Shown: one piece after another, positions 1-64,000 of the stretch
Layout: each line of letters begins with the position of its first letter
Position numbering within the stretch: position 1 is the stretch's first letter
From: Microscilla marina ATCC 23134
GTDB taxonomy: Bacteria > Bacteroidota > Bacteroidia > Cytophagales > Microscillaceae
Length of the DNA stretch: 64,000 bases
Assembly (NCBI RefSeq): GCF_000169175.1
Contig: NZ_AAWS01000004.1
Span: 1-64,000, forward strand
Reading direction: 5' to 3'
Program-made: the position numbers and the translations under genes
Notes under the pieces: generated by a model
Told to the model about the DNA's origin: nothing
The model's input: the letters and a program-made list of their open reading frames with translations, nothing else
The model's database searches: none

Positions 1-100
1 ACTCTGCGGCATGAGGCAAGATCAGGCAAAGCGTTTACCATCGCGGGTCGGCTGCGAAACGGTCAGCGTGCTTATCAAACCTCCAATATGCTTATCCAGG

Positions 101-688
101 CTATACAAACCTGATGGTATTTGTTTTCTGGATTCTTTGCGGGTTTGCTACATCCTCATCAAGCGTGAGTATGTTTTCAGAGACTATTTTTGATGCCCGG
201 CTGAACTGCTTCTTTATTCCTGTCTCGCTTAGCTGAAATACATCATTTGCCAGGTCATCTATGACCTCGAATGCATCGCTGGTGTGGTTAAAGGCCGCTT
301 TACGGATTTTGGAGCTTATCTCGATCAGCCGCCGCTTTATTGCCTGTTCTACCAGAATGTGGGCATGGTACTCAATATTGGCGGAGGAATTCACCATGGA
401 GGTCAGCTTCATGACAAAAGTGGGACCTCCTGCCATTTCAAGTTTACCTGTTTGCCTTAGTTGCTGAGTTACCGTGAGCATATCTACTGGATTGGCTTGA
501 GCAAACAGCTCCAGTATTGCCTGATAAACCTCCTTGTGGGCAGGCTTGTAAAAGTAATCGGGTTGCAGCAAGTCAATGACCTGCATGAAGGCAGGTTGTT
601 CAATGAGTATCGCTCCGAGTACCGCTTCTTCTATATCGATTGCTTGAGGAGGAACCTGTCCTTGTACTACCATTGTTTTTTTGGCCAT
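101..688 (-). CDS. dnaB: Replicative DNA helicase DnaB, N-terminal part, frameshifted
   Basis: Residues 10-110 read as the DnaB N-terminal all-alpha domain (PPQAIDIEEAVLGAILIE near the start), which drives hexamer assembly at the replication fork. The frame stops at 101, before the RecA-like ATPase domain. Homology continues downstream in other frames: one reads SGLYSLDKHIGGLIS (about 118-61) and another reads TLCLILPHAAE near the edge, which is the linker and Walker A region of DnaB. The frame changes fall where one base is missing from short homopolymers (for example two C where three would restore RP). This looks like a helicase cut by the window edge with either sequencing undercalls or real decay. 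It lies 44 bp after a winged-helix gene on the same strand, so the two form a phage-type replication module. Confidence 0.8.
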   Translation of the reverse strand: MAKKTMVVQGQVPPQAIDIEEAVLGAILIEQPAFMQVIDLLQPDYFYKPAHKEVYQAILELFAQANPVDMLTVTQQLRQTGKLEMAGGPTFVMKLTSMVNSSANIEYHAHILVEQAIKRRLIEISSKIRKAAFNHTSDAFEVIDDLANDVFQLSETGIKKQFSRASKIVSENILTLDEDVANPQRIQKTNTIRFV

Positions 689-731
689 GGGTTTTGATCA
701 GTTTTTGAGTGATTATTTTTTGAGTTTTATG

Positions 732-2468
732 CTAATACCAGTCTGGTCTGGTGGCGGGCTCAAAGTCCTGTTGGTAGGAGGTATACATTATTTGCCCCAT
801 TTCCTTCTTTCGTTGATAGTCTTGTTTTTTTTGAACTCTATCGAGGTCTTTCGACCAGTCTCTGCCATAGCCATTTCCTTCAATTGTGAGCCAGTTTTTG
901 AGGCTGTAGTTGGTAGTGACCCCGTGGGTTTGAATAAAGCGTTGATACATTTGCAGGTTTTGCCGCATTTGTTGAATGCTCAGGTCACGCTCCTGTTGAA
1001 TGTTTGAAATTTGCTGCATAAGGTTTTCCAACTCCTTTTTGGAAGGCAAAATGTTAAAGGCTTCGTAGGTTTCTTGTGCCAGATGATAGGTCTCGTGCTG
1101 TCTGGCAGTATCTTTTGCCGCAGTATTTTCTGGTTTTTGCTCTGCCTGATCCGGAGACGCTTGCGTTGTGTCTGCTGGAGCAGCTGACAGGGCATTACGG
1201 CGAACCGTGGCTTCACTAATCAAACCTTCCTGAATAAGCGACAGGTTATCACTGAAATATTTTTCCGCCATTGTCACAGTGCTGCCTTCCTCAGTAAATA
1301 TTTGAATGACTTCTTCTTTGGAAGGTACCGGATTTACCAGGTGTTTTGATTCCTGCTGACCAGATGGTGCGGGTTTGTTTTCGGTCATTTCTGTGGCAAC
1401 AGACTGATTCTTTTCGCTTACCTGAGTTGATTTTTTTTCTGAATAAACCTCTTCTTTTACGGGCGTAGCCAATGCTTTTTTTTCCAGGACACTTAACCTT
1501 TTCAGGAGCGACTCATTGGTTTTAGCGGTTTCTTTTTGCCGTTCCAGTTCCCTGGCTTCCAGGGTTGCCATTCTTTTTTCCATAGCTGCCACTTTGCTCA
1601 GGAGCACCTGAGTATTTGCGCTGGCCTCCTTTTGCCGCTCCAGCTCTCTGGCTTCCATTGCCTTTACGTTTTTTTCCAGAGCAGCTAAATCCTTGTTCAG
1701 TTTTTCATGGTCATTACCTCCTGCCTGAGTATGTTCTTTTTTTAACAAAACATTTTCCTCCCTCTCTTCTTTTTGCACAGCAGTGAATATTTGTTCTTTA
1801 CTTTCAAAAATTTCTTTTTCTTCTTTTTCTTTAGAGAGAGTATAGGTTTTAATTTTATTATCATTAACTATATTATTATTAACTATATTATTGGGTGAAT
1901 CACCGTTCACATCCGGGGTGAACAGTGAAGCATAATCCTGGTGAACTATTGGTCGCCCCTCCAGAAGGTTTTGCACTATAAGGGTGAACAACTGATCACT
2001 TGTGGCGTGATCAATGGTTTGCCCCTGACTGACTTCCACTAATAGGGTGATTAGTTGTTCCTTTCGTTTTTTAAGGTTGGGCAAGTCAGAGGCTGCCAAA
2101 ATACAGGTATTGTCAAACAGTTTTTTTGCGACAGGAGAAAATGCATAGTAAGCCCCTACTTTACTTCGGTTACGGTGAGGGATCAGAAGCCCTTTTTTTA
2201 CCAGTTTTTCAAACTTCTTCTGCATGCCCCGTTTACTTGCGATTTCCAGTGTAGGCAAGTCATTCCGGCATTTTTCTGGTCTAAGCCAGTAATACATGGT
2301 ACCATCTTCCTCGAAAGACTTATTTTTACCACTTTTGGCAAAGTCGTATGCCCAGCCAAGAATCGTCTGCTCGTCCAGTTTAAGACTGATGCCTTGCCGG
2401 ATAACTGCCTCAAAATCGAGGTTGATTCGTTTTTTATAGGTATTATCTGTTTGTTTTTGATTTTTCAT
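732..2468 (-). CDS. Winged-helix replication-type protein with long coiled middle
   Basis: No named family is recognised with confidence. The first ~120 residues are a compact domain (LDFEAVIRQGISLKLDEQ, then a predicted winged helix ending VGAYYAFSPVAKKLFDN) shared with the next gene upstream. The middle (about 250-360) has two copies of a segment like ARELERQKE, typical of a coiled coil, and is rich in K, E and Q. The last 100 residues form a second domain ending in ATRPDWY. DNA-binding domain, flexible middle and C-terminal domain, followed by dnaB, is the layout of phage replication initiators or helicase loaders. That role is inferred from context. AT-rich codons lie between the parts (about 1840-1890), and the gene starts at ATG 2468. 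Confidence 0.7.
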   Translation of the reverse strand: MKNQKQTDNTYKKRINLDFEAVIRQGISLKLDEQTILGWAYDFAKSGKNKSFEEDGTMYYWLRPEKCRNDLPTLEIASKRGMQKKFEKLVKKGLLIPHRNRSKVGAYYAFSPVAKKLFDNTCILAASDLPNLKKRKEQLITLLVEVSQGQTIDHATSDQLFTLIVQNLLEGRPIVHQDYASLFTPDVNGDSPNNIVNNNIVNDNKIKTYTLSKEKEEKEIFESKEQIFTAVQKEEREENVLLKKEHTQAGGNDHEKLNKDLAALEKNVKAMEARELERQKEASANTQVLLSKVAAMEKRMATLEARELERQKETAKTNESLLKRLSVLEKKALATPVKEEVYSEKKSTQVSEKNQSVATEMTENKPAPSGQQESKHLVNPVPSKEEVIQIFTEEGSTVTMAEKYFSDNLSLIQEGLISEATVRRNALSAAPADTTQASPDQAEQKPENTAAKDTARQHETYHLAQETYEAFNILPSKKELENLMQQISNIQQERDLSIQQMRQNLQMYQRFIQTHGVTTNYSLKNWLTIEGNGYGRDWSKDLDRVQKKQDYQRKKEMGQIMYTSYQQDFEPATRPDWY

Positions 2469-2501
2469 TGCTAATTATTTAAGGTAAATTGAGACAGTAC
2501 A

Positions 2502-2843
2502 TCAGGAGCCTTTGAATAGTTTTTGGGTGATAGGAGAAAAAGCATAATAAGCACCTATCCCCTGCCGATTGTAGTGGGGAACAAGCAGGTCTTGCTTTAC
2601 CAGTTTTTCGATGATTTTCCGGATTCCTCTATCAGTCTTAATTTTGAGGGTAGGCAGGCCATCCCGAAATCCTTTTGGAGTAAAACAATAATACCTGATG
2701 CCATCATCCTCAAGAGGTTCAAGAGTGCCATCCCAGGCAGCTTCATAAGCCCAGGTCAGAACCACATGCTCAGAGAGCTTAAGGTCTATGTTGTTTTGAA
2801 TAAGCGCGTGAAAATCAAGAGTTAAATTTTTTTTGTAAGGCAT
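2502..2843 (-). CDS. Small winged-helix protein, paralogue of the downstream gene's N-terminus
   Basis: All 113 residues align with the first ~120 residues of the 578-residue protein just downstream. Both read LDF-A-I then LKL-E then the block GAYYAFSPI-KLF, with a shared LPTL-I and KLVK-LL pattern. It is therefore the DNA-binding domain alone. Only 33 bp separate the two genes. A free DNA-binding domain next to a full-length paralogue could act as a regulator or competitor at the same sites. This is inference and no function has been shown. Confidence 0.65.
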   Translation of the reverse strand: MPYKKNLTLDFHALIQNNIDLKLSEHVVLTWAYEAAWDGTLEPLEDDGIRYYCFTPKGFRDGLPTLKIKTDRGIRKIIEKLVKQDLLVPHYNRQGIGAYYAFSPITQKLFKGS

Positions 2844-2862
2844 TGTTATTTAGTTTGATAAA

Positions 2863-3174
2863 TTAATTTTTATTTGTTTTAGTATTTGTGCAAGACAGCT
2901 TTCGCTGCTTTTTCGTCTTCATTGCTGAGGCCTTGCTACGTTGCCGCCTGTCTGCTTTTACCTGGGTTTCCAAGGCTTTTTTTTCCAATAGTTTACGATC
3001 CCGGCAAGATAAAAACGCCCGTAACTTACGTTTGCTGCGGGCAATTTTCTTTGGTACATATATCCAGGTATTATGGTCTACCTGTACCTTGATTTTGCCT
3101 CGTAACCTCTTTTGACGGATTTGGGCAAGTGCTTTGGCTTTACGTCGATCTTCCCAGGTAATTTCCCAGCTCAT
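2863..3174 (-). CDS. Small highly basic protein
   Basis: The longest frame begins at 3330, but an internal ATG at 3174 (MSWEITWEDRRKAKALAQ) is the likelier start because the first 52 codons look like non-coding sequence. The 103-residue product is rich in lysine and arginine throughout and ends in a K/T/N-rich tail, so it probably binds nucleic acid. It has no recognised domain. It lies 19 bp upstream of the small winged-helix gene on the same strand, which suggests an early phage operon. Confidence 0.45.
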   Translation of the reverse strand: MSWEITWEDRRKAKALAQIRQKRLRGKIKVQVDHNTWIYVPKKIARSKRKLRAFLSCRDRKLLEKKALETQVKADRRQRSKASAMKTKKQRKLSCTNTKTNKN

Positions 3175-3532
3175 GATAAATATTTTTAGTTGGTTACTTA
3201 ATTTTTCCCGGTTACGCAGAACACCGATAACCGTACTATTACTGTTCTCTGTGTTACAAAGCAATAGTCGGTGGTGTCCGCATACCGATAAAACCTTTGC
3301 TTTATGGAGCGAGCATAAAACAAGGTTCATATAGTTACAAGTGATTTTTTTTGCCCAGGAATTTTGGGCATAGTAATACGTCTTATGAGCAATCCAGCCG
3401 TGATAACAAGTCTTAGGTCTCCCTTCGTCTTAGATACAGTGAACAGTTCAGATATCTGGAAAGAAAAGGTCGCACCGGGTTGAAACAGTGCTTCCTTTCT
3501 TAAGCTCTTTTTTCAGGCATTTATAAATTAAA

Positions 3533-3895
3533 TTATCCCTGAAAAAAGCTTTCGTCATCTTCTTCTGATTTTCCTTCATTTTTTTGGCAAGCTCGTTCAC
3601 GACGAAAGTTTTCTGCTTTACGTTTAAAATGAAAGAATATTTTTGATCTGATCTTTCCTTCGAAACTTTCGGGAAACTCAAAAAGAGTGAGCCGTTTTCC
3701 TTCAAAAACAATGGTTTGGATAGGTAAATCCTCTGCCTGAGGATATCTTTCTTTGAAGTCACGGTAGAACAAACTACCATTTAAGTGCTTAAGGTCAGTA
3801 ATAGTGAAATCTTTGATATTACTTTCAAAAATCTTTTGAAGCACAGTAGTGCTCTTAGGAGCACTCTTTTGCGGGCGCTTCTTTGGCTTATTCAT
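3533..3895 (-). CDS. Small hypothetical protein, tandem paralogue 1
   Basis: A 120-residue protein with a basic start. It shares the plan TVLQKIFESNI-DFT-DL--LN with the next gene upstream, then LPIQ-I-F and LFEFP-SF, ending with a KIFFHFKRK helix and a charged tail. No catalytic residues are recognised. A second out-of-frame ORF (3448-3780) covers the same DNA and is treated as a shadow. The pair probably arose by tandem duplication, and their function is unknown. Confidence 0.5.
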   Translation of the reverse strand: MNKPKKRPQKSAPKSTTVLQKIFESNIKDFTITDLKHLNGSLFYRDFKERYPQAEDLPIQTIVFEGKRLTLFEFPESFEGKIRSKIFFHFKRKAENFRRERACQKNEGKSEEDDESFFQG

Positions 3896-3978
3896 TTAAT
3901 CTTACTTTGGATAAACAATTTATTGAACTACTGGCTTGAGGTATCTATCGAGTTCTAAAATTGGTTTTGCCGGGTTGC

Positions 3979-4272
3979 CTAAGCAGACACCTGACTACAT
4001 TTATCTTTTTGTTTGAAGTAAGAAATTATCCGGGTTTCTATTTGATGAGCAAAACTTGCCGGGAATTTAAAAAGTCTGATCTGTTCGTTTCCAAAAGTGA
4101 TCACTTGAACAGGTAAGGAGTCTGGTTCCTGCCACACATTATAGAGTAACCAGGCATTTAAGTTGCGAAGATCACTGGCAGTAAAGTTGTCAATATTACT
4201 TTCATAAATTTTTTGCAGTATGGTCACTTTTCTTGCTATACGCTTCCTTGTGCGTTTGTTGAATTCATTCAT
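3979..4272 (-). CDS. Small hypothetical protein, tandem paralogue 2
   Basis: A 97-residue relative of the preceding gene. VTILQKIYESNIDNFTASDL matches TVLQKIFESNIKDFTITDL, and LPVQVITFG matches LPIQTIVFE. The basic N-terminus (KRTRKRIARK) suggests nucleic-acid contact. It is the first gene of the minus-strand early cluster, so its promoter should lie in the AT-rich DNA above 4272. No function can be assigned. Confidence 0.5.
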   Translation of the reverse strand: MNEFNKRTRKRIARKVTILQKIYESNIDNFTASDLRNLNAWLLYNVWQEPDSLPVQVITFGNEQIRLFKFPASFAHQIETRIISYFKQKDKCSQVSA

Positions 4273-4441
4273 AATTTGATCTGTTTATTTATTTGTTATT
4301 TGTTATTAAGTAAGTTGCTTGTGGGTAAAAAGACAGAACTGACTCAACAGTTTACTACCTGAGCCAGCCTGAATTCTACTTTATAGTATTTTTACAATTA
4401 ACTCCTATTATTTTTTTGCAGGCGTTTTTTCACGCAATACA

Positions 4442-4459
4442 TTAAGGTCTTTTCCTTAA
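4442..4459. promoter_or_regulatory. Short perfect inverted repeat, possible operator
   Basis: TTAAGG and CCTTAA flank a 6-nt centre, TCTTTT. The position, about 170 bp upstream of the first gene of the minus-strand cluster, fits a repressor site. There is no further support, and a chance palindrome in AT-rich DNA cannot be excluded. Confidence 0.3.
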
Positions 4460-4886
4460 CGAGATGCAAATATTAAAAACAAGATTTTTACTTACAAACA
4501 TTGTTTAAAATATTTAATAAATTTTTTGAAAATTAATTTTTATCAAAAATGATAGTAATAAAAAATGCGATTAAATTTTGGAATGTAAGGTTAAGTTCAT
4601 ATTATTGCAGGATGTTTGGGTTCTTTCATTTGGGGAGTTATACAACAATTAATGTTTTTGTGTAATTTTCCTTATGCTCTACGAGCGTTAGCTCCACCTA
4701 TTTTCAATAATTCTTTATATATATTCACTCCAATTTGTTGTCAGTTAGCTTGCTTGACATCAAATTCTTTCTCAAAGAAACCCCACTTTCTTATTCCTTA
4801 GCTTAATTCAAAATGTTTCCAAAAAAACATTCAGGGCACTTTTATGCTTTTTTTTTTTGGGAAGATGGCAGAATTATAAGTCTGAA

Positions 4887-5003
4887 CCTCTTTGTTTGCT
4901 CTGACAGTAATCAGCTGCACTTCTGTGCAGATATAAGCAAAAGAGGTACAACAACTCTCTGGTTGCCTGTTTGGTAAATTGTATGGGTTTGTTGTAGGCA
5001 ATC
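4887..5003. other. Two adjacent stem-loops, possible structured RNA or regulatory DNA
   Basis: CCTCTTTGTTTGCT (4887-4900) can pair with AGCAAAAGAGG (4936-4946) around an inner perfect hairpin CTGCAC-TTCT-GTGCAG (4915-4930). Next, GGTTGCCT (4961-4968) pairs with AGGCAATC (4996-5003) with one G-T. No known RNA family is recognised. The pairing can be seen in the sequence, but transcription is not shown. Confidence 0.35.
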
Positions 5004-5064
5004 AGACTAAAAATTCGCTCATTTTGAAACAAGGCTTCTATTGCTATTTTCTCATATATGATAT

Positions 5065-5095
5065 TTTGTGGAAGTAAATGGAATTGCTATATTTG
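5065..5095 (+). promoter_or_regulatory. Bacteroidota-type promoter for the HTH repressor-like gene
   Basis: TTTG at 5065-5068 and TATATTTG at 5088-5095 are separated by 19 bp. This matches the Bacteroidota -33/-7 consensus (TTTG, then TAnnTTTG). Transcription would begin near 5100, about 40 bp before the ATG at 5141. Confidence 0.7.
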
Positions 5096-5140
5096 CACTA
5101 AAATAAAATATATAACAATTACCAACATTAAACATTACAA

Positions 5141-5545
5141 ATGGGAATAGATATAGGTTTTAAAGAAAGGTTACTTAAAATTATACAAGACTTAGGGTAT
5201 AACAGAAAAACATTTGCTGAAGAAATAGATGTACCCATCACAAGCGTTTATCAATACATCAGAGAAAAAAGCGCTATCAAGCCTTCGCTTATTTTTTTTA
5301 TTAAGTTTTTAGATCGGTTTCCGAATGTGAATGGCAACTGGTTACTCACAGGTCAGGGAACTCCCCTCCTGAGCATGGATGGGAGCAGGAGTAATCAAAG
5401 TGGGCTGGTAAAAAATCTAAGAGAGCAGGTATTGACACAACAAACGCTTATTGATACGTTGTTTCAGGAAAATACTTATTTGAAATCAGAACTGGACGCA
5501 GTCAAAAGAGCCAATGAAAATTCTGGCACTCAAATTAAAGGCTAA
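5141..5545 (+). CDS. Phage-type HTH transcriptional regulator
   Basis: A 134-residue regulator. Residues 7-70 are an HTH domain (FKERLLKIIQDLGYNRKTFA, then VPITSVYQYIREK), followed by NGNWLLTGQGTPLL, the characteristic end of the DNA-binding domain in many Bacteroidota CI-like regulators. Residues 90-125 form a short coiled coil, probably for dimerisation. There is no peptidase domain. It has its own strong promoter and terminator, as expected of a lysogeny regulator or a control gene for this element. It faces a second HTH gene tail to tail. Confidence 0.8.
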   Translation: MGIDIGFKERLLKIIQDLGYNRKTFAEEIDVPITSVYQYIREKSAIKPSLIFFIKFLDRFPNVNGNWLLTGQGTPLLSMDGSRSNQSGLVKNLREQVLTQQTLIDTLFQENTYLKSELDAVKRANENSGTQIKG

Positions 5546-5580
5546 ATTTTGGATGAATAGTTTTAGTTAAAGTAAGTGTA

Positions 5581-5614
5581 AAACCTTCTCTGCTTCGATC
5601 GGAGAAGGTTTTTT
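5581..5614 (+). terminator. Rho-independent terminator
   Basis: A perfect 9-bp stem, AACCTTCTC (5581-5589) with GAGAAGGTT (5601-5609), is followed by a T run to 5614. It lies 35 bp after the HTH regulator stop and just before the end of the convergent HTH gene. Confidence 0.85.
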
Positions 5615-5652
5615 TATGAAACTTCTCCTCTTATATATACTCTCGGATATTT

Positions 5653-6000
5653 TTATGCTTCCTTTGTTTCCAGATTATTCAACAATCTTTCTGCCTCATC
5701 AATTTTCTGCTGTGCTTCCTGAAAAAGCTGGCTGCTCTCCCGGAAAAGAGCAATCCCCTCCTTTAATAAAGTTTTTACCTGTCCATGAGGGGCATGGTAC
5801 TCCATCATTTCTGTCGCGGTTAATTGAAATATTTGAGCAATGCTGGTAATCTCATCGAGGTCGAATGCCTGAGTACGGCCATTTTCCAGTCTCTCATAAG
5901 ACTGTTTGCCCCAACCCAGCTTAGTCGCCATTTGTTGTTGGGTAAACCCATGACTTTTGCGCAGTTGTTTGACTATTTTCAGTAGTTCCTTTTTTTCCAT
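5653..6000 (-). CDS. XRE-family (Cro/CI-like) transcriptional regulator
   Basis: The protein has 115 residues. Residues 5-65 are a clear XRE HTH (LRKSHGFTQQQMATKLGW, then KQSYERLENGRTQAFDLDEI), with the recognition helix around GKQSYERLENG. Residues 75-112 form a coiled coil (LFRESSQLFQEAQQKIDEAE), probably for dimerisation. It is divergent from the large membrane-protein gene at 6184, and two perfect palindromes lie between the two starts, which suggests self-control and control of the neighbour. Confidence 0.85.
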   Translation of the reverse strand: MEKKELLKIVKQLRKSHGFTQQQMATKLGWGKQSYERLENGRTQAFDLDEITSIAQIFQLTATEMMEYHAPHGQVKTLLKEGIALFRESSQLFQEAQQKIDEAERLLNNLETKEA

Positions 6001-6032
6001 TTTGCTAAAATACCCGGTTTTTATTTTCTATA

Positions 6033-6047
6033 CATCAGTAATTGATG
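6033..6047. promoter_or_regulatory. Palindrome near the XRE gene start
   Basis: CATCA-GTAAT-TGATG is a perfect 5-bp inverted repeat 33 bp upstream of the XRE start codon. Its position suits an autorepression operator, although the sequence differs from the second palindrome at 6081. Confidence 0.35.
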
Positions 6048-6080
6048 CTTTTTTATGTGATAAGTAGTCGTTTTATTTGC

Positions 6081-6103
6081 AAATAGTCTTTAAATGACTA
6101 TTT
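6081..6103. promoter_or_regulatory. Operator-like palindrome between divergent genes
   Basis: AAATAGTC (6081-6088) and GACTATTT (6096-6103) are a perfect 8-bp inverted repeat with a 7-nt TTTAAAT centre. It lies midway between the XRE regulator start (6000) and the membrane-protein start (6184). Such a site would suit an XRE dimer. Binding is inferred. Confidence 0.5.
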
Positions 6104-6183
6104 TTAAATTATTGACACATAACTAAGTGATGTTTCTTCAAATTCTTGCCTGCATTTGCGGGTAAATCAATACCTGACTAACT

Positions 6184-8001
6184 ATGAATAAAAATACTTT
6201 TTTACAAAAAATCAAAAAAGCCAATTCAACTTCTGAGTTAAATACTAAGAATCCTTATGATGAGAAACATAAAAGCTCTCAGTATAAGGAGTATTACCAG
6301 AAGGCAGACGCCTACATGACAGGCAAGTCGTACCTGGAACGGCGAGTGGTGTGGTATAAACTAGGCAAAAGCTTTCGCTTGTTTTATCACCCGGTTTCGG
6401 TTGTGCTTGCCCTTATTACAGCTGTTTTACTTGCTACCCGCCATCTGGATTTTAAATCGTTGGGGGTTATTACTACCCTGTTGCTACTCCTCACATTGGT
6501 ATGCCTTATCATAATTTTTGGAGCTTTGGAATGGGGCAAGAAAGAGAAGGCAACCGATGTGTTTTACAAGCGGGCAAATGGAAATGAAGTACCACTAATA
6601 CAATGGGGGTATCTGAGTTTATTTGTGATTTCATCACTTGTAGTGAGTGCGGTAGGTGGAGCTTTGATTGGAGATTCACAGATTGACCAGTCCAAGGCTA
6701 TTGCCGCTGCTGAGACCCAAAAAGTGCAGCAGATCAAAAAGAAAAACCAACCTCGCCTGACTCAGCTTAGTAATACCATTGCCGGGCTCGAAAACCTGTC
6801 GGTAAATGCCCAACTCAGGCGTTGGGGGCTGACAGTAAAAGAGCAGGAAAACCTGGAGGCGGGCAAAGCAGAAAAAGTGGCGCTGGAGAAAAAACAGCTG
6901 GATGAAATCACTCAGGTAAAAACTAAATATGAGGCAGCAACCAGCACCAATGATCATTACCGGACAATGGGCATGGGCATTGGTTTTTCGCTGGTGCTGC
7001 TAATGGAACTACTCACGATTTACGCCTATTACTTTCATAGTGTTTTTATGAAACGGGTACAGGAAGAAGGGAACGAATATGATATTTTGAATTCTAAGGA
7101 AAGTACAAGTGATGACCCAGGCAGCAAACCTTCTCCGAAACAAATTACCGAGGCAATTGTGGCTGGCATACTTCAGGTGGCAAATGCAGGAAGCAAGGCT
7201 GGTTTATACCCTACTGGCGGTGTTACATTACCTGATAACCACCCCAGTCATTCAAGCATTAAAACAACGGCAAGTGACATCAACAGTGATGCAACAGTTG
7301 AGGCAGTTAAAACACCTAAGGCAGATAACGCCCCGGTTGACAGTGAAGATGGTGTTGTATCAGTCACACCTGATGCAACAGTTAAACCACCTGAAACAGA
7401 GGATAACAGTTGTACCAGCCAAAACAGTTTAAACGGTATTAAAACACCTGTAAACAAAGACGTGAACACTATCAAAACAGGTAAAAACAGTCATGGCAGT
7501 CATACCAGTCAAAACAGTGTTAAAACACCCATCAACGAGGGTATGGGCACCGTCAAAACACCTAAAAAAGAGGATAACAGTGATGGCAGTTACACCAGTC
7601 AAAACAGTTTAAACGGGACCCACATGCTCACTGGTGTTGTACCCGTTAAAACGGTGTCTAAACACCCTAAATCAAAAACCAGGAAAGCAACTGGTGTAAC
7701 TGGTACACCTGTTAAGGCAGGCGCAAAGAAAACCAGTAAAAATGGCTATTATATTCCACCGGAGTGTTTTGACAGGTACTACCAGGGACGCGACCGAACC
7801 GACGACCCTTATCGGAAATTAAGGTGGTATGAAGAGGTGTTGCCTGATTTGATAAAGGGAGTAAAGTATGCCGATATTCTACAGAAAAAATATAAAGTGT
7901 ACGACTTTTGTCAGGACAGGTATGTAGTGAAACACATTAGTGATACTACGCTGAGGATTACACTGGTGAAGGGTTTGAAAAGTTTAGCTGACTCTGAATA
8001 G
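6184..8001 (+). CDS. Large membrane protein with coiled coil and Ser/Thr/Asn repeat region
   Basis: A 605-residue protein of no recognised family. Hydrophobic segments occur at about 75-95, 100-122, 145-170 and 260-285 (VVLALITAVLLA, TLLLLLTLVCLIIIFGAL, LFVISSLVVSAVGGALI, GIGFSLVLLMELLTIYAYY). A lysine/glutamine-rich coiled coil lies between the last two. Residues 310-510 are low complexity with three copies of a TSQNS(L/V) unit and many KTP motifs. The last 85 residues form a compact domain (YYIPPECFDRYYQGRDR to the end). The membrane topology and control by the divergent XRE gene suggest a lysogenic-conversion or superinfection-type function, but that is a guess. No terminator with a clear T run follows. 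Confidence 0.65.
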   Translation: MNKNTFLQKIKKANSTSELNTKNPYDEKHKSSQYKEYYQKADAYMTGKSYLERRVVWYKLGKSFRLFYHPVSVVLALITAVLLATRHLDFKSLGVITTLLLLLTLVCLIIIFGALEWGKKEKATDVFYKRANGNEVPLIQWGYLSLFVISSLVVSAVGGALIGDSQIDQSKAIAAAETQKVQQIKKKNQPRLTQLSNTIAGLENLSVNAQLRRWGLTVKEQENLEAGKAEKVALEKKQLDEITQVKTKYEAATSTNDHYRTMGMGIGFSLVLLMELLTIYAYYFHSVFMKRVQEEGNEYDILNSKESTSDDPGSKPSPKQITEAIVAGILQVANAGSKAGLYPTGGVTLPDNHPSHSSIKTTASDINSDATVEAVKTPKADNAPVDSEDGVVSVTPDATVKPPETEDNSCTSQNSLNGIKTPVNKDVNTIKTGKNSHGSHTSQNSVKTPINEGMGTVKTPKKEDNSDGSYTSQNSLNGTHMLTGVVPVKTVSKHPKSKTRKATGVTGTPVKAGAKKTSKNGYYIPPECFDRYYQGRDRTDDPYRKLRWYEEVLPDLIKGVKYADILQKKYKVYDFCQDRYVVKHISDTTLRITLVKGLKSLADSE

Positions 8002-8079
8002 TACAAAAAACAACCCTCTTCTTTTTGATTAAGGAAGGGGGGAGCTTAAGAGATAATGACTTTTCGGGGGTAAAGTTAT

Positions 8080-8319
8080 TTAGTTATAGGCAACTGCAAG
8101 CACTCCTTGGGAGCTAAGCCCATAAGAGTCACGTAAAACAAAGGTTTTTGCGGTATGATCAATGTTTGCCTGTACCGAAGAATTATCCCTGATGCCAAAC
8201 CTTATGATGAGTTGGCTATCCCCAAAGTCATAGATTTCGAGTTTTCACAACCCAAATTCGGTGGCTTTGGTATCACTTACTCCACCCCTCAGTTGATCCA
8301 CATCAATTTGTAAACTCAT
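8080..8319 (-). pseudogene. Small ORF interrupted by one in-frame stop
   Basis: Reading from ATG at 8319 gives MSLQIDVDQLRGGVSDTK and continues to FGL, then a single TGA at 8247-8245, then 54 more codons in the same frame (KLEIYDFGDSQLIIRFGIRD and on to VLAVAYN) ending at TAA 8080. Both halves have good coding character and the frame never shifts, so one base change (for example TGG to TGA) explains it. The product would have 79 residues. It is not a known family. It lies just past the large membrane-protein gene, convergent with it. Confidence 0.5.
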
Positions 8320-8415
8320 ACGTATTTTGTTAATGATATTAAAATATGATATTTATTCTAGCATAGAATAGATCAAAGTCTTACTTTTGCTACTGAAATT
8401 ACTATATCTAATGCC

Positions 8416-8613
8416 TCAGGTTTTAGATATCCTGGCAGGGAGATAGAGGTATATTTTTCTGTCAGGTTTTTGTTTATGCCAGCCCATTAGAGCAATTAAC
8501 TGCCAGGGCTTCAACCTGAATCCCACCACACCCGCATCTTTTGAAAAATAAGCCGCCTCATTTTTATCACCCTTAATCACTCCATTAAGCCCCTTTACAG
8601 CAAATATTACACA
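8416..8613 (-). pseudogene. Possible remnant reading frame without a start codon
   Basis: An open minus-strand stretch of 66 codons reads like protein (VIKGDKNEAAYFSKDAG, then FRLKPWQLIALMGWHKQKP) between a TAG at 8614 and a TGA at 8416. It has no good start and matches no family known to me. It may be a decayed gene, or chance. The rest of 8320-8781 shows nothing else. Confidence 0.25.
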
Positions 8614-8781
8614 CTATACCAGTAACCTGTCTGATGTCTCAGTTGTCGGACTTGCCTTCTCTTGTTGCAAAAACACAAAATAATAATCAATTAAGTCTTG
8701 GATGTACTCTTTGGTTTTTTGCCCACTAACAAATCTAATTTACAGGTTTTCCATTGTTTGGTTGGTAGTTGATTGGCTTAC

Positions 8782-9213
8782 TTACTGATTTAACATTTCA
8801 TACTTTTTAGCTTTCTCCTGCGTAGTTTGTATCTGCTGCTTGCCCACCCCCGCTGCGACTGCCTTACGAAGTACTTCTTTCTCGCTGATTTGAAACTCCC
8901 TGAATACGGTTTGCCAGGCGTCAGGGTTTTTCCAGTGTTGTCGCTCTTTTTCGCTGAGGTTTTCGGCCAGTAAAATCACTACCTGATTGCCTGCGGCAAA
9001 CAAGCATTCGATGAGTTGGCGGGTAAAAGCCAGTGGATCAGTGGTAGTTTTGGTTTTCTGAGTGGCTTTGCCGCCACCATCAATTATTGCTTCATTGGCG
9101 GCAAGAGATACCACAGGTAGCCCCTGGCAAGTAGCCCAGGATTTTTTCCCCGAAAAGGGCAATCCTACCGTGCAGTACAAAGTAGGCAACGGGGGTTGAT
9201 CTTGTTTTTTCAT
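8782..9213 (-). CDS. P-loop-like small protein of the tail-tip cluster
   Basis: The protein has 143 residues and begins like an AAA_33-type kinase (LYCTVGLPFSGKKSW). The loop reads GKKS where a Walker A needs GK followed by S/T, so nucleotide binding may be altered. A second hydrophobic strand (NQVVILLAENLSEKERQHW) fits a P-loop fold, and the C-terminus is helical and basic. It is the last gene of the tail-tip run, 10 bp after its neighbour. Its role in the particle is unknown; it may be an unrelated passenger gene. Confidence 0.5.
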   Translation of the reverse strand: MKKQDQPPLPTLYCTVGLPFSGKKSWATCQGLPVVSLAANEAIIDGGGKATQKTKTTTDPLAFTRQLIECLFAAGNQVVILLAENLSEKERQHWKNPDAWQTVFREFQISEKEVLRKAVAAGVGKQQIQTTQEKAKKYEMLNQ

Positions 9214-9223
9214 GGTGATTTAA

Positions 9224-10486
9224 TTAAATAAAGTAACTGGCAAAAATGCCTAAAAAGTGCATAGTGTCGCTGCCTTCCTGATTGTCTATATCAAGGGCAT
9301 TTATTAGATTTAACTCTGTGGGTGACATATCCGCCATTACATGGCTTACTGGCTGAAAAGTGCTGATGCGGTCATCAGAACGGTAAATAATCGTTTTAAT
9401 TCTTTTGGTAGATTGCGGAGCAAAATTGCTTTGTGCAAACCCTGTTAGAAGCTTTGAATATTCGGGTAAGGAAACGAGTGACAAGTAACCAAATAAACTT
9501 ACTCTAAATGGATAGCGGTTTTCTATAAGTTCCACTTCTATGCAAAGTGGCTGCTTCAGCTTGGCGTCAATTTCTTGCTTAATTGGTAGCCCAATCTTAA
9601 CCCAAGCTTCATAATTGGTTTTATCAAGGTATTCATGAGTTGGGAAGTATTTGATTAACTTTCCCCCAGTTTTGTAAATTTCAATTTGAATGCTTAAATC
9701 GTAATCCTCATGCCCGGCATACAATTGCTCTACATTAGCTCCTATCTGCTCATCAATATCGTACAGGATTGCCTTGCCCAAAAGAAGGGCATTGGCAGGT
9801 ATTTGCCCCTGGACTACTAAAAACTCCAAGGCATCTTGCCACTTGTTAGGTTGGCAATAAAACTGGAATACATCTCCTTCATAGTTGCCGCCAAAAGGCG
9901 GAGGGAAGTTGATCACAATATCCCCTGAGATGCGCCATTTTTTGCCTTGACAGATAATTTCGGTTTGGTCGCTCTGGTTGCCAGTCCGCTCTGCATTGAA
10001 TATGAGACTGTCACCGAGTGGCTTTTTCAGGTCGAAACCTGCCACTATGCCTTCTTCAGTGCCCAAGGCAACCCTGGTATGCCACAACTCTTGATGCACC
10101 ACCTCGGCTTGATCCAAAGAAGGATTTACCAACTTAAGTCTTCTAATCTTGTGGGGAGCGTGTGCATTGCCGTTGGCATAAATCACTGGGTTGCCTGGGC
10201 GACTGGTTTCCTCAATTGCCCAGCCGTAATTTTCTGCATCCGGGATGCTTTGCTCTTGCACTTCGAACACTTCACTGTTGTGGAGCATCATGCCTGCGGT
10301 ATTGGTAGCAAACCCTGCGTCATCTTCGCTGATTTCGCAGCCTTTCAAAATATAGGACTTACTCAAGTCAAGCCCTAATGCAGTAAACATGGCTGCCTGC
10401 CCTTCTTGCTGAGCTTCCTGCAAATGGAGCAAATCGTCCAGCGAGTCGGGGTGCCCGCCCGTAATGAGGTCTAATATTTTTGCCAT
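9224..10486 (-). CDS. Phage tail tip or fibre-like structural protein
   Basis: The start is placed at ATG 10486 (MAKILDLITGGHPDSLDDLL) rather than 10558, because this removes an overlap with the preceding gene and leaves a 10-bp gap. The 420-residue product has no catalytic motif. It is rich in beta-prone stretches with many W, Y and N residues and has no transmembrane segment. Coming after the J and I-like genes of a contractile tail, it occupies the place of tail-fibre or tip proteins. The role rests on position, not on a recognised domain. Confidence 0.55.
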   Translation of the reverse strand: MAKILDLITGGHPDSLDDLLHLQEAQQEGQAAMFTALGLDLSKSYILKGCEISEDDAGFATNTAGMMLHNSEVFEVQEQSIPDAENYGWAIEETSRPGNPVIYANGNAHAPHKIRRLKLVNPSLDQAEVVHQELWHTRVALGTEEGIVAGFDLKKPLGDSLIFNAERTGNQSDQTEIICQGKKWRISGDIVINFPPPFGGNYEGDVFQFYCQPNKWQDALEFLVVQGQIPANALLLGKAILYDIDEQIGANVEQLYAGHEDYDLSIQIEIYKTGGKLIKYFPTHEYLDKTNYEAWVKIGLPIKQEIDAKLKQPLCIEVELIENRYPFRVSLFGYLSLVSLPEYSKLLTGFAQSNFAPQSTKRIKTIIYRSDDRISTFQPVSHVMADMSPTELNLINALDIDNQEGSDTMHFLGIFASYFI

Positions 10487-10496
10487 AGTGTGTCTC

Positions 10497-10997
10497 TTAC
10501 TCTTTGATAATAATTGTGTAGGTCTTATCTGGTAGCTTGTATTTATCGATAAAAGCACTTACATGAAGCTGTTGGTCGGCCGTTAGCGCCGGAGCTTGGA
10601 CTACAAAATCGAACTCCCCCTGAAACTCGCCCAAAGTGTAGCTAAACTTGGGAAGGAGGTTTCTTTGGGTAATTTCATTCAGCGAGTAACGATAATATTG
10701 CAAACTGGAGGCTTCGCTGAGGTAATAGATATAGCGGCGATTTCTCTGATACGTTTGGTTGATGATCACTACCTCCTGACTCAGCCCCAACCTTCGGTTG
10801 AGCTCTTCTTCGAGCACCATCGTTTGGTTACTGATGGCGATTTCCAGCTGGGTAGCTACTCTGAACGCCACAAACTGCTCATACAAGGTTTTGATGGGGG
10901 TAAGCATTACTTGCAGCCAAGCCAAATGCCGTGCTTGCTCCTTTTTGAGGTACGAAGGCACTAGCCAGCGCACAAACTTGTTCCAGTCAATGGTCAT
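10497..10997 (-). CDS. Putative baseplate protein at the gpI position
   Basis: A 166-residue protein immediately after the baseplate J gene (17 bp). P2-like tails place gene I, a baseplate-wedge component, here. The N-terminal half is helical (DWNKFVRWLVPSYLKKEQAR, then TPIKTLYEQFVAFR), and the C-terminal half is a small beta-rich domain ending YTIIIKE. Sequence identity with gpI is not evident, so the assignment depends on order and size. Confidence 0.5.
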   Translation of the reverse strand: MTIDWNKFVRWLVPSYLKKEQARHLAWLQVMLTPIKTLYEQFVAFRVATQLEIAISNQTMVLEEELNRRLGLSQEVVIINQTYQRNRRYIYYLSEASSLQYYRYSLNEITQRNLLPKFSYTLGEFQGEFDFVVQAPALTADQQLHVSAFIDKYKLPDKTYTIIIKE

Positions 10998-11014
10998 GCT
11001 TTTATTTACTTATT

Positions 11015-11830
11015 TTATAAAGGAGTTTTTAAGGTGAGATGGTCTTTGAGTGGGTGTGCATTGTCCAGTTTGATGTATCCGGACTTGGGTATATACACCC
11101 GGTTTACTGGAGTGTAAGTTTCTCCACTTGCCTTTGCTTCAAATAATGTAATGACGACATCTTCTACTCCGGCAACTGCCTGAACTGCATCTACAATTTT
11201 AGATTTTAGTATTTTACCGTCAAAGGGCAGGTTGGCTAAGTGCTGTTTGATAGCGGTTTCTATGCTTGTTTTGAATGGAGCAGGTTCCAGCAAGGGATTG
11301 TAGTATACTTCCAGGCTAATTTTAATCGTATCGCCGGGCAAGCTGTTGACCACCACATAAGCCCCTGGCGGTTGGAGACGGTCAATGTAGGCTCTGGCCG
11401 CTGCCAGTTCGCCTGCCGAAAGTTGCCCCGGCTGTCCGTCCACTGTTTTGGCTACTTTGAGCGTGGCAACGTTGTCATTGCCGCTGGCCACCGAAATGGC
11501 GGCTTGGCTGATGATTTGTTTTTCGGGAGATACCTGGGCATAACCCAGTGCTCCGTTGGCATTCCTGATGAGATCATCGCCGTACTGAAATTTCGTTGCC
11601 TGTAGCACAAACCACTCTGCTGAGCCAAATATGCTTTGTGCGAGCCGGGCTTCTACTTCTGCCTTGTGTCGATCAAAGAGTTGCTCCAGCGTCCAGACTG
11701 CCATGGCCACCACATAGAGCCAGAGTCGCCAGATCGCAAAGTTAGAAGGAGAGTCCAGGGCATCGAGCTTGGGTTCGGCAGCCTTGGCCGCCAAAAGTTC
11801 GTTGCGTATTTGAGTAAGAGTTCTTGCCAT
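11015..11830 (-). CDS. Baseplate J-like wedge protein
   Basis: The protein has 271 residues. The N-terminal helix-rich part (MARTLTQIRNELLAAKAAEP, then LWLYVVAMAVWTLEQLFDRH) and the later segments with a repeated beta-alpha pattern (IKISLEVYYNP, then VDAVQAVAGVEDVVITLFEA) are typical of the P2 gpJ / Mu gp47 family, which links baseplate wedges to the hub and the fibres. It lies between the LysM/X and I-like genes, the usual order. Confidence 0.75.
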   Translation of the reverse strand: MARTLTQIRNELLAAKAAEPKLDALDSPSNFAIWRLWLYVVAMAVWTLEQLFDRHKAEVEARLAQSIFGSAEWFVLQATKFQYGDDLIRNANGALGYAQVSPEKQIISQAAISVASGNDNVATLKVAKTVDGQPGQLSAGELAAARAYIDRLQPPGAYVVVNSLPGDTIKISLEVYYNPLLEPAPFKTSIETAIKQHLANLPFDGKILKSKIVDAVQAVAGVEDVVITLFEAKASGETYTPVNRVYIPKSGYIKLDNAHPLKDHLTLKTPL

Positions 11831-11842
11831 GCGTTTGCTATC

Positions 11843-12088
11843 TTAATTTCCTGTTTTTACAATTACCGCCTGGGGCAACTTATTTTGAAAGTATTTGACC
11901 AAGGGGTAGTCACGAATGTCTACCTTGTCAGGGTCATACCTGACCTTGGTGCCCGCTGCAATCTCCTCATCCAGCGAAAGCGTGGGGTTATCGTCCAAAA
12001 GCACAAAAAATGCCTGGGGGTTTCCATAGAGTTGCAAAGCAAGGTCTATGATATTTTGCCCCTCGTAAGTGGTATAAGTTTGAATCAT
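11843..12088 (-). CDS. Tail protein X-like LysM protein
   Basis: An 81-residue LysM fold: YTTYEGQNIIDLALQLYGNP, then FFVLLDDNPTL and AAGTKVRYDP. P2 gpX-type proteins of this size are baseplate components. It is placed between the W and J genes on the same strand. A short spacer at 12089-12157 holds one copy of an AACCAT-rich intergenic repeat. Confidence 0.75.
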   Translation of the reverse strand: MIQTYTTYEGQNIIDLALQLYGNPQAFFVLLDDNPTLSLDEEIAAGTKVRYDPDKVDIRDYPLVKYFQNKLPQAVIVKTGN

Positions 12089-12107
12089 TACAATTTATCA
12101 ATATCAT

Positions 12108-12163
12108 CGCTTTGCGCTAACCATTTAACCATTAGCGAAGCGAAACCATTCAACCATTCAATT
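12108..12163. repeat. AACCAT-rich intergenic repeat, copy 1
   Basis: Lies between the LysM/X and W genes. It reads GCTTTGCGCTAACCATT, then AACCATTAGCGAAGCGAAACC, then AACCATTCAA. Its function is unknown. Confidence 0.45.
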
Positions 12164-12505
12164 ACTCCACCCCGCTTCAATTCGTACCAACTCGCCTCCT
12201 ATTTGCTCGTCTATGTCAAAGCGTACAGATTCTATAGTTTGCCCGTCCAGTTCCAGTTGGAGCTCAATCTCAGCCCGCATTTCACTAAAATCACGGTTTT
12301 CATCATTTAGAAAAGTGTCCAAGCCAATACCCGCTTGGGGCGCAGCCCGCAAATCGCCCTTGTTTGCCAACAGGTTATGCGCCTGATGCTGTAGGGTGGC
12401 ATCGCCCAGGGCAAAGTCACCGTTTTCAAACGTGAGGTCTCCATCCACTTCCGAGAGCAGCACATCTATCGCCTTGCGCCACTTATTAGGGTCAGTTGTC
12501 GCCAT
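12158..12505 (-). CDS. Baseplate W / gp25-like protein
   Basis: The protein has 115 residues: DPNKWRKAIDVLLSEVDGDL, then HNLLANKGDLRAAPQAGIGL, then FSEMRAEIELQLELDGQTI. The last part resembles the sheath-initiator gp25/GPW fold, with an acidic helix and a C-terminal beta strand. Its start overlaps the end of the V spike gene by 14 bp, implying coupled translation. Confidence 0.75.
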   Translation of the reverse strand: MATTDPNKWRKAIDVLLSEVDGDLTFENGDFALGDATLQHQAHNLLANKGDLRAAPQAGIGLDTFLNDENRDFSEMRAEIELQLELDGQTIESVRFDIDEQIGGELVRIEAGWSN

Positions 12506-13190
12506 CGCCGTGCATTACTTTTTTGTTGATGATCGAATCTTTTAATACCCCGGTCTGTTTGCCCGCCACAGCTCCCTTGAGGGAGGCTTGCAATGCCGAA
12601 GGGCTGCCATTGCCAGGTTCTGGAATGGGTGGTCCCGAAAGTACTTGAACCAAGCCATCCAGGATTGCCTTGTTCTTGTTCCACTCGGTTTTGAGCTCTT
12701 TGATTTTGATCAGTCCACCTGCACTGTCTCCATTGAGCGAAAGCTGATCGGCAGCCAGCTTCAGGGTCAAATCACCTACTTTAAATTGGTGGGCATCCTG
12801 GCTCAGGTTTACTTCCAACTCACCGTTTTTGTAGCTCAAACCTGCTTCGCTCAACTCGGCAAAGCTGTCTTCGCTAAACCGGATGATTAGCTTTTCTACT
12901 TCCCCAAAACTGGTCACATAAGCCTCACTTTCCGAGGCTTCGAGCATCGATACAATCACCGCACTGCCTATTTTGGGAATAAAAACTACCCCGCCAATCA
13001 CTTCACTGTTTATACTTGCCACCAGACGTACATCGGGCAGGGGAGCCTCATCCCCCAAAGGCTGCACTTCGCAAGTGCGGGCACCTTCGTCTACCTCTAT
13101 CACCGTACCCCGGATGTTTTTGCTGTCAGTGGGTAAAGCCTCCATAATCCGCCTGATAGAAGCAATAAAAGCGTTGATCTGTTCGTCCAT
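12492..13190 (-). CDS. Baseplate assembly protein V (spike)
   Basis: A 232-residue protein. Residues 20-105 form an OB-fold domain (IRGTVIEVDEGARTCEVQPL, then GGVVFIPKIGSAVIVSM), as in gpV-type membrane-piercing spikes. Residues 105-160 are beta-helix-like strands (LSYKNGELEVNLS, then FKVGDLTLKLAADQLSLNGD). The C-terminal ~70 residues are helical and then Gly/Pro-rich. It is in the canonical D-V-W order. Confidence 0.8.
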   Translation of the reverse strand: MDEQINAFIASIRRIMEALPTDSKNIRGTVIEVDEGARTCEVQPLGDEAPLPDVRLVASINSEVIGGVVFIPKIGSAVIVSMLEASESEAYVTSFGEVEKLIIRFSEDSFAELSEAGLSYKNGELEVNLSQDAHQFKVGDLTLKLAADQLSLNGDSAGGLIKIKELKTEWNKNKAILDGLVQVLSGPPIPEPGNGSPSALQASLKGAVAGKQTGVLKDSIINKKVMHGDGDN

Positions 13191-13198
13191 AGTTTAGT

Positions 13199-14188
13199 TT
13201 ACTGCGCCCTCCTTCCAATTTTGACGGCTCGCTTGAAGCCCCCGGTTTTGCTGACCGTGGTTTTTACTTCATCTACAAAATACAATCCTTCGCGTTCGGG
13301 GTAGTCAGCATCCCGGATTTGGCAACGTGCCGAATGCACCACGTGTGGAATACCCAGGGTTTTGATTCCCCCCTTGTAGCCCTCGTAGCGGTACAGCTTG
13401 ACCTTCTCGTTGGCAATTTTTTGCAAGGTATCCTTGTCTGCAATAGGCTCAGGCGAAATCCAGGTTCTCAGCTCGCCTTCTTCGCTACCTGCGTACACTT
13501 CCAACTTTTGGTTGTTTTTGAGGTAAGAGGTAGCCTTGAGTCTGATCTTGATGTCCTCCTTGCGGCGGTATTCCAACTCGGTAGCAAGTACGTTTCGCTG
13601 TAAGTCATACACCACAGGTGCTTCATCTACCCCAGTAGTAGCCGCTACATCCTCTGAATAAGGCAAGCCCACGTACAACTGCTTGCCCCGAAAGTACATC
13701 GCCAGCCCGTAGTTGTCTTTGAGCTTTTGCAACACTTTGGCGGCGCTGGCATTGGCCACCCGAAAGGGGGCAAGGGCTACTTCAGGCACCTCTTTGGGGT
13801 TCACAAACTCCACCTCAAAGCCCTTGATTGCTTCTTCAATTACTTCCTTCAAAGTGGTTTGCTTCCAGGTTTTGTTGAGGTTGGAGCGCTGCAAATGGTA
13901 GACCTCATCCACGCAATGCATCTCGAAGGGTTGGTTGGGGAGCAGCCGGGCAATGTAACCTTTGAATTCGGTATGCAGTTCGCCGTCATAGCCCAGTTTG
14001 ATTTCTACTCCATCTCCTTCTTTGAGCTGCTTGTTGAACTGACCCCGTAACCTGCCCAACTTCAGCACAGCCATATCACCCAGGTTTTTCCACGAACTGG
14101 TGATTTCCAGCGAGGTAAAGCTGTCTAACAGGTACTGCGTGCCACCAGCAGCAGGGGTAAATATGACTTGGGTGTTGAATGTGAGCAT
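13199..14188 (-). CDS. Phage late control D / baseplate hub protein
   Basis: The 329-residue sequence fits the gpD/gp27-like hub. It has LEITSSWKNLGDMAVLKL near residue 30, then GDGVEIKLGYDGELHTEFKG, and later LQKLKDNYGLAMYFRGKQLY, and ends in FVDEVKTTVSKTGGFKRAVK, a typical hub C-terminus. It sits 8 bp upstream of the V gene, so both are in one operon. It is divergent from the tape measure gene, from which a 162-bp spacer separates it. Confidence 0.8.
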   Translation of the reverse strand: MLTFNTQVIFTPAAGGTQYLLDSFTSLEITSSWKNLGDMAVLKLGRLRGQFNKQLKEGDGVEIKLGYDGELHTEFKGYIARLLPNQPFEMHCVDEVYHLQRSNLNKTWKQTTLKEVIEEAIKGFEVEFVNPKEVPEVALAPFRVANASAAKVLQKLKDNYGLAMYFRGKQLYVGLPYSEDVAATTGVDEAPVVYDLQRNVLATELEYRRKEDIKIRLKATSYLKNNQKLEVYAGSEEGELRTWISPEPIADKDTLQKIANEKVKLYRYEGYKGGIKTLGIPHVVHSARCQIRDADYPEREGLYFVDEVKTTVSKTGGFKRAVKIGRRAQ

Positions 14189-14350
14189 GGGGGCAAAAAA
14201 CAGAACACAGGAGTGAGCTCACAAGAAAAGTTCGTCAAATAGTGGAGTTTGCTCATGTGGTTGCGGAATAGTTGCATAATGATGAAAAGTGTAAAGGTGG
14301 TTCCATTCAAAAACTGCATATAGCAAGCAAAAAACAGACGCGCTACATCA

Positions 14351-16996
14351 ATGAAAATCTACGAGTTTGCTCTCAAAATGCGGGACCTGGCAAGTTCCAA
14401 AGTGGAAAAGCTACACAAGCTGGCTGGCAATACCAGGTCTAAGGTAGAACAGCTCGGAGCTCAGGCAAGTAAGGCAGCGGGCAAGTTTCAGCAACGCTTC
14501 CCGGCGGCAAGTCAGGCGGTCGCTGCTGTAGGCAATGCCACCTCAAGGGTCATCCGCAAAATGGGCAAACTTCGTCAGGTAGTGGCTTCGGGAGTGAGCA
14601 CTGCCTTTAAAGGGCTCAAAAAAGCCATGCTTGCTATAGGCGTGGCAGCTACCCTTGCTTTTGGAGTGGCAGTCAAAGAGAGTATGGGCTTCAATGCCCA
14701 GATGAGCCGGGTGCAGGCAGTGACTGGAGCTGCCGGGGCTGATATGCAAATAATGCGCAAAAAAGCCATGGAAATGGGTAAAAGCACTAAGTTTAGCGCC
14801 AAAGAAGCGGGTGAAGGTTTAGAGGAACTGACCAGGGCTGGTTTTACTGCCAAAGATTCGGCGAGTGCCTTGGGTGGAGTGCTTGACCTGGCGGCGGCTT
14901 CGGGGGTAAGTCTTGGTAAAGCCGCCAAAACTACTTCAGGCATTGTCAATGGTTTTGGTTTTGAGGCAGGCAAAGCTACTTATGTAGCGGATATTTTGGC
15001 GAAAACGGCCAGTTCTTCAGCCACCGATATTGAGGGGCTGACCGAAAGTTTTACTTACCTGATGTCTACTGCTAAACCGCTGGGCATTACTCTGGAAGAG
15101 TCAGCTGCGGCCATTGGCATTTTGGGAGATGGCACGCTTACAGGTTCTATGGCAACCACTACCCTTGCCTCAGGGTTGAGCAGACTTGCCAAACCCACCC
15201 GCCAAATGCGCACATTAATGAAAGGACTGGGCATTGAAATGTTTGACTCCAAAGGTAAATTTATTGGGCTGGCCAGCATGACCCAGGAGCTTGAACGGGT
15301 CACCGCCAATATGACTGACAGGCAAAAGCAAGCGACTTTATCTACTCTTTTTGGCGCCAACGCGCTTAAAAACTTTTCAACTTTACTTGACACCCGAAAA
15401 AAAATACAAATTGATGCCACCAATGCCACCCAGGTAGCGCTGATGAAGCGACTCATTGGGGAAAAACGTTTGCAGGCTGCCCTCAAAAATGGAGGAGAGA
15501 CTGTACTCAAAGGAGCGGAGGCACTCAAGGCGTACAATCTGATTCTGGCAACTTCTGAAGGTACTGCCAAAAAAATGGCCAAAACCATGGAAGATAACCT
15601 GGCGGGGGATGTGACCAAGGCAAAGTCGGCTTTCAGCGGCTTGATGATTGAAATTGGCGACCGCTTTGACCCTTTCCTGCGCCGGATGACCCAATCAATG
15701 ACAGGGGTGCTGAGCAACCTGGGCGAAAACTTCGGAATGTATTACAAAACCCTCAGCGATGCTTTTGCACCTTTACGTAAAGCCTTTGGGCAGTTCAAGC
15801 GCGATTTGTTGGGGGCACAAGGTAGTCTGGGCGACTTTGGCAATGCTTCACTTGGCGTAAAAGAAGTGGTACAGGGCATTGCCCAGGCAGTCAGCTTTGT
15901 CTCGCCTTTTATTGCCACGATGCTTGCTAATATCTCAGGGTTGATTGGTCGCCTGGTCACTACCTTTGCCCCCATGAAAGATCATATTCAACAGCTGCTT
16001 GGTGGGTTGCGCACCAACCTGCTGATGGTCAGCCAGGATGTATGGAACATTGCGGGCAACCTGATTGGGGCACTATCACCCTTGATTGAGGTGGTGCTCA
16101 ATGTGGCAAATACGATTATGGACAACTTTGGGCACATCTGGAAGGCAATCACCGGGGTGGTAAATATGGTACTGCCTTTTGTCTACCAGCTTGCCGATTC
16201 CTTTCGGGCAAACGTGGATGTGGGGGGCTTGCTGGATAGTGTCATGAGGGGCGTCACGGCAGTGATCAATGGTTTGCGCCCAGTGCTTCGGGTGATTTTA
16301 CGTCTGCTCACTCCTTTGGGCAAGCTCTTTTTGTGGATTGGGGGCATTTTGCTCAAAGTGGTAGGGGTTGCCTTTGAAGGTTTGGGTACCACTGTGGGCA
16401 AAGTATTTGGTGGCATAGGCGATTTGTTCAACTGGTTGATTGACAAGTTTAGCTGGGTGTTCAACAAGATCAAACAAGGGCTGCGCCTGATTGGGGTGAT
16501 GTCGAAAGAGGCAGACAGCGTGAGTCAGAAACAAAAGGATAAAATCCAGCAAGATAAAAAGCCAAAGCCTAAAACTATTGCCGAAGAACAACAGGAAAAG
16601 GAAGAAAAAGAGCGTAAAAAACGGGTTAAAAAACTACAGGATGAGATAGACCAGTTCAACGAAGACCGCAAGAAAAAAACGGTGGATACGATGACTGGTG
16701 CGGCTTTCAACACCTTGATTGCCCCCACTAAACAATCTGGTAAAACCACCAGGGCAACCCCGGAAGGCAGCAGTGGGGCAAGCACCACCAGTGCCAGTGG
16801 CATGAGCAAAATCACAGGCGGAGGCAGCAAACAGGTCAATATCAATATTAATGTGGGAGCGATTAATGGCATTGCCAATATTGAAAACGTGAACAGTTTA
16901 GACTCTAAAGGTCAGGAGGTGCAACAATCAGCCGATTTTATTGTACAGGAGATTGTCCGCAAGATCAATGGGGCAATGATGGTGCAGGAGGGGTAG
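14351..16996 (+). CDS. Phage tail tape measure protein (TP901 family)
   Basis: An 881-residue protein. Residues 110-330 are the TP901 core domain (GVAVKESMGFNAQMSRVQAV, then GMEM-like MEMGKSTKFSAKEAGEGLEE, then TSGIVNGFGFEA). Long hydrophobic and helical stretches follow at 430-690 (for example VVLNVANTIMDNFGHIWKAI), and then a K/E-rich segment near 730-770 and a Ser/Thr/Gly tail. Tape measure length sets tail length: at about 1.5 A per residue, roughly 130 nm is expected. It is the only phage structural gene on the plus strand and is separated from the chaperone genes by about 20 kb, which is unusual. Confidence 0.9.
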   Translation: MKIYEFALKMRDLASSKVEKLHKLAGNTRSKVEQLGAQASKAAGKFQQRFPAASQAVAAVGNATSRVIRKMGKLRQVVASGVSTAFKGLKKAMLAIGVAATLAFGVAVKESMGFNAQMSRVQAVTGAAGADMQIMRKKAMEMGKSTKFSAKEAGEGLEELTRAGFTAKDSASALGGVLDLAAASGVSLGKAAKTTSGIVNGFGFEAGKATYVADILAKTASSSATDIEGLTESFTYLMSTAKPLGITLEESAAAIGILGDGTLTGSMATTTLASGLSRLAKPTRQMRTLMKGLGIEMFDSKGKFIGLASMTQELERVTANMTDRQKQATLSTLFGANALKNFSTLLDTRKKIQIDATNATQVALMKRLIGEKRLQAALKNGGETVLKGAEALKAYNLILATSEGTAKKMAKTMEDNLAGDVTKAKSAFSGLMIEIGDRFDPFLRRMTQSMTGVLSNLGENFGMYYKTLSDAFAPLRKAFGQFKRDLLGAQGSLGDFGNASLGVKEVVQGIAQAVSFVSPFIATMLANISGLIGRLVTTFAPMKDHIQQLLGGLRTNLLMVSQDVWNIAGNLIGALSPLIEVVLNVANTIMDNFGHIWKAITGVVNMVLPFVYQLADSFRANVDVGGLLDSVMRGVTAVINGLRPVLRVILRLLTPLGKLFLWIGGILLKVVGVAFEGLGTTVGKVFGGIGDLFNWLIDKFSWVFNKIKQGLRLIGVMSKEADSVSQKQKDKIQQDKKPKPKTIAEEQQEKEEKERKKRVKKLQDEIDQFNEDRKKKTVDTMTGAAFNTLIAPTKQSGKTTRATPEGSSGASTTSASGMSKITGGGSKQVNININVGAINGIANIENVNSLDSKGQEVQQSADFIVQEIVRKINGAMMVQEG

Positions 16997-17391
16997 GCCA
17001 GCTTTAATAGTGAGCTATGCCTGGTACTTTTCACCTGTAACTTTATTGATAAGAAAAAATGGTATATCAAACAAATCAGCGGTATACAAGTACGTTTGCC
17101 GTGAGGTGTGTAATATGTCAACTCTTCGCCCGCATTGGTACGGTCGCCACCTCCTTGTACCAGCGAGGGCTGAAAGAAACAAATGCATTCCCCACTCGCA
17201 GAGAATGCATTTTATATAATCTGACTGCTTTGCTGAAAGATGTAAAGCCAGGCAGACTTATTCTTAAAAAAGCCATAGACAAATGATTTGGCTTTCACTT
17301 TCTAACAATCAATATTTCGTTTGCTTCATAACCGCATTATTAAATGCTCGTAGAAAAAAGGAACGCATTAAAATGCGCACTAGTGGGGTAT
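16997..17391. other. Gap after the tape measure gene
   Basis: No gene can be supported. A 75-codon plus-strand ORF (17059-17286, ending VKPGRLILKKAIDK) has weak coding character. After it a ~28-bp segment near 17288 (GGCTTTCACTTTCTAACAAT) closely matches one near 19862 downstream of the XRE remnant, and a small palindrome CGCATT-AA-AATGCG follows. The spacer marks the boundary between the tail gene and the toxin locus. Confidence 0.4.
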
Positions 17392-17928
17392 TTACCTAGC
17401 GTTGTTTGAAATATTAGTTATCATACTAATTTTCGTAATCAAATCTATTTTGTTTTTTTGAGAGTTAACATCTTCATATTTCAACTCTTGAAAGTCGTTA
17501 TTATCTTCATTGAATACTGTAAGTAGCAGATGATAACAAATCTCATTTAAAGGCAGTATCAATATTTTAACACTGTTTTGCTGGTATTTAAAAGAACAAA
17601 ACGGAATATGAAGCTCCCAGTCGCTTAACTTAAAGACTTGAAGTTCTTCTTCCAAAAGCATTAACTCTTTATTGACTAACTCTATTTCACTTTTCACAAA
17701 TTCTTTGCCTGCACTTGTAACTTTATACTCTGCCATTTGATCGTTAGAGTTAACTTGTTCCAAGTACTCGTGTTGTAAAAAATGAGTTAAAAAGAATCCT
17801 GGTGATATGTCAGACTTAAAAAGGTATAAAACTGTTCTATCAAACTTATACAGCGAAAAGGAAGAATCTAATGTTATAAAATAGCATAAAATGCCCTTTT
17901 CCATTTTTTTTATAGTATCGCTCATCAT
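17392..17928 (-). CDS. Third gene of the displaced toxin cassette, possible immunity or partner protein
   Basis: A 178-residue cytosolic-looking protein with no signal peptide. It has hydrophobic beta strands (GILCYFITLDSSFSLYKF), a helical middle (ELVNKELMLLEEELQVF) and an Asn-rich C-terminus. The start lies 1 bp from the end of the preceding gene, so the two are coupled. Position after a toxin cassette suggests immunity; no immunity family is recognised. Confidence 0.5.
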   Translation of the reverse strand: MMSDTIKKMEKGILCYFITLDSSFSLYKFDRTVLYLFKSDISPGFFLTHFLQHEYLEQVNSNDQMAEYKVTSAGKEFVKSEIELVNKELMLLEEELQVFKLSDWELHIPFCSFKYQQNSVKILILPLNEICYHLLLTVFNEDNNDFQELKYEDVNSQKNKIDLITKISMITNISNNAR

Positions 17929-17929
17929 A

Positions 17930-18631
17930 TCAGTTGAATGGTGGCCTCAACCATACATCTTGACTACTTAGTAAATGTAATGGAGCCTCATCAAGTTCTG
18001 CATCATCCTCAAAGTGTTTTACATAAGCATAGTAAGGCATGTTACTCAAATAAAATATATTCGAGGGAACACAGTTTGCTTTTTTGGTAAAGAACTCCAT
18101 ATCATTAATACATGAAAGTTCATTTTTTATACTGTCAATTTCTTGTAAAGCTTTTGCCAACCTAGAGGCATTATGTTTCCAAACATCATACTGTTTGGCT
18201 CCTGTCTTAGGATTACAGGGTAAAAATGCTAGATGATTTACATTTATGTCAAAAGATAAACTAAAGGTGCTTTCTAAAATGATAGAAATAATATTATCAA
18301 AATGAAATGACTTATTTTGACTGTCATAAATGTAGCCATTACAGGTTATTTTTATTGAAATATCTTTATAAAGGTTTTCATGAAGCTTCAAATAATTTTG
18401 AGTAAAGTTTTGCCAATCCTTAACGTCATTAAAACCTTTGGGTTTGCTCAATCTTATGCTATTAGCCAATTCATGATTTTTAAGTATTTTAATTACTTTT
18501 CCTAATAGTATAAAATTTTCCTTAGTGTGTTTTTTATTCCTTGTTGGTTGCTTGCTCAAAGGTTTATCAACAGTAAAAGACCAGCTATAATAATCATCAA
18601 TGTATGGGTTGTCTTTATTCAACAATGTCAT
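17930..18631 (-). CDS. Candidate immunity protein for the displaced toxin cassette
   Basis: The protein has 233 residues, is AT-rich and is unlike its neighbours in composition. Its start overlaps the end of the HINT-toxin frame by 17 bp, as is common for toxin-immunity pairs. It has no signal peptide and no known motif. The assignment is from gene order in polymorphic toxin loci (toxin C-terminus followed at once by its immunity gene). Confidence 0.55.
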   Translation of the reverse strand: MTLLNKDNPYIDDYYSWSFTVDKPLSKQPTRNKKHTKENFILLGKVIKILKNHELANSIRLSKPKGFNDVKDWQNFTQNYLKLHENLYKDISIKITCNGYIYDSQNKSFHFDNIISIILESTFSLSFDINVNHLAFLPCNPKTGAKQYDVWKHNASRLAKALQEIDSIKNELSCINDMEFFTKKANCVPSNIFYLSNMPYYAYVKHFEDDAELDEAPLHLLSSQDVWLRPPFN

Positions 18632-19823
18632 AAGTTATGCTATCTTTAGTTCTTATTTTAATAACCACTCCCGAATATCCAGGATCGTTTTTTAACCCTT
18701 GTATATTTTTATAATATGAATCACCATAACTATCCAGTTTTTGTAAATCACTCAAGGTGTGATTTCTAAACTCAAGCTTTACCTCCCTGTAATAAGTTCC
18801 AACCTTTGTTGCTTCCTTTACTTGGCCAATGGCTTTTTTTACTTTTTTCAGAGTATTAGTTAGTACTCCAAACGATTTATATTGAATAGCATGATCAGTG
18901 CCCAAATTATCAAAGTTTCTCATGACAAAATCAAGGTCACCATCTGGGGTATTGACCTCAAACTGTAGTGTTTTTCCCTTGTTTATAAATTGCTTTGTAT
19001 CCGTCGTAACCTGAACAAAAGAATGGTATGCTGGTATAACCTCAGCTTGGATATTTTTTTTCATTGCCAACTTAGAAATTAAATCATCGTATCCGCTAAC
19101 ACCAATAAAATCGTTTTCTACTATTTTTTGAGCGACAGAGGTTCGAAGAGTTAATGGTATTTCTTCGTTATTTAGGTTATTTATTGCTTGTTGGAGTTTT
19201 TTACCTCTCCATTTAAATCTATTTGCCATTGAGTTTAGTTGGTTGGCAGCTTCGTCAAACAAGTCATACCCATTAGCATTATGCACCAACACCCCAGCCT
19301 TCCCAACAAAATAGTTGTGGTGCTTGGCGACCGAAAAATTGTAAACCCTGGCATTGGTATCTACCTTGACCAGACTATCCAATGCCAACCTGCGTGAACG
19401 GAACAAGTGTAAACTGTCACCCTGGCTCAAATTGCCTGACTTTACCCATTTGCCCGCCAGATAAAATGGGTGGTCAGGCGTAGTTTGAATAATTTCGTTG
19501 CCAAAATATAAATTTATAAGTTTTTGGGTCTGCCTTACAAACACTTTGGTTACCCGCTTCAATTCTTGCCTACCTGTTTTTTCATTATGGCTCCATACCC
19601 AATCGCCCACTCGGATGTCCTCTATTTTTTTGTAGCCTGTACGAGTGATGAGCTTGTTAATTTTGACGGGAATGTACCTGAAGAAATAACTATAGGAGAT
19701 AAAAGCCTCACTGAAAAGGTAAAATTGATTGCTTTGCTGGATGAAGACGAAAAAAATGTAGTCTTCAAAATGATTGATGCTTTCTTGACTAAAAAGAAGT
19801 TCAAAGAATTTTTTGAACAACAA
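18615..19823 (-). CDS. Displaced (orphan) HINT-toxin cassette, 5'-truncated
   Basis: From residue ~60 the frame reads the end of a pretoxin HINT domain (TRTGYKKIEDIRVGDWVW, then HHNYFVGKAGVLVHNANGYD), about 85% identical in DNA to the HINT of the big toxin, without gaps between 19265-19648 and 21412-21795. The first HINT block with the catalytic Cys (CFVAGTLI) is missing, and the first ~58 codons are antisense to an XRE-gene remnant, so this is a cassette without its own secretion region. The toxin part (~220 residues) contains GDLDFVM and, later, AIQYKSF, a D-...-QxK arrangement reminiscent of PD-(D/E)xK nucleases. Activity is inferred. It could be used by recombination into the full-length toxin. 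Confidence 0.65.
   Translation of the reverse strand: MLFKKFFELLFSQESINHFEDYIFFVFIQQSNQFYLFSEAFISYSYFFRYIPVKINKLITRTGYKKIEDIRVGDWVWSHNEKTGRQELKRVTKVFVRQTQKLINLYFGNEIIQTTPDHPFYLAGKWVKSGNLSQGDSLHLFRSRRLALDSLVKVDTNARVYNFSVAKHHNYFVGKAGVLVHNANGYDLFDEAANQLNSMANRFKWRGKKLQQAINNLNNEEIPLTLRTSVAQKIVENDFIGVSGYDDLISKLAMKKNIQAEVIPAYHSFVQVTTDTKQFINKGKTLQFEVNTPDGDLDFVMRNFDNLGTDHAIQYKSFGVLTNTLKKVKKAIGQVKEATKVGTYYREVKLEFRNHTLSDLQKLDSYGDSYYKNIQGLKNDPGYSGVVIKIRTKDSITYDIVE
19265..19648. repeat. HINT-region direct repeat, copy 1
   Basis: An ungapped copy of 21412-21795 (constant offset 2147), roughly 85% identical by eye. It encodes most of the pretoxin HINT domain. Homology stops at about 19648 and unrelated sequence begins, so this is a recombination junction. 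Confidence 0.75.
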
Positions 19824-19835
19824 TTGGCTTCTTAA
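19649..19835 (+). pseudogene. C-terminal remnant of an XRE-family regulator
   Basis: The plus strand reads GDKSLTEKVKLIALLDEDEK, then FKMIDAFLTKKKFKEFFEQ and a TAA at 19833. This is the familiar C-terminal end of small Bacteroidota XRE regulators, but the HTH half is gone. It starts exactly where the HINT homology on the other strand ends (19648/19649), so an insertion or rearrangement joined a toxin cassette to a broken regulator gene. Confidence 0.6.
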
Positions 19836-19987
19836 AATAACAAAACCAAGTACAATGGCTTGGCTTTAACTTTCTAATAATCAATGTTTTAATAAGACTG
19901 TTTTTCCAAAACAGGAATGCGAGACGCATTCAAAAGATAGGCACAAGTTACGCTTCGCTAAACTTGCGCCAGGTGGGGGGGGGAAAT

Positions 19988-20620
19988 CTATAAACTTACT
20001 CTTAAACCTTTTGTTGTTGGTAAAAAATAAATTTTCTTATTTTCTTCTGATTGATATATCAAACCACTGTCAATCAATCTTTTAATGCGTTTTTGAACTT
20101 GTTCAATAGCTTCCTTTTCATACAACTTGGTTAAAGATTGTCCATAAACCTCTGTTAATGTTATTTTTTCATTTCTCTTAATTATTCCAAGTATTGTCCC
20201 GTCCATCCAAGTTGTTTGACTTATTAAAAAATGTAGTTTGCCCTTGGCAATTACTACTTTTTTAATAAACTCTAACAAGTATGCAAAAGCTCCCATAAGA
20301 TGATCATAATCACTTACACCATAGATTGTTTCCCCAAAAATTGTCATTTGGTGGGGTATAATTGCTGGATTTATTTCTTCAGGGGGTATAATAGGTCTAT
20401 TATCTAATAAGGCTTTTAATTTCTTTTCAACAGCATTTTTGAATTGAGACACTTTTTCTTTTTCTAGAATTGAATCTTTTTCCAGAGGCTCTTCAACATT
20501 GGTAATACTAACAAGTATTTGATGGAGCATTTTAAAGTACTCAGTTGAACTTGAACCTGAGGGTCCCTCATAAGGTAATGTCACATTAGAATCGATTTGT
20601 ATTTGCTTTTCTGTGTTCAT
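19988..20620 (-). CDS. Candidate immunity protein of the HINT toxin
   Basis: A 210-residue protein whose ATG lies 7 bp after the stop of the large toxin gene. It has no signal peptide. The C-terminal half (GTILGIIKRNEKITLTEVYG, then VQKRIKRLIDSGLIYQSEEN) looks like a winged-helix-like fold. No immunity family is recognised. Function is inferred from the tight spacing behind the toxin. Confidence 0.6.
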   Translation of the reverse strand: MNTEKQIQIDSNVTLPYEGPSGSSSTEYFKMLHQILVSITNVEEPLEKDSILEKEKVSQFKNAVEKKLKALLDNRPIIPPEEINPAIIPHQMTIFGETIYGVSDYDHLMGAFAYLLEFIKKVVIAKGKLHFLISQTTWMDGTILGIIKRNEKITLTEVYGQSLTKLYEKEAIEQVQKRIKRLIDSGLIYQSEENKKIYFLPTTKGLRVSL

Positions 20621-20626
20621 GCTTAT

Positions 20627-23600
20627 TTAGTCTAATTTTTCAAAAATCACTCTCACATCTGTCTTATCCAAGTCATTTACACTTACAACTTTATACCCAT
20701 GTCTTTCTGCTATTTTACCTGTAAAGGTACTTCGTGCTGCTTCAACTTTATCGCCGCTTTTAGCAAAATTTTCCAAGTAAGATTTCAAATTCTGAGAATA
20801 TCCTCCATAATCTTTATATAGTTCAATATTTTTTGTCCAACGTGCCTCAAATTTTATAAAATGCTTTTCTAAGTTTTTAAAAGCATCATCAAACATTTTA
20901 GTACCTAAACCTTTTACTTTTAAGTCTTTTACTGCCTGTGGAACATTGAAATTCAAATGTAAAACTCCATCTTTTACATAAGCAGTGCCCATATTTTTTG
21001 ATACTACTTTGGGACGAAATCCTTTATGTGTTTTAAAAGAATAAATTCTACTTGTAGTATTTCCTCCATTATTCAAAAACAACCTACCCACATCCAAACC
21101 ATCTCCATTCATTATATGAATTTTGTCAAGCCTTCCTCCAATTTTCATCCATTTTGCATATCCACCTGCTTGTTCAATTTCATCCAAATTGTCTATTACT
21201 TTTCTCATCCACCTGGGTTCAGTTCTTATTGCATCAGCTACTTTTGCATCATACAACACCCTCCACCCCTCCACCAACTCAGGCTTTGCCTCAAATTTAG
21301 CCAAAACAGCATCTACATCCTTAAAGTCATCTAAAAACTTCGCCTTGTCATTGCCCAAGGCATTGATTTTATCTTTGAGTGGTTGACTGTTGGTGCGGGC
21401 AAGCAAATCATCATACCCATTAGCATTATGCACCAACACCCCTGCTTTGCCCACAAAGTAATTATGGTGTTTGGTGACCGAAAAATTGTACACTTTAGCA
21501 CTGGTATCTACCTTGGCAATACTATCCAGTGCCAACCTGCGTGAACGGAACAAGTGCAAACTGTCACCCTGGCTCAGGTTGCCTGCCTTTACCCATTTGC
21601 CCTCCAGATAAAAGGGATGCTCAGCGGTAGTTTGAATGAGTTCGTTGCCTACATAAAGGTATACCAAGCGCTCAGTTTGTCTTATAAAGGTTTGGGTCAC
21701 CTGTTTCAACTCTTGTTTGCCCGTTTGCTCATGATAGCTCCACACCCAATCACCTACTTTGATGTCTTCTATTTTTTTGTAGCCCGTGCGGGTGAGTATC
21801 AAGGTGCCTGCCACAAAACAAGTGCGCTTGCCATTGGGTTGGCAGTGCACCAACTCTTCGCCTGCATTGGTGCGTTGCTTATAAATCACAATGTTCATCT
21901 CTGTGCCATCGGGCAAACGAGCTGCTATGGGTTGGGTAGCCTCCCCTCGTGCCCTCAATGCTGCCAGGTCTCCAGCAGGTTGGGTACGCAAAGCCCTGGT
22001 TACTTCCAGCTTACCTTCAGAGTTTAATTGGGCAAGGGTTTTATCTGCTTTTTTAATTTTAAAAACCCCACTTTCTTTCACTAATTTAATCGCCTTATTA
22101 CTCAATTTTTTGGTCACCAGGTTGAGCTTGGTGAGGGTGGGGGCTATTTTGGTAGTCAGGTTATCCAGTTGTTTGCCCGTAAACTCAATAAAACCATTGA
22201 TTGTTTTAGGAGCCCCTACATAAATAGACAGCAGGTCTACCAACACCTTGCCTTGGGTATAGTTGGTAACAAAATTGTTGCAAGTGGCTTTGCTATACTC
22301 TTCTTTTACGAGCTTCCAAACTCCCTTTTTCCTGAGCTTGTTCATCGCTTGCGCCATCTGATTACGTATTTTGGGATCGCTAAAATACCCCGAAATCAGG
22401 GAAATCATCTGGGTAAAGCCCTTCAGCTGCCCCAGCATACCATTGTATACCCCGGCAAAAAAAGCAAAATCTTCCTGTAATTTGGTGCGAAGCCTTTGGT
22501 CTTCAATCATCCCAAACATATTTTTAAAAGCAGGAGCGTAAGCATATTGGCAAGCTTTACAATCACCCACCTTTGTTTTTACACACAAAGGGTTCCAGTA
22601 ATGGGGTTTTATTTCTATGCTATCAATAAGTGACGTTACCGCATCGGCAAAGCCTCTTAAATAGAAACAAAATTCGTCTTTGACTGCTCCTGCCGAACCA
22701 GCCGCATATTTTGCCCAGGCAAAAATTGCCGAATTGGTACCAAACAAGGCTTTATATTGTTCTTTTACCTCGGGGCTGGATAAGGGAAAGGCTTTGCCCG
22801 CTTTTTCTGCTTTGATGATGTTAGGGCTGAGTATGGTGTGGTTATTCGCAATGTATTGGTGGCGCACAATCAAATCCTGTATGCTGTATTGATACTTTGG
22901 CGACTTGCCTGTGTAGTCCTTTGCATAGCGATTATAACCTTGGGGGATTTTTTTGGTCTTAGTTGCCCACACAGTATACATTTTACCCGAATAAGCACCT
23001 CTTATTTTACCCGGAAGGGTAGTATACTTTCTTCTGAGTTCGGTTTCGCTTGTATAACCTTCTTTGAGTATTTCCTGAATGATATGATAAGCACTGCCGC
23101 CCAAATGGTGAGCTCCGGTGTTGTCAAACTTTTGCTCAAAGTTTACCAGGTTGAGATTTTCATTTTTGCCAATGGTGGTAGTAAGCAGGTTAGCAAACTT
23201 AATCAGTTTTGCCTTGTGTATGCCAGCGGTTTTGACATATTTAAAGTAGAGCAACATGCCCCAGCCAGCCGCTAAGCGAGGCTGAGTATTTTGGGCACTT
23301 GCCAACAGCTTATCAAAATCACAACCTGTTTGCTTGACAGTGGTTCGGCTGTTCTGTACGTCAAAGTGATGGGGGTTTATCGCTCCCTTGATATTGCTGC
23401 GATTACTTGGGGTGGCAAGCACGTTGTTCCAGTAAATGTCTTCATAACAAACCGTTTTTACTACTTGCAAGTCTTTTAGCAAACTCCAAAAGCCACTCAT
23501 ATCAGCCGAGTTGATGTAGGCCGAGTTCAAGTAGGGTTTTCTGTATTTACGGGCTCTCAGGCGCTTATTTTTCTCTAAGATAATGTTTTGAGTAGGAAAC

Positions 23601-24718
23601 CAGTTTTCGGGTTTAAATAATGCAGGATTGAGTCTGGCTTTACTTCCTGTTTTTACCCAGACAGGGTACTTTGCTGGGTTTTGTTCCGACAACTTGACGT
23701 GCTGAGCTGCCAGTCCTTTCAGATAATAGCCTAAAAACTCGGCACCACTACCACAGCTTGTCCCATTGGCAGGTCTGATAAGTGCCACATACTTTTTGCC
23801 ATTCTTGCCAATAAACCCTTTGAGACTACCGTTGCAGCTTAACCAAAACTGCAAAGATTTTTTTTGCATATTGCTTACACTAATGGCCTTGCCAGAGGGA
23901 GTCATTACCCCGTCATAGGTTTCTTGGGTAAGCGCAAGATTTGCCACTAATTCATTATCAGATACTTCAATGACCCTGGCACTCGCCCAAGCCCCAGTTT
24001 GTCCGGTATTGCCCACCCCCAGTACCTCCTCATACTTCGCTATCAGCTCAGAACTGGGGTTATCCAGGGCAACCTCTTTGGCAAAATTGCCCAACGACTG
24101 ATGTACCCGGTATATCAGTGCCCGCGCATAGTCATCTTTGGTGTTGACATTTGTCGCCTTGTTTTGCAAGTCAGCCCTGAAATCATTCGCCGTAATTTTG
24201 TGTTGCGCCAAACTACCACCTACGGAAAGTCCGGTACTTTGCAGATAACTGGTTTTGATGCCCACCTTTTTGCCTTTGATCGACTTCACAAAATTGATCG
24301 TGAGCAATACCGTGTTTTCGTCCAACATCGATTGGGCGTACACCTTTTCTGTAAAGTCTTTGGTTTCCTGATTAAACCGGGTGGCGGCGTTGGGCTCTTC
24401 TACCATATCGGGGCTGCGGGTAATGATCACATACAGCGCTTTGCCCGTTTGCTTTTTCAGCAAGTCTTGCAGTTGCTCTATCTTGGTTTTGGTGTCCTCA
24501 CTTACATAGTTTAAGCGGTCAATCAAATAGTTAGAAGCGACAGTCCGTGCTTTGAGGGTGTTGTGGGTAACTGCCCGATTAATTAGTTTGACCGAAGCTT
24601 CAATGTGGGCTTTTTGCAACGAATCGCGGTCGTTTGCCCAGGCTATAGTGCTTGCCCAGATGCTTGATAAAACAAAAAGGAGGAGTACCCGATGAAGTTG
24701 TTGTTTGAATGAATGCAT
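20627..24718 (-). CDS. Secreted polymorphic toxin with pretoxin HINT domain
   Basis: A 1363-residue protein. Residues 1-29 are a Sec signal peptide (VLLLFVLSSIWA, cut after AWA). Residues ~65-215 resemble a TPM-type periplasmic domain (TGKALYVIITRSPDMVEE, then LTINFVKSIKGKKVGIKTSY). A long middle region has many Cys-containing segments. A pretoxin HINT domain spans Cys967 (CFVAGTLI) to Asn1098 (VLVHN). HINT domains of this type cut the chain and free the C-terminal toxin. The toxin region, 1099-1363, is not a family I can name. It contains GLGTKMFDDAFKNLEKHF and EAARSTFTGKIAERHGYKVV, weakly reminiscent of an acetyltransferase-like fold. It is preceded by the fibronectin-like gene (31 bp) and followed by the putative immunity gene. 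Confidence 0.85.
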   Translation of the reverse strand: MHSFKQQLHRVLLLFVLSSIWASTIAWANDRDSLQKAHIEASVKLINRAVTHNTLKARTVASNYLIDRLNYVSEDTKTKIEQLQDLLKKQTGKALYVIITRSPDMVEEPNAATRFNQETKDFTEKVYAQSMLDENTVLLTINFVKSIKGKKVGIKTSYLQSTGLSVGGSLAQHKITANDFRADLQNKATNVNTKDDYARALIYRVHQSLGNFAKEVALDNPSSELIAKYEEVLGVGNTGQTGAWASARVIEVSDNELVANLALTQETYDGVMTPSGKAISVSNMQKKSLQFWLSCNGSLKGFIGKNGKKYVALIRPANGTSCGSGAEFLGYYLKGLAAQHVKLSEQNPAKYPVWVKTGSKARLNPALFKPENWFPTQNIILEKNKRLRARKYRKPYLNSAYINSADMSGFWSLLKDLQVVKTVCYEDIYWNNVLATPSNRSNIKGAINPHHFDVQNSRTTVKQTGCDFDKLLASAQNTQPRLAAGWGMLLYFKYVKTAGIHKAKLIKFANLLTTTIGKNENLNLVNFEQKFDNTGAHHLGGSAYHIIQEILKEGYTSETELRRKYTTLPGKIRGAYSGKMYTVWATKTKKIPQGYNRYAKDYTGKSPKYQYSIQDLIVRHQYIANNHTILSPNIIKAEKAGKAFPLSSPEVKEQYKALFGTNSAIFAWAKYAAGSAGAVKDEFCFYLRGFADAVTSLIDSIEIKPHYWNPLCVKTKVGDCKACQYAYAPAFKNMFGMIEDQRLRTKLQEDFAFFAGVYNGMLGQLKGFTQMISLISGYFSDPKIRNQMAQAMNKLRKKGVWKLVKEEYSKATCNNFVTNYTQGKVLVDLLSIYVGAPKTINGFIEFTGKQLDNLTTKIAPTLTKLNLVTKKLSNKAIKLVKESGVFKIKKADKTLAQLNSEGKLEVTRALRTQPAGDLAALRARGEATQPIAARLPDGTEMNIVIYKQRTNAGEELVHCQPNGKRTCFVAGTLILTRTGYKKIEDIKVGDWVWSYHEQTGKQELKQVTQTFIRQTERLVYLYVGNELIQTTAEHPFYLEGKWVKAGNLSQGDSLHLFRSRRLALDSIAKVDTSAKVYNFSVTKHHNYFVGKAGVLVHNANGYDDLLARTNSQPLKDKINALGNDKAKFLDDFKDVDAVLAKFEAKPELVEGWRVLYDAKVADAIRTEPRWMRKVIDNLDEIEQAGGYAKWMKIGGRLDKIHIMNGDGLDVGRLFLNNGGNTTSRIYSFKTHKGFRPKVVSKNMGTAYVKDGVLHLNFNVPQAVKDLKVKGLGTKMFDDAFKNLEKHFIKFEARWTKNIELYKDYGGYSQNLKSYLENFAKSGDKVEAARSTFTGKIAERHGYKVVSVNDLDKTDVRVIFEKLD
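21412..21795. repeat. HINT-region direct repeat, copy 2
   Basis: The partner of 19265-19648 within the functional toxin gene. The same strand and direct orientation, with about 2.1 kb between copies, could let homologous recombination delete the original toxin tip plus its immunity gene and replace them by the displaced cassette. Confidence 0.75.
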
Positions 24719-24749
24719 GGTATGTATATATGCTTAAAATATCGTTGGT

Positions 24750-27116
24750 TTATTTCTTTGATTCCTTCTCGTAAATCTCTTTTACTAAATCATCAATGAT
24801 CTTGTTTACTTCAGTCTCTATCTTGGCTTTGACCAACTTTAGCTTGTTTTGTGACAAGTCTTCCAACAGTTCTTCGCCCAAGCTCTCCATACTTTTCTTT
24901 ACTTTTTCCAACAGTGTTCCAAATTTGCCAGGGTCATTGATATAAACCAGAATTTGATCGAATCGAAGCTTTTCAAAATCAAACTTTTGGTACACCACTA
25001 GCAGCGTATTTACTTTTTCGTCAAAGGCTTTGGCTTTCTTGGTTTGGCTTATTGCCACGTGGGTGGTTTCAGGAAACAAGTCATTGTTTACCTCAGTGCC
25101 AGTAGTTTGTCCAGAGGGTGCCAGAGTGCTGTCAGTGCCGTTTACCTTGATCCTAAAACCTTGGTCTTCTATGACTACTTCTGCCCTTAGTTTTTGGTAA
25201 GCCAGCCAGTCTTCTTTCTTTTGGGCGGCTAGTTTTTCCTTCTCTGCTTTGCTTCTCCCTCGCAAGGCATCGAGTGCCTCCTTCAACAAATCCTTCAAAT
25301 CTCTCAATAACTTCTCCAACGTATTTTTCACCATTTTAGCCGCGGCACCCAACACCTTCCCACTACCATCCTTGAGTTTTTTTGCCGCTTCAGTTAACTT
25401 CCCATCCTTCCAGTCTTTCTTCCCATCCTCAATCGCCTTTTTACCAATCTGGATGGTTTCCAGTAGCTCGGCTTTATCGGGACCATTGTAGTTTTTTACC
25501 CACTGTTCTACTTTTTTGAGTACCTGGTCTATTTTGCCCATTGCCTGGTCTATCTTGTCCAGCCCTCTTTCTATCTCGTCAAATAAATTGTTGATTTCGC
25601 CCGTAAAGCTCAGGTATTGGTCGCGCCACTCGTCGGGTATGATTTGAGTGCCCGCCCCAGTGGTGGTCAATTCCCCATCGATGAGGCGTTTGTCGGTGTT
25701 GATCTTGATGCGGTCGAAGCGGGCAAAAACCCTGGCTCCCTGAAAAAACTTGATGTGGGTGTAGGCTCTGCCCGCAAACCAACCTCCCCCCAAAGGTTTG
25801 ACTTCTACCAGGGTAAATTCAAAGTCAGCCGCCATGATCTTGTCGCCTACTCGCAAATTTGAGATCGGAGTTTGATTGCTGAGGTCTACCACCAGGGGTT
25901 TGCCGCATTGTACTCCGGTAGGCTTGGGAGTGGGCATTCTAAAATCTACGGTGGCGGTTTCTTCGCTGCCAAAGGCGTTGCAGTTGGCGGTAAGTTTGAA
26001 CGAATAGGATACTCCAGGTTCCATATCGTTGATTTGGGTGCGGTTAGAGAGGGCACGTTGGGTGTACCATTTATAGGCGTCGCCTTCGCGTTTGAAGTGT
26101 ACGGTATAACCCGTGTGGTCGGGCAAGGCATCCCAGTCGAGTTGTACCTGGTAGGGATTGAGGGCAGTTGCCTTTAAGCGAATCGGGATGGGGCAGGGTT
26201 TGCCATAACGAAATACCCGAATCTGGCTCACTCCATCGTTGATAAACAAAGTTCTGCCTTGGGGATCTCGCGCTTGGATGCGAATGGCGTACCATTTGCC
26301 CAAGCCCAGGGCAGGTTCGGCTTGCATGCCATAGTTGTAAGTCAGGCTAGTTGTGCTGGCACGAAATATTTCGGGACCCAGACAATTGAATATTTCGCCT
26401 TGAGATATTCGGCTGGCGGCTTGGTTATTTGTGTTCAAGTCACTATATTGGTTTTGACAATTGGGGCGTAGCTCATTCAATACTAACTCATACTCAGGAT
26501 TGAAAGGAGTGTTGGCGGGTCTTGTCCAACTGATCGGAATGGGTTTTAAGCTTTGATTGCTTCGATTGGTCTGACTCATCATTAGCGGAAAATTCAGAAT
26601 GGGTGGCTGCAAAGCAAATACCCTTAGTGTTTTCTCCGATAAAATATCTACATTGGACACCGACACAGCAGGGCGGTAACGATCTACAAATGAGAAGGAT
26701 AGCTTGTAAATACCATCAGGGATTCTTTTCGTCTTTAAATACTGTTGCCGAGAATACCCCTGAAAATCTAAATTGTTTACATCGAAGTAATCCGCCAAAT
26801 CTGAGCCATTCATTGTTTGGCTAGGTCCCAAATCGAGCAAGGGCAAATAGTTAGCCCTGGTTTGAATGACAATTCCCCTCCCATCCATACTTTCCAATTT
26901 GATACGTAAATAACCAGAATACGAGGTGACCCCATTTAATATAAGATGCAGGGTAAGGGCGCTAGAATAGCTATAGGAGTGTAAAAAGGGGCTATGAGGC
27001 GGACTGACTGTGGCGATTAACTTGACGCTATAGTTTCGTTGAGCAGTGGTGTGACCGCTGGCTCCTAAAAGCAAAGCTCCCACAATCAGGAGGCACTTGA
27101 ATAAATGGATGCGCAT
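24750..27116 (-). CDS. Secreted fibronectin type III / TANFOR-like protein
   Basis: A 788-residue protein with a signal peptide (LFKCLLIVGALLLGASGHTT). The N-terminal third has the pattern known from TANFOR-type proteins (LRVFALQPPILNFPL, then ISWTRPANTPFNPEYELVLN). A fibronectin III domain lies near 310-390 (ATALNPYQVQLDWDALPDHT to TANCNAFGSEE). The last 300 residues are mostly charged helices and coiled coil (DKIDQAMGKIDQVLKKVEQW). It stands 31 bp before the toxin gene, so it is probably co-expressed and may deliver or hold the toxin outside the cell. The TANFOR label is from memory of the family and not from a search. Confidence 0.65.
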   Translation of the reverse strand: MRIHLFKCLLIVGALLLGASGHTTAQRNYSVKLIATVSPPHSPFLHSYSYSSALTLHLILNGVTSYSGYLRIKLESMDGRGIVIQTRANYLPLLDLGPSQTMNGSDLADYFDVNNLDFQGYSRQQYLKTKRIPDGIYKLSFSFVDRYRPAVSVSNVDILSEKTLRVFALQPPILNFPLMMSQTNRSNQSLKPIPISWTRPANTPFNPEYELVLNELRPNCQNQYSDLNTNNQAASRISQGEIFNCLGPEIFRASTTSLTYNYGMQAEPALGLGKWYAIRIQARDPQGRTLFINDGVSQIRVFRYGKPCPIPIRLKATALNPYQVQLDWDALPDHTGYTVHFKREGDAYKWYTQRALSNRTQINDMEPGVSYSFKLTANCNAFGSEETATVDFRMPTPKPTGVQCGKPLVVDLSNQTPISNLRVGDKIMAADFEFTLVEVKPLGGGWFAGRAYTHIKFFQGARVFARFDRIKINTDKRLIDGELTTTGAGTQIIPDEWRDQYLSFTGEINNLFDEIERGLDKIDQAMGKIDQVLKKVEQWVKNYNGPDKAELLETIQIGKKAIEDGKKDWKDGKLTEAAKKLKDGSGKVLGAAAKMVKNTLEKLLRDLKDLLKEALDALRGRSKAEKEKLAAQKKEDWLAYQKLRAEVVIEDQGFRIKVNGTDSTLAPSGQTTGTEVNNDLFPETTHVAISQTKKAKAFDEKVNTLLVVYQKFDFEKLRFDQILVYINDPGKFGTLLEKVKKSMESLGEELLEDLSQNKLKLVKAKIETEVNKIIDDLVKEIYEKESKK

Positions 27117-27396
27117 TACCTTGGTTTGGTTTAAGTAGTTGGTTTTGAGCTTTAGCCATTAGCTTTTTTGTTCCTGACTTTTAGGCTCTATCGAACTTTA
27201 GTTGTTAGCCTTTTCTTTATCTTGGCTATTGACTGAAAGGCTATCGATTAGATATACCCATCTCAGTGGTGGTTTTGGACAGTTTTAACAAAAAACATTT
27301 TGAAAAATATGGAAAGGCAGGCATTACTTGTTCAAAGATAGTCATTTTAAGTAGGTTTACGCTCACAATTTGCCCTTGAAACTGTCGGGGTAAGGT

Positions 27397-29010
27397 TTAG
27401 TTGATTTTCTTAGTTTTTGGAAAATTCCAGACAAAACCAATGCTGTTAAGCAAGTTTATTCGACCTTTAGACAAGGTCCCCTTTTTGAAACAAGCCCTTT
27501 GGTAAGCTGCCCAGACGTTTAAACTGCCCAATACTGAATCTCTTTTAGGAATATTGAAATGCCCATGTTCAGCCTTAAATGCCTTCAACTGTTTAAACCT
27601 TACTTCCCACGCCTGTTCTAATACAGGGGTTTTTCCTTTATATGACCAAGCAAAATCAATATGGTCAAGCAACGCTTTCCGGTTTGGTTTAAGCTTTCCT
27701 TTTTTTAAGAGCGCTCTTTGCGTACCTACCCAATTTCTCAATACTGGTTTGTCTGTAGGTACTTGAAAATGCCCCTCTATGCTCTTAAATTCCTTGAGCT
27801 CATTAAATCGTTTTGTCCAACGATTTTCCTCGTCTAATAATTTTGCCTCAGCTCCATCATTTGGACTCACTCCAATCTCCTGAAGAAGATTTACTTTGTC
27901 TGAATCCAGCTTGTTTTTTCTAAGACGATGCCTTTGTGTAGTAGCCCAATCTGCGAGCTCTTTTAACTCCTCTGAACTATGAGGTACCCGAAAATGTCCA
28001 TGTTCAGTATGAAAAGCCTTAAGTTTTTCCAGCATCTTTAGCCAACCTTTCTCAGTTTCTTTACTTTCCCAATCAAAGCCAATGCTGTTGAGTAACTCTA
28101 TATGTTGTTGGCTTGCCAGGCCTTTTCTATAGTAATGCCTTTGGGTAACTAACCAGGTACACAAGACAGAAAGTTCCTGACTAGTTCTGGGTACCCTAAA
28201 ATGCCCATGTTCCGCATAAAAGGCTTTGAGTGCCTCAAACCTTTCAAGCCAACGTTTGTCTCTAACCACCGAAGCCCTGGCTTTGTCTTCCCTTGACCAC
28301 TCAAAACCAAGCCCATCAAGAAGAACCTTGCGATGGGGCAAAATCTTCCCTCCTTTAAACCTCTCTCTCTGGGAAAGAACCCAATGTGCTAAAGTTTTAG
28401 TTTCCTTGATTTCTGAAGAAGGGTTACAATGCCCATGCTTGGTCTGAAATGCCTTTAGCTCAGCAAATCTATCATTCCATAAGTCATCATATACAGGCAA
28501 GCTTGACCATTTTTCTTTTAATGACCAGGAGAATCCGATGCTATCCAGTAATTCAATACGTTTTTTAGATAGCTTGCCCTGTTTACGGCGCCCGCGTTGT
28601 TTGCTCTCCCAACAACTTAGCTTTATCCCTTCTGGAGTTTGACGGCTTGCCGTAATATGCCCTGTTTTTTTAAAATAAGCCGACAGCTTGTCAAAAGTTG
28701 TCATCCAACCCCCCTCTTTTTTGGACAGATGACTGTATTTTGCTGAAATTACCTGCTTCTGCACTTGCCAGGTAAACCCCAACTTGTTCAACAACTCTTT
28801 TCGCCACGAAACCATTCTCATCTTATTGATTCGTTGAGCAGATACCCAATTTCCCAAGGCTTTGTTTTTCGCCCATCCAACGGGTACTCTACAGTCTCCG
28901 TATATTTTTTTGTAGGCCTTCAGCTCCAGGTAACGCACGTACCATTGCTCATCGCGCCAGTCCCAACTATAGGGTTTGTCAAAAGGATAAGTCCATTCTT
29001 TATCTTCCAT
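27397..29010 (-). CDS. Helicase-associated (HA) domain array protein
   Basis: The start is placed at ATG 29010 (MEDKEWTYPFDKPYSWDWRD) because the upstream 46 codons look non-coding. The product has about 537 residues. It contains seven HA repeats of ~65-70 residues, each with W-RF-LKAF, then H/GHFRVP, then W---QR, then LL--IGF-W (for example RWLERFEALKAFYAEHGHFR). HA domains usually follow a DEAD helicase and are thought to bind nucleic acid, but no helicase core is present here. Its job is unknown. It has no signal peptide. Confidence 0.8.
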   Translation of the reverse strand: MEDKEWTYPFDKPYSWDWRDEQWYVRYLELKAYKKIYGDCRVPVGWAKNKALGNWVSAQRINKMRMVSWRKELLNKLGFTWQVQKQVISAKYSHLSKKEGGWMTTFDKLSAYFKKTGHITASRQTPEGIKLSCWESKQRGRRKQGKLSKKRIELLDSIGFSWSLKEKWSSLPVYDDLWNDRFAELKAFQTKHGHCNPSSEIKETKTLAHWVLSQRERFKGGKILPHRKVLLDGLGFEWSREDKARASVVRDKRWLERFEALKAFYAEHGHFRVPRTSQELSVLCTWLVTQRHYYRKGLASQQHIELLNSIGFDWESKETEKGWLKMLEKLKAFHTEHGHFRVPHSSEELKELADWATTQRHRLRKNKLDSDKVNLLQEIGVSPNDGAEAKLLDEENRWTKRFNELKEFKSIEGHFQVPTDKPVLRNWVGTQRALLKKGKLKPNRKALLDHIDFAWSYKGKTPVLEQAWEVRFKQLKAFKAEHGHFNIPKRDSVLGSLNVWAAYQRACFKKGTLSKGRINLLNSIGFVWNFPKTKKIN

Positions 29011-29226
29011 AAGACCTAAAATAAACAATATTTTGGAAACACTCAGGTTTTGGGAAGTGTTTTCATCACTGATTTTAGCTTCAAAAAAAAGCCTGTAACC
29101 TTGACCACAAGCTTTTTTTAACTGTATCGGCTGCCAAGAAAAAAGCAAGAAGAAGCAACTGTATTCAAGGAGTAAAACCCCAACTTACTATTCGTTCAAG
29201 CTGACACAGTAAAAATTAGTTACTCT

Positions 29227-32200
29227 TTACTTCACCACCACCTTCAGCATTTTCTGGCTGGTGGGGGTTTGCACCCTCACCACGTAGACCCCCTGGGTCA
29301 TTTCGGGAATGCGGAGTGACCAATGGTAGTCGGTTTTTCCACTGCCTTTGATCGGTTGCGGGTAACGCCAACGGTTGCCCGAAGAAATATTGAAAATCTC
29401 TACCGATACTGGGGCAGCTTGCGCCAAAGAGACCCCAATATTTACCTTGCCACCAGTCACCGGGTTGGGTGATACCTGGGCAGTAATCTTTTGACCTGCT
29501 TTGCCTGACTGGGCAAAACGCTTCCCTTCGGGTTTCACCACCGTTACCTGGCGTTCGAACACGTCTTGGCAACCCCCTAGCGAGGCATACAAACGCACCG
29601 TGTAAGTTCCTTCTTTGGGAACAAGTAAATTTTGCTTAGGGTTGGTCACGGTACTTTCCAACAAAAACACGTCTTGATCGAGCCCCTCGATGTCCCAAAA
29701 CAGAGTGGTAGGTGCCGGGCGGCAAATCTCAATGAGCACCACCGTATCGCCTACCACCGCATCGGAAGGCATTAGAAAATCAGCTTCGAAAGCGTTCGCC
29801 GAGTTTGCCAACTTGTACTCGCCGCTGCCACTGCAACCTGCGGTGGTAGTCACGGTCAGGAAATAGGTATCCGCCGTGTTTACGGTCACCTGGGGCTCGC
29901 TGCTGCTAAAGTTGCCACTCGCCGAAGTCCAGGCGTAGGTGGCAATGGTGTTGCCCGCCGGAATGGTCGGTTTTAAGGTCACACTTTGCCCGGCGCATAC
30001 CGTGCTGCCTATCCCCAGGTCTACGCTGATTGGCAGGGGATTTTGGAGCACAAAAGCTGCCTGTCGAGTACAACCCTGAGCATCGGTCACTACTACGGTG
30101 TAGGTGCCCGCACCTAGGTTGTTAAAAGAAGTGGCTCCCGCAGTTAGCCCCTGGTCCCAGGCAATTTGGTAAGGTTCGGTACCTCCGCTGATGGCAATTG
30201 CTAAACCGCCATTGGTTCCGTTGTGGCAAGTAGGGTCCCCGCTCGTTTGACGGGTAATGAGCAAAGGTTCGGGACCCGGCACCAGCACCCGCTCGAAACG
30301 GATACAACCCTTGGCGTCCTGGGTCTGAAAATCGTGGTAACCCTTGGCTAGACCACTGAGCTCTAGGGTAGTCGCGTCTTGCCAGGCAATCTGCCCGGTT
30401 TCGCTGCTATTGACCCAGCTCACCTGGATAGGAAAGTCACCCGAAACGCTGAAAGTAGCCTTGCCATCTTTGGCTTCGGCACAGCTCACCGGGACAATGT
30501 TTTGGTTGGTCACCGTAGCAGCATCGGCGTTGGATAACTGCACCACCTGGGTCACCGAACAACCCAAGGCATCGGTTACAATCATTTCATAGGCGCCTCC
30601 TTCGGCATTCGTCAGGCTTGCCGAAGTACTCCAGGTTTTTAAGGTGCCCAAGGTTGCTTCGTATTTTTTCCAGGTGTAACTATAAGGCATCGTGCCTCCG
30701 GTCGCTACCACCGTTGCGCTGCCGTTGGGCAAACCACAGGTAGCCGTGGTGATACTCGTAATGTTGGCTTCCAGCTGAGCGGGTTCAGTAATGGTAAAAC
30801 TCAAGGTTTGCTGGCAACCCTTGTGATCAGTCGCCTTTATGGTATAACTCCCCGCTGCCAAACCCCGCAAGGCAATCTTGCCTTGGCTTGTCCAATCGTA
30901 CCAGTCGGTTTCGGCATAGGGTGCCCCATTGACTAAGATGGTATAAGGCTGGGTGCCCGCATCGTTGCCCCCTTTGGCTTCAAAAATATATTCCCCGTTG
31001 TAGCCTCCCTGACAACTGACGTGGGTAATTTGCTGCTGAGTCAGCGTAAGCGGCAATGGTTCTTTAATGGTGACGGTGGTGCTGATTGTACAGTTTTCAC
31101 CGTCACGGGCGTACAGGGTGTGATCTCCTGCGGCAAAGCCACTAAAAGCCGCTGATGCCTGGAAGTTAGTGCCGTCTTTGGAATAGGTATAGCCACCCCA
31201 GCCCCCGGCTACCGCCAGGCTCAAACGACCATCGTTGCCCCCGTGACAAGACACTGAATCTACTGTAAAAGAAGCGACCTCAAAGGCAAAAGCCACCGCA
31301 GGTTCGTCTATGGTGGTAGTTGTTTCATACCAGCCCCCGGTCACAAAATTGTGGCAACCTTTGCTGTCTTTTACCCGGAGCGTGTAGGCACCCGCCGGGC
31401 GGTTATCCAAAGTAGCCGTGCCTTCAGTCGCTCCCAAAGTAATTTCTCCGGTAATGGGGGTGCCCGTCCCGTCTAGCCATTGAATGGTGTAGGGCTTGAC
31501 TCCACCACCAATGGTAGCAGCAATGCTTCCGTTGCTTTCACCTTTACAAGTGACCCGCTCAGGAGTAAGCGTGGTAGTGAGCACGGAGGGTGCCTGTAGT
31601 TGAATGGGAAGACTGATATATTCGCAAGTTTTACTGTCTACTACCCGAATGCTGTAATTGATGCTTCCCCCCTGGAAGTTTACCGGGCGTAAACCCGTAA
31701 ACAAAGCCGAAGTACCCGTTTGGGTGGCTATCTTGGAGCCGTTTTCGTTGAGTTCTATGCTGTAACTGCCGTTGCCTCCCGTCACATTTTCCACCCTGAT
31801 TTGTCCGTCTTCACCATCGGCACAGGTGACGTGGTAGGTAGCAAAACGGAGTACTGGGGTAATCGTTGCCGTCAAAGTTTCCGGGGCGGTGAGGGTCACA
31901 CTGCCCAAGACCTTGGCAGGTTGGGGGCAATTGTTTTGGCTGATTTCTACGCTGTACGCCCCTTCGGTAAGTCCGGTGAATACTACTGAGTCGCCTACGG
32001 TGACCCCGGTAAGTGAAGTGGTACCAAAACCTATAAAAGTAGGAGCATTGACCACCACTCCTCCTTGTTTGAGTACCAAAGTATAAGCGGTATTGGGAGC
32101 GATGGCGTTGCCTGTGGTTACTTTAACACCCAGTCTTCCATCGCTGCCACCTTTACAGGAAATGGTGTGAGTACTGCCCGTTTGTTTGATCCCCGCCAAG

Positions 32201-33888
32201 GTACCCGCCACGGGGACCAAGTTGGTCAAGGTTTGAGGAGTGGTAATGTCGTAGTTGCCTCCACTACTGCACGAATGACGGAGGGCAAAGGTGTAACTGC
32301 CTGCGGGCAAGCCAGTAAAAGTGTGTCCTCCCGAAGCATGGGTAATGCCGTTAGCGGTGGCGTGGGCAGTGCTTGCCCCGTCTTTGTAGGCTTCTATAGT
32401 ATAGGTACCACTCTCGTTGCCTTGGGTAAAACTCACTCCGATACTACCCGTGCCTCCTTCGCACACAATGGGGCTTGCTACAGCAGAAGTAGCCACCGTA
32501 GTAGGCGGATTGGATAAGGTAATGGACCCAGGGTTGGGCAAAGTAACCAAAGTGTTGGCTCCGCAACCTGATTCTCTAATTTCAAAATGGTAGTCTGCCG
32601 CATCGAGCCCACCAAAGGTATGGCTGCCCGTTGACAGGTTGGGGCGGGTTTCTACCAAAGCACCGTTGCGGTATTTGAGCAAGGTGTATTCATAATCACT
32701 GGATTGCGCAGCAGCTCCCCCACCTGCGGTGAGTACAATTTGCCCATCAGCCGCGCCAATGCAACTGGGGTCGCGTCTTTGGGTGGTTTGTTCAGTCAAG
32801 GTAACTGGAGCGGGGGATTTGATATTGATAAGGTATTTTTCAAAACAATAGCGTTGACCTCCAATTACATTTTCTATTGCCAGGGTATAGTCTCTTGAAA
32901 CCAAACCATTAAAAAACTCATTAGAAGATGGATTTGCAATATTCTGTACAGAAGTTGGCCATGAACTACTAGGCAAATCAGAAGAATTAAAAACTGGTTG
33001 ATTCCCTCCTGGCACACTATATACAACAAAGTTACCATCGGCTAAACTATAATAATAATTACCTACTACATTTTGATTAAAAGTTACATTAATTTTACCA
33101 TTGCCTACACTAGCACAAGTGCTGTGAGTAACATTGATTGCCCCCACAGTCACTCCATTGATCTTAAGTGGAATCGTTTCAGTAGGCACCCAAGTCGCAC
33201 TTTGAGCACTAGCGTAAGAGTCAGGGGCTGCTTGAGAAACATACACAGGCAAAGCAGGTCCAGCGGGAGCCACCAACTTACCATAACGGAAACCCCTTGC
33301 CCGGTAAAGGATATTTTGTGCACTCACCACCGTTGGCGCATTGATCACCAAAGAGGGCGTAGTCGTATAAGCTGTCCCTCCGCTGGTATGGGCAGCATCT
33401 ACCCAAGTAGCTCCGCCATCGGTAGATTGTTGCCAGTGATATTGGTCAATCTTATCATTGTCTCCCATATCTAAGTCCAAGGTAAAACTGCTCCCTGAAC
33501 ACACCGTGTTGTTATCAATTTCGGGCTCATGCATTAATTGAGGCGTCCACCTAAAAGCAAATACCCGGTTGCTACACTCATTGGTATTGAGCGGTACTAC
33601 AGTTTGATCATAAAGTACTCCAGCATCGTAATCGGAAAGGGTGGTTACTTCGGCAGTATACTCACACCCTCCGTCTTGCACCAAAGGGTCAGGGTAGAAA
33701 TGCCCTTTAGAAACTCCGGGTAGCTTATTTTCTCCATTGAACACTATAGTATAAGATTCAGAGGCACCTATGCCGGAATTAGTAACGGTAATATTGCCCG
33801 CAATTTGGGCTTGGGCAGTGAACTGAATGCCCACGGAGAGTAAAAAAAAGGTGATAAAGTGCCTGAATGTCGTAATTGTAAATTTCAT
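29227..33888 (-). CDS. SprB-like repeat surface adhesin with T9SS sorting domain
   Basis: A 1553-residue protein. It has a signal peptide (FITFFLLSVGIQFTAQAQ). After ~340 residues come about a dozen SprB-type repeats, each with CxGG-(N/S)DG-(I/L) and a GGxxPY/YTY strand (for example VSCHGGNDGRLSLAVAGGWG, then VTCKGESNGSIAATIGGGVK). The last ~80 residues are a type A T9SS C-terminal domain (SPNPVTGGKVNIGV, then VEIFNISSG, then GVYVVRVQTP, ending KMLKVVVK). Proteins of this design are exported by the type IX secretion system and act in gliding or adhesion. It sits inside the phage tail cluster. Confidence 0.85.
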   Translation of the reverse strand: MKFTITTFRHFITFFLLSVGIQFTAQAQIAGNITVTNSGIGASESYTIVFNGENKLPGVSKGHFYPDPLVQDGGCEYTAEVTTLSDYDAGVLYDQTVVPLNTNECSNRVFAFRWTPQLMHEPEIDNNTVCSGSSFTLDLDMGDNDKIDQYHWQQSTDGGATWVDAAHTSGGTAYTTTPSLVINAPTVVSAQNILYRARGFRYGKLVAPAGPALPVYVSQAAPDSYASAQSATWVPTETIPLKINGVTVGAINVTHSTCASVGNGKINVTFNQNVVGNYYYSLADGNFVVYSVPGGNQPVFNSSDLPSSSWPTSVQNIANPSSNEFFNGLVSRDYTLAIENVIGGQRYCFEKYLINIKSPAPVTLTEQTTQRRDPSCIGAADGQIVLTAGGGAAAQSSDYEYTLLKYRNGALVETRPNLSTGSHTFGGLDAADYHFEIRESGCGANTLVTLPNPGSITLSNPPTTVATSAVASPIVCEGGTGSIGVSFTQGNESGTYTIEAYKDGASTAHATANGITHASGGHTFTGLPAGSYTFALRHSCSSGGNYDITTPQTLTNLVPVAGTLAGIKQTGSTHTISCKGGSDGRLGVKVTTGNAIAPNTAYTLVLKQGGVVVNAPTFIGFGTTSLTGVTVGDSVVFTGLTEGAYSVEISQNNCPQPAKVLGSVTLTAPETLTATITPVLRFATYHVTCADGEDGQIRVENVTGGNGSYSIELNENGSKIATQTGTSALFTGLRPVNFQGGSINYSIRVVDSKTCEYISLPIQLQAPSVLTTTLTPERVTCKGESNGSIAATIGGGVKPYTIQWLDGTGTPITGEITLGATEGTATLDNRPAGAYTLRVKDSKGCHNFVTGGWYETTTTIDEPAVAFAFEVASFTVDSVSCHGGNDGRLSLAVAGGWGGYTYSKDGTNFQASAAFSGFAAGDHTLYARDGENCTISTTVTIKEPLPLTLTQQQITHVSCQGGYNGEYIFEAKGGNDAGTQPYTILVNGAPYAETDWYDWTSQGKIALRGLAAGSYTIKATDHKGCQQTLSFTITEPAQLEANITSITTATCGLPNGSATVVATGGTMPYSYTWKKYEATLGTLKTWSTSASLTNAEGGAYEMIVTDALGCSVTQVVQLSNADAATVTNQNIVPVSCAEAKDGKATFSVSGDFPIQVSWVNSSETGQIAWQDATTLELSGLAKGYHDFQTQDAKGCIRFERVLVPGPEPLLITRQTSGDPTCHNGTNGGLAIAISGGTEPYQIAWDQGLTAGATSFNNLGAGTYTVVVTDAQGCTRQAAFVLQNPLPISVDLGIGSTVCAGQSVTLKPTIPAGNTIATYAWTSASGNFSSSEPQVTVNTADTYFLTVTTTAGCSGSGEYKLANSANAFEADFLMPSDAVVGDTVVLIEICRPAPTTLFWDIEGLDQDVFLLESTVTNPKQNLLVPKEGTYTVRLYASLGGCQDVFERQVTVVKPEGKRFAQSGKAGQKITAQVSPNPVTGGKVNIGVSLAQAAPVSVEIFNISSGNRWRYPQPIKGSGKTDYHWSLRIPEMTQGVYVVRVQTPTSQKMLKVVVK

Positions 33889-33929
33889 GATAGATGGATT
33901 AAAATAGGTAATCGTTGTATCGTTTGATC

Positions 33930-33969
33930 AAAAAGAAAAAACAGAAGCCAGCGACAAATGCTGGCTTCT
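33930..33969 (-). terminator. Rho-independent terminator after the kelch/IPT lipoprotein gene
   Basis: A perfect 10-bp stem, AGAAGCCAGC (33943-33952) with GCTGGCTTCT (33960-33969), lies 20 bp past the stop. Read on the minus strand it is followed by a T-rich run (GTTTTTTCTTTTT). It separates the lipoprotein gene from the adhesin gene. Confidence 0.85.
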
Positions 33970-33988
33970 TGCTTCTCAATATTTTCAT

Positions 33989-35464
33989 TTATTTGGTAGG
34001 GTCAAATTCCCAAAAAGTCTTACCAGTAAAATCGCCTACTCTTATATAAACTTTATCATTTATACTAAAAAACTCAGAATAACTGGGTTTACTAACTAGA
34101 CCATCTAAGCCCCTTTTCTTATTCCAAACATCATTAGTAGGGTTATACTCCCAAATTACATAGTTACTCGTCCCGTTATCTCCAAAGTATACCTTACCAT
34201 TTGCCACAACACCTTTGTTAAAAAACTTACCAGTAAAATCTTTAAGAGATGTCCAAGAATCATTCGTTGCATCATACTTCCACAGCTTATTATCTGTTGA
34301 AAATATATAAGCAACATTACCAACCACAAAAGTTTCTTGAATTTTAGACGTTGGTAAGGCATTCTTCTTTGTCCAAACACCTAAATCAACCTCCCACAAA
34401 TCGGTAGAGTTTGTCTTAGCTACATAACCTTTGCCTCCAACAGAAAAACCTACTTGATTGGGATAAGATGATGTACCCCCAAAATCAGTAAACTGAGCCC
34501 AAGTGTTATCAGCAGGCTTGTACTGCCAAAAGTCATTTTTATCAGTTGAAGTCTCATCCCTTCCCAAACCGACAAAAGCAATATTCTGAATAACAAAAGA
34601 TACTGCTGCCGATCTTTTTCCACCAGGATAATTGGCTTTTTGAGTCCAAGTGTCATTAGCGGGGTCATACTCCCATAAATCATCTAAAGTACTGGAAAAC
34701 CCAGAAGCTGATCTTCCTAAGCCAATATACCCCTTTGTGCCTATACTAAAACTAATACCAGTGATCCTGGCACCTCCCTGAAAATCCTTTTTCTGTGTCC
34801 AAGTACCCAACAAATAAGTAAAATCAGTGGTAGAAGCAGCGTCCAATCCCTTGATACTGGCAGTGATTTTATTAGCGCCTTCGGTTACCCCAGCAGGTAC
34901 CACTACTTTTATTTCAGTTTCGCTTACGCTCAGTATGGTAGTAGCGGCGGTAGTGCCAAATTTAATGCTTGTTTCGGCGGTGGTGGCGTTAAAGTTGGTA
35001 CCCTTGATAGTGATGGTATCGCCTTGGCCAGCTTCGGTGGGGGTAAACTCAGTAATGGTGGGGCTGTTGGTAGTGGTAAAAGATTTGTCTTCGCCATACA
35101 CCGTTCCTTGAGCATCGGTGGCGTAGGCGCGCACGTGGTAGGTTTTGCCCTCAGTAAGACCAGTCACGGCGTGCTCAAATGCCCCTGCTTCGGTTTTTGC
35201 TCCCAGCGAATGCTTGCCCGCCGAGTTGAGGTCAGGACTGGCTGTTTCACCCCAGACAAAACCGTGGTCGGTAATGCCTCCATCCCCTACCGTCAAAATG
35301 CTTCCCTTGAGGGTGACCGATGTAAAATCTACCGAAGTAGGAATAAAAGTACTCAGGCTCGTCTGGGCAGGTTGTTGAGGGTCTTCCTCTTTTTTCTTAC
35401 AACCAACAGTGAATAAAAATAAGGCTGCCAACAGCAAAGGCAATTGTTTTTGGATTAATCGCAT
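33989..35464 (-). CDS. IPT/TIG and kelch-repeat lipoprotein
   Basis: The start is placed at ATG 35464 (MRLIQKQLPLLLAALFLFTV), which gives a proper lipoprotein signal ending in a lipobox FTVGC followed by KKKEED. The 491-residue product has a fibronectin-like N-terminal domain (GFVWGETASPDLNSAG), an IPT/TIG domain (SPTITEFTPTEAGQGDTITI) and about five kelch-like repeats with the pattern DLWEYDPANDTWTQK. It is probably surface-exposed. It is monocistronic, with its own terminator. Confidence 0.8.
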   Translation of the reverse strand: MRLIQKQLPLLLAALFLFTVGCKKKEEDPQQPAQTSLSTFIPTSVDFTSVTLKGSILTVGDGGITDHGFVWGETASPDLNSAGKHSLGAKTEAGAFEHAVTGLTEGKTYHVRAYATDAQGTVYGEDKSFTTTNSPTITEFTPTEAGQGDTITIKGTNFNATTAETSIKFGTTAATTILSVSETEIKVVVPAGVTEGANKITASIKGLDAASTTDFTYLLGTWTQKKDFQGGARITGISFSIGTKGYIGLGRSASGFSSTLDDLWEYDPANDTWTQKANYPGGKRSAAVSFVIQNIAFVGLGRDETSTDKNDFWQYKPADNTWAQFTDFGGTSSYPNQVGFSVGGKGYVAKTNSTDLWEVDLGVWTKKNALPTSKIQETFVVGNVAYIFSTDNKLWKYDATNDSWTSLKDFTGKFFNKGVVANGKVYFGDNGTSNYVIWEYNPTNDVWNKKRGLDGLVSKPSYSEFFSINDKVYIRVGDFTGKTFWEFDPTK

Positions 35465-35853
35465 GGAAATTGAATTTATAAATTCGGATTTAAGTGAAAG
35501 CTTTCTTGATATACATACCCAAATCATACAAGTGATTTGGACATTTTTTAATAAAAAAAATAAATATAGAGGCAAATATCGCCATTAAAGGGATAGTTGG
35601 ACAAGGATGAAGGTCTTTTGTGGAAAGGAAAAAGGGTTAAGAGTTCAAAAATAACTCATCGAGGCATAAAATTGAAGCCTTTTTGTACCATAATATGTCA
35701 GGCGTAGGTTTTGTTGATTTGTAAAGAAGAGAATAGCCTTATTTGGGGTTGTATGAGTGGCTTTTGCTTTGAAAGTACACGATTGGCAAACAAATTCACA
35801 AAATGCAAACACCCCATCAGCTACTCAGAGAGCTCATAGGGTGTTTTTATTTA
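35465..35853. other. Intergenic spacer with bidirectional hairpin
   Basis: No gene is seen. A stem-loop at about 35804-35846 (AAACACCC with GGGTGTTT, plus inner AGCT pairing) lies just past the methyltransferase stop. On the minus strand near 35572-35565 a promoter-like word GATATTTG occurs with a TTG about 21 bp upstream, about 100 bp before the lipoprotein start. It is a plausible but weak promoter. Confidence 0.45.
35804..35846 (-). terminator. Possible terminator of the methyltransferase gene
   Basis: An imperfect hairpin with outer stem AAACACCC/GGGTGTTT and inner AGCT/AGCT begins 8 bp after the methyltransferase stop. The minus-strand T run is short; the plus-strand side has TTTTTATTTATT. 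It may act in both directions. Confidence 0.5.
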
Positions 35854-36915
35854 TTACAATGTATTCTCCACCCCCTCAATCCCCCGAAAAATCTCTATGG
35901 CCAGCGGCACCACTACCGCGTTTCCGTAGCCTTTGATCGACTCGTTTCGGAGGCGAGGAATGGTAATTCCGTCCACAGGGGCGGGAAACCCATCATCTCC
36001 GCCACAAACCGGGGATTGAGTTTGCCAATTGGGGCGGAACCTGTAGTCTTGCCTTGGGGCAGGGTAGGTATATCTCCATTTAGGTTGGCAACGGACAACA
36101 GTTTCATTGCTGCCATTCTGCCCAGGTTCAAACTGTAGCTGTTCTTGCCATCTTTGCTCTGCCGTCTGCCGTTGGGGGTAAGGGTACAGAGGCTGCCTGG
36201 TTCCTGGGTAGTGGGGGTGGGCAGCAGCGAATGAAACATGGCATAGTCTAGTATACTGTTGGGGCGTAGCTCGCCTGCCATTCGGCTCGTCATGGTTTTG
36301 GCTCCCATTTCCTTGAGGCGTGCCACCCGTTCGGGATGATCGCGCTGCACTACGGTGGGTGTAGGCCAAAAACCAGACCCGGTCTCTTCGGTGGGGCGCT
36401 TCGATGGCACAAGCCGGAATAACCATCGGTTGGACGCTATAGCCGAGTGCTTCGAAGTCTTCACATATTCGGTGGATAACGGCTTCGGCTTCCATTGTTC
36501 GGTGTATTGTTTCGCCCTCAGCATTGGCCCCGCTTTCCAGGTGAGTAACACGCGGCTGGAGTACCATCGAGGCGATTCCAGCAACATTTTCACCCAGCAC
36601 CCAAGTGGGTCTGATTTCTCGTATAGCGCGAAGCATTTCTGGCCAGAGGTAACGGTCGTCGTTAATTCCTCTGCGTTTTCCGGCCTGGCTGAATGGCTGG
36701 CAGGGAAACCCTCCGGTAAGGAGGTCGATTTGTCCGTAGTGGGGGGTAAAGTTGGTTTGTCTGATGTCTTCATAGTGGGTGGTGTCTGGCCAATAGTGGC
36801 GGAGAATGGTTTGACAAAAGGGGTTGTTTTCTACGGTGAAAACATTAACCCAGCCCATCCTTTCGGCAGCCAAATCGAAGCCGCCCATACCACTAAAGAG
36901 GCTGGCGTGTCTCAT
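35854..36915 (-). CDS. DNA cytosine-5 methyltransferase
   Basis: A 353-residue C5 methyltransferase that methylates cytosine in duplex DNA with S-adenosylmethionine. Motif I is FSGMGGFDLA (7-16), motif IV GGFPCQPFS with catalytic Cys72, motif VI GENV (Glu109), motif VIII APHRRDRVW, and the C-terminal GYGNAVVVPLA (about 329-339) is motif X. The stretch between VIII and X (about 190-320) is unusually low in structure and rich in Q, P, R and Y, and a second frame is open along the same DNA. It has no partner restriction gene nearby, so it is likely a phage or orphan protective methylase. Confidence 0.9.
   Translation of the reverse strand: MRHASLFSGMGGFDLAAERMGWVNVFTVENNPFCQTILRHYWPDTTHYEDIRQTNFTPHYGQIDLLTGGFPCQPFSQAGKRRGINDDRYLWPEMLRAIREIRPTWVLGENVAGIASMVLQPRVTHLESGANAEGETIHRTMEAEAVIHRICEDFEALGYSVQPMVIPACAIEAPHRRDRVWFLAYTHRSAARSSRTGGTPQGNGSQNHDEPNGRRATPQQYTRLCHVSFAAAHPHYPGTRQPLYPYPQRQTAEQRWQEQLQFEPGQNGSNETVVRCQPKWRYTYPAPRQDYRFRPNWQTQSPVCGGDDGFPAPVDGITIPRLRNESIKGYGNAVVVPLAIEIFRGIEGVENTL
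35913..36773 (-). CDS. Overlapping-frame protein inside the methyltransferase gene
   Basis: A 286-codon open frame lies wholly inside the methyltransferase gene in another frame. Its sequence is protein-like and resembles a phage family that I recall from Bacteroides prophages: SGQKCFALYEKSDPLGCWVK, WYSSRVLLTWK, RLVPSKRPTEETGSGFWPTP, a second LLPTPTTQEPG and MGFPPLWTEL near the end. Paired PTPT blocks with a terminal MGFP--WT are the marks of that family. A shadow frame would rarely keep 286 open codons with such motifs. I judge it probably translated, but this is inference. Confidence 0.55.
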   Translation of the reverse strand: MKTSDKPTLPPTTDKSTSLPEGFPASHSARPENAEELTTTVTSGQKCFALYEKSDPLGCWVKMLLESPRWYSSRVLLTWKAGPMLRAKQYTEQWKPKPLSTEYVKTSKHSAIASNRWLFRLVPSKRPTEETGSGFWPTPTVVQRDHPERVARLKEMGAKTMTSRMAGELRPNSILDYAMFHSLLPTPTTQEPGSLCTLTPNGRRQSKDGKNSYSLNLGRMAAMKLLSVANLNGDIPTLPQGKTTGSAPIGKLNPRFVAEMMGFPPLWTELPFLASETSRSKATETR

Positions 36916-37013
36916 AAATAAAAATGGTGTTTATACTATTGGTTTTCAGTATATTACTAGTAGTTTATACGTACACCACAGCTACCAACTATTGACTGAA
37001 CGCTGTGGACTAT

Positions 37014-37610
37014 TTATCTTGAATCTTCAGGAAGCTGACTGGTATCAGTAAAAGGAGCCGCTTTATCTTGATTGAGCCTCAACTCCACTGCCTCGTCTGA
37101 AATACATTCCAGCGTGTAAGGCTTAAACTCAATGCCCCCTTCGGGGTCGCCAAAGCGCGCCGACAAGATGGCAAGCTCCCGAATGCCAAAGGCGCTCAGG
37201 AGTTCATTGTTTACCTTGAGGCTGCTGCGTTTTTTTATCAGTTTCATTAGTTTGCGTAGTTCATCCAGCGGAGCACTGCCTGGCTGCTCACTTACCAAAA
37301 AGCCCCGGATGGTAAGTTTAAAATTGTCCAGCCCCATATCCTCCAGTACATTGGTTTCGGCATTCACCATTTGGTTGATCACAATGGACTTAGAGGTACT
37401 TACCTCAATGAGCGGCTCCAAAGGAAAAGCATAATCATCCAGCTTGAGCGGCATCATAATAGGGGTGCTCAACAAGCTTTGTTTTTTACCCTTGCCCAAA
37501 AGTGCCGAAGGAGTATAGCTTTCTACCAGCTTGCCTGGCTTAGTTAATCCTGGGTACACGATAAAACGCCCGAAGGCTCTTTGGTACAATTGGTTTAAGT
37601 CGTAGGTCAT
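37014..37610 (-). CDS. DUF6046-like phage tail protein
   Basis: A 198-residue protein. The block PIMMPLKLDDYAFPLEPLIE, then ETNVLEDMGLDNFKLTIRGF, is characteristic of DUF6046 proteins in Bacteroidota phages, which act in the tail near the tape measure and baseplate. No signal peptide. The stop lies near the 3' end of the remaining phage block. A repeat element (37611-37893) separates it from the chaperone genes, where the tape measure gene would usually be. Confidence 0.65.
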   Translation of the reverse strand: MTYDLNQLYQRAFGRFIVYPGLTKPGKLVESYTPSALLGKGKKQSLLSTPIMMPLKLDDYAFPLEPLIEVSTSKSIVINQMVNAETNVLEDMGLDNFKLTIRGFLVSEQPGSAPLDELRKLMKLIKKRSSLKVNNELLSAFGIRELAILSARFGDPEGGIEFKPYTLECISDEAVELRLNQDKAAPFTDTSQLPEDSR

Positions 37611-37893
37611 TTAGTCGGTAGTTAGGAGTCGGTAGCTTCTATAGCCTCAAGCTTTTAGCGACAAGTCCTTAGATACCGATGTATATCGGTGCTTCAAGTT
37701 TGAGGCTGCTCTACAAGCAACTTGCTAATTTTGTAGAACGCTGATTTTTAGCGTCTTATAAAATCGGTAGATAGAAGTTTTTTAGCTTATGCGATTATTA
37801 AATTTGCAATAGTAGTAGTTATAAAATTAGTGGCTTCTTGAAGAACAGCCTTAAGCTAAAAGCTAATGGCTGTAGAAGCTCCCGACTGACTCA
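37611..37893. repeat. Inverted-repeat (MITE-like) element, copy A
   Basis: About 283 bp with imperfect terminal inverted repeats. The left end (37627-37659) and the reversed right end share AGCTTCTA, AGCC and AGCTTTTAGC over ~33 bp with about 5 mismatches. The reversed interior has GCTAAAAATCA then GTTGCTTGTAGAGCA (about 37705-37755), as in copy C. A small ACCGAT/ATCGGT hairpin lies at ~37675. The right end overlaps the last 11 codons of the 66-codon frame at 37856. Confidence 0.7.
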
Positions 37894-38056
37894 CATTCAC
37901 TGCGGTTTGCTTGCGTTCTTCGTCTCTAATGTATTCCAACAGGGCAATTTGCCGGGCAAACTCGTCGTCTGAAAGCGAATCTATCTCGGTGCTGCTCAGG
38001 GAAAAATAGTACCGCAAAAAGCCCTCGTGGATAGCTTCCCATTGCTCCATGTCCAC
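37856..38056 (-). CDS. Tail assembly chaperone, downstream (T-like) frame
   Basis: The 66-codon frame begins with GTG (MDMEQWEAIHEGFLRYYFSL), but the open frame extends upstream to the end of the preceding gene and joins it by a -1 shift at A AAA AAG. The product would be made mainly as a fusion to the upstream chaperone, as in lambda G-T. The last residues (SQSGASTAISF) are encoded by the terminal inverted repeat of a MITE-like element, so the original C-terminus was probably replaced. Confidence 0.6.
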   Translation of the reverse strand: MDMEQWEAIHEGFLRYYFSLSSTEIDSLSDDEFARQIALLEYIRDEERKQTAVNVSQSGASTAISF

Positions 38057-38082
38057 TTTTTCGCCTTTGATGCGGTACTCGG

Positions 38083-38697
38083 CTACTTTTTTACCAGCTC
38101 AACTATTTTCCGGGTTTTAAGTTCCTGAATTGCAGCAAGTACGCCCATATAGGCAAAGTCGTCCTGGCGGAGCTCGTTCAGGTCGCCTTCCTGCCAAATC
38201 ATTTCCAGCAAGTGCATTTCAGTGCCAAAAGGTTTGTTGGCGGTGTTGCGTTTTTCGGCTTGTTTGCGTTGTTTGCGGCTAGGTTTTGCCACCTTACCCA
38301 CAAAGCCCTTGACCTTAAGTTCGTAGAGGTTTTCGTCTGCCAGGAAACGGGTTTCGGCATCGGGTATTTCTACCCAGGGCTCAAACTCATTCAGGGCAGC
38401 TTCATACAAATCTTCGTTCACAAGCCAGGCTTCATTGCCCGCCAGCCAACAGCTTTTGAAAAGTAAATCTTCAAAATCAATGGTGGTTTTGCCTTTGCGA
38501 AACTGGGCAATGGCCACCCGCATAATGGGCAAATCGGGGCGGCGCAACCAAAGTTTGTGTTCCTCGCCATCGTTGGCCACCAGTACTTCGCCAAAGGTAG
38601 CCTTCCACTGTGCTTCTTCTTCTACAGTGGGTGGGGTGGTACGGTACTTTTGTTCTTGATGGATAAAGTGCTCTATAGTATTGGTTTCTTGGTTCAT
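38083..38697 (-). CDS. Tail assembly chaperone, upstream (G-like) frame
   Basis: The start is placed at ATG 38697 (MNQETNTIEHFIHQEQKYRT), since the extra 23 codons at 38766 look non-coding. The 204-residue protein is charged and helical. It ends LVKK-stop, where codons GTA AAA AAG TAG create a -1 slippery site. It precedes the T-like frame and follows the tube gene with an LRR gene between. By established knowledge, long-tailed phages make such paired chaperones between the major tail protein and tape measure genes. The similarity here is by position and slip site, not by sequence. Confidence 0.65.
   Translation of the reverse strand: MNQETNTIEHFIHQEQKYRTTPPTVEEEAQWKATFGEVLVANDGEEHKLWLRRPDLPIMRVAIAQFRKGKTTIDFEDLLFKSCWLAGNEAWLVNEDLYEAALNEFEPWVEIPDAETRFLADENLYELKVKGFVGKVAKPSRKQRKQAEKRNTANKPFGTEMHLLEMIWQEGDLNELRQDDFAYMGVLAAIQELKTRKIVELVKK
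38086..38092 (-). promoter_or_regulatory. -1 ribosomal frameshift slippery heptamer A AAA AAG
   Basis: Read on the minus strand, the frame is GTA AAA AAG TAG. The A-AAA-AAG heptamer is in the correct phase (38092-38086), and a stop follows at once. A -1 slip reads GTA GCC GAG TAC onward and enters the frame at 37856-38056 without a break. Confidence 0.75.
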
Positions 38698-38806
38698 TAT
38701 TATTTTTTGAGAGAAAAGTAAACAATAATGAGCTTGTATTAGGCAGAGTTTTTTGTAGGATTGCATAAAAGCAAAAGCCTATAGTAAAACTGGTATATAT
38801 AGAGGT

Positions 38807-39535
38807 TTAGTTTATATGGATAGTACAATGAGGAAGCCAAGAACTTATTTTATTTAGTTCTTTTTGCGGAATAGGATTTTGAGCTACATTTAAATACTTC
38901 AAGGCAGGTAATTGCTTAATTTCTATGGGTAGGAAAGTTAGGTTATTCCGGTTCAGGTTTAATTCCTGAAGTGCCTCTAACTTTCCAAGCTCTGCTGGTA
39001 AAGACTCTATTTGATTATAGGGTAAGTGCAATGTACGTAGTTTTTTTAACTCAAAGATTTCTTGAGGCAGGTAACGAAATTGATTAAGACTGGCAGATAA
39101 CACTTTCAGGTTTTGCAACTTAATTATTGTTGATGGTAAAGCTGTTACTTGGTTGTTACCTATATACAAGTCCCTTAAGTTTTGTAAATCACCTATTTCT
39201 GGTGGCAATTGATTGAGTTGATTAGCGAATAAAGCCAAATTTTGCAAATTTTGAAGGTGTTTGATTTGCGCTGGGAGGTAATCTAAACGAGTGGAGATTA
39301 CTTCTAGCTTAGGTTGATTAAGTGCTGCAATATGTCTGGTTTTAACAGGGCTCCTTAAGTTTTTATCAAAAAAACATCTCCATAAAACCAAATAGTCATT
39401 CAAGTACTGTTGTAAATCAAGTTCAGGCATACTTTTGCCCATTTCGAAAGCAAGTTTTATATTGACTTCATCGGGTGAATGTAGTAGTTGTAAAAACTTT
39501 TCCTTAAGATCGGGATTGTTAGCATGAGTATTCAT
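38807..39535 (-). CDS. Leucine-rich repeat protein inserted in the tail operon
   Basis: The start is placed at ATG 39535 (MNTHANNPDLKEKFLQLLHS). The 242-residue protein has about seven LRRs of 23 residues (LQNLQNLALFANQLNQLPPE, then LKKLRTLHLPYNQIESLPAE). No signal peptide is seen. LRR proteins usually bind other proteins. It lies between the tail tube and chaperone genes, where no tail function is expected, so it is best seen as a cargo gene. Its AT content is higher than that of the tail genes on either side. Confidence 0.8.
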   Translation of the reverse strand: MNTHANNPDLKEKFLQLLHSPDEVNIKLAFEMGKSMPELDLQQYLNDYLVLWRCFFDKNLRSPVKTRHIAALNQPKLEVISTRLDYLPAQIKHLQNLQNLALFANQLNQLPPEIGDLQNLRDLYIGNNQVTALPSTIIKLQNLKVLSASLNQFRYLPQEIFELKKLRTLHLPYNQIESLPAELGKLEALQELNLNRNNLTFLPIEIKQLPALKYLNVAQNPIPQKELNKISSWLPHCTIHIN

Positions 39536-39743
39536 AAAGCAACATTTAATATGTAAAGGTATTTTAATTTTTTTTGAATAACAGACATTATCATGACTCA
39601 TTTTTTACTAATATAATTCAGCTAGTAGTCGGGGGGTGAAGACACCATCCGAGACAATGAGATCATTGTTTGTGTCTCAAATACAATCAACTTATATACT
39701 CAGTCGTGATAACGTTAATAAAACACCTTTACATCTTACTTGC

Positions 39744-40172
39744 CTACTGCCTGCTAATCTTCCCAATACTAATGGGCAGTTCTACCTCCATAAAGTCATC
39801 GCCTTGTTCCATTGTAAGTTCATACTCAGTTACTTCTACATTATTCAGGATGTGGGTGACTACCAGCCCGTTCTCGGCGTATACCAGGGTAATATCAAAA
39901 GGATCGAGGTCGGTCAGGTCGGCTCCACCGTTCTGGATGGCGGCTTTTTCTAAGGCAATCACTTCCCGAAACAAAAGCTTGATACTGCCCTCGTATTCTT
40001 TCTTTCCCTTGGCACGGGCAATCGGGTCTTTACCCCGCCCGTGAATGTTTGCCTTGCTCTTAGATACTTTGTATTTAAAGCCGCGAAAGCCATCTACAAT
40101 TCGTCCAAACAGGGTGATCGTTACATCTTCCCAGCCTATTTCAAAGGGGAGTTGTGAAGAGTTATTCGCCAT
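39744..40172 (-). CDS. Phage tail tube protein
   Basis: A 142-residue protein just downstream of the sheath gene, the position of the tail tube (P2 FII). It is beta-rich: FEIGWEDVTITLFGRIVDGF, then EYEGSIKLLFREVIALEKAA, then ELTMEQGDDFMEVELPISIG. Assignment is by size, order and fold pattern. Its 5' spacer (40173-40271) holds an AACCAT-rich repeat. Confidence 0.7.
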   Translation of the reverse strand: MANNSSQLPFEIGWEDVTITLFGRIVDGFRGFKYKVSKSKANIHGRGKDPIARAKGKKEYEGSIKLLFREVIALEKAAIQNGGADLTDLDPFDITLVYAENGLVVTHILNNVEVTEYELTMEQGDDFMEVELPISIGKISRQ

Positions 40173-40204
40173 TTTTTAAATGTTTAAAATTGTTTATTGT
40201 AGCG

Positions 40205-40268
40205 GTGTTGTATTGCACGGCTTTGCCCAACCATTGAACCATAGAGCGTAGCGAAACCATCCAACCAT
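40205..40268. repeat. AACCAT-rich intergenic repeat, copy 2
   Basis: Contains GGCTTTGCCCAACCATTG, then AACCATAGAGCG, then AGCGAAACCAT and another AACCAT. It is related to 12108-12163 (AACCATTAGCGAAGCGAAACC) and to 42270-42330 (GGCTTCGCCCAACCAT). All three copies lie in short spacers between phage structural genes. Confidence 0.5.
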
Positions 40269-40271
40269 ATT

Positions 40272-41486
40272 TTACTCAGGATTTACAAATCCCAGATCAA
40301 TGGTGATTTTTTGCGCCATACCCACGGGTTCAATGTCAATTTTCACTTTCAGCTCGGCAGTGGCAATCACGTCCTGGTCAGGGTCAATCAAAGGAGCAAC
40401 CGAAGACACCTCCCCGTTGTTGGTCATCTGCAAGTCAAGGGCTTTTTTAATGTCCTGCTCAAACGCTTTCACCTTTGCCACAGGCAACTTGCCTTGTTCC
40501 AGCTGAAAATCGTCCAAGAGTTCCTGCACATACACATTGTAGGCAATGCGGGCGACTTTGTCGGCAACCCTGCCTCGGCCAATGCTATTATAATCGGTGG
40601 TGAGCGCAATGGCCACCGGGTCGCCGTTGAGGTAATAACCCGCTCGGTTGGCAAAAGCCCGTGGTACAATATAGCCGCGTTGGTGCAACAAGTTGAGGTT
40701 GCCTTGCCCATACTGTTCTACCGTTTTTTTGGGCGTGGTAGCCGTCACAATATACGCCTGCTGAATGCCCAAGTCGCCGTCTTTTACCCGCCCAATATTG
40801 CGTTGCACAGGTACCCCGGCTACCTTGCCCAGCACCAAACCCAACCAACTGCCTTCGTAGCTGTCGTCGTGCCAACCCAAACACACCGACACCCGGTTGG
40901 CGGTTTGAGTGCGTAGATTACTCACCGCTGAAGCGTTGCCCTGAAAGTCGCGCCCTTCTACTATTACCTGGACAGGTTGGTGCAATGTCTGTTGGTTTTT
41001 TATCAGTATTTGGGCATTTGCCAAAGCTGCCAGCACATCGGGGTCAAGTTCCTCGCTGGGGCTTGCCGTATAAGCCACATCGGGCACCCTGCCCACCCCC
41101 AACAGTTTGATGTTGCCCTGCTTTTGATTGAGCAAATCAGGGGCATAGTTGCCTGCGGTGTCCAGCATTTCTACCATGGTCACCGTTTTTGGGGCAAGCA
41201 TCAAATACAGTTCTGCCCCTTCGCCCGCCTGACGGTAAAAATCTACACAATGGGCGTATACTTTCAGCGAATTACTGGTGTCATACTCGGCGGTAATGCC
41301 TTTTTTCTGCACCTCTTTGATCCCGAAAAAGGGACCAATGACCACTCCCAAATCAAACCCTGTATCCCCGGAAAGGGGCACGGCAACGCCCGAAAGAAGC
41401 ATTGCCGCCACCCCGTCGTTGCTAAAGCCTGCCCCACCGAGTTGCCCATCCAGATAATTGATCGAAACGTCTGGTAAATTACTCAT
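40272..41486 (-). CDS. Phage tail sheath protein (DUF2586-like)
   Basis: The start is placed at ATG 41486 (MSNLPDVSINYLDGQLGGAG) because the upstream 30 codons are spacer repeat. The 404-residue product resembles the DUF2586 sheath family of Bacteroidota myoviruses: SNDGVAAMLLSG, GPFFGIKEVQKKGI, NRVSVCLGWHDDSYEGSWLG and a C-terminal domain ending KITIDLGFVNPE. The sheath surrounds the tube and contracts on infection. It is followed by the tube gene. Confidence 0.8.
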   Translation of the reverse strand: MSNLPDVSINYLDGQLGGAGFSNDGVAAMLLSGVAVPLSGDTGFDLGVVIGPFFGIKEVQKKGITAEYDTSNSLKVYAHCVDFYRQAGEGAELYLMLAPKTVTMVEMLDTAGNYAPDLLNQKQGNIKLLGVGRVPDVAYTASPSEELDPDVLAALANAQILIKNQQTLHQPVQVIVEGRDFQGNASAVSNLRTQTANRVSVCLGWHDDSYEGSWLGLVLGKVAGVPVQRNIGRVKDGDLGIQQAYIVTATTPKKTVEQYGQGNLNLLHQRGYIVPRAFANRAGYYLNGDPVAIALTTDYNSIGRGRVADKVARIAYNVYVQELLDDFQLEQGKLPVAKVKAFEQDIKKALDLQMTNNGEVSSVAPLIDPDQDVIATAELKVKIDIEPVGMAQKITIDLGFVNPE

Positions 41487-41504
41487 AGTGTTAGTTTTGT
41501 TAGT

Positions 41505-41735
41505 CAATAGTTGGTAGTTTTTAGTTGGTAGTCGGGAGTCGGGAGTCGGGAGACGATAGTTAGTAATGTAGTGCAAAAGTGATGAAGCTTCAACCTGTGA
41601 ACTTTATACCTAAAAAAATCAACGTGCTATAAAGTTGGTTACCTGCTTAAAAAACAGCCTCAAGCTAAAAGCTAATGGCTAAAAGCTTAAGGCTGTAGAA
41701 ACTCCTGTCTACCAACTCCCAACTCTGGACTATTT
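41505..41735. repeat. Inverted-repeat (MITE-like) element, copy B
   Basis: The left end (AGTTGGTAGTCGGGAG, tandem GTCGGGA units) pairs imperfectly with the right end (CTACCAACTCCCAACT). The interior has TCAACGTGCTATAAAG (about 41619-41634), then GCTAAAAGCTAATGGC, in the same orientation as copy C. It fills the spacer between the sheath gene start and the 41736 gene. Confidence 0.6.
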
Positions 41736-42209
41736 CTACTTCTTTGCTTTCACTCCAGCCGTACCACTTTTGCGTACCGTCGTAGCCGTTTTTTTAGCCT
41801 CGGCTGCCTTTTCATCTGCTTTTACTTGCTGGGCAAGGTTTTCAGCAATGTCTCCTTCTTCTTCTTCCTCCTCTTTTTCTGGTGGCAGCTTGCTTGTCCC
41901 GGTCTTTTTAGGGGTGGCTTTCGCCGAAGCTTTTGTTGCCCCAGGGGTGGCTTCTTCTTCCTCTACATCTTCTATCACTCCAAAGGCTTGTTCCTGGCGA
42001 CCTTCGGCATATTCGGGGTTTTGAAACCGAAAAATGCGGGCGTGGAACTTATGCGAGTGTTTGACGGCCAGGCTTCGCCCTCCAGGGTCATCGGCAAAAA
42101 TGTTGGTATCCGAAAGCACCAATAAAGTTGGGCGTTCGTGATAGCGTTTAAAGGCTTCGGGCAACATTTCCCGAAGCTCTTCTTTGTTGTATTGTTTGAT
42201 TTGTGTCAT
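41736..42209 (-). CDS. Phage protein between capsid and sheath genes
   Basis: The start is placed at ATG 42209 (MTQIKQYNKEELREMLPEAF). The 157-residue product has a conserved-looking N-terminal domain (RPTLLVLSDTNIFADDPGGR), then a low-complexity tail of E, A, K and T that ends KAKK. Head-tail joining proteins usually lie here, but none is recognised. A structural role is inferred from position only. Confidence 0.5.
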   Translation of the reverse strand: MTQIKQYNKEELREMLPEAFKRYHERPTLLVLSDTNIFADDPGGRSLAVKHSHKFHARIFRFQNPEYAEGRQEQAFGVIEDVEEEEATPGATKASAKATPKKTGTSKLPPEKEEEEEEGDIAENLAQQVKADEKAAEAKKTATTVRKSGTAGVKAKK

Positions 42210-42269
42210 GTTTAAGTTTTTAAAAAAATTGTTGAATTGCTGGGGTTGTTGAATTGTTCGCGAAACGCA

Positions 42270-42330
42270 GTAGAATGGCTTCGCCCAACCATAAAACCAT
42301 AGAGCCATAAAACCATTTAAAATGGAACAA
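42270..42330. repeat. AACCAT-rich intergenic repeat, copy 3
   Basis: Lies between the capsid gene and the 42209 gene. It has GGCTTCGCCCAACCAT, AAAACCATAGAGCC and AAACCATTTAAAATGG. It is the most degenerate copy of the three. Confidence 0.45.
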
Positions 42331-42355
42331 TGAGCGCAGTGATAACAATTGATTT

Positions 42356-43243
42356 TTACCCCACAATTGCCCCTACTGCACGGTTGGCTTTGGGCAACGC
42401 CACAAAGTACAGGCGGAAACCCACTTCGTGCTGACGCAAACGAGGGTTGTTTTCAGAGCGTTGCCAGTACATTTTTACCTCCCGGTCGCGTGCCTTAAAC
42501 ATCTCAGAGTTTACAAAACCCACGCTGGCAATGCGGTCGGTGCCAGGGTTGTACAGACTGCCAAAAGCTTTCTTGATGCCACTGGTGGCATAGTAAGGCA
42601 AAGAGGTATATTCGCCGATCATAAAGCCATACAAACGAAGGGGTTGCCCCTCGCGAATGTTTGCGTATTGGTCGCGAAAGCTTTCGTGGGTAGTGATCAA
42701 ATCCTGGATGTGGGCAGGCGAAAGAATCAATTCTCGGCCTTGCTTGGGTACATTGTTATCATCCCAGCGTCGCTTAAGGTGAGCCACATCGCCAGGCACC
42801 ATGCGGTTACGGGTAATCCCATCTTCGCTTACGGCTTCGCCACTGGTAACAATCACCGGAGTGCGCGCGGTATTAATTGCCGGGGCAAAAGCGTGAATGG
42901 CTTTGTCGCCCGTTGCCTCGCGCATTGATTCGGTGTGTTTGGTGGTGGTTTCGCCCATTTTATCGATCGAAATGGCGTACAAGGTATCGTCCGACACCGA
43001 GGTGTTTTCGGTGTCAAACTTGTCCAGGCTGATAGCCACATCCGAGTCTACATCGTTTACCGTAGCAATGGGGTAAGTACTGTTGTTAATGAGCACCTTG
43101 GGGTCGGCTCCCAATTCGGTGAGGTGAATCACTTTGTTATTGACCAGATCGCTGCGATCCGGAATGCGATTCATAAATGAAGTATCCTTTCTGAACTTGC
43201 GAATTACTTCCCCCGTCCAGATTTCCTTATGAACTCCTGCCAT
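42356..43243 (-). CDS. Phage major capsid protein
   Basis: A 295-residue protein directly after the protease-scaffold gene. The sequence fits an HK97-like major capsid protein: VHKEIWTGEVIRKFRKDTSF, a long spine-helix region, then RRWDDNNVPKQGRELILSPA and a C-terminal QHEVGFRLYFVALPKANRAV. It is the expected product at this position in a phage head operon. Confidence 0.8.
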   Translation of the reverse strand: MAGVHKEIWTGEVIRKFRKDTSFMNRIPDRSDLVNNKVIHLTELGADPKVLINNSTYPIATVNDVDSDVAISLDKFDTENTSVSDDTLYAISIDKMGETTTKHTESMREATGDKAIHAFAPAINTARTPVIVTSGEAVSEDGITRNRMVPGDVAHLKRRWDDNNVPKQGRELILSPAHIQDLITTHESFRDQYANIREGQPLRLYGFMIGEYTSLPYYATSGIKKAFGSLYNPGTDRIASVGFVNSEMFKARDREVKMYWQRSENNPRLRQHEVGFRLYFVALPKANRAVGAIVG

Positions 43244-43469
43244 AAAATTTTGAATATTTAGTGTAAATGTTTTGAAATAATCGGAAGTCTGATAAAGCTC
43301 CTGACTCCCGACTCTTGACTAAAAAACTATACTAGGATTAAAGTGATTTTAGGATTTATAGGATTAGCTGAAGCTGAGCACAGCAAAGCTGTAGCTTCGG
43401 TTGATTAATGTTGGTATTCAGACAATTAATCAAAGTCCATCCTCAAAACCATTTTTGTTTAAGTATAAC
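43244..43469. other. Spacer with a partial MITE-like end
   Basis: Near 43283-43330 the words AGCTCCTGACTCCCGACT and TTGACTAAAAAACT match one end of the MITE-like elements, but no partner end was found, so this is a solo or decayed copy. A second self-complementary stretch (AAGCTGAGCACAGCAAAGCT, then GTAGCTTC) lies at about 43370-43400. Confidence 0.45.
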
Positions 43470-44747
43470 TTAGAGCACTGGCTCGGTACCGTATTCCTTG
43501 CGGAACAGTTCTTTGTAAAGCACTGGGTTTTCGTTTTTGATCAGCATCAGTTTTTCCGGAAACTTGTTGGACAGTTCGCTAAAGCTTAACTCCTCAAAAC
43601 CAGCATTTGCCCCGGCTTCGTTGCTGGTACCCATAGCCTTGATTTTGTTCACCAGGTTGGGGTGGGTAGGCATATCGGCAAGCGTATCGCGCACCATGTC
43701 ATAGTTGTCATAGGCGTGGTTAAGCCATTTTTCCTTTTTTACCGGAGCAATTTTCCCTTCTTTGATGGCATTCTCTACCAAGGCAATGGCTTCGTGTTTT
43801 TTCATTTCGGCTACCTCGTCGTGTAACCTTTTCTTTTCGTTTTCCAGGTTTTCGACATTGGTTTTGTAGCTTTCAATTTTGAGGTCAAGCGATTTAAGGC
43901 GTTTGATCTCGTTGCGAAGTCCTTCGACATGGCCAAGAATACCGTCGCGTCCGGCATCGGTGGGTAGCCCACAGGCATTGAGGACAGCGGTCAGGTCGCC
44001 TTTATAGCCCAGCACCTCATTACGAAGTTGTTCTGCCTGTTCAGATGTTAAACTCATAGGGTGATTTGTATTTGTAGGTTCAGGTAAAAATTTTATGGGG
44101 TATTGATTGAAAATATCAAAGAGGCTTGCCACATCGTTTTCGGCGGCAGCCACCGATGTAGCCATGCTTTTCTTTTTGGGGTGCTCAAACACTTCATCCA
44201 CAAAGCCCTGGCGTTTTGCCTCAGCTGCACTCAGCCAGGTAGTTTGATTCATCATGAACGATAAATCTTCCACTTTTTGCCCGGTGCGGGTAGCAAGCAA
44301 AGTGAGCAACATTTCTTTGACCTGCATCAAGGTTTCGTGTTGCCCTGCCTCGTTGGGGTCAGTGCTGTTTTTACTTCCAATAAAAGGGTTGTGGAGCATC
44401 AATTTGGCAAAATTGCACATGCCTACTTTTTTGCCGCATACCGCAATCAGCCCCGCAATGCTCAGGGCAAGCCCATCGACATAAGTATCAATGCGCACAT
44501 TAGGCGTACTTTGGTTGATGTTGAGAATGGCAGCGCAAATAGACAAGCCGTCAGTGATTTTACCACCGGGCGAGTTGATGCGTACATTGAGGCGGCGGTA
44601 CCTTCGGGCAAGCGAGTACAGTTCTTTTGCAAACCGTTGCCCGGAGATACCCTTGCCTTCGTCATCAATGCCGATTTTGTCGTAGAGCAAAATATTGGCA
44701 ACCTCTCCTGCGGCGTTCCGAATGTCAAAATATTTGTATTCTTCCAT
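43470..44747 (-). CDS. ClpP-like head maturation protease fused to scaffold
   Basis: A 425-residue protein. Residues 1-190 form a ClpP/S14-type serine protease with Ser96 in DGLALSIAG and His119 in FAKLMLHNP, matching the nucleophile and base of the family. Residues ~240-400 are a coiled-coil scaffold (IKRLKSLDLKIESYKTNVEN to KKRLHDEVAEMKKHEA). This fusion of protease and scaffold is known in phages. It cuts the scaffold as the head matures. It lies upstream of the capsid gene, the standard order. Confidence 0.85.
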   Translation of the reverse strand: MEEYKYFDIRNAAGEVANILLYDKIGIDDEGKGISGQRFAKELYSLARRYRRLNVRINSPGGKITDGLSICAAILNINQSTPNVRIDTYVDGLALSIAGLIAVCGKKVGMCNFAKLMLHNPFIGSKNSTDPNEAGQHETLMQVKEMLLTLLATRTGQKVEDLSFMMNQTTWLSAAEAKRQGFVDEVFEHPKKKSMATSVAAAENDVASLFDIFNQYPIKFLPEPTNTNHPMSLTSEQAEQLRNEVLGYKGDLTAVLNACGLPTDAGRDGILGHVEGLRNEIKRLKSLDLKIESYKTNVENLENEKKRLHDEVAEMKKHEAIALVENAIKEGKIAPVKKEKWLNHAYDNYDMVRDTLADMPTHPNLVNKIKAMGTSNEAGANAGFEELSFSELSNKFPEKLMLIKNENPVLYKELFRKEYGTEPVL

Positions 44748-44757
44748 ACAGTTTCGT

Positions 44758-45036
44758 TTAGCTCAGTGCCGTAGCCGTATCGGTGTCAATGTTGTATGTA
44801 ATCGGTTTCCAGGGGGCATCCCCATCTTCCTGGGCGGCAAGCGCGGCAAACTGTGAAGTGCTCACCGCAGCTAATTGCACTGCCCCACCCGTGGCATCGG
44901 TCACCGTGGCAAGCAGCCCCGGTGCGAGCGTGCGCACATCAGGATTGCTGCCCGTGGTGTTGGTCCCATTTTTCAAGTCCAGTATTTCGGCGCGACTGCC
45001 TGCCACGTGGCAATCGCCTGTGTATCTTAAAGCCAT
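44758..45036 (-). CDS. Small head protein, decoration-like
   Basis: A 92-residue protein just upstream of the protease gene (10 bp). It is small, neutral and Ala/Thr-rich (DATGGAVQLAAVSTSQFAAL), as head decoration proteins are, but its identity cannot be shown. Expected head order would place portal and terminase genes above it; none is found. Confidence 0.45.
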   Translation of the reverse strand: MALRYTGDCHVAGSRAEILDLKNGTNTTGSNPDVRTLAPGLLATVTDATGGAVQLAAVSTSQFAALAAQEDGDAPWKPITYNIDTDTATALS

Positions 45037-45170
45037 CAGTTTTTTTGCTTGTTTGGTTTGGGCAGCTATTAAGCAAGGAATGAGCAGGCTAAAAAGAGGG
45101 GTTTTATAGGAGTGTAGGTTTGCTGGGTTGGGGTGATGGGTGGCAAGGGTGGAGATAAATTATAGCGTAT

Positions 45171-45193
45171 AAAAAAGGGGCAAAAGCCCCCTT
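45171..45193 (-). terminator. Rho-independent terminator after the antirepressor gene
   Basis: On the minus strand GGGGC-TTTT-GCCCC is followed by TTTTTT, 3 bp after the gene's stop codon. It separates the antirepressor/replication genes from the head genes. Confidence 0.8.
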
Positions 45194-45195
45194 CT

Positions 45196-45903
45196 TTACT
45201 CCACAAATAATTCCCTCGCCAAGTCATACGCCTGGGTGATATAGCCCCGGCTTTCTATCCAGGCGATGGGTGTTTTATCGGCTTTTTGGGCAAGGTGGTA
45301 CAGTTGAATCTGATACCTTATGGAGAATTGACGATAAAAAGTAGCGTACACCTCCTGGGGTGGTATTCCCTTCGCCAAAGCGAAAGACTTGATGAGGTGG
45401 TCAAAGGCACGGCGGGTATCTACAAAAAGGGTTTGCGAAGGAGCTTTATTGATGGCGGCAAGATAGGTCTTGGCATCTTCTCTTTCTTGTTCCAAATCGC
45501 TGATCCGTTCCTCATGGTCAATCAGGGTTTCCACGCTTTCTTTGAGAATCTGAAGTTTGTTCTTGCCCCTGGTCAGTGCTTTTAGTCGTTTTTCGCACTC
45601 CAGAAAATACAGTCTAACTTCGCGCCCTTTTTCAGTTTGGGCAAGCATGGCAAAAGACTTGGCGCAGTCAATCGTCAATTGATAGGTTTTGATCTTGCGG
45701 GTTACTTGCCTTTTACCTTCCTTTTGAACTTTAACTTCGCGGTTAAAGTTGAAATCTATCCCCTGAGTGAAGTTTTTCTGCAACATTTGTTCGGCTTTTT
45801 GTTTGGTAGAATACCCACACCATTGCCAAAACGCCTCAAAGTCTACCGGAAAGGTTTGATTGCTTTGTAGGTAAAGCGTAATCTCATTCATTAAATCTTT
45901 CAT
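45196..45903 (-). CDS. Phage antirepressor (AntA/AntB-type)
   Basis: A 235-residue protein. Residues 18-105 resemble the AntA/AntB antirepressor domain (VDFEAFWQWCGYSTKQKAEQ, then QGIDFNFNREVKVQKEGK, then CAKSFAMLAQTEKGREVRLY). The second half is helical, with a coiled segment (VETLIDHEERISDLEQERED). Such proteins counteract phage repressors. It follows the replication-like gene after a 6-bp gap and has its own terminator. Confidence 0.7.
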   Translation of the reverse strand: MKDLMNEITLYLQSNQTFPVDFEAFWQWCGYSTKQKAEQMLQKNFTQGIDFNFNREVKVQKEGKRQVTRKIKTYQLTIDCAKSFAMLAQTEKGREVRLYFLECEKRLKALTRGKNKLQILKESVETLIDHEERISDLEQEREDAKTYLAAINKAPSQTLFVDTRRAFDHLIKSFALAKGIPPQEVYATFYRQFSIRYQIQLYHLAQKADKTPIAWIESRGYITQAYDLARELFVE

Positions 45904-45909
45904 TCGTTT

Positions 45910-47055
45910 TTAGTTTGATTTGTCTTGGTTATTGATCAGTTGTTTTACTTCATTGCCCAGCGCAGTGATTCTATAAATCTCGCTGCCAAACATTTGTAGT
46001 TGCCGGGCTTTGCGCCACAAGCTTTGCAGTTGCCCGTGAAGCACCGCCAGGGTATGTGCCGGGTAATCCTTGAAGTTGGCCTGTTGCGCTTCAAGCGCTG
46101 ACAACTGGTGGCAGATGCTGGTGGTCTGACGGGTAACATTCATCAAATCGGGCTGAGGTTGGGCGCGGGTTCCGGTGCCCTGCGTTTTTTTACGTTTGGC
46201 AGTCAGCCACTCCTGGTATTGCTCGCCCGTTTTGGCAAACACCAAACCCTGCCAGCCATTGGCAATCGACTTCCCGATAAGTTCCAGAGCAAAGGCTTCT
46301 TCAAACCCCGCCAGCTTGTCCAAAATGCGTTGCACACTGAGCATCGATTTGTAGGGCTTTTTGATCTCTGCGCGGTACTTCAGCCAGTCGCCCCACGCCT
46401 GTTTGAAAGTATCCGAAGCAAAAGGCAGCTTGACTTTTGAGGCAAGGCTTGTTTTTTTAGGCGTTGGCTTTTTGGCTGCCTTAACTTCTGCCGTTTTAGG
46501 CGCCTGCTTCTTTTTAGGTGGTACAGTCGCTTTTTCTTTTTCAAGCAACCCTTTCTCTTCTATAGAGATATTGTTAGTTGACTCATTACTGATACCATTA
46601 TGTGGACAAGTTGGCATGGTTGGGGGCTCTTTTTGGCATGGGGGTGTGGTTTGAACCTCGCCAAATTGTCCTTGAACCTTGCCAGTTTGTCCCTCAACCT
46701 TGCCAAATTGTCGAGGTTCCAGCCGGGAAAAATTGACCCGAAGCTGGCGGTGATGCCCGTCAAATCCTGATAAAATCAGGTAGTTGTCTTTGACAAGCTC
46801 CGAAATATACCTGGCCGCCGAACGCTTGCTAATATTCAGGGTCGCCGCAAAATGTTCATTGGAGGCAATGCAGCCCAACGGACGTTGCTCCAGCAAAGAA
46901 ATTTCCACGAGCAGATTTTTTGCCACCGGGTTGAGGTGCTTGTCCAGCCAGATGCTGGCGGGATAAAAGAAGCCCTCAAATGCCGGGAGGCGGGCAGGAT
47001 TCAGTTCTTTTACCGTGGTGAAGTTCTTTGAAGTTGTTTGTTCGCTTGTTTTCAT
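45910..47055 (-). CDS. Winged-helix replication-type protein with internal iteron-like repeats
   Basis: A 381-residue protein. Residues 25-110 form a winged helix (AKNLLVEISLLEQRPLGCIA, then HFAATLNISKRSAARYISEL). Residues 113-135 are a repeat RQFGKVEGQTGKVQGQ encoded by three tandem 21-bp units. The middle is Lys/Pro-rich, and the C-terminal domain has SDTFKQAWGDWLKYRAEIKK and a Trp-rich segment. The layout, a DNA-binding N-terminus followed by direct repeats in the gene, is that of lambda O, where the origin iterons lie inside the initiator gene. The parallel is inferred. Confidence 0.65.
   Translation of the reverse strand: MKTSEQTTSKNFTTVKELNPARLPAFEGFFYPASIWLDKHLNPVAKNLLVEISLLEQRPLGCIASNEHFAATLNISKRSAARYISELVKDNYLILSGFDGHHRQLRVNFSRLEPRQFGKVEGQTGKVQGQFGEVQTTPPCQKEPPTMPTCPHNGISNESTNNISIEEKGLLEKEKATVPPKKKQAPKTAEVKAAKKPTPKKTSLASKVKLPFASDTFKQAWGDWLKYRAEIKKPYKSMLSVQRILDKLAGFEEAFALELIGKSIANGWQGLVFAKTGEQYQEWLTAKRKKTQGTGTRAQPQPDLMNVTRQTTSICHQLSALEAQQANFKDYPAHTLAVLHGQLQSLWRKARQLQMFGSEIYRITALGNEVKQLINNQDKSN
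46650..46712 (-). repeat. Three tandem 21-bp iteron-like repeats
   Basis: On the minus strand three units begin GACAATTTGGC, GACAAACTGGC and GACAATTTGGC, each with a GAGGTT- or AAGGTT-type second half (46712-46692, 46691-46671, 46670-46650). The same 11-bp word recurs at 63.2 kb. Confidence 0.75.
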
Positions 47056-47102
47056 GGAAGTAAGTGGGTCAGTTAGTCAGTCAGTAAATAGAAGTTGTGG
47101 TT

Positions 47103-47135
47103 AAAAAAACTCCCCAACAATGATTCGTTGGGGAG
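47103..47135 (-). terminator. Rho-independent terminator after the 47149 gene
   Basis: A perfect 9-bp stem, CTCCCCAAC (47110-47118) with GTTGGGGAG (47127-47135), is followed on the minus strand by seven T. It ends the transcript of the hypothetical gene above. Confidence 0.85.
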
Positions 47136-47148
47136 GGATAACAGCATC

Positions 47149-47706
47149 CTATGCCACCACCATGGCATACGTTTGCCTGAGCTCACTCAGGTACTGCCCC
47201 AGACTGCTGCGTTCGTGGTGTTCACAAGGAATCAGATAAGGAATCAAGCCTTCCAGTTCGCCGCTGTATTGCCAGTAACTAATCAGCATTTCAGCTTCGT
47301 CGTGGGTGAGCTCGTCGCCCCTGCCTTCCAGGTGCATGGCTTCTGTATAAGCCCTTCGCTCATAAAAAGAAGTACCCGCCCCGGCAAAATCTGCTACTGA
47401 CCAAATACCCGGAGTGGGCTCAAAATCCATGCGCCAGACTGTTCCCTGGTGCACATAATAAAGCGCGTTGCCATGGCGCCCCACATAATGGTACCTGGCG
47501 TGTTGCAAACGATGGTAAGGGTAGAGTATCCCGTTAAAACTCAGGTGATTGATGACAGGCTTTTGCCAACGCTCTACCATACACGAATGACGGTGGGCAT
47601 CATAACTTTGTACCTGCCCTGCACCCAGTGCCGGGTAAGTCACATCCTCTACCCACAAACCTAACATCTGGTTTGGGTTTCTTGTGGAAATTGTTGAATT
47701 TTGCAT
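47149..47706 (-). CDS. Hypothetical protein, first phage-side gene
   Basis: A 185-residue protein with many aromatic residues (SFNGILYPYHRLQHARYHYV, then RMDFEPTPGIWSVADFAGAG). No family is recognised. It has its own promoter (47803-47810) and terminator, so it is a single-gene unit at the border with the defence island. Confidence 0.6.
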   Translation of the reverse strand: MQNSTISTRNPNQMLGLWVEDVTYPALGAGQVQSYDAHRHSCMVERWQKPVINHLSFNGILYPYHRLQHARYHYVGRHGNALYYVHQGTVWRMDFEPTPGIWSVADFAGAGTSFYERRAYTEAMHLEGRGDELTHDEAEMLISYWQYSGELEGLIPYLIPCEHHERSSLGQYLSELRQTYAMVVA

Positions 47707-47802
47707 ATTGATCCAATTTTATAGGTCCCCGCTTTGAGTGCTTTCGGTCTGGAAACTAAAAGGCACTTTGGCGGGGATTTTTATTTGTAATTGTGTAGTA
47801 CA

Positions 47803-47810
47803 AATATAAT
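47803..47810 (-). promoter_or_regulatory. Bacteroidota -7 element upstream of the 47149 gene
   Basis: On the minus strand TATATTTG is followed by TACTACAC. This matches TAnnTTTG, about 100 bp before the start codon. A good -33 element at the usual spacing was not found, so confidence is limited. Confidence 0.45.
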
Positions 47811-48026
47811 CAATTGTAGTGGGTAATCGTAGGGAAACGAGGAGAAAGAGTGGGTGGTTTTTATGAAACTATATTTAATTTAATGATCCCTCTCCACCTG
47901 TTTGAAATTGGTGGGCTTTATGTGTACATTTACGCTCTTTGGATTATTTTATTGCGGAATATTACCTTGCGCAGCTTGTACGCCACTGATCAAGCTATTG
48001 ATCATACAAAAGTCAGATACATTTAC

Positions 48027-51017
48027 ATGGAAAGTACCTACGAATCGGACATAGAAAAAAAGTTTATAGAATTGCTCGTTGGGCAAAAGTATACGTACCG
48101 CAACGACATTAGAACTAGAGAAGCACTAGATCAAAACTTTAGAAAAAAGTTTAACGCCAACCATTATGTAACCCTCAGCGACGATGAGTTTACCCGCTTA
48201 AGAAGCGACCTAATCAGTGCTGACGTGTTTAGGGCGTCTAAGTTTTTGCGCCAGCAACAGTACTTTGAGCGTGACGACGACACGCCTTTATATTATAATC
48301 TGGTGAACACCAAAAAATGGTGCAAAAACGAGTTTGAGGTGGTAAACCAATTACAGATGAAAACCACCGAGAGCCGCCACCGCTACGACGTGATTTTGTT
48401 GGTAAATGGGTTACCTTTGGTGCAAATAGAGCTTAAGCGGCTCGATGTGTCGCCGCGCAAGGCAATGAAGCAAATTGTAGACTACAAAAACGATCCTGGC
48501 AATGGTTACACCAACTCGTTGTTGTGCTTTATGCAATTGTTTATAGTGAGCAACCAAACCAATACTTATTATTTTTCCAACAACAAAAACGAGCATTTTA
48601 ATTTTAATGCCGACGAGCAGTTTTTGCCTGTATACCAATTTGCCAACGAGCAAAATAAAAAAATAACCCACCTCAAGCCTTTTACCGAACGCTTTTTGAA
48701 CAAGTGTACCCTGGGCGAAATGTTGAGCAAATATATGGTGTTGGTAGAAGTGGAGCAAAAGATATTGGTGATGCGCCCCTACCAAGTGTATGCCGTGAAA
48801 GCTATAGTTGACTGCATTGAACAAAACCGAGGCAATGGCTATATCTGGCATACCACAGGCAGTGGAAAAACCTTGACTTCGTTTAAGGCGTCTACGCTGC
48901 TCAAAGAAAACCCCGACATAGAGAAGTGTTTGTTTGTGGTTGACCGCAAAGACCTAGACCGCCAAACCCGTATGGAGTTTAACAAGTTTCAGGAGGGCAG
49001 CGTAGAGGCTAATACTGACACGGGCAAGTTGGTGAGGCGGCTGTTGTCTGAAGATTATGCTGATAAGGTGATAGTAACCACTATTCAAAAACTAGGGCTT
49101 GCTCTGACGGGTGCCACCAAAAAAGACTACAGGGAGCAACTCAAGCCCTTGAGTCAAAAGCGTTTGGTGTTTATTTTTGACGAATGTCACCGCTCGCAGT
49201 TTGGCGACAACCACAAGGCGATCAAAGAATTTTTTCCGAAGGCACAATTGTTTGGTTTTACGGGTACGCCCATTTTTGAAGAAAACGCCACCTACCGAAC
49301 TATAGAAGGGGAGCAGGCTTCTTATAAAACCACAAAAGATATTTTTGAGAAAGAGCTGCACAACTATACCATCACCCACGCTATAGACAACAAAAACGTG
49401 TTGCGCTTTCATGTAGACTATTATACCCAGGAAGGCAAAGATGCCCAACCTGGTAACATATTTAGCCGCCAGGTGATAGCCGATGCCATTTTAGAGAAGC
49501 ACGACCGTGCCACGGGCAATAGACGTTTTAATGCTATTTTTGCCACGGCGTCTATCAACGATGCCATTGCTTATTATGAGCTGCTCAAGGCAATGCAAAT
49601 ACAAAAACAAGCCGTAGACCCTGCCTATAAGTCGCTCAATATTGCTTGTGTGTTTTCGCCCCCTGCCCAACTTGCCAGCGACAAAAACAAAAAAGATATT
49701 CAGCAGATTCAGGACGACCTGGAACAAGAGAAGGCAGACAACCAACAAGAGCCCGAAAAGAAAAAGGCGGCACTGGAGGGCATCATTGCCGACTATAACA
49801 TTCGCTTTGGCACTAACCACCATATCAACGAGTTTGACTTGTACTACCAAGATGTTCAACAACGGATCAAAGACCAACAGTATAGCAATAGAGACTATGC
49901 TCAAGACCAAAAGGTAGACCTTACTATAGTGGTAGATATGCTCTTGACGGGCTTTGACTCTAAATACCTTAATACGCTTTATGTAGACAAAAACCTGAAG
50001 TACCACGGGCTGGTGCAAGCCTTTTCGCGCACTAACCGTGTGCTAAATGATACCAAACCCTATGGCAATATTTTGGACTTTAGGGGGCAGCAAAGTGCGG
50101 TAAATCAAGCTATTGCTTTGTTTTCGGGTGAGCACAAGCAAAAAGCCAAAGAGGTGTGGATGGTAGACGCTGCCCCCACCGTGATAGATCATTACCAAGA
50201 GGCGGTGGCAAAGTTGGGCGATTTTATGGCAGGGCAAGGGCTGTCTAACGAACCCCAAGAGGCTTATAACCTCAAGGGCGACGGGGCGCGCATTGCTTTT
50301 GTGAAGAACTTTAAGGAGGTGCAAAGGCTCAAAACCCAACTAGAGCAATATACTGACTTGAGTGAGACACAAAAAACGCAGATTGAACAAATATTGCCTA
50401 CCGATAGGTTACGCGAATATAAAAGTGCCTACCTGGAAACCGCCAAACAACTAGATAAAAACCAGCGCGAAAAACCCGACAAAGAAGAAGCCGACAGCTG
50501 GCAAGAGTTTGACTTTGAACTAGTGTTGTTTGCTTCGGCGATGATAGACTACGACTACATTATGGGCTTGATTGCCGATAGCACCCAAAACAAGCCCAAC
50601 AAAGAGAAAATGAGCCGCGAGGAGATCAAGCAATTGTTGAGGTCGCAATCTAACTTTATGGACGAACAAGAGGTGCTAGAGGCATACATAGATAGCCTGG
50701 ATTGGGGGCGTGGCTATAGCCGACAAGAGCTTACCGAAGGCTATGCGGCATTTAAGGCAAGCCAACAAGCCGAAGAGCTGGCGGGCATAGCGGTAGAGTT
50801 TGGGCTAGAAGTGGCAAACTTGCGGGCTTTTGTAGACGAGGTAATGAACCGAATGATATTTGATGGCGAACGCTTGACCGACTTGTTGGCTCCCCTAGAG
50901 CTAGGCTGGAAAGCACGCCGCAAGCAAGAGATTGCTTTGATGGAGAAGCTAGTACCTTATTTTAAAAAATTAGCCCAAGGGCAAGAAATTTCAGGATTAT
51001 CGACGTATGAAGATTAA
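48027..51017 (+). CDS. hsdR: Type I restriction enzyme R subunit HsdR
   Basis: The start is placed at ATG 48027 (MESTYESDIEKKFIELLVGQ); upstream codons look non-coding. The 996-residue protein has a nuclease domain with Asp121, and Glu135 and Lys137 in IELKR. The helicase has Walker A TTGSGKT (Lys281), DECH at 385-388 and GFTGTPI. The C-terminal helical region binds the methylase. The enzyme uses ATP to pull unmethylated DNA through and cuts it at a distance. It overlaps hsdS by 11 bp. The order R-S-nuclease-M differs from the common R-M-S. Confidence 0.95.
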   Translation: MESTYESDIEKKFIELLVGQKYTYRNDIRTREALDQNFRKKFNANHYVTLSDDEFTRLRSDLISADVFRASKFLRQQQYFERDDDTPLYYNLVNTKKWCKNEFEVVNQLQMKTTESRHRYDVILLVNGLPLVQIELKRLDVSPRKAMKQIVDYKNDPGNGYTNSLLCFMQLFIVSNQTNTYYFSNNKNEHFNFNADEQFLPVYQFANEQNKKITHLKPFTERFLNKCTLGEMLSKYMVLVEVEQKILVMRPYQVYAVKAIVDCIEQNRGNGYIWHTTGSGKTLTSFKASTLLKENPDIEKCLFVVDRKDLDRQTRMEFNKFQEGSVEANTDTGKLVRRLLSEDYADKVIVTTIQKLGLALTGATKKDYREQLKPLSQKRLVFIFDECHRSQFGDNHKAIKEFFPKAQLFGFTGTPIFEENATYRTIEGEQASYKTTKDIFEKELHNYTITHAIDNKNVLRFHVDYYTQEGKDAQPGNIFSRQVIADAILEKHDRATGNRRFNAIFATASINDAIAYYELLKAMQIQKQAVDPAYKSLNIACVFSPPAQLASDKNKKDIQQIQDDLEQEKADNQQEPEKKKAALEGIIADYNIRFGTNHHINEFDLYYQDVQQRIKDQQYSNRDYAQDQKVDLTIVVDMLLTGFDSKYLNTLYVDKNLKYHGLVQAFSRTNRVLNDTKPYGNILDFRGQQSAVNQAIALFSGEHKQKAKEVWMVDAAPTVIDHYQEAVAKLGDFMAGQGLSNEPQEAYNLKGDGARIAFVKNFKEVQRLKTQLEQYTDLSETQKTQIEQILPTDRLREYKSAYLETAKQLDKNQREKPDKEEADSWQEFDFELVLFASAMIDYDYIMGLIADSTQNKPNKEKMSREEIKQLLRSQSNFMDEQEVLEAYIDSLDWGRGYSRQELTEGYAAFKASQQAEELAGIAVEFGLEVANLRAFVDEVMNRMIFDGERLTDLLAPLELGWKARRKQEIALMEKLVPYFKKLAQGQEISGLSTYED

Positions 51018-52215
51018 AAAAACAAACCAACCACTAGTGCCCACTTTGCGTTTTCCTGAGTTTGAAGAGGATGGAGAATGGGAGGAGAAGAGGCTGGGAG
51101 ACATTACAATTCTGGTATCTAAAAGGAATAAAGATAACAAGAAATTGCCTGTTTACTCTATTAATAACAAGGAGGGTTTTCTTCCTCAAGAAGAGCAATT
51201 TGAAGGAGTAATTAGCAGTAAAAGAGGGTATGATATTTCATTATATAAAATTATTGAACGAAATACTTTTGCTTATAACCCTGCAAGGATTGATGTAGGC
51301 TCTATTGGGTTTAGTGGAGACCTTTACAATATTATTATCAGTTCATTGTATGTATGTTTTCAAACGGAAGATAATATTGACAATCATTTTCTTTGGCAGT
51401 TTTTTAATACATATTACTTCAATACGACTGTTAGAAATAATGTGGAAGGTGGCATAAGAAACTATCTTTTTTACGAAAACTTTTCGAGAATACCTGTAGC
51501 TATACCCAAGAAACTAGAACAACAAAAAATAGCTGACTGCCTACGCTCATTAGATCAATTGATTGTGGTGCACGAAACCAGACTTGAGAGTCTCAACAAC
51601 CACAAAAAAGGTTTGATGCAACAGCTTTTCCCACAGGAAGGCGAAAAAGTGCCGCGTTTGCGTTTTCCTGAGTTTAAGGGAAATGGGGAGTGGGAGGAGA
51701 AAGAGTTGGGAAGTATAGCTAAAGTTACTACTGGAAATAAAGACACTAAGAATAAAGTTGACAATGGACAGTATCCATTTTTTGTGCGGTCACAAAATGT
51801 AGAACGCATAGATTCATACTCATTTGATGGAGAAGCAATATTAACTTCAGGTGATGGTGTGGGGGTTGGTAAAAACTTCCACTACATCATAGGCAAATTT
51901 GATTTTCATCAACGTGTATATGCTATCTACGATTTTACTGAGGTAGTTCTAGGTAAGTATATATTCATGTACTTTTCTCAATACTTCTATGATAGGGTAA
52001 TGAAAATGAGTGCAAAAAATTCAGTTGATTCTGTAAGAAAAGCAATGATTACAGAAATGCCCATTAAATTCCCATCACCCAAAGAACAACAAAAAATAGC
52101 CGATTGTCTATCTTCTTTAGACACCTTAATAGCAGCAGAAGCGCAAAAAATAGGGGCTTTGGGCAAGCACAAAAAAGGTTTGATGCAACAGCTTTTCCCT
52201 GAAATAAACCGCTAA
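51007..52215 (+). CDS. hsdS: Type I restriction specificity subunit HsdS
   Basis: A 402-residue protein with two target-recognition domains, each starting LRFPEF--(D/N)GEWEEK and ending EQQKIADCL-SLD-LI, then HKKGLMQQLFP. The two halves recognise the two parts of the site. A 32-bp DNA repeat (51601-51632 and 52168-52199) is identical in both conserved regions, as is a 19-bp repeat (51045-51063 and 51657-51675). Domain swapping by recombination across such repeats is known in this family. Confidence 0.95.
   Translation: MKIKKTNQPLVPTLRFPEFEEDGEWEEKRLGDITILVSKRNKDNKKLPVYSINNKEGFLPQEEQFEGVISSKRGYDISLYKIIERNTFAYNPARIDVGSIGFSGDLYNIIISSLYVCFQTEDNIDNHFLWQFFNTYYFNTTVRNNVEGGIRNYLFYENFSRIPVAIPKKLEQQKIADCLRSLDQLIVVHETRLESLNNHKKGLMQQLFPQEGEKVPRLRFPEFKGNGEWEEKELGSIAKVTTGNKDTKNKVDNGQYPFFVRSQNVERIDSYSFDGEAILTSGDGVGVGKNFHYIIGKFDFHQRVYAIYDFTEVVLGKYIFMYFSQYFYDRVMKMSAKNSVDSVRKAMITEMPIKFPSPKEQQKIADCLSSLDTLIAAEAQKIGALGKHKKGLMQQLFPEINR
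51601..51632 (+). repeat. hsdS direct repeat, copy 1 (identical to 52168-52199)
   Basis: The 32 bp encode the end of the first conserved region (KKGLMQQLFP). The identical second copy is 567 bp downstream at 52168-52199. The two could recombine and delete or exchange a target-recognition half. Confidence 0.85.
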
Positions 52216-52220
52216 GTATT

Positions 52221-53420
52221 ATGAGTAATCAATCATCTAACAACAACCCAATAAAGGCAGACTTAACTGAAGTAGCCAAGGCGATTCAACACCGACTCAA
52301 TAGTAGAGATTTAGTGCTCTTGTTTGCCTACAATGGCACAGGCAAAACAAGGCTGTCGATGGAGTTTAAAAATTTGAGTAAAAATAGACGTCAAAACCCT
52401 GAAACCAACACCTTGTATTTTAATGCCTATACCGAAGATTTGTTTGTTTGGAACAACGATCTTGATGGCGATACCGAGCGTTATTTACAAATGAACAAAG
52501 ATTCCAAATTTTTTGATGGTTTTGAAGATTTGGCGCTAGAGGTGAGGATAGAAAAGTATTTACAAAACTATGTAGACTTTGACTTTAGGATAGACTACGA
52601 AGATTGGCGGGTGATATTTAGCAGGAACGAAATAACAGATAACAACGCACAGGAAGAGGGGGAAGAAGCCAACAACAATGAGGAAGTGAATGATAGCGAG
52701 GAAGAACAAAGTCAGACAGTAGACTTTATCAAGGTATCGCGAGGTGAAGAAAACCTATTTGTATGGTGTATATTTTTGGCAATTGCCGAGATAGCCATAG
52801 AAGACCACGAGCTGACAAATGCCTATAGTTGGGTGAAGTATATTTATATAGACGACCCCATTTCGTCGCTTGACGACAACAATACTATAACCGTAGCTAC
52901 CGACCTAGCCCAATTGCTTGGAAAAGCCAAAGAACGGGGCAAAGAACAAAGCAATCCAAGTCCTGTAAAAGTGGTAGTGTCTACCCACCATGCTTTGTTT
53001 TACAACATCATGGAAAAAGACTTGAGGGTAAGAAAAACCAACTACTTCTTGCATAAAAAAGCAGGGGGCTATCTGCTACAGGGTACCGATCAAAGTCCGT
53101 TTTTTCATCATGTGGCATTGCTTGCCGAACTCAAGCACGTAGCCAGCACAGGTAACATCAAAACTTACCACTTCAACGGTTTGAGAACCTTGCTAGAGAA
53201 AGTCGCCGCCTTTTTTGGTTATCGACGTTTTCAACAATGTATAGAGTATATGGCACAAGACGAGGACGAAGTATTGTTTAATCGTGCGGTACAACTCATG
53301 AGTCACGGGGGCTACTCAGTATATGAGGCTAAAGAAATGGTAGAAGACAACAAAAAAATATTCAGAAAGGTGCTTACCTCATTTTTAGACAAATACGAGT
53401 TTGAGGTGCCCAACATATAG
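52221..53420 (+). CDS. PrrC-like anticodon nuclease in the type I locus
   Basis: A 399-residue protein, close to the 396 of E. coli PrrC. Walker A is AYNGTGKTRLS (Lys42), the ABC signature VSRGEENLF, Walker B YIYIDDPISSLDD, and the H-switch VVVSTHHALF. The C-terminus has Arg322 and Glu326 in LRTLLEK, and His362 in MSHGGYS, matching the R-x3-E...H arrangement of the PrrC tRNA-cleaving site. An acidic insert lies at about 140-165 (EEGEEANNNEEVNDSEEEQS). It is encoded 5 bp after hsdS and before hsdM. PrrC stays bound to the restriction enzyme and cuts tRNA when a phage inhibits it. Assignment is from motifs and context. Confidence 0.7.
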   Translation: MSNQSSNNNPIKADLTEVAKAIQHRLNSRDLVLLFAYNGTGKTRLSMEFKNLSKNRRQNPETNTLYFNAYTEDLFVWNNDLDGDTERYLQMNKDSKFFDGFEDLALEVRIEKYLQNYVDFDFRIDYEDWRVIFSRNEITDNNAQEEGEEANNNEEVNDSEEEQSQTVDFIKVSRGEENLFVWCIFLAIAEIAIEDHELTNAYSWVKYIYIDDPISSLDDNNTITVATDLAQLLGKAKERGKEQSNPSPVKVVVSTHHALFYNIMEKDLRVRKTNYFLHKKAGGYLLQGTDQSPFFHHVALLAELKHVASTGNIKTYHFNGLRTLLEKVAAFFGYRRFQQCIEYMAQDEDEVLFNRAVQLMSHGGYSVYEAKEMVEDNKKIFRKVLTSFLDKYEFEVPNI

Positions 53421-53434
53421 GTAAAGGAGACTAA

Positions 53435-53750
53435 TTAGTTGGGAGTCAGTAGTCAGGAGCTTTTACAGCTTTAAGCCAAGTTGGTTAGTCAGTAGTTAAG
53501 CCTGTTACTGCAAGTATTGTATTTGCAAATATGATAGAAGCTATTGATTGTTACCTCCCAGCTACCGACCCTCGACTACCAAATTTATAAACAGCTAAAA
53601 ATCAACGTACTATAAAATAGGGTAGTTGCTTGTAGAGCAAGGTGTAAAAACCTAGAACCCAGCGCCTAGTTCCTAGCACCTTGAAGTAGCTCCCAACTAT
53701 AAACTAAAAGCCAAGTTTGTAGAAGCTCCCGACTCCCAACTATAGACTAA
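53435..53750. repeat. Inverted-repeat (MITE-like) element, copy C
   Basis: The left end (TTAGTTGGGAGTCAGTAG, then CAGGAGCTTTTACAGC) and the reversed right end (AGTTGGGAGTCGGGAGCTTC) are imperfect inverted repeats of ~40 bp. The interior carries GCTAAAAATCAACGT and GTTGCTTGTAGAGCA. It fills the spacer between the PrrC-like gene and hsdM and has no coding frame. Confidence 0.65.
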
Positions 53751-53761
53751 AAGAAAAAATT

Positions 53762-55378
53762 ATGACACAACAAGAACAACATAACCAATTGGGCAGTACC
53801 CTTTGGAAAATAGCTGATGAGTTGCGCGGCGCCATGAATGCCGATAGCTTTAGAGATTATATGCTCTCGTTTCTTTTCTTAAAGTACCTATCGAGCAACT
53901 ATGAAGAAGCCGCCAAGCGAGAACTAGGGAGCGACTATCCAAAGCTAGACGGAGAAGAAGATACCCGTACTCCGCTCAGCATATGGTATGCTGCCAACGC
54001 CGACGATGTGCCTGAGTTTGAGGCGCAAATGCGCAAAAAGGTGCATTATGTGATAGAGCCCATTTACCTTTGGAAGAGCATCTCGGAGCTTGCCCGTAGC
54101 CAACACGAAGATTTGCTAAAAACCTTGAAAGAGGGTTTTAAATACATAGAAAACGAATCGTTTGAGAGCGCCTTTCAAGGCTTGTTTTCAGAGATTCACC
54201 TCGACTCAGAGAAGCTAGGCAAAAACACCACTGAGCGCAACAAACGTTTGTGTACTATTGTGAGCAAAATAAGCGCAGGCATTGCCGAGTTCTCTACCGA
54301 TAGCGATGCCTTGGGCGATGCCTACGAGTATTTGATTGGGCAGTTTGCGGCAGGTTCGGGCAAAAAAGCGGGCGAGTTTTACACGCCCCAACAAATCTCT
54401 GGTATTTTGTCTGAGATAGTGACCCTAGATTGCCAAAACCCCGCAGCGGGCAAAAAGAAGAAGCTAGAGCATGTGCTTGACTTTGCTTGCGGGTCGGGTT
54501 CGTTGCTATTAAATGTGAGAAAAAGAATGGTGCAGGCAGGGGGTAGCACGGGCAAAATATATGGGCAAGAAAAAAACGTGACCACCTACAACCTGGCACG
54601 CATGAACATGCTCTTGCACGGAATGAAAGACACCGAGTTTGACATCTTTCACGGCGATACTTTGCTCAATCAATGGGGTGTACTCAATGAAATGAACCCC
54701 GCTAAAAAGCCAAAGTTTGATGCTATAGTAGCCAATCCGCCCTTTAGCCTTCGTTGGGACTCTAGCAGCGACCTAGCCGAAGACTTTCGTTTTAGGGGCT
54801 ATGGCTTGGCGCCCAAGTCGGCAGCCGATTTTGCTTTTTTGTTGCATGGTTTTCATTACTTATCAGACAATGGCACTATGACAATTATATTGCCGCACGG
54901 AGTATTGTTTAGGGGCGGAGCCGAAGAGCGCATTCGTACCAAGCTGCTCAAAGACAACCACATAGATACAGTGATTGGTTTACCTTCTAACCTGTTTTAT
55001 TCTACGGGTATACCCGTGTGTATATTGGTGTTAAAAAAATGTACCAGGGCAAACGATGTGCTCTTTATCAACGCCAGCGAGCACTTTGACAAGGGCAAGC
55101 GGCAAAACGCCCTCAACGAAGACCACATTGCTAAGATTATAGACACCTACCAACACCGCAAAGAAGAAGAACGCTATTCGCAGCGGGTGACTATGGCAGA
55201 AATAGAAGAACAGGGCTACAACCTCAACATTACCCGCTATGTGAGCACCGCCAAGCCAGAGCCCAAGGTAGACCTCAAAGAAGTAAATGCGGAACTACGG
55301 ACAGTAAACAAGGACATAAAAAAACATACCGATGCTCATAATGAGTTTTTGAAAGAATTGGGCTTGCCGCCTGTTTAA
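53762..55378 (+). CDS. hsdM: Type I DNA methyltransferase HsdM
   Basis: A 538-residue N6-adenine methyltransferase. The HsdM N-terminal helical domain is at 10-150. The S-adenosylmethionine motif DFACGSGS is at 240-247 and the catalytic NPPF at 325-328. A C-terminal coiled region runs to about 520. Together with HsdS it methylates the recognition site and forms the core on which HsdR works. It is separated from the rest of the operon by the repeat element and ends in a strong hairpin. Confidence 0.95.
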   Translation: MTQQEQHNQLGSTLWKIADELRGAMNADSFRDYMLSFLFLKYLSSNYEEAAKRELGSDYPKLDGEEDTRTPLSIWYAANADDVPEFEAQMRKKVHYVIEPIYLWKSISELARSQHEDLLKTLKEGFKYIENESFESAFQGLFSEIHLDSEKLGKNTTERNKRLCTIVSKISAGIAEFSTDSDALGDAYEYLIGQFAAGSGKKAGEFYTPQQISGILSEIVTLDCQNPAAGKKKKLEHVLDFACGSGSLLLNVRKRMVQAGGSTGKIYGQEKNVTTYNLARMNMLLHGMKDTEFDIFHGDTLLNQWGVLNEMNPAKKPKFDAIVANPPFSLRWDSSSDLAEDFRFRGYGLAPKSAADFAFLLHGFHYLSDNGTMTIILPHGVLFRGGAEERIRTKLLKDNHIDTVIGLPSNLFYSTGIPVCILVLKKCTRANDVLFINASEHFDKGKRQNALNEDHIAKIIDTYQHRKEEERYSQRVTMAEIEEQGYNLNITRYVSTAKPEPKVDLKEVNAELRTVNKDIKKHTDAHNEFLKELGLPPV

Positions 55379-56146
55379 GCTAATCGATATTTAATCATAG
55401 CCTAATAAATATTATTTGAACTGTGAGGAATCAGACTAGTTCATACTCTAACTATCAAGAAGTTTACCTTGGGGAGCAGTAAACCTTAAATATTTGATAC
55501 TTGCCGATCTTTGAAAATCGGGCAAGTATCAAATGTAAATTACAATGTAAAATGAAAGAAGTAATAAATCGCCTCGTTATAGAGCCTGGGAACAGTGCTT
55601 TTCAAGGCTTCGCTCAACTCGTGGAGACACCATCTAAGACGATGACGGTGCTTTTGAAAAAAAGCTGGGTAGAGTAAATATTGAGCATAACTCCTTGTGG
55701 GGTCACCACAATGGTATTCCCTCACTCAAAGTGGGCTTGTTTTTACGCTTGTTGTCTTTTACAGCTATTAAGCAACAAAAGATGTAGTTTTTGGATTGAG
55801 CATTCGTTGATGCTTTTGATCACATCAGTAAGCCAAACCTGTAGGGTTATTCCTGCCATTTTGCAAAATCCTATCAGCGAATAGAATAAAGCAGTGTGTT
55901 TGGCGGAATTTTTTGACCCTCCGCAAAGAGATAGCTCTTGTACATCCCCTCACTGAATAGGATATTTGAAATATTATCTTCGAATTCTCAATGAGTGAAT
56001 TTTAGTCTAAAGAACTCTGAGCACTCGAATTAAAATTTTGCCCTGTATTACTAAACAAGAATATTAGTAACGAATAACCTTCTGTTTAAGAGTAATTTTA
56101 CTTACTTTTAAGCATTTTAAAAACCATCCTTCTTTAGTTTTCTACC
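55379..56146. other. Spacer between restriction operon and ddmDE-like operon
   Basis: No gene can be supported. It holds the terminator at 55493-55533 and a short segment near 55620-55640 (GGAGACACCATCTAAGACGA) similar to 39640-39658 (GAAGACACCATCCGAGACAA), hence a small dispersed repeat. The last ~300 bp are AT-rich and should carry the ddmDE promoter, but no good TAnnTTTG was found. Confidence 0.5.
55493..55533 (+). terminator. Hairpin terminator downstream of hsdM
   Basis: TTTGATACTTGCC (55493-55505) with GGCAAGTATCAAA (55521-55533) form a 13-bp stem around a short loop that can extend by GAT/ATC. The T run is poor, so it may act as a pause or RNA-stability hairpin. Confidence 0.55.
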
Positions 56147-59100
56147 ATGCAAGAAATATTAGATGCTTACTGTGACTCTAACAATGGTCTATTACTCCTT
56201 GATCCGCCTACTGGATTTGGCAAAACTTATCATGTTCTTCAATGGATTTATAATAACTACGAAACATATTGTAAAGGGGGGGAGAAAATCTTTTTCGTGA
56301 CTAACTTAAAAAAGAACTTACCTTACAAAAACTTGGAAGAGCTGTTTACAAAACAAGGTAAGAAAGAAAAATTTGAACAAGATGTTATTTTTATAGATTC
56401 AAACCTTGATTTAGTTTTAAAAAACTTTCCATTGGTTGAAAATGAGATTAAAGATTTCTTCGCAGAAGAAAGTTTTGATGAATTGGATCACTTATCAAAA
56501 AAAATAAAAATACTAGAAAAACCAGATGTCAACCCAGAAACAATTGCAATTCTAAAACAAGAAATCCAAAAAAACTTAGAGCCAAAGGTACGTAAAGCTA
56601 TCATTAAACGCTTAAATAATAGATTTGGAAGCAAGAAGAAGAAGCTAAAAGCAATTAATGAAACGAAGAAATATGGCTGGATTAAAAAGCTATACCCACA
56701 AGTAAGGAGCTCAGAAGCTAAAATCTTCTTTTTGAGCATACATAAATTTTACCTTAAAAACTCGAGTTTAGTCGAACCTGCTTACCATTTTATAAATCAT
56801 GATATCACCAAAAATGCACTAGTTTTTATTGACGAATTTGACGCTTCAAAAGATATCTTGATGAAAATTATGATTGATGAAGCTGTTGGGCAAAAAGTAG
56901 AAATTATAGAGTTGTTTAATAATATAAAAAGAAATTTAGATGCCCATGAACTTCCTGCCAACTTACTTCAAGAATCAGAATGGCGGCAAGAGTTAATGAA
57001 CAAATACCCCAATGTTCAACCGCTAACAAAAATGGTCAAAGAACTCGAAGGAGTTGCCACCGAGAACTTTACAAACTATAACCTTGCTTTTAAATTCAAA
57101 ACAAAACAAACGTCACAAAGAAAAAGAAACCTTATATTTCAAGATTTTGAATATCATACCATTGCTGGAAAAGGCAAGTATTTTAACCTATTTACTGACT
57201 CTAGTCATAAATATAACTATTTAGAGTTACTTGTTGATAAGCCAGAATCGTTTGAACATGATATAGTAGCCTTGATTAACAGGTTACGATTTTTTTTGAA
57301 ATCATTTAAAAACCTTGTGAAATCCTTATCGCATAATCTTTATAAAAATAGAATAGAGAACAGGGAGCAAAATGACAATGAACTTAGTCTCCATTCAGCC
57401 ATCAGATCAGTATTAGATGCCTTTGGTCTAGAAGGAAGGCAAAGACATTTTTTTGAAAACTACATATTAAATGATCAAGATAAAGACTTCAATGCAATTA
57501 ATTTTTCAATAGAAGAATATGACCTAACTATTTATTCAAATGGGTTTAGGTATTATGATTTTGTAGATGATGACGATCATGCGTTAAGAACCAAGATTTT
57601 GTTTTTCAACTATGAGAAAACACCTGAAAAGTTTCTTCTAAGACTTTGTGAAAAAGCCAAGGTCATTGGCATATCAGCCACCGCCAATATTAAAACTGTA
57701 ACTGGTAATTATGACATCGATTACCTGAAACGAAAACTGGATGCTAGGTTTCATGAATTATCTGAAACCTACAAAAACTCATTGAAAAGTGCTTTTGCTA
57801 TACAAAATGAAAATTACAGTAAGGTCAATATTTACGTGGAATTTATTGAAATAAATAAAGATTCACCTTTTGATTGTTTTAAAGAAATATTTATCGATAG
57901 AGATACAGCCAAATTTCACTACAGCAAGATACAGTTTGAAATATCGCCAGATGACAATTATTATTTATTAAATAGGTATTATCGTATCCTAAAAGCTTTT
58001 AAAGTCTTTGCAGAAAAAGATGAAATCAAAGGTTTTTTATGTCTTTTGAATAAAATCCCTAAAGAAGGTGATACCAAACTTAACCTTGATATTTTACAAG
58101 AAGCGTTTTCCGATATAGTTAAACTCCTCAGTAAAGAGTCATTCTTTACCAATAACACTTCCACAAATAATAAGCTCAACACTTGTGTTGTTGCTTATGG
58201 CAGCACATACGAAAGGAGTAAACAACTATTCAAGGAAATATTGGAACAAGGAGGAAAGGTATTTGTAATTTCTGCCTATCAAACAATGGGAGCAGGACAA
58301 AATATACAATACAAAGCTCCTGATCCTGATAATTTAATGAATGTAAACAGTAGGGCGCTTGAAAACTGGAATAAAGAGTTTGAAACTGATTTTAATGGTC
58401 TTTATTTAGATAATCCTACCAATTTGATGCAAAATGTACAAGAGGGGATATCTGAAAACGATTTTGCAAAGTATGTATTTCAATTAGAGTTTCTTTTGGA
58501 AGTTGGAGAAATATCTTTTGGTGATATGTTATATGAAATCAAACGAGCGTTCGGCTATTTATTAGGTAAAAATCAAGCTAATACTTACATAAAAAGAATA
58601 AAAAACAACGAGTTTTCACAAATCAAAAATCACTGTCGTAAAATAATTATACAAGCCTTAGGCAGAATTTGTAGAACTAACTTGAAATCATCTAAAATTT
58701 ATATTCTGGCTGATAAAAAAATAGAAGGAGTTGTGGCTGGATTTGACATAGAAAACAACTTAGTCCTTAACGAGTTTAAAGCGTTAGTGGAAGCAGCCCA
58801 AGTTATTGATCAACCAACTTCCGAGCTTGAGAATTTGGCAAAAAAAGCGACCAATACTAACTTCAGGGTAAGGAAAAGAATTAAAAAATTTGTAGATCGA
58901 TATGAAGAGTGGGGGTGGACAACACTTGATATTGCTGAGTGGGAGCAGTTAAGACAAATGTGTCTTCGTTATCCGACACTCACAGAAGAGAATGCATCAA
59001 AAAACAAAAAAATGGTTGGTCTTTACATCCAACTTCCAACAGAAAATGATAGTATTTCATATCAACAAAAAGATGATTTTCAAGAAATAGAGGTTGATTT

Positions 59101-59656
59101 TCAAGGTAATTTAAGTCAAAAAGTATCAGCAGAATCAGCAAGACTTTCTCTGCTTATGCAAATAAATGGAATGAAAGAACATTTTGAGCGAAGTGGATGG
59201 GCAACTAGCTTTGCTAGTGGATTATATATTCTATCACCTCAACTTTTCAATAATATATATAAAGGTGCTTTGGGTGAACAGGTAGGTAAATTTCTTTTAG
59301 AGAAAGAGTTTGGATTTGAACTAATAGAACTCCCGAAAGAACATTATGAGCTTTTTGATTATCAAATTAAAGATACAAACACTTACATAGATTTTAAACA
59401 TTGGCAAGAAAGTACCAAAATTGAAGCTGACTTTGATGAAATTTGTCATAAATTGAAGAAAGTAAGTGGTGATAAAGTTTTTATTATTAACATCATTTCA
59501 GATGGTTATAAAAAAACAGTGTCTAATAATGCTGGTACAATTCACCAAATCCCCTGCCTTTGGGATTTTTCGAAACAGAAGATATATTCTGAGGCTTTTA
59601 TTCAGATTAGTAATAATATTGATTTAGAACCCCAAGGCTCATCTATTGACCAATAA
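56147..59656 (+). CDS. ddmD: Helicase-nuclease, DdmD-like
   Basis: An 1169-residue protein. Walker A DPPTGFGKT (Lys26), DEFD at 229-232, a SAT motif at 510-512 (GISATANIKT) and QALGRICR at 836-843 mark a superfamily 2 helicase. The C-terminus has a PD-(D/E)xK nuclease with Asp1071 (LFDYQI), Asp1082 and Lys1084 (YIDFKHW), preceded by GALGEQVGKFLLEKEF. Vibrio cholerae DdmD is a helicase with a C-terminal nuclease of similar length, paired with an Argonaute-like DdmE. The partner here starts 23 bp downstream. The identification is by size, order and motifs; no alignment was run. Confidence 0.7.
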   Translation: MQEILDAYCDSNNGLLLLDPPTGFGKTYHVLQWIYNNYETYCKGGEKIFFVTNLKKNLPYKNLEELFTKQGKKEKFEQDVIFIDSNLDLVLKNFPLVENEIKDFFAEESFDELDHLSKKIKILEKPDVNPETIAILKQEIQKNLEPKVRKAIIKRLNNRFGSKKKKLKAINETKKYGWIKKLYPQVRSSEAKIFFLSIHKFYLKNSSLVEPAYHFINHDITKNALVFIDEFDASKDILMKIMIDEAVGQKVEIIELFNNIKRNLDAHELPANLLQESEWRQELMNKYPNVQPLTKMVKELEGVATENFTNYNLAFKFKTKQTSQRKRNLIFQDFEYHTIAGKGKYFNLFTDSSHKYNYLELLVDKPESFEHDIVALINRLRFFLKSFKNLVKSLSHNLYKNRIENREQNDNELSLHSAIRSVLDAFGLEGRQRHFFENYILNDQDKDFNAINFSIEEYDLTIYSNGFRYYDFVDDDDHALRTKILFFNYEKTPEKFLLRLCEKAKVIGISATANIKTVTGNYDIDYLKRKLDARFHELSETYKNSLKSAFAIQNENYSKVNIYVEFIEINKDSPFDCFKEIFIDRDTAKFHYSKIQFEISPDDNYYLLNRYYRILKAFKVFAEKDEIKGFLCLLNKIPKEGDTKLNLDILQEAFSDIVKLLSKESFFTNNTSTNNKLNTCVVAYGSTYERSKQLFKEILEQGGKVFVISAYQTMGAGQNIQYKAPDPDNLMNVNSRALENWNKEFETDFNGLYLDNPTNLMQNVQEGISENDFAKYVFQLEFLLEVGEISFGDMLYEIKRAFGYLLGKNQANTYIKRIKNNEFSQIKNHCRKIIIQALGRICRTNLKSSKIYILADKKIEGVVAGFDIENNLVLNEFKALVEAAQVIDQPTSELENLAKKATNTNFRVRKRIKKFVDRYEEWGWTTLDIAEWEQLRQMCLRYPTLTEENASKNKKMVGLYIQLPTENDSISYQQKDDFQEIEVDFQGNLSQKVSAESARLSLLMQINGMKEHFERSGWATSFASGLYILSPQLFNNIYKGALGEQVGKFLLEKEFGFELIELPKEHYELFDYQIKDTNTYIDFKHWQESTKIEADFDEICHKLKKVSGDKVFIINIISDGYKKTVSNNAGTIHQIPCLWDFSKQKIYSEAFIQISNNIDLEPQGSSIDQ

Positions 59657-59679
59657 CATCTCATTAGTTTTTATTTAAT

Positions 59680-61797
59680 ATGCAATTAACCCAAACTAAA
59701 ACTAATCAATTAGCCATAAATATTGATAGAAAAAAACTTTCACAAGATTTTGTAATCATTAGGTTTAAACATAAAAAGGGTTATTTTCTTCAAGGAGCAG
59801 GCATTTTGGATAACATCCCAAACCTCCCCCAAGTTAAATCGATTACTATTCGTGAAGATGATCAAGATAAATCTCTTTATGCCCTTTTTGATAAAGCTCA
59901 GTTTAATACGGTTCACATACCTACATTTTTACTTAGGCAAGGTTCTGACGCAGAAAATATCACCTATGAAATAATTGATCAAATCTCTGGCTTTAATAAA
60001 TTACCTGACCATATCATTTGTCAATTACTGATTAATTCTCTTGCTAGTCCTAAAGGTTCCAGATACAGCTTCAATAACCTTACTGGACATTTCTATATTG
60101 TGCATCCAGAACATAAGGTACCAGTAATAAAACCTAAGGTCAATCAACCTAAAACAAAGCAGGTAGTAGCATTACAAGTGGTAATTAATAGACACTCTTG
60201 TTTGGAAATAAACGTTAAGACATTTACCAATATATATTTTAAAAACCGATTAAGTTTTAGCAAAAAAAGACCCTATACAAGCTATCCAAAGTATGCACTT
60301 GAATTTATTACGATGTCTATGAAGCGTCTACCTGGTTTTAGCGATCAAAAAGAAGACGATGATCAAGAGTTGTTTATTATTAAGCAGTTCCCTGGCAAAA
60401 AAAACAATATAACGTTTATTGACTTTGGTACATTTGATAAATTTCAAGTTAGCAAATGTGGAACCGTCTCCACTATATTAAAGCTCATCAAACAGGAGTT
60501 AAATAGATACTTATTTATTAGCTTTAAAGAATTAAGCCCTCAGCTTATTTGTCAATACAACTCTAAAAATACTGCACTAAAAAAAGTCAGGATAGGTCAT
60601 CATTTAAGCTACAAGAAAATCAATATTGCAGATGTTATCAATGATGCTGAATCACAAGAACTTGTTCTTCATTTGTCAAATACATTGCGTACACAATATC
60701 CCACTTGTACCATTACTCAAAAATCTCGTATTCAAAAGTCATCGTTTAACTTTCGTCTTATTCACGATAAAGAATTTTACGAACACAATAATCTTTCTGA
60801 TTCATACCAGGTTTACAACAAAGTGCCTGTAAATCACTTAAACCTCTATGAGCTTAAAAAAATAAAAGACAGTGATGATTTAGATAAAAAGGAAACCAAA
60901 AGAATTAAAGCAATAGCAGATACACTTATAAAAGAAGTAATTATCAAATACGATATCATTCAAGGCAATATAAGTATTACTGATTGGAAAGCGTTTGGAA
61001 TAGATGGTGTGTATATATTTGCTTCAAAGATGCCCGCAGAAGAGAAAGAAACAATTGATCAATATTGTTTTTTGGAAATAGATACCACTGGGAAATTAAA
61101 TTTTAGTCTCCATAAGAAAGATACTTTTTTGGGTGACTCAAGATATGATGAAATCGCTGAATATTTCGAGGATGATAATACCGTTGAAGGCATAGTTATA
61201 GATCCCTTGGGGAATATTAATGCTATTAAGAGAACTGATATAATTACTTTACCTGAGATTGTTAAAATTGGGCATATACTGGAAAAACAAGCTCAGAAAT
61301 ACTCATTTAAGAAAAGTGAATTAATTGCATATCTTAAAGAGTGCCGCCCCATAGATAAAATAAAACCATACCTAGAAAAAGTGAATAACTATCCGAACAC
61401 GAAAATCCCCAAAGATGAAATTAGAGGTTTATTGAAGCAACAAAATTTGACAAAAGAATTATCTAACCTTGTATTTAAAAAAACAAATGGTCAAATTTTA
61501 ATCAGGGCTTACCTTAAAGGTCAAAAGCCTCGTTATGAACTTCTTTCATCTAGCTTTGATATAAATTATCAAGAACTTAAAAACTATGCTCTTTACCACG
61601 TAGGAATCAAAGATGTAAACGGTTATGATATCAGCCGGGCATCAGTTATTAGAGTTATAGAATCGCTCGATAACTCAAATTTATTCTTTGAAAAACTGCT
61701 TCCTTTGATGAGTGTCGATTTTGTAAAAAATCATGAGCTTACCGTAAAACCATTTCCATTCAAGTATATTGATGAATGGATTAGAATGAACTGTTAA
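59680..61797 (+). CDS. ddmE: DdmE-like partner (putative catalytically inactive prokaryotic Argonaute)
   Basis: A 705-residue protein, near the ~690 residues of DdmE, encoded 23 bp after the helicase-nuclease, so the two form one operon. No Argonaute catalytic tetrad is evident and the fold cannot be confirmed by eye. The C-terminal end (ELTVKPFPFKYIDEWIRMNC) is in keeping with the tail of a PIWI domain. DdmE uses a guide to find plasmid DNA and recruits DdmD. The function is inferred from the partner and from the sizes. Confidence 0.55.
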   Translation: MQLTQTKTNQLAINIDRKKLSQDFVIIRFKHKKGYFLQGAGILDNIPNLPQVKSITIREDDQDKSLYALFDKAQFNTVHIPTFLLRQGSDAENITYEIIDQISGFNKLPDHIICQLLINSLASPKGSRYSFNNLTGHFYIVHPEHKVPVIKPKVNQPKTKQVVALQVVINRHSCLEINVKTFTNIYFKNRLSFSKKRPYTSYPKYALEFITMSMKRLPGFSDQKEDDDQELFIIKQFPGKKNNITFIDFGTFDKFQVSKCGTVSTILKLIKQELNRYLFISFKELSPQLICQYNSKNTALKKVRIGHHLSYKKINIADVINDAESQELVLHLSNTLRTQYPTCTITQKSRIQKSSFNFRLIHDKEFYEHNNLSDSYQVYNKVPVNHLNLYELKKIKDSDDLDKKETKRIKAIADTLIKEVIIKYDIIQGNISITDWKAFGIDGVYIFASKMPAEEKETIDQYCFLEIDTTGKLNFSLHKKDTFLGDSRYDEIAEYFEDDNTVEGIVIDPLGNINAIKRTDIITLPEIVKIGHILEKQAQKYSFKKSELIAYLKECRPIDKIKPYLEKVNNYPNTKIPKDEIRGLLKQQNLTKELSNLVFKKTNGQILIRAYLKGQKPRYELLSSSFDINYQELKNYALYHVGIKDVNGYDISRASVIRVIESLDNSNLFFEKLLPLMSVDFVKNHELTVKPFPFKYIDEWIRMNC

Positions 61798-62041
61798 AGC
61801 ACTGATTGCCCACTCAAAAAACTACAACTTTTGTTGCCAAATAACCGGAAACTACAACAAATATAAAAACAAGCCCCTGTTAGATAAGGCGATATGATTA
61901 TATAGCATCACTTTTTAACAATAAAGGTAGTCATTTTCTTGCCACTTATATTTTGCTGTTTATGATGAAAAATTTAGTTTTAGCCATCATCAAATACAAG
62001 CCTTCTTATGACTGTAAGCCAATATCTTCAAAAATTTAAAT

Positions 62042-63019
62042 GTGAATCACGCAGAGAAAAACAAAAAAGGCAGCGTTGCACCGCATAAGCCTATTTTGTT
62101 GTTGAGTATGATCAGGTTAATTGAAGATAGGGTCATTACATCTCAGCGAATATATCTCACGCCTGAGCTACTGTCAACTTTTAAAGAGTACTGGGAACTA
62201 CTTGCCAACCCTAAATACCACCGGGAAATTTCTCTTCCTTTTTTTTACTTAAAAAGTGATGGGTTCTGGAAACTCATACCCAACCTGGGACATGAAGAAT
62301 TCTTTGCATCTAAGAAAACAATCAAGACTTTTCATCAGCTTACTACTAAGGTAGCCTACGCCGAGTTGGATGAAGCATTGTTTCAGTTTTTACAAAACAA
62401 GCAACATCGCCAGGATTTTTGCCAAATATTACTAGATACTTACCTTGCCTACAGTAAAAACAAATTTACTGAGCAACTCAACTATAAGCAATATATTCAA
62501 GAAGTGGGTAAAAACATTGTAGAAGAAGATTTTGAGACATACTATACACGGTTGAACCAAGTAAAAACAAGGCTCAAAGCTGGAAGTAAAGCCAGGGAAC
62601 AAGTAGATGAAGAAGAGTTTATACGAACGGCTAAGTTTTCAGAGTTTATTTTAGAAATATATAACTATTCGTGTTGTGTTTCACAGTTAAACATACAAGT
62701 AAACCCCAAAGTCAAAAGAAAAATCAGCATGGTAGAAGGCTGCCACATAGAACCCTTTCATATCCATGGTAATAATAGCGTAAATAACGGCATTCCACTT
62801 ACCTATACCATACATAAGGCTTTTGATAAGGGTTTGATTGCCATTGACGATCAATACCGGGTAATTGTTGGCAATAACTTTAAAGAAAATAAGACCTCAC
62901 CCTATCATTTGCATCAGTTTCACAAACAAGAGATTCTATTGCCACAAAACCCCAAATATTACCCAAGCCTAAAAGCCCTTCATGCACACAGAGTAAAATT
63001 TGGATTTCCCAGGTCATAA
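62042..63019 (+). CDS. HNH restriction endonuclease-like protein
   Basis: The 325-residue frame starts at GTG (MNHAEKNKKGSVAPHKPILL). Residues ~210-285 are an HNH nuclease (YNYSCCVSQLNI, then EGCHIEPFHIHGNNSVNNGI, then HKAFDKGLIAI). The N-terminal domain with PHKPILLLSMI occurs in many such solo HNH restriction proteins. The ATG at 62008 in another frame encodes MTVSQYLQKFK, a likely true N-terminus, so the gene may be frameshifted near 62038. It completes the defence island. Confidence 0.7.
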   Translation: MNHAEKNKKGSVAPHKPILLLSMIRLIEDRVITSQRIYLTPELLSTFKEYWELLANPKYHREISLPFFYLKSDGFWKLIPNLGHEEFFASKKTIKTFHQLTTKVAYAELDEALFQFLQNKQHRQDFCQILLDTYLAYSKNKFTEQLNYKQYIQEVGKNIVEEDFETYYTRLNQVKTRLKAGSKAREQVDEEEFIRTAKFSEFILEIYNYSCCVSQLNIQVNPKVKRKISMVEGCHIEPFHIHGNNSVNNGIPLTYTIHKAFDKGLIAIDDQYRVIVGNNFKENKTSPYHLHQFHKQEILLPQNPKYYPSLKALHAHRVKFGFPRS

Positions 63020-63226
63020 ACCAAACCCCGCCCAACACCCTCAAAACCAATCCATTATAAACCCTTGCCCCACCCGTTTTTCTTTGGCGCGTGTTGCGCC
63101 TGTATGGGCGAAACAGGGGCAAATTCTGGGTTAGGAAGCTACCCTACTAATGAAAAAGAAAAATCCTCTATCTAAGCTACACTATAGATTCACATTAGTT
63201 GACTTATATAAGTGACTCATTATGAT
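63020..63226. other. Spacer after the HNH gene
   Basis: No gene is seen. The right part (TTAGTTGACT at 63195-63204, then TGACTCATTATGATGCC at 63213-63229) resembles the sequence at 46574-46596 inside the phage replication gene. Confidence 0.5.
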
Positions 63227-63335
63227 GCCAAATTGTCAAGGTAAGCTTGCTAATTTGGCAAGGTTCGAGGACAATCTGGCGAGGTAAGCTTGACAACCTG
63301 GCAAGGTTCAGGGACAATTTGGCAAGCTTGCAAGG
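63227..63335. repeat. Iteron-like repeat array related to the one at 46.65 kb
   Basis: One inverted GCCAAATTGTC (63227-63237) precedes four direct units starting near 63249, 63270, 63292 and 63313. The units read as variants of GACAATTTGGC followed by AAGGTT or GAGGT and are 21-23 bp long. Together with the matching sequence upstream of the array, this is a partial copy of the phage array. Stops interrupt every frame, so it is not coding. Confidence 0.7.
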
Positions 63336-63351
63336 TCGGTAATGCAAGGGC

Positions 63352-63392
63352 AGAAAAAAAGATAAGAAGCAAAGCATCAGCTGCTTATCTTA
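63352..63392 (-). terminator. Rho-independent terminator of the dehydratase gene
   Basis: Read on the minus strand, AAGATAAGCAGC pairs with GCTTCTTATCTT around a short loop, followed by TTTTTTTC. The hairpin begins at the stop codon of the gene (63390). Confidence 0.75.
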
Positions 63393-64000
63393 TCCTTCCA
63401 ACCTCCAATACCCCCACATCTCCTCCAGCCTTTGCCCACTGGCAAAAAAACGATTATAAAACATGTGGATGTAGCTGCTGAGCAGCGAACGGAGTTGTGT
63501 TTCGCTTGCCCCATGCTGTTGCAGGTTGGCTTTTATTTGTTGGGCAAGGGGCGCTTCCTGTTCGGTAAGTTGATCAAACAGTAGGCGGTAAGCCGGAGGC
63601 AACCAGGGAGGCAGTGCTTGCTTTGCCAATGCTTTTTTGAGGCGTTGTGCCTGGGGGTGGACATCCAACCCAAATTCGCGGCTAAAGTTTGTTTTACCTT
63701 GGCTGGTGATTTGCTGCCTGGTTTCTTCGGGGAGGTCAAAAGCCTGCAACAGGGCTTTGATGCGTTGCAGGGCAAGTGCCGATTTGAGTGTGTCGTTAGT
63801 GGCTTCGTCTTTGGCAAGTAGAGCCAAGGCGTGGCATACAAAATCACTATCCAGAGCAAACCATTCTTCGCTTAGCGCCATATTATAAGGCAGATAACGG
63901 TTCAGTTCACGTTGGTAAGTATCGGGTACATAGTGGATAATTTTCCCCTGTTGCTTTAGCCCCAGCAACTTTTGCGAAAATGCTTGCACTATCTCGCCAA
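63390..64000 (-). CDS. Lanthipeptide/thiopeptide dehydratase C-terminal domain, partial
   Basis: The frame stays open past the window edge: GTG at 63989 is preceded by in-frame GEI, so the true start lies outside. The 200 visible residues resemble the SpaB_C / thiopeptide-type bacteriocin domain, with IIHYVPDTYQRELNRYLPYN, then ALDSDFV, and the end SLLSSYIHMFYNRFFASGQR. That domain works with a LanB-like dehydratase on a ribosomal peptide. A bacteriocin cluster probably continues to the right. Confidence 0.7.
   Translation of the reverse strand, partial: GEIVQAFSQKLLGLKQQGKIIHYVPDTYQRELNRYLPYNMALSEEWFALDSDFVCHALALLAKDEATNDTLKSALALQRIKALLQAFDLPEETRQQITSQGKTNFSREFGLDVHPQAQRLKKALAKQALPPWLPPAYRLLFDQLTEQEAPLAQQIKANLQQHGASETQLRSLLSSYIHMFYNRFFASGQRLEEMWGYWRLEG

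Follow-up and report, generated by a model that had tools for sequence, protein, structure and literature searches.

Two systems account for the solved DdmDE structures among the PDB matches, those of Vibrio cholerae and Lactobacillus casei. A broad ApsA-DdmD family, its taxonomy marked as a ring in one figure, has already been described in the available portion of PMC11096173, which also gives the MID motif of ApsB as Y-x3-K...QG...K. On the V. cholerae island VPI-2, the T1RM cluster harbors another system, TgvAB, within it (PMC12409362, in the part available). Here we describe a gene pair in a 64,000 bp stretch of Microscilla marina ATCC 23134 DNA (contig NZ_AAWS01000004.1, positions 1–64,000; "the window" below) that is a new, distant member of the known DdmDE system.

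The M. marina ddmD and ddmE genes

The first gene of the pair, ddmD (bp 56147–59656, + strand), begins with ATG and encodes an 1169 amino acid SF2 helicase with a C-terminal PD-(D/E)xK nuclease; the second, ddmE (bp 59680–61797, + strand), also begins with ATG and encodes a 705 amino acid Argonaute-like protein. The two show the operon order D then E on the same strand, with a spacer of 23 bp (bp 59657–59679, from the ORF coordinates). A preliminary description had placed ORFs of 1169 and 705 residues and a 23 bp gap here, and all three lie exactly where it put them. The M. marina genome (9.77 Mb in 135 contigs) has a single copy of each gene. The PADLOC DdmD model matches the window DdmD with E = 3.4e-48, so the profile search that was proposed for the helicase-nuclease came out in its favor, and with the strong matches of the two proteins to solved DdmD and DdmE it agrees with the earlier statement that their sizes, order and motifs fit a DdmD-DdmE pair. 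In sequence, profile and fold comparisons alike, the best PDB match of both proteins is the L. casei DdmDE. Structure models are confident across most of both chains, and comparison of these models, also proposed at the outset, matches them to solved DdmD and DdmE; the second protein, whose Argonaute nature had been a supposition, has an Argonaute fold and is homologous to solved DdmE (profile and fold matches). Pfam and NCBIfam searches returned nothing useful for DdmD or DdmE, and the window DdmE has no match to the 2023 PADLOC DdmE model.

The SF2 helicase motifs of DdmD (Walker A, DExx, SAT and QxxGRxxR) are all present in the window protein; their conservation was read from an alignment of 41 DdmD rows. 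Walker A is GFGKT (residues 23–27, bp 56213–56227, + strand as for all these features), whose K26 is found in 40 of the 40 rows with a letter there; motif II is DEFD (residues 229–232, bp 56831–56842; D229 and E230 in 41 of 41 rows); motif III is SAT (residues 510–512, bp 57674–57682; 41 of 41); and motif VI is QALGRICR (residues 836–843, bp 58652–58675), with Q836, G839, R840 and R843 in all 41. The C-terminal PD-(D/E)xK nuclease characteristic of DdmD is likewise present, with E1044, D1071, D1082 and K1084 at bp 59276–59398. E1044 is conserved wherever a row has a letter there (40 of 40), and the other three, which the preliminary description had singled out, are identical in 39 of 39, the two gapped rows being the partial sequences L079 and L084.

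The window DdmE is less typical. Its predicted MID guide-pocket region (Y367, N385, N388 and K423; bp 60778–60948, + strand) is assigned putatively from motif order, with Y367 and residue 385 as the positions that we take to match the ApsB motif. Residue 385 is Q and residue 388 is T in the other 24 of 25 aligned rows, and the window protein has N at both; solved LcDdmE has Q and T at these positions, and VcDdmE has Q but not T (profile alignment). If this is indeed the 5′-end pocket, guide binding may differ in the window DdmE, and it could be altered or weak. For the PIWI catalytic tetrad, the evidence is how well acidic columns of the sequence alignment are conserved: between residues 430 and 705, E699 is the sole acid present in 25 of 25 rows, and the next are D435 (24 of 25), D680 (21 of 25) and three more found in 18–19 rows. 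On the DdmDE reading, the window DdmE probably has no cutting activity. When the 25 DdmE rows of profile A3 were compared with the PADLOC 2023 DdmE model at E 0.001, 19, including that of the window, had no match, so surveys that demand both genes will undercount DdmDE.

Gene order, homology, folds and motif residues were observed directly for the window pair. Taken with analogy to the characterised systems, the sequences and models make it very probable that the window carries a complete two-gene DdmDE plasmid-elimination system, whose activity is predicted.

Neighboring genes

A type I restriction locus lies upstream of the pair, all on the + strand. It comprises hsdR (bp 47850–51017; Pfam T1R_D3-like, EcoR124_C, SWI2_SNF2 and HSDR_N), hsdS (bp 51007–52215; Pfam Methylase_S, 1.1e-28), a PrrC-like gene inside the locus between hsdS and hsdM (bp 52221–53420; PADLOC PrrC, 1.1e-123) and hsdM (bp 53762–55378; Pfam N6_Mtase, 3.7e-106, and HsdM_N), a type I methyltransferase gene that is not part of DdmDE. 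As had been reported, ddmD follows hsdM; hsdM ends 768 bp before the ddmD start, and this interval has no ORF of at least 80 aa. Downstream of ddmE is an HNH endonuclease gene (bp 62042–63019, + strand; Pfam HNH_2, 1.8e-9), whose product matches NCBIfam NF045808 at 8e-30 with 103.9 bits, under the cut-off of 180; it resembles phosphorothioate-DNA restriction enzymes and may add one more restriction enzyme to the island. Prophage-like genes lie to the left of about 47.7 kb, and a lanthipeptide-dehydratase-like gene lies to the right. Sequences at about bp 53584–53708 and 55566–55678, flanking hsdM, recur widely in a congeneric genome and are apparently interspersed repeats; bp 63071–63308, downstream of the lanthipeptide-dehydratase-like gene, has several congeneric copies, two of which adjoin the hsdM of that genome. 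Farther to the left, bp 20627–24718 (– strand) encode a 1363 aa protein in which a pretoxin HINT domain is recognized (PF07591, 4.5e-28); close by is a protein that has both SprB repeats and a T9SS-type sorting domain.

A search for a conserved type I restriction neighborhood did not find one. At E 1e-5, none of the window HsdR, HsdS, PrrC, HsdM and HNH proteins is matched in 53 other loci (several of which end at contig edges, and such a search could overlook restriction genes that belong to unrelated families), the congeneric genome L098, with matches to HsdR, HsdS, PrrC and HsdM, being the exception. A conserved third gene was also rejected: when neighbors were clustered across 48 loci (45 loci described below, G691, G746 and the window), no family besides D and E occurred in more than four, one neighbor family being ParA-like. 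A genome of the same genus, G1102, has hsdR-hsdS-PrrC-hsdM in which HsdR is 94%, HsdM 98%, PrrC 72% and HsdS 40% identical to the window proteins. The expected place of ddmD is taken up there by a frame of 229 residues together with short repeats, until the contig ends after 2.1 kb, and a search of the genome with profile A4 found no DdmD match. With the restriction locus present and DdmD absent in G1102, the restriction locus appears to be stable and ddmDE beside it to be variable cargo.

Relatives and their distribution

A scan of genome contigs with alignment A1 gave 41 loci (L007–L047). Those from Bacteroidota are in Aquimarina, Saprospiraceae, Polaribacter, Draconibacterium, two Nonlabens, a Bacteroidales and Algibacter; the others are in many Cyanobacteria, Clostridia and other Firmicutes, Treponema, Fibrobacteraceae, Methylobacter, and the archaea Methanoperedens and Methanoculleus. 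With four plasmid loci these make a set of 45 (L003–L047). Using the window proteins as queries, a D frame was found in 44 and an E frame in 37, and the two lie within 150 bp of one another in 36, including archaeal loci L026, L028 and L036 (Methanoperedens and Methanoculleus). This recurrent adjacency and the PADLOC DdmD match place the window pair far beyond chance. The genes overlap by 4 bp in 15 of the 36 paired loci, which makes translational coupling likely. L004 and L005 also have a D-E pair, detected by profile; some loci without a detected pair are broken or at contig ends, and no E was found in L040. The neighbors vary among Bacteroidota: the pair directly follows an Avs3 gene pair in L010, is beside PD-Lambda-4-like and PDC-S02 genes in L029, and lies between housekeeping genes in L009.

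The distribution of DdmDE is patchy. PADLOC DdmD is found in one of 395 genomes from the phylum of the window (M. marina itself) and in three of 369 genomes of the class to which the Methylobacter genome belongs. Profile A4 (like A3, built from 25 sequences hand-picked for length and spread) at E 0.001 has matches in 12 of 295 genomes of the Carnobacterium order, partial matches such as G1043 included, and in 13 of 291 genomes of the window's order, of which five are weak partial matches that we discount. These five (G1151, G1179, G1211, G1229 and G1235; E 4e-4 to 9e-4) cover about 50–150 positions of 648–859 aa frames and were taken as other helicases. A literature search for DdmDE together with Bacteroidota found no paper among those searched; since the ApsA-DdmD family is already broad in the available portion of PMC11096173, we do not claim that its Bacteroidota members are unreported.

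Nine loci (L034, L035 and L040–L046) have a D frame that is split or cut short, although L041 and L045 lie close to the edges of their contigs and faulty assembly may explain some of the breaks; in L034, L035, L040, L042, L043, L044 and L046 an E frame or fragment often lies alongside. System loss may thus be frequent, and the window genes could themselves be a decaying or nonfunctional copy in a variable defense island, for which these broken relatives, the congeneric genome without the pair, and N385 and N388 as possible marks of relaxed selection would speak. We consider this unlikely, as both window frames are open at full length, all helicase and nuclease motif residues checked are kept, and model confidence is good for most of the length of each chain.

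A DdmD tree ("quick" method, LG+G4) was made from 41 rows, namely 28 of the 45 loci, the window, G691, G746 and ten from the two order-level genome searches (some of the latter, L079, L083 and L084, partial); VcDdmD, LcDdmD and ApsA themselves are not among the rows. Twelve broken or short loci (L006, L020, L034, L035 and L040–L047) and five intact ones (L016, L019, L021, L024 and L033) were left out. Seven Bacteroidota rows form a group with the window DdmD (SH-aLRT 100), and this group lies inside a clade of 28 rows (SH-aLRT 100) from Bacteroidota, Cyanobacteria, Firmicutes, Treponema and archaea, which also has two further rows from the window's order. The three archaeal rows nest within the cyanobacterial group, suggesting transfer between domains. 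The 28-row clade meets L061, L064, L066 and L068 at an open fork, the deep order having long branches; L064 and L066, outside the clade, match LcDdmD at 9.6e-217 and 1.8e-139. Because branches are long in L005, L004, L057, L065, L056, L039, L061 and L080 and composition is odd in ten rows, only the inner 28-row clade is used.

Four of 72,556 plasmid records match the window DdmD: Nostoc pn2, Persicobacter pPP11, L. intestinalis and L. delbrueckii, in the last of which DdmD is in split pieces. The other three have adjoining D and E genes (L003, L004 and L005, respectively). On the 46 kb P. psychrovividus pPP11, the divergent pair (bp 3697–9701) lies directly behind parA-parB, and the L. intestinalis record has a replication gene about 1.3 kb upstream of the pair; there an open frame extends upstream of the annotated D start and contains the Walker A region. 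Clustering also puts a ParA-like gene together with the pair in two other loci, L023 and L045. Plasmid searches with the divergent DdmDs of L064 and L004 found no additional plasmid. From this carriage it is plausible that plasmids use DdmDE against other plasmids. Scans of viral contigs gave three (protein) and 144 (A1) pattern matches with zero confirmed relatives, and a search of a phage collection found no match; carriage by phages was therefore dropped.

The native target might still be phage DNA, or invading DNA of another kind, instead of plasmids. The position of the pair among restriction and anti-phage type genes would suit this, as would the Avs3 neighbors in L010, but the characterised DdmDE acts on plasmids (PMC12409362, available part) and, in the portion of PMC11096173 available, ApsAB gave zero protection against eight coliphages; this target seems improbable.

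Predicted activity and comparison with known systems

As a plasmid-elimination system, the pair would be expected to act like the published V. cholerae and L. casei systems, from which guide type, recruitment, the dimer-to-monomer switch and plasmid loss are all extrapolated. DdmE would load a short DNA guide, base-pair with plasmid DNA and then recruit DdmD, an SF2 helicase presumed to be an inactive dimer until recruitment switches it to a monomer. DdmD would load on the nontarget strand, translocate along it and cut with its C-terminal PD-(D/E)xK nuclease, and plasmids would be lost from the population. The distant pairs from many phyla provide independent proteins for asking how DdmE obtains its guides and how it tells plasmid from chromosome, and the plasmid copies, one by parAB and one by a replication gene, make plasmid-versus-plasmid use of DdmDE testable. 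Quite tentatively, we envisage the window pair as part of a wide and deep DdmDE lineage (Bacteroidota, Cyanobacteria, Firmicutes, a spirochaete and archaea) with a DdmE that largely escapes the PADLOC 2023 model; in the wider family, DdmDE would also serve plasmids as a weapon against rivals, and the window DdmE, given its two altered residues in the predicted guide pocket, may differ from the tested proteins in its choice of guides.

The E. coli ST38 ApsAB system is likewise an antiplasmid helicase-nuclease with an Argonaute-like protein (PMC11096173, available portion), and unfiltered profile A3 also reaches the partner of a divergent 1322 aa helicase in G746 (3.7e-10), but placement of the window genes in the ApsAB branch instead of in DdmDE is very unlikely, since ApsA is longer (nuclease lysine at 1435, against 1169 aa for the whole window DdmD), the ApsB MID motif is absent from the window DdmE (Y367 is present, but 371 and 385 are N), and it is solved DdmD and DdmE that the two proteins match strongly; as the tree lacks ApsAB, this comparison rests on size and motif.

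The V. cholerae VPI-2 DdmDE (PDB 8u0u, 8u3k, 9ezy and others) has the same domain layout, with similar sizes and folds. The parallel drawn earlier with VPI-2 holds in the available part of PMC12409362, where T1RM and ddmDE are in one defense region as the type I locus and ddmDE are here, and the PrrC-like gene is embedded in the window type I locus much as TgvAB is in T1RM. In sequence the V. cholerae system is more distant (VcDdmE was missed by single-sequence phmmer), and there an HTH-WYL gene precedes ddmDE (PMC12409362), whereas in the window the interval from hsdM to ddmD has no ORF of at least 80 aa. The L. casei DdmDE (PDB 9ix4, 9iw3 and 9ixm) is the best PDB match to both window proteins, yet identity in structural alignments is only 22% for DdmD and 19% for DdmE, the window clade has its own branch (SH-aLRT 100), and the window DdmE is unusual at residues 385 and 388.
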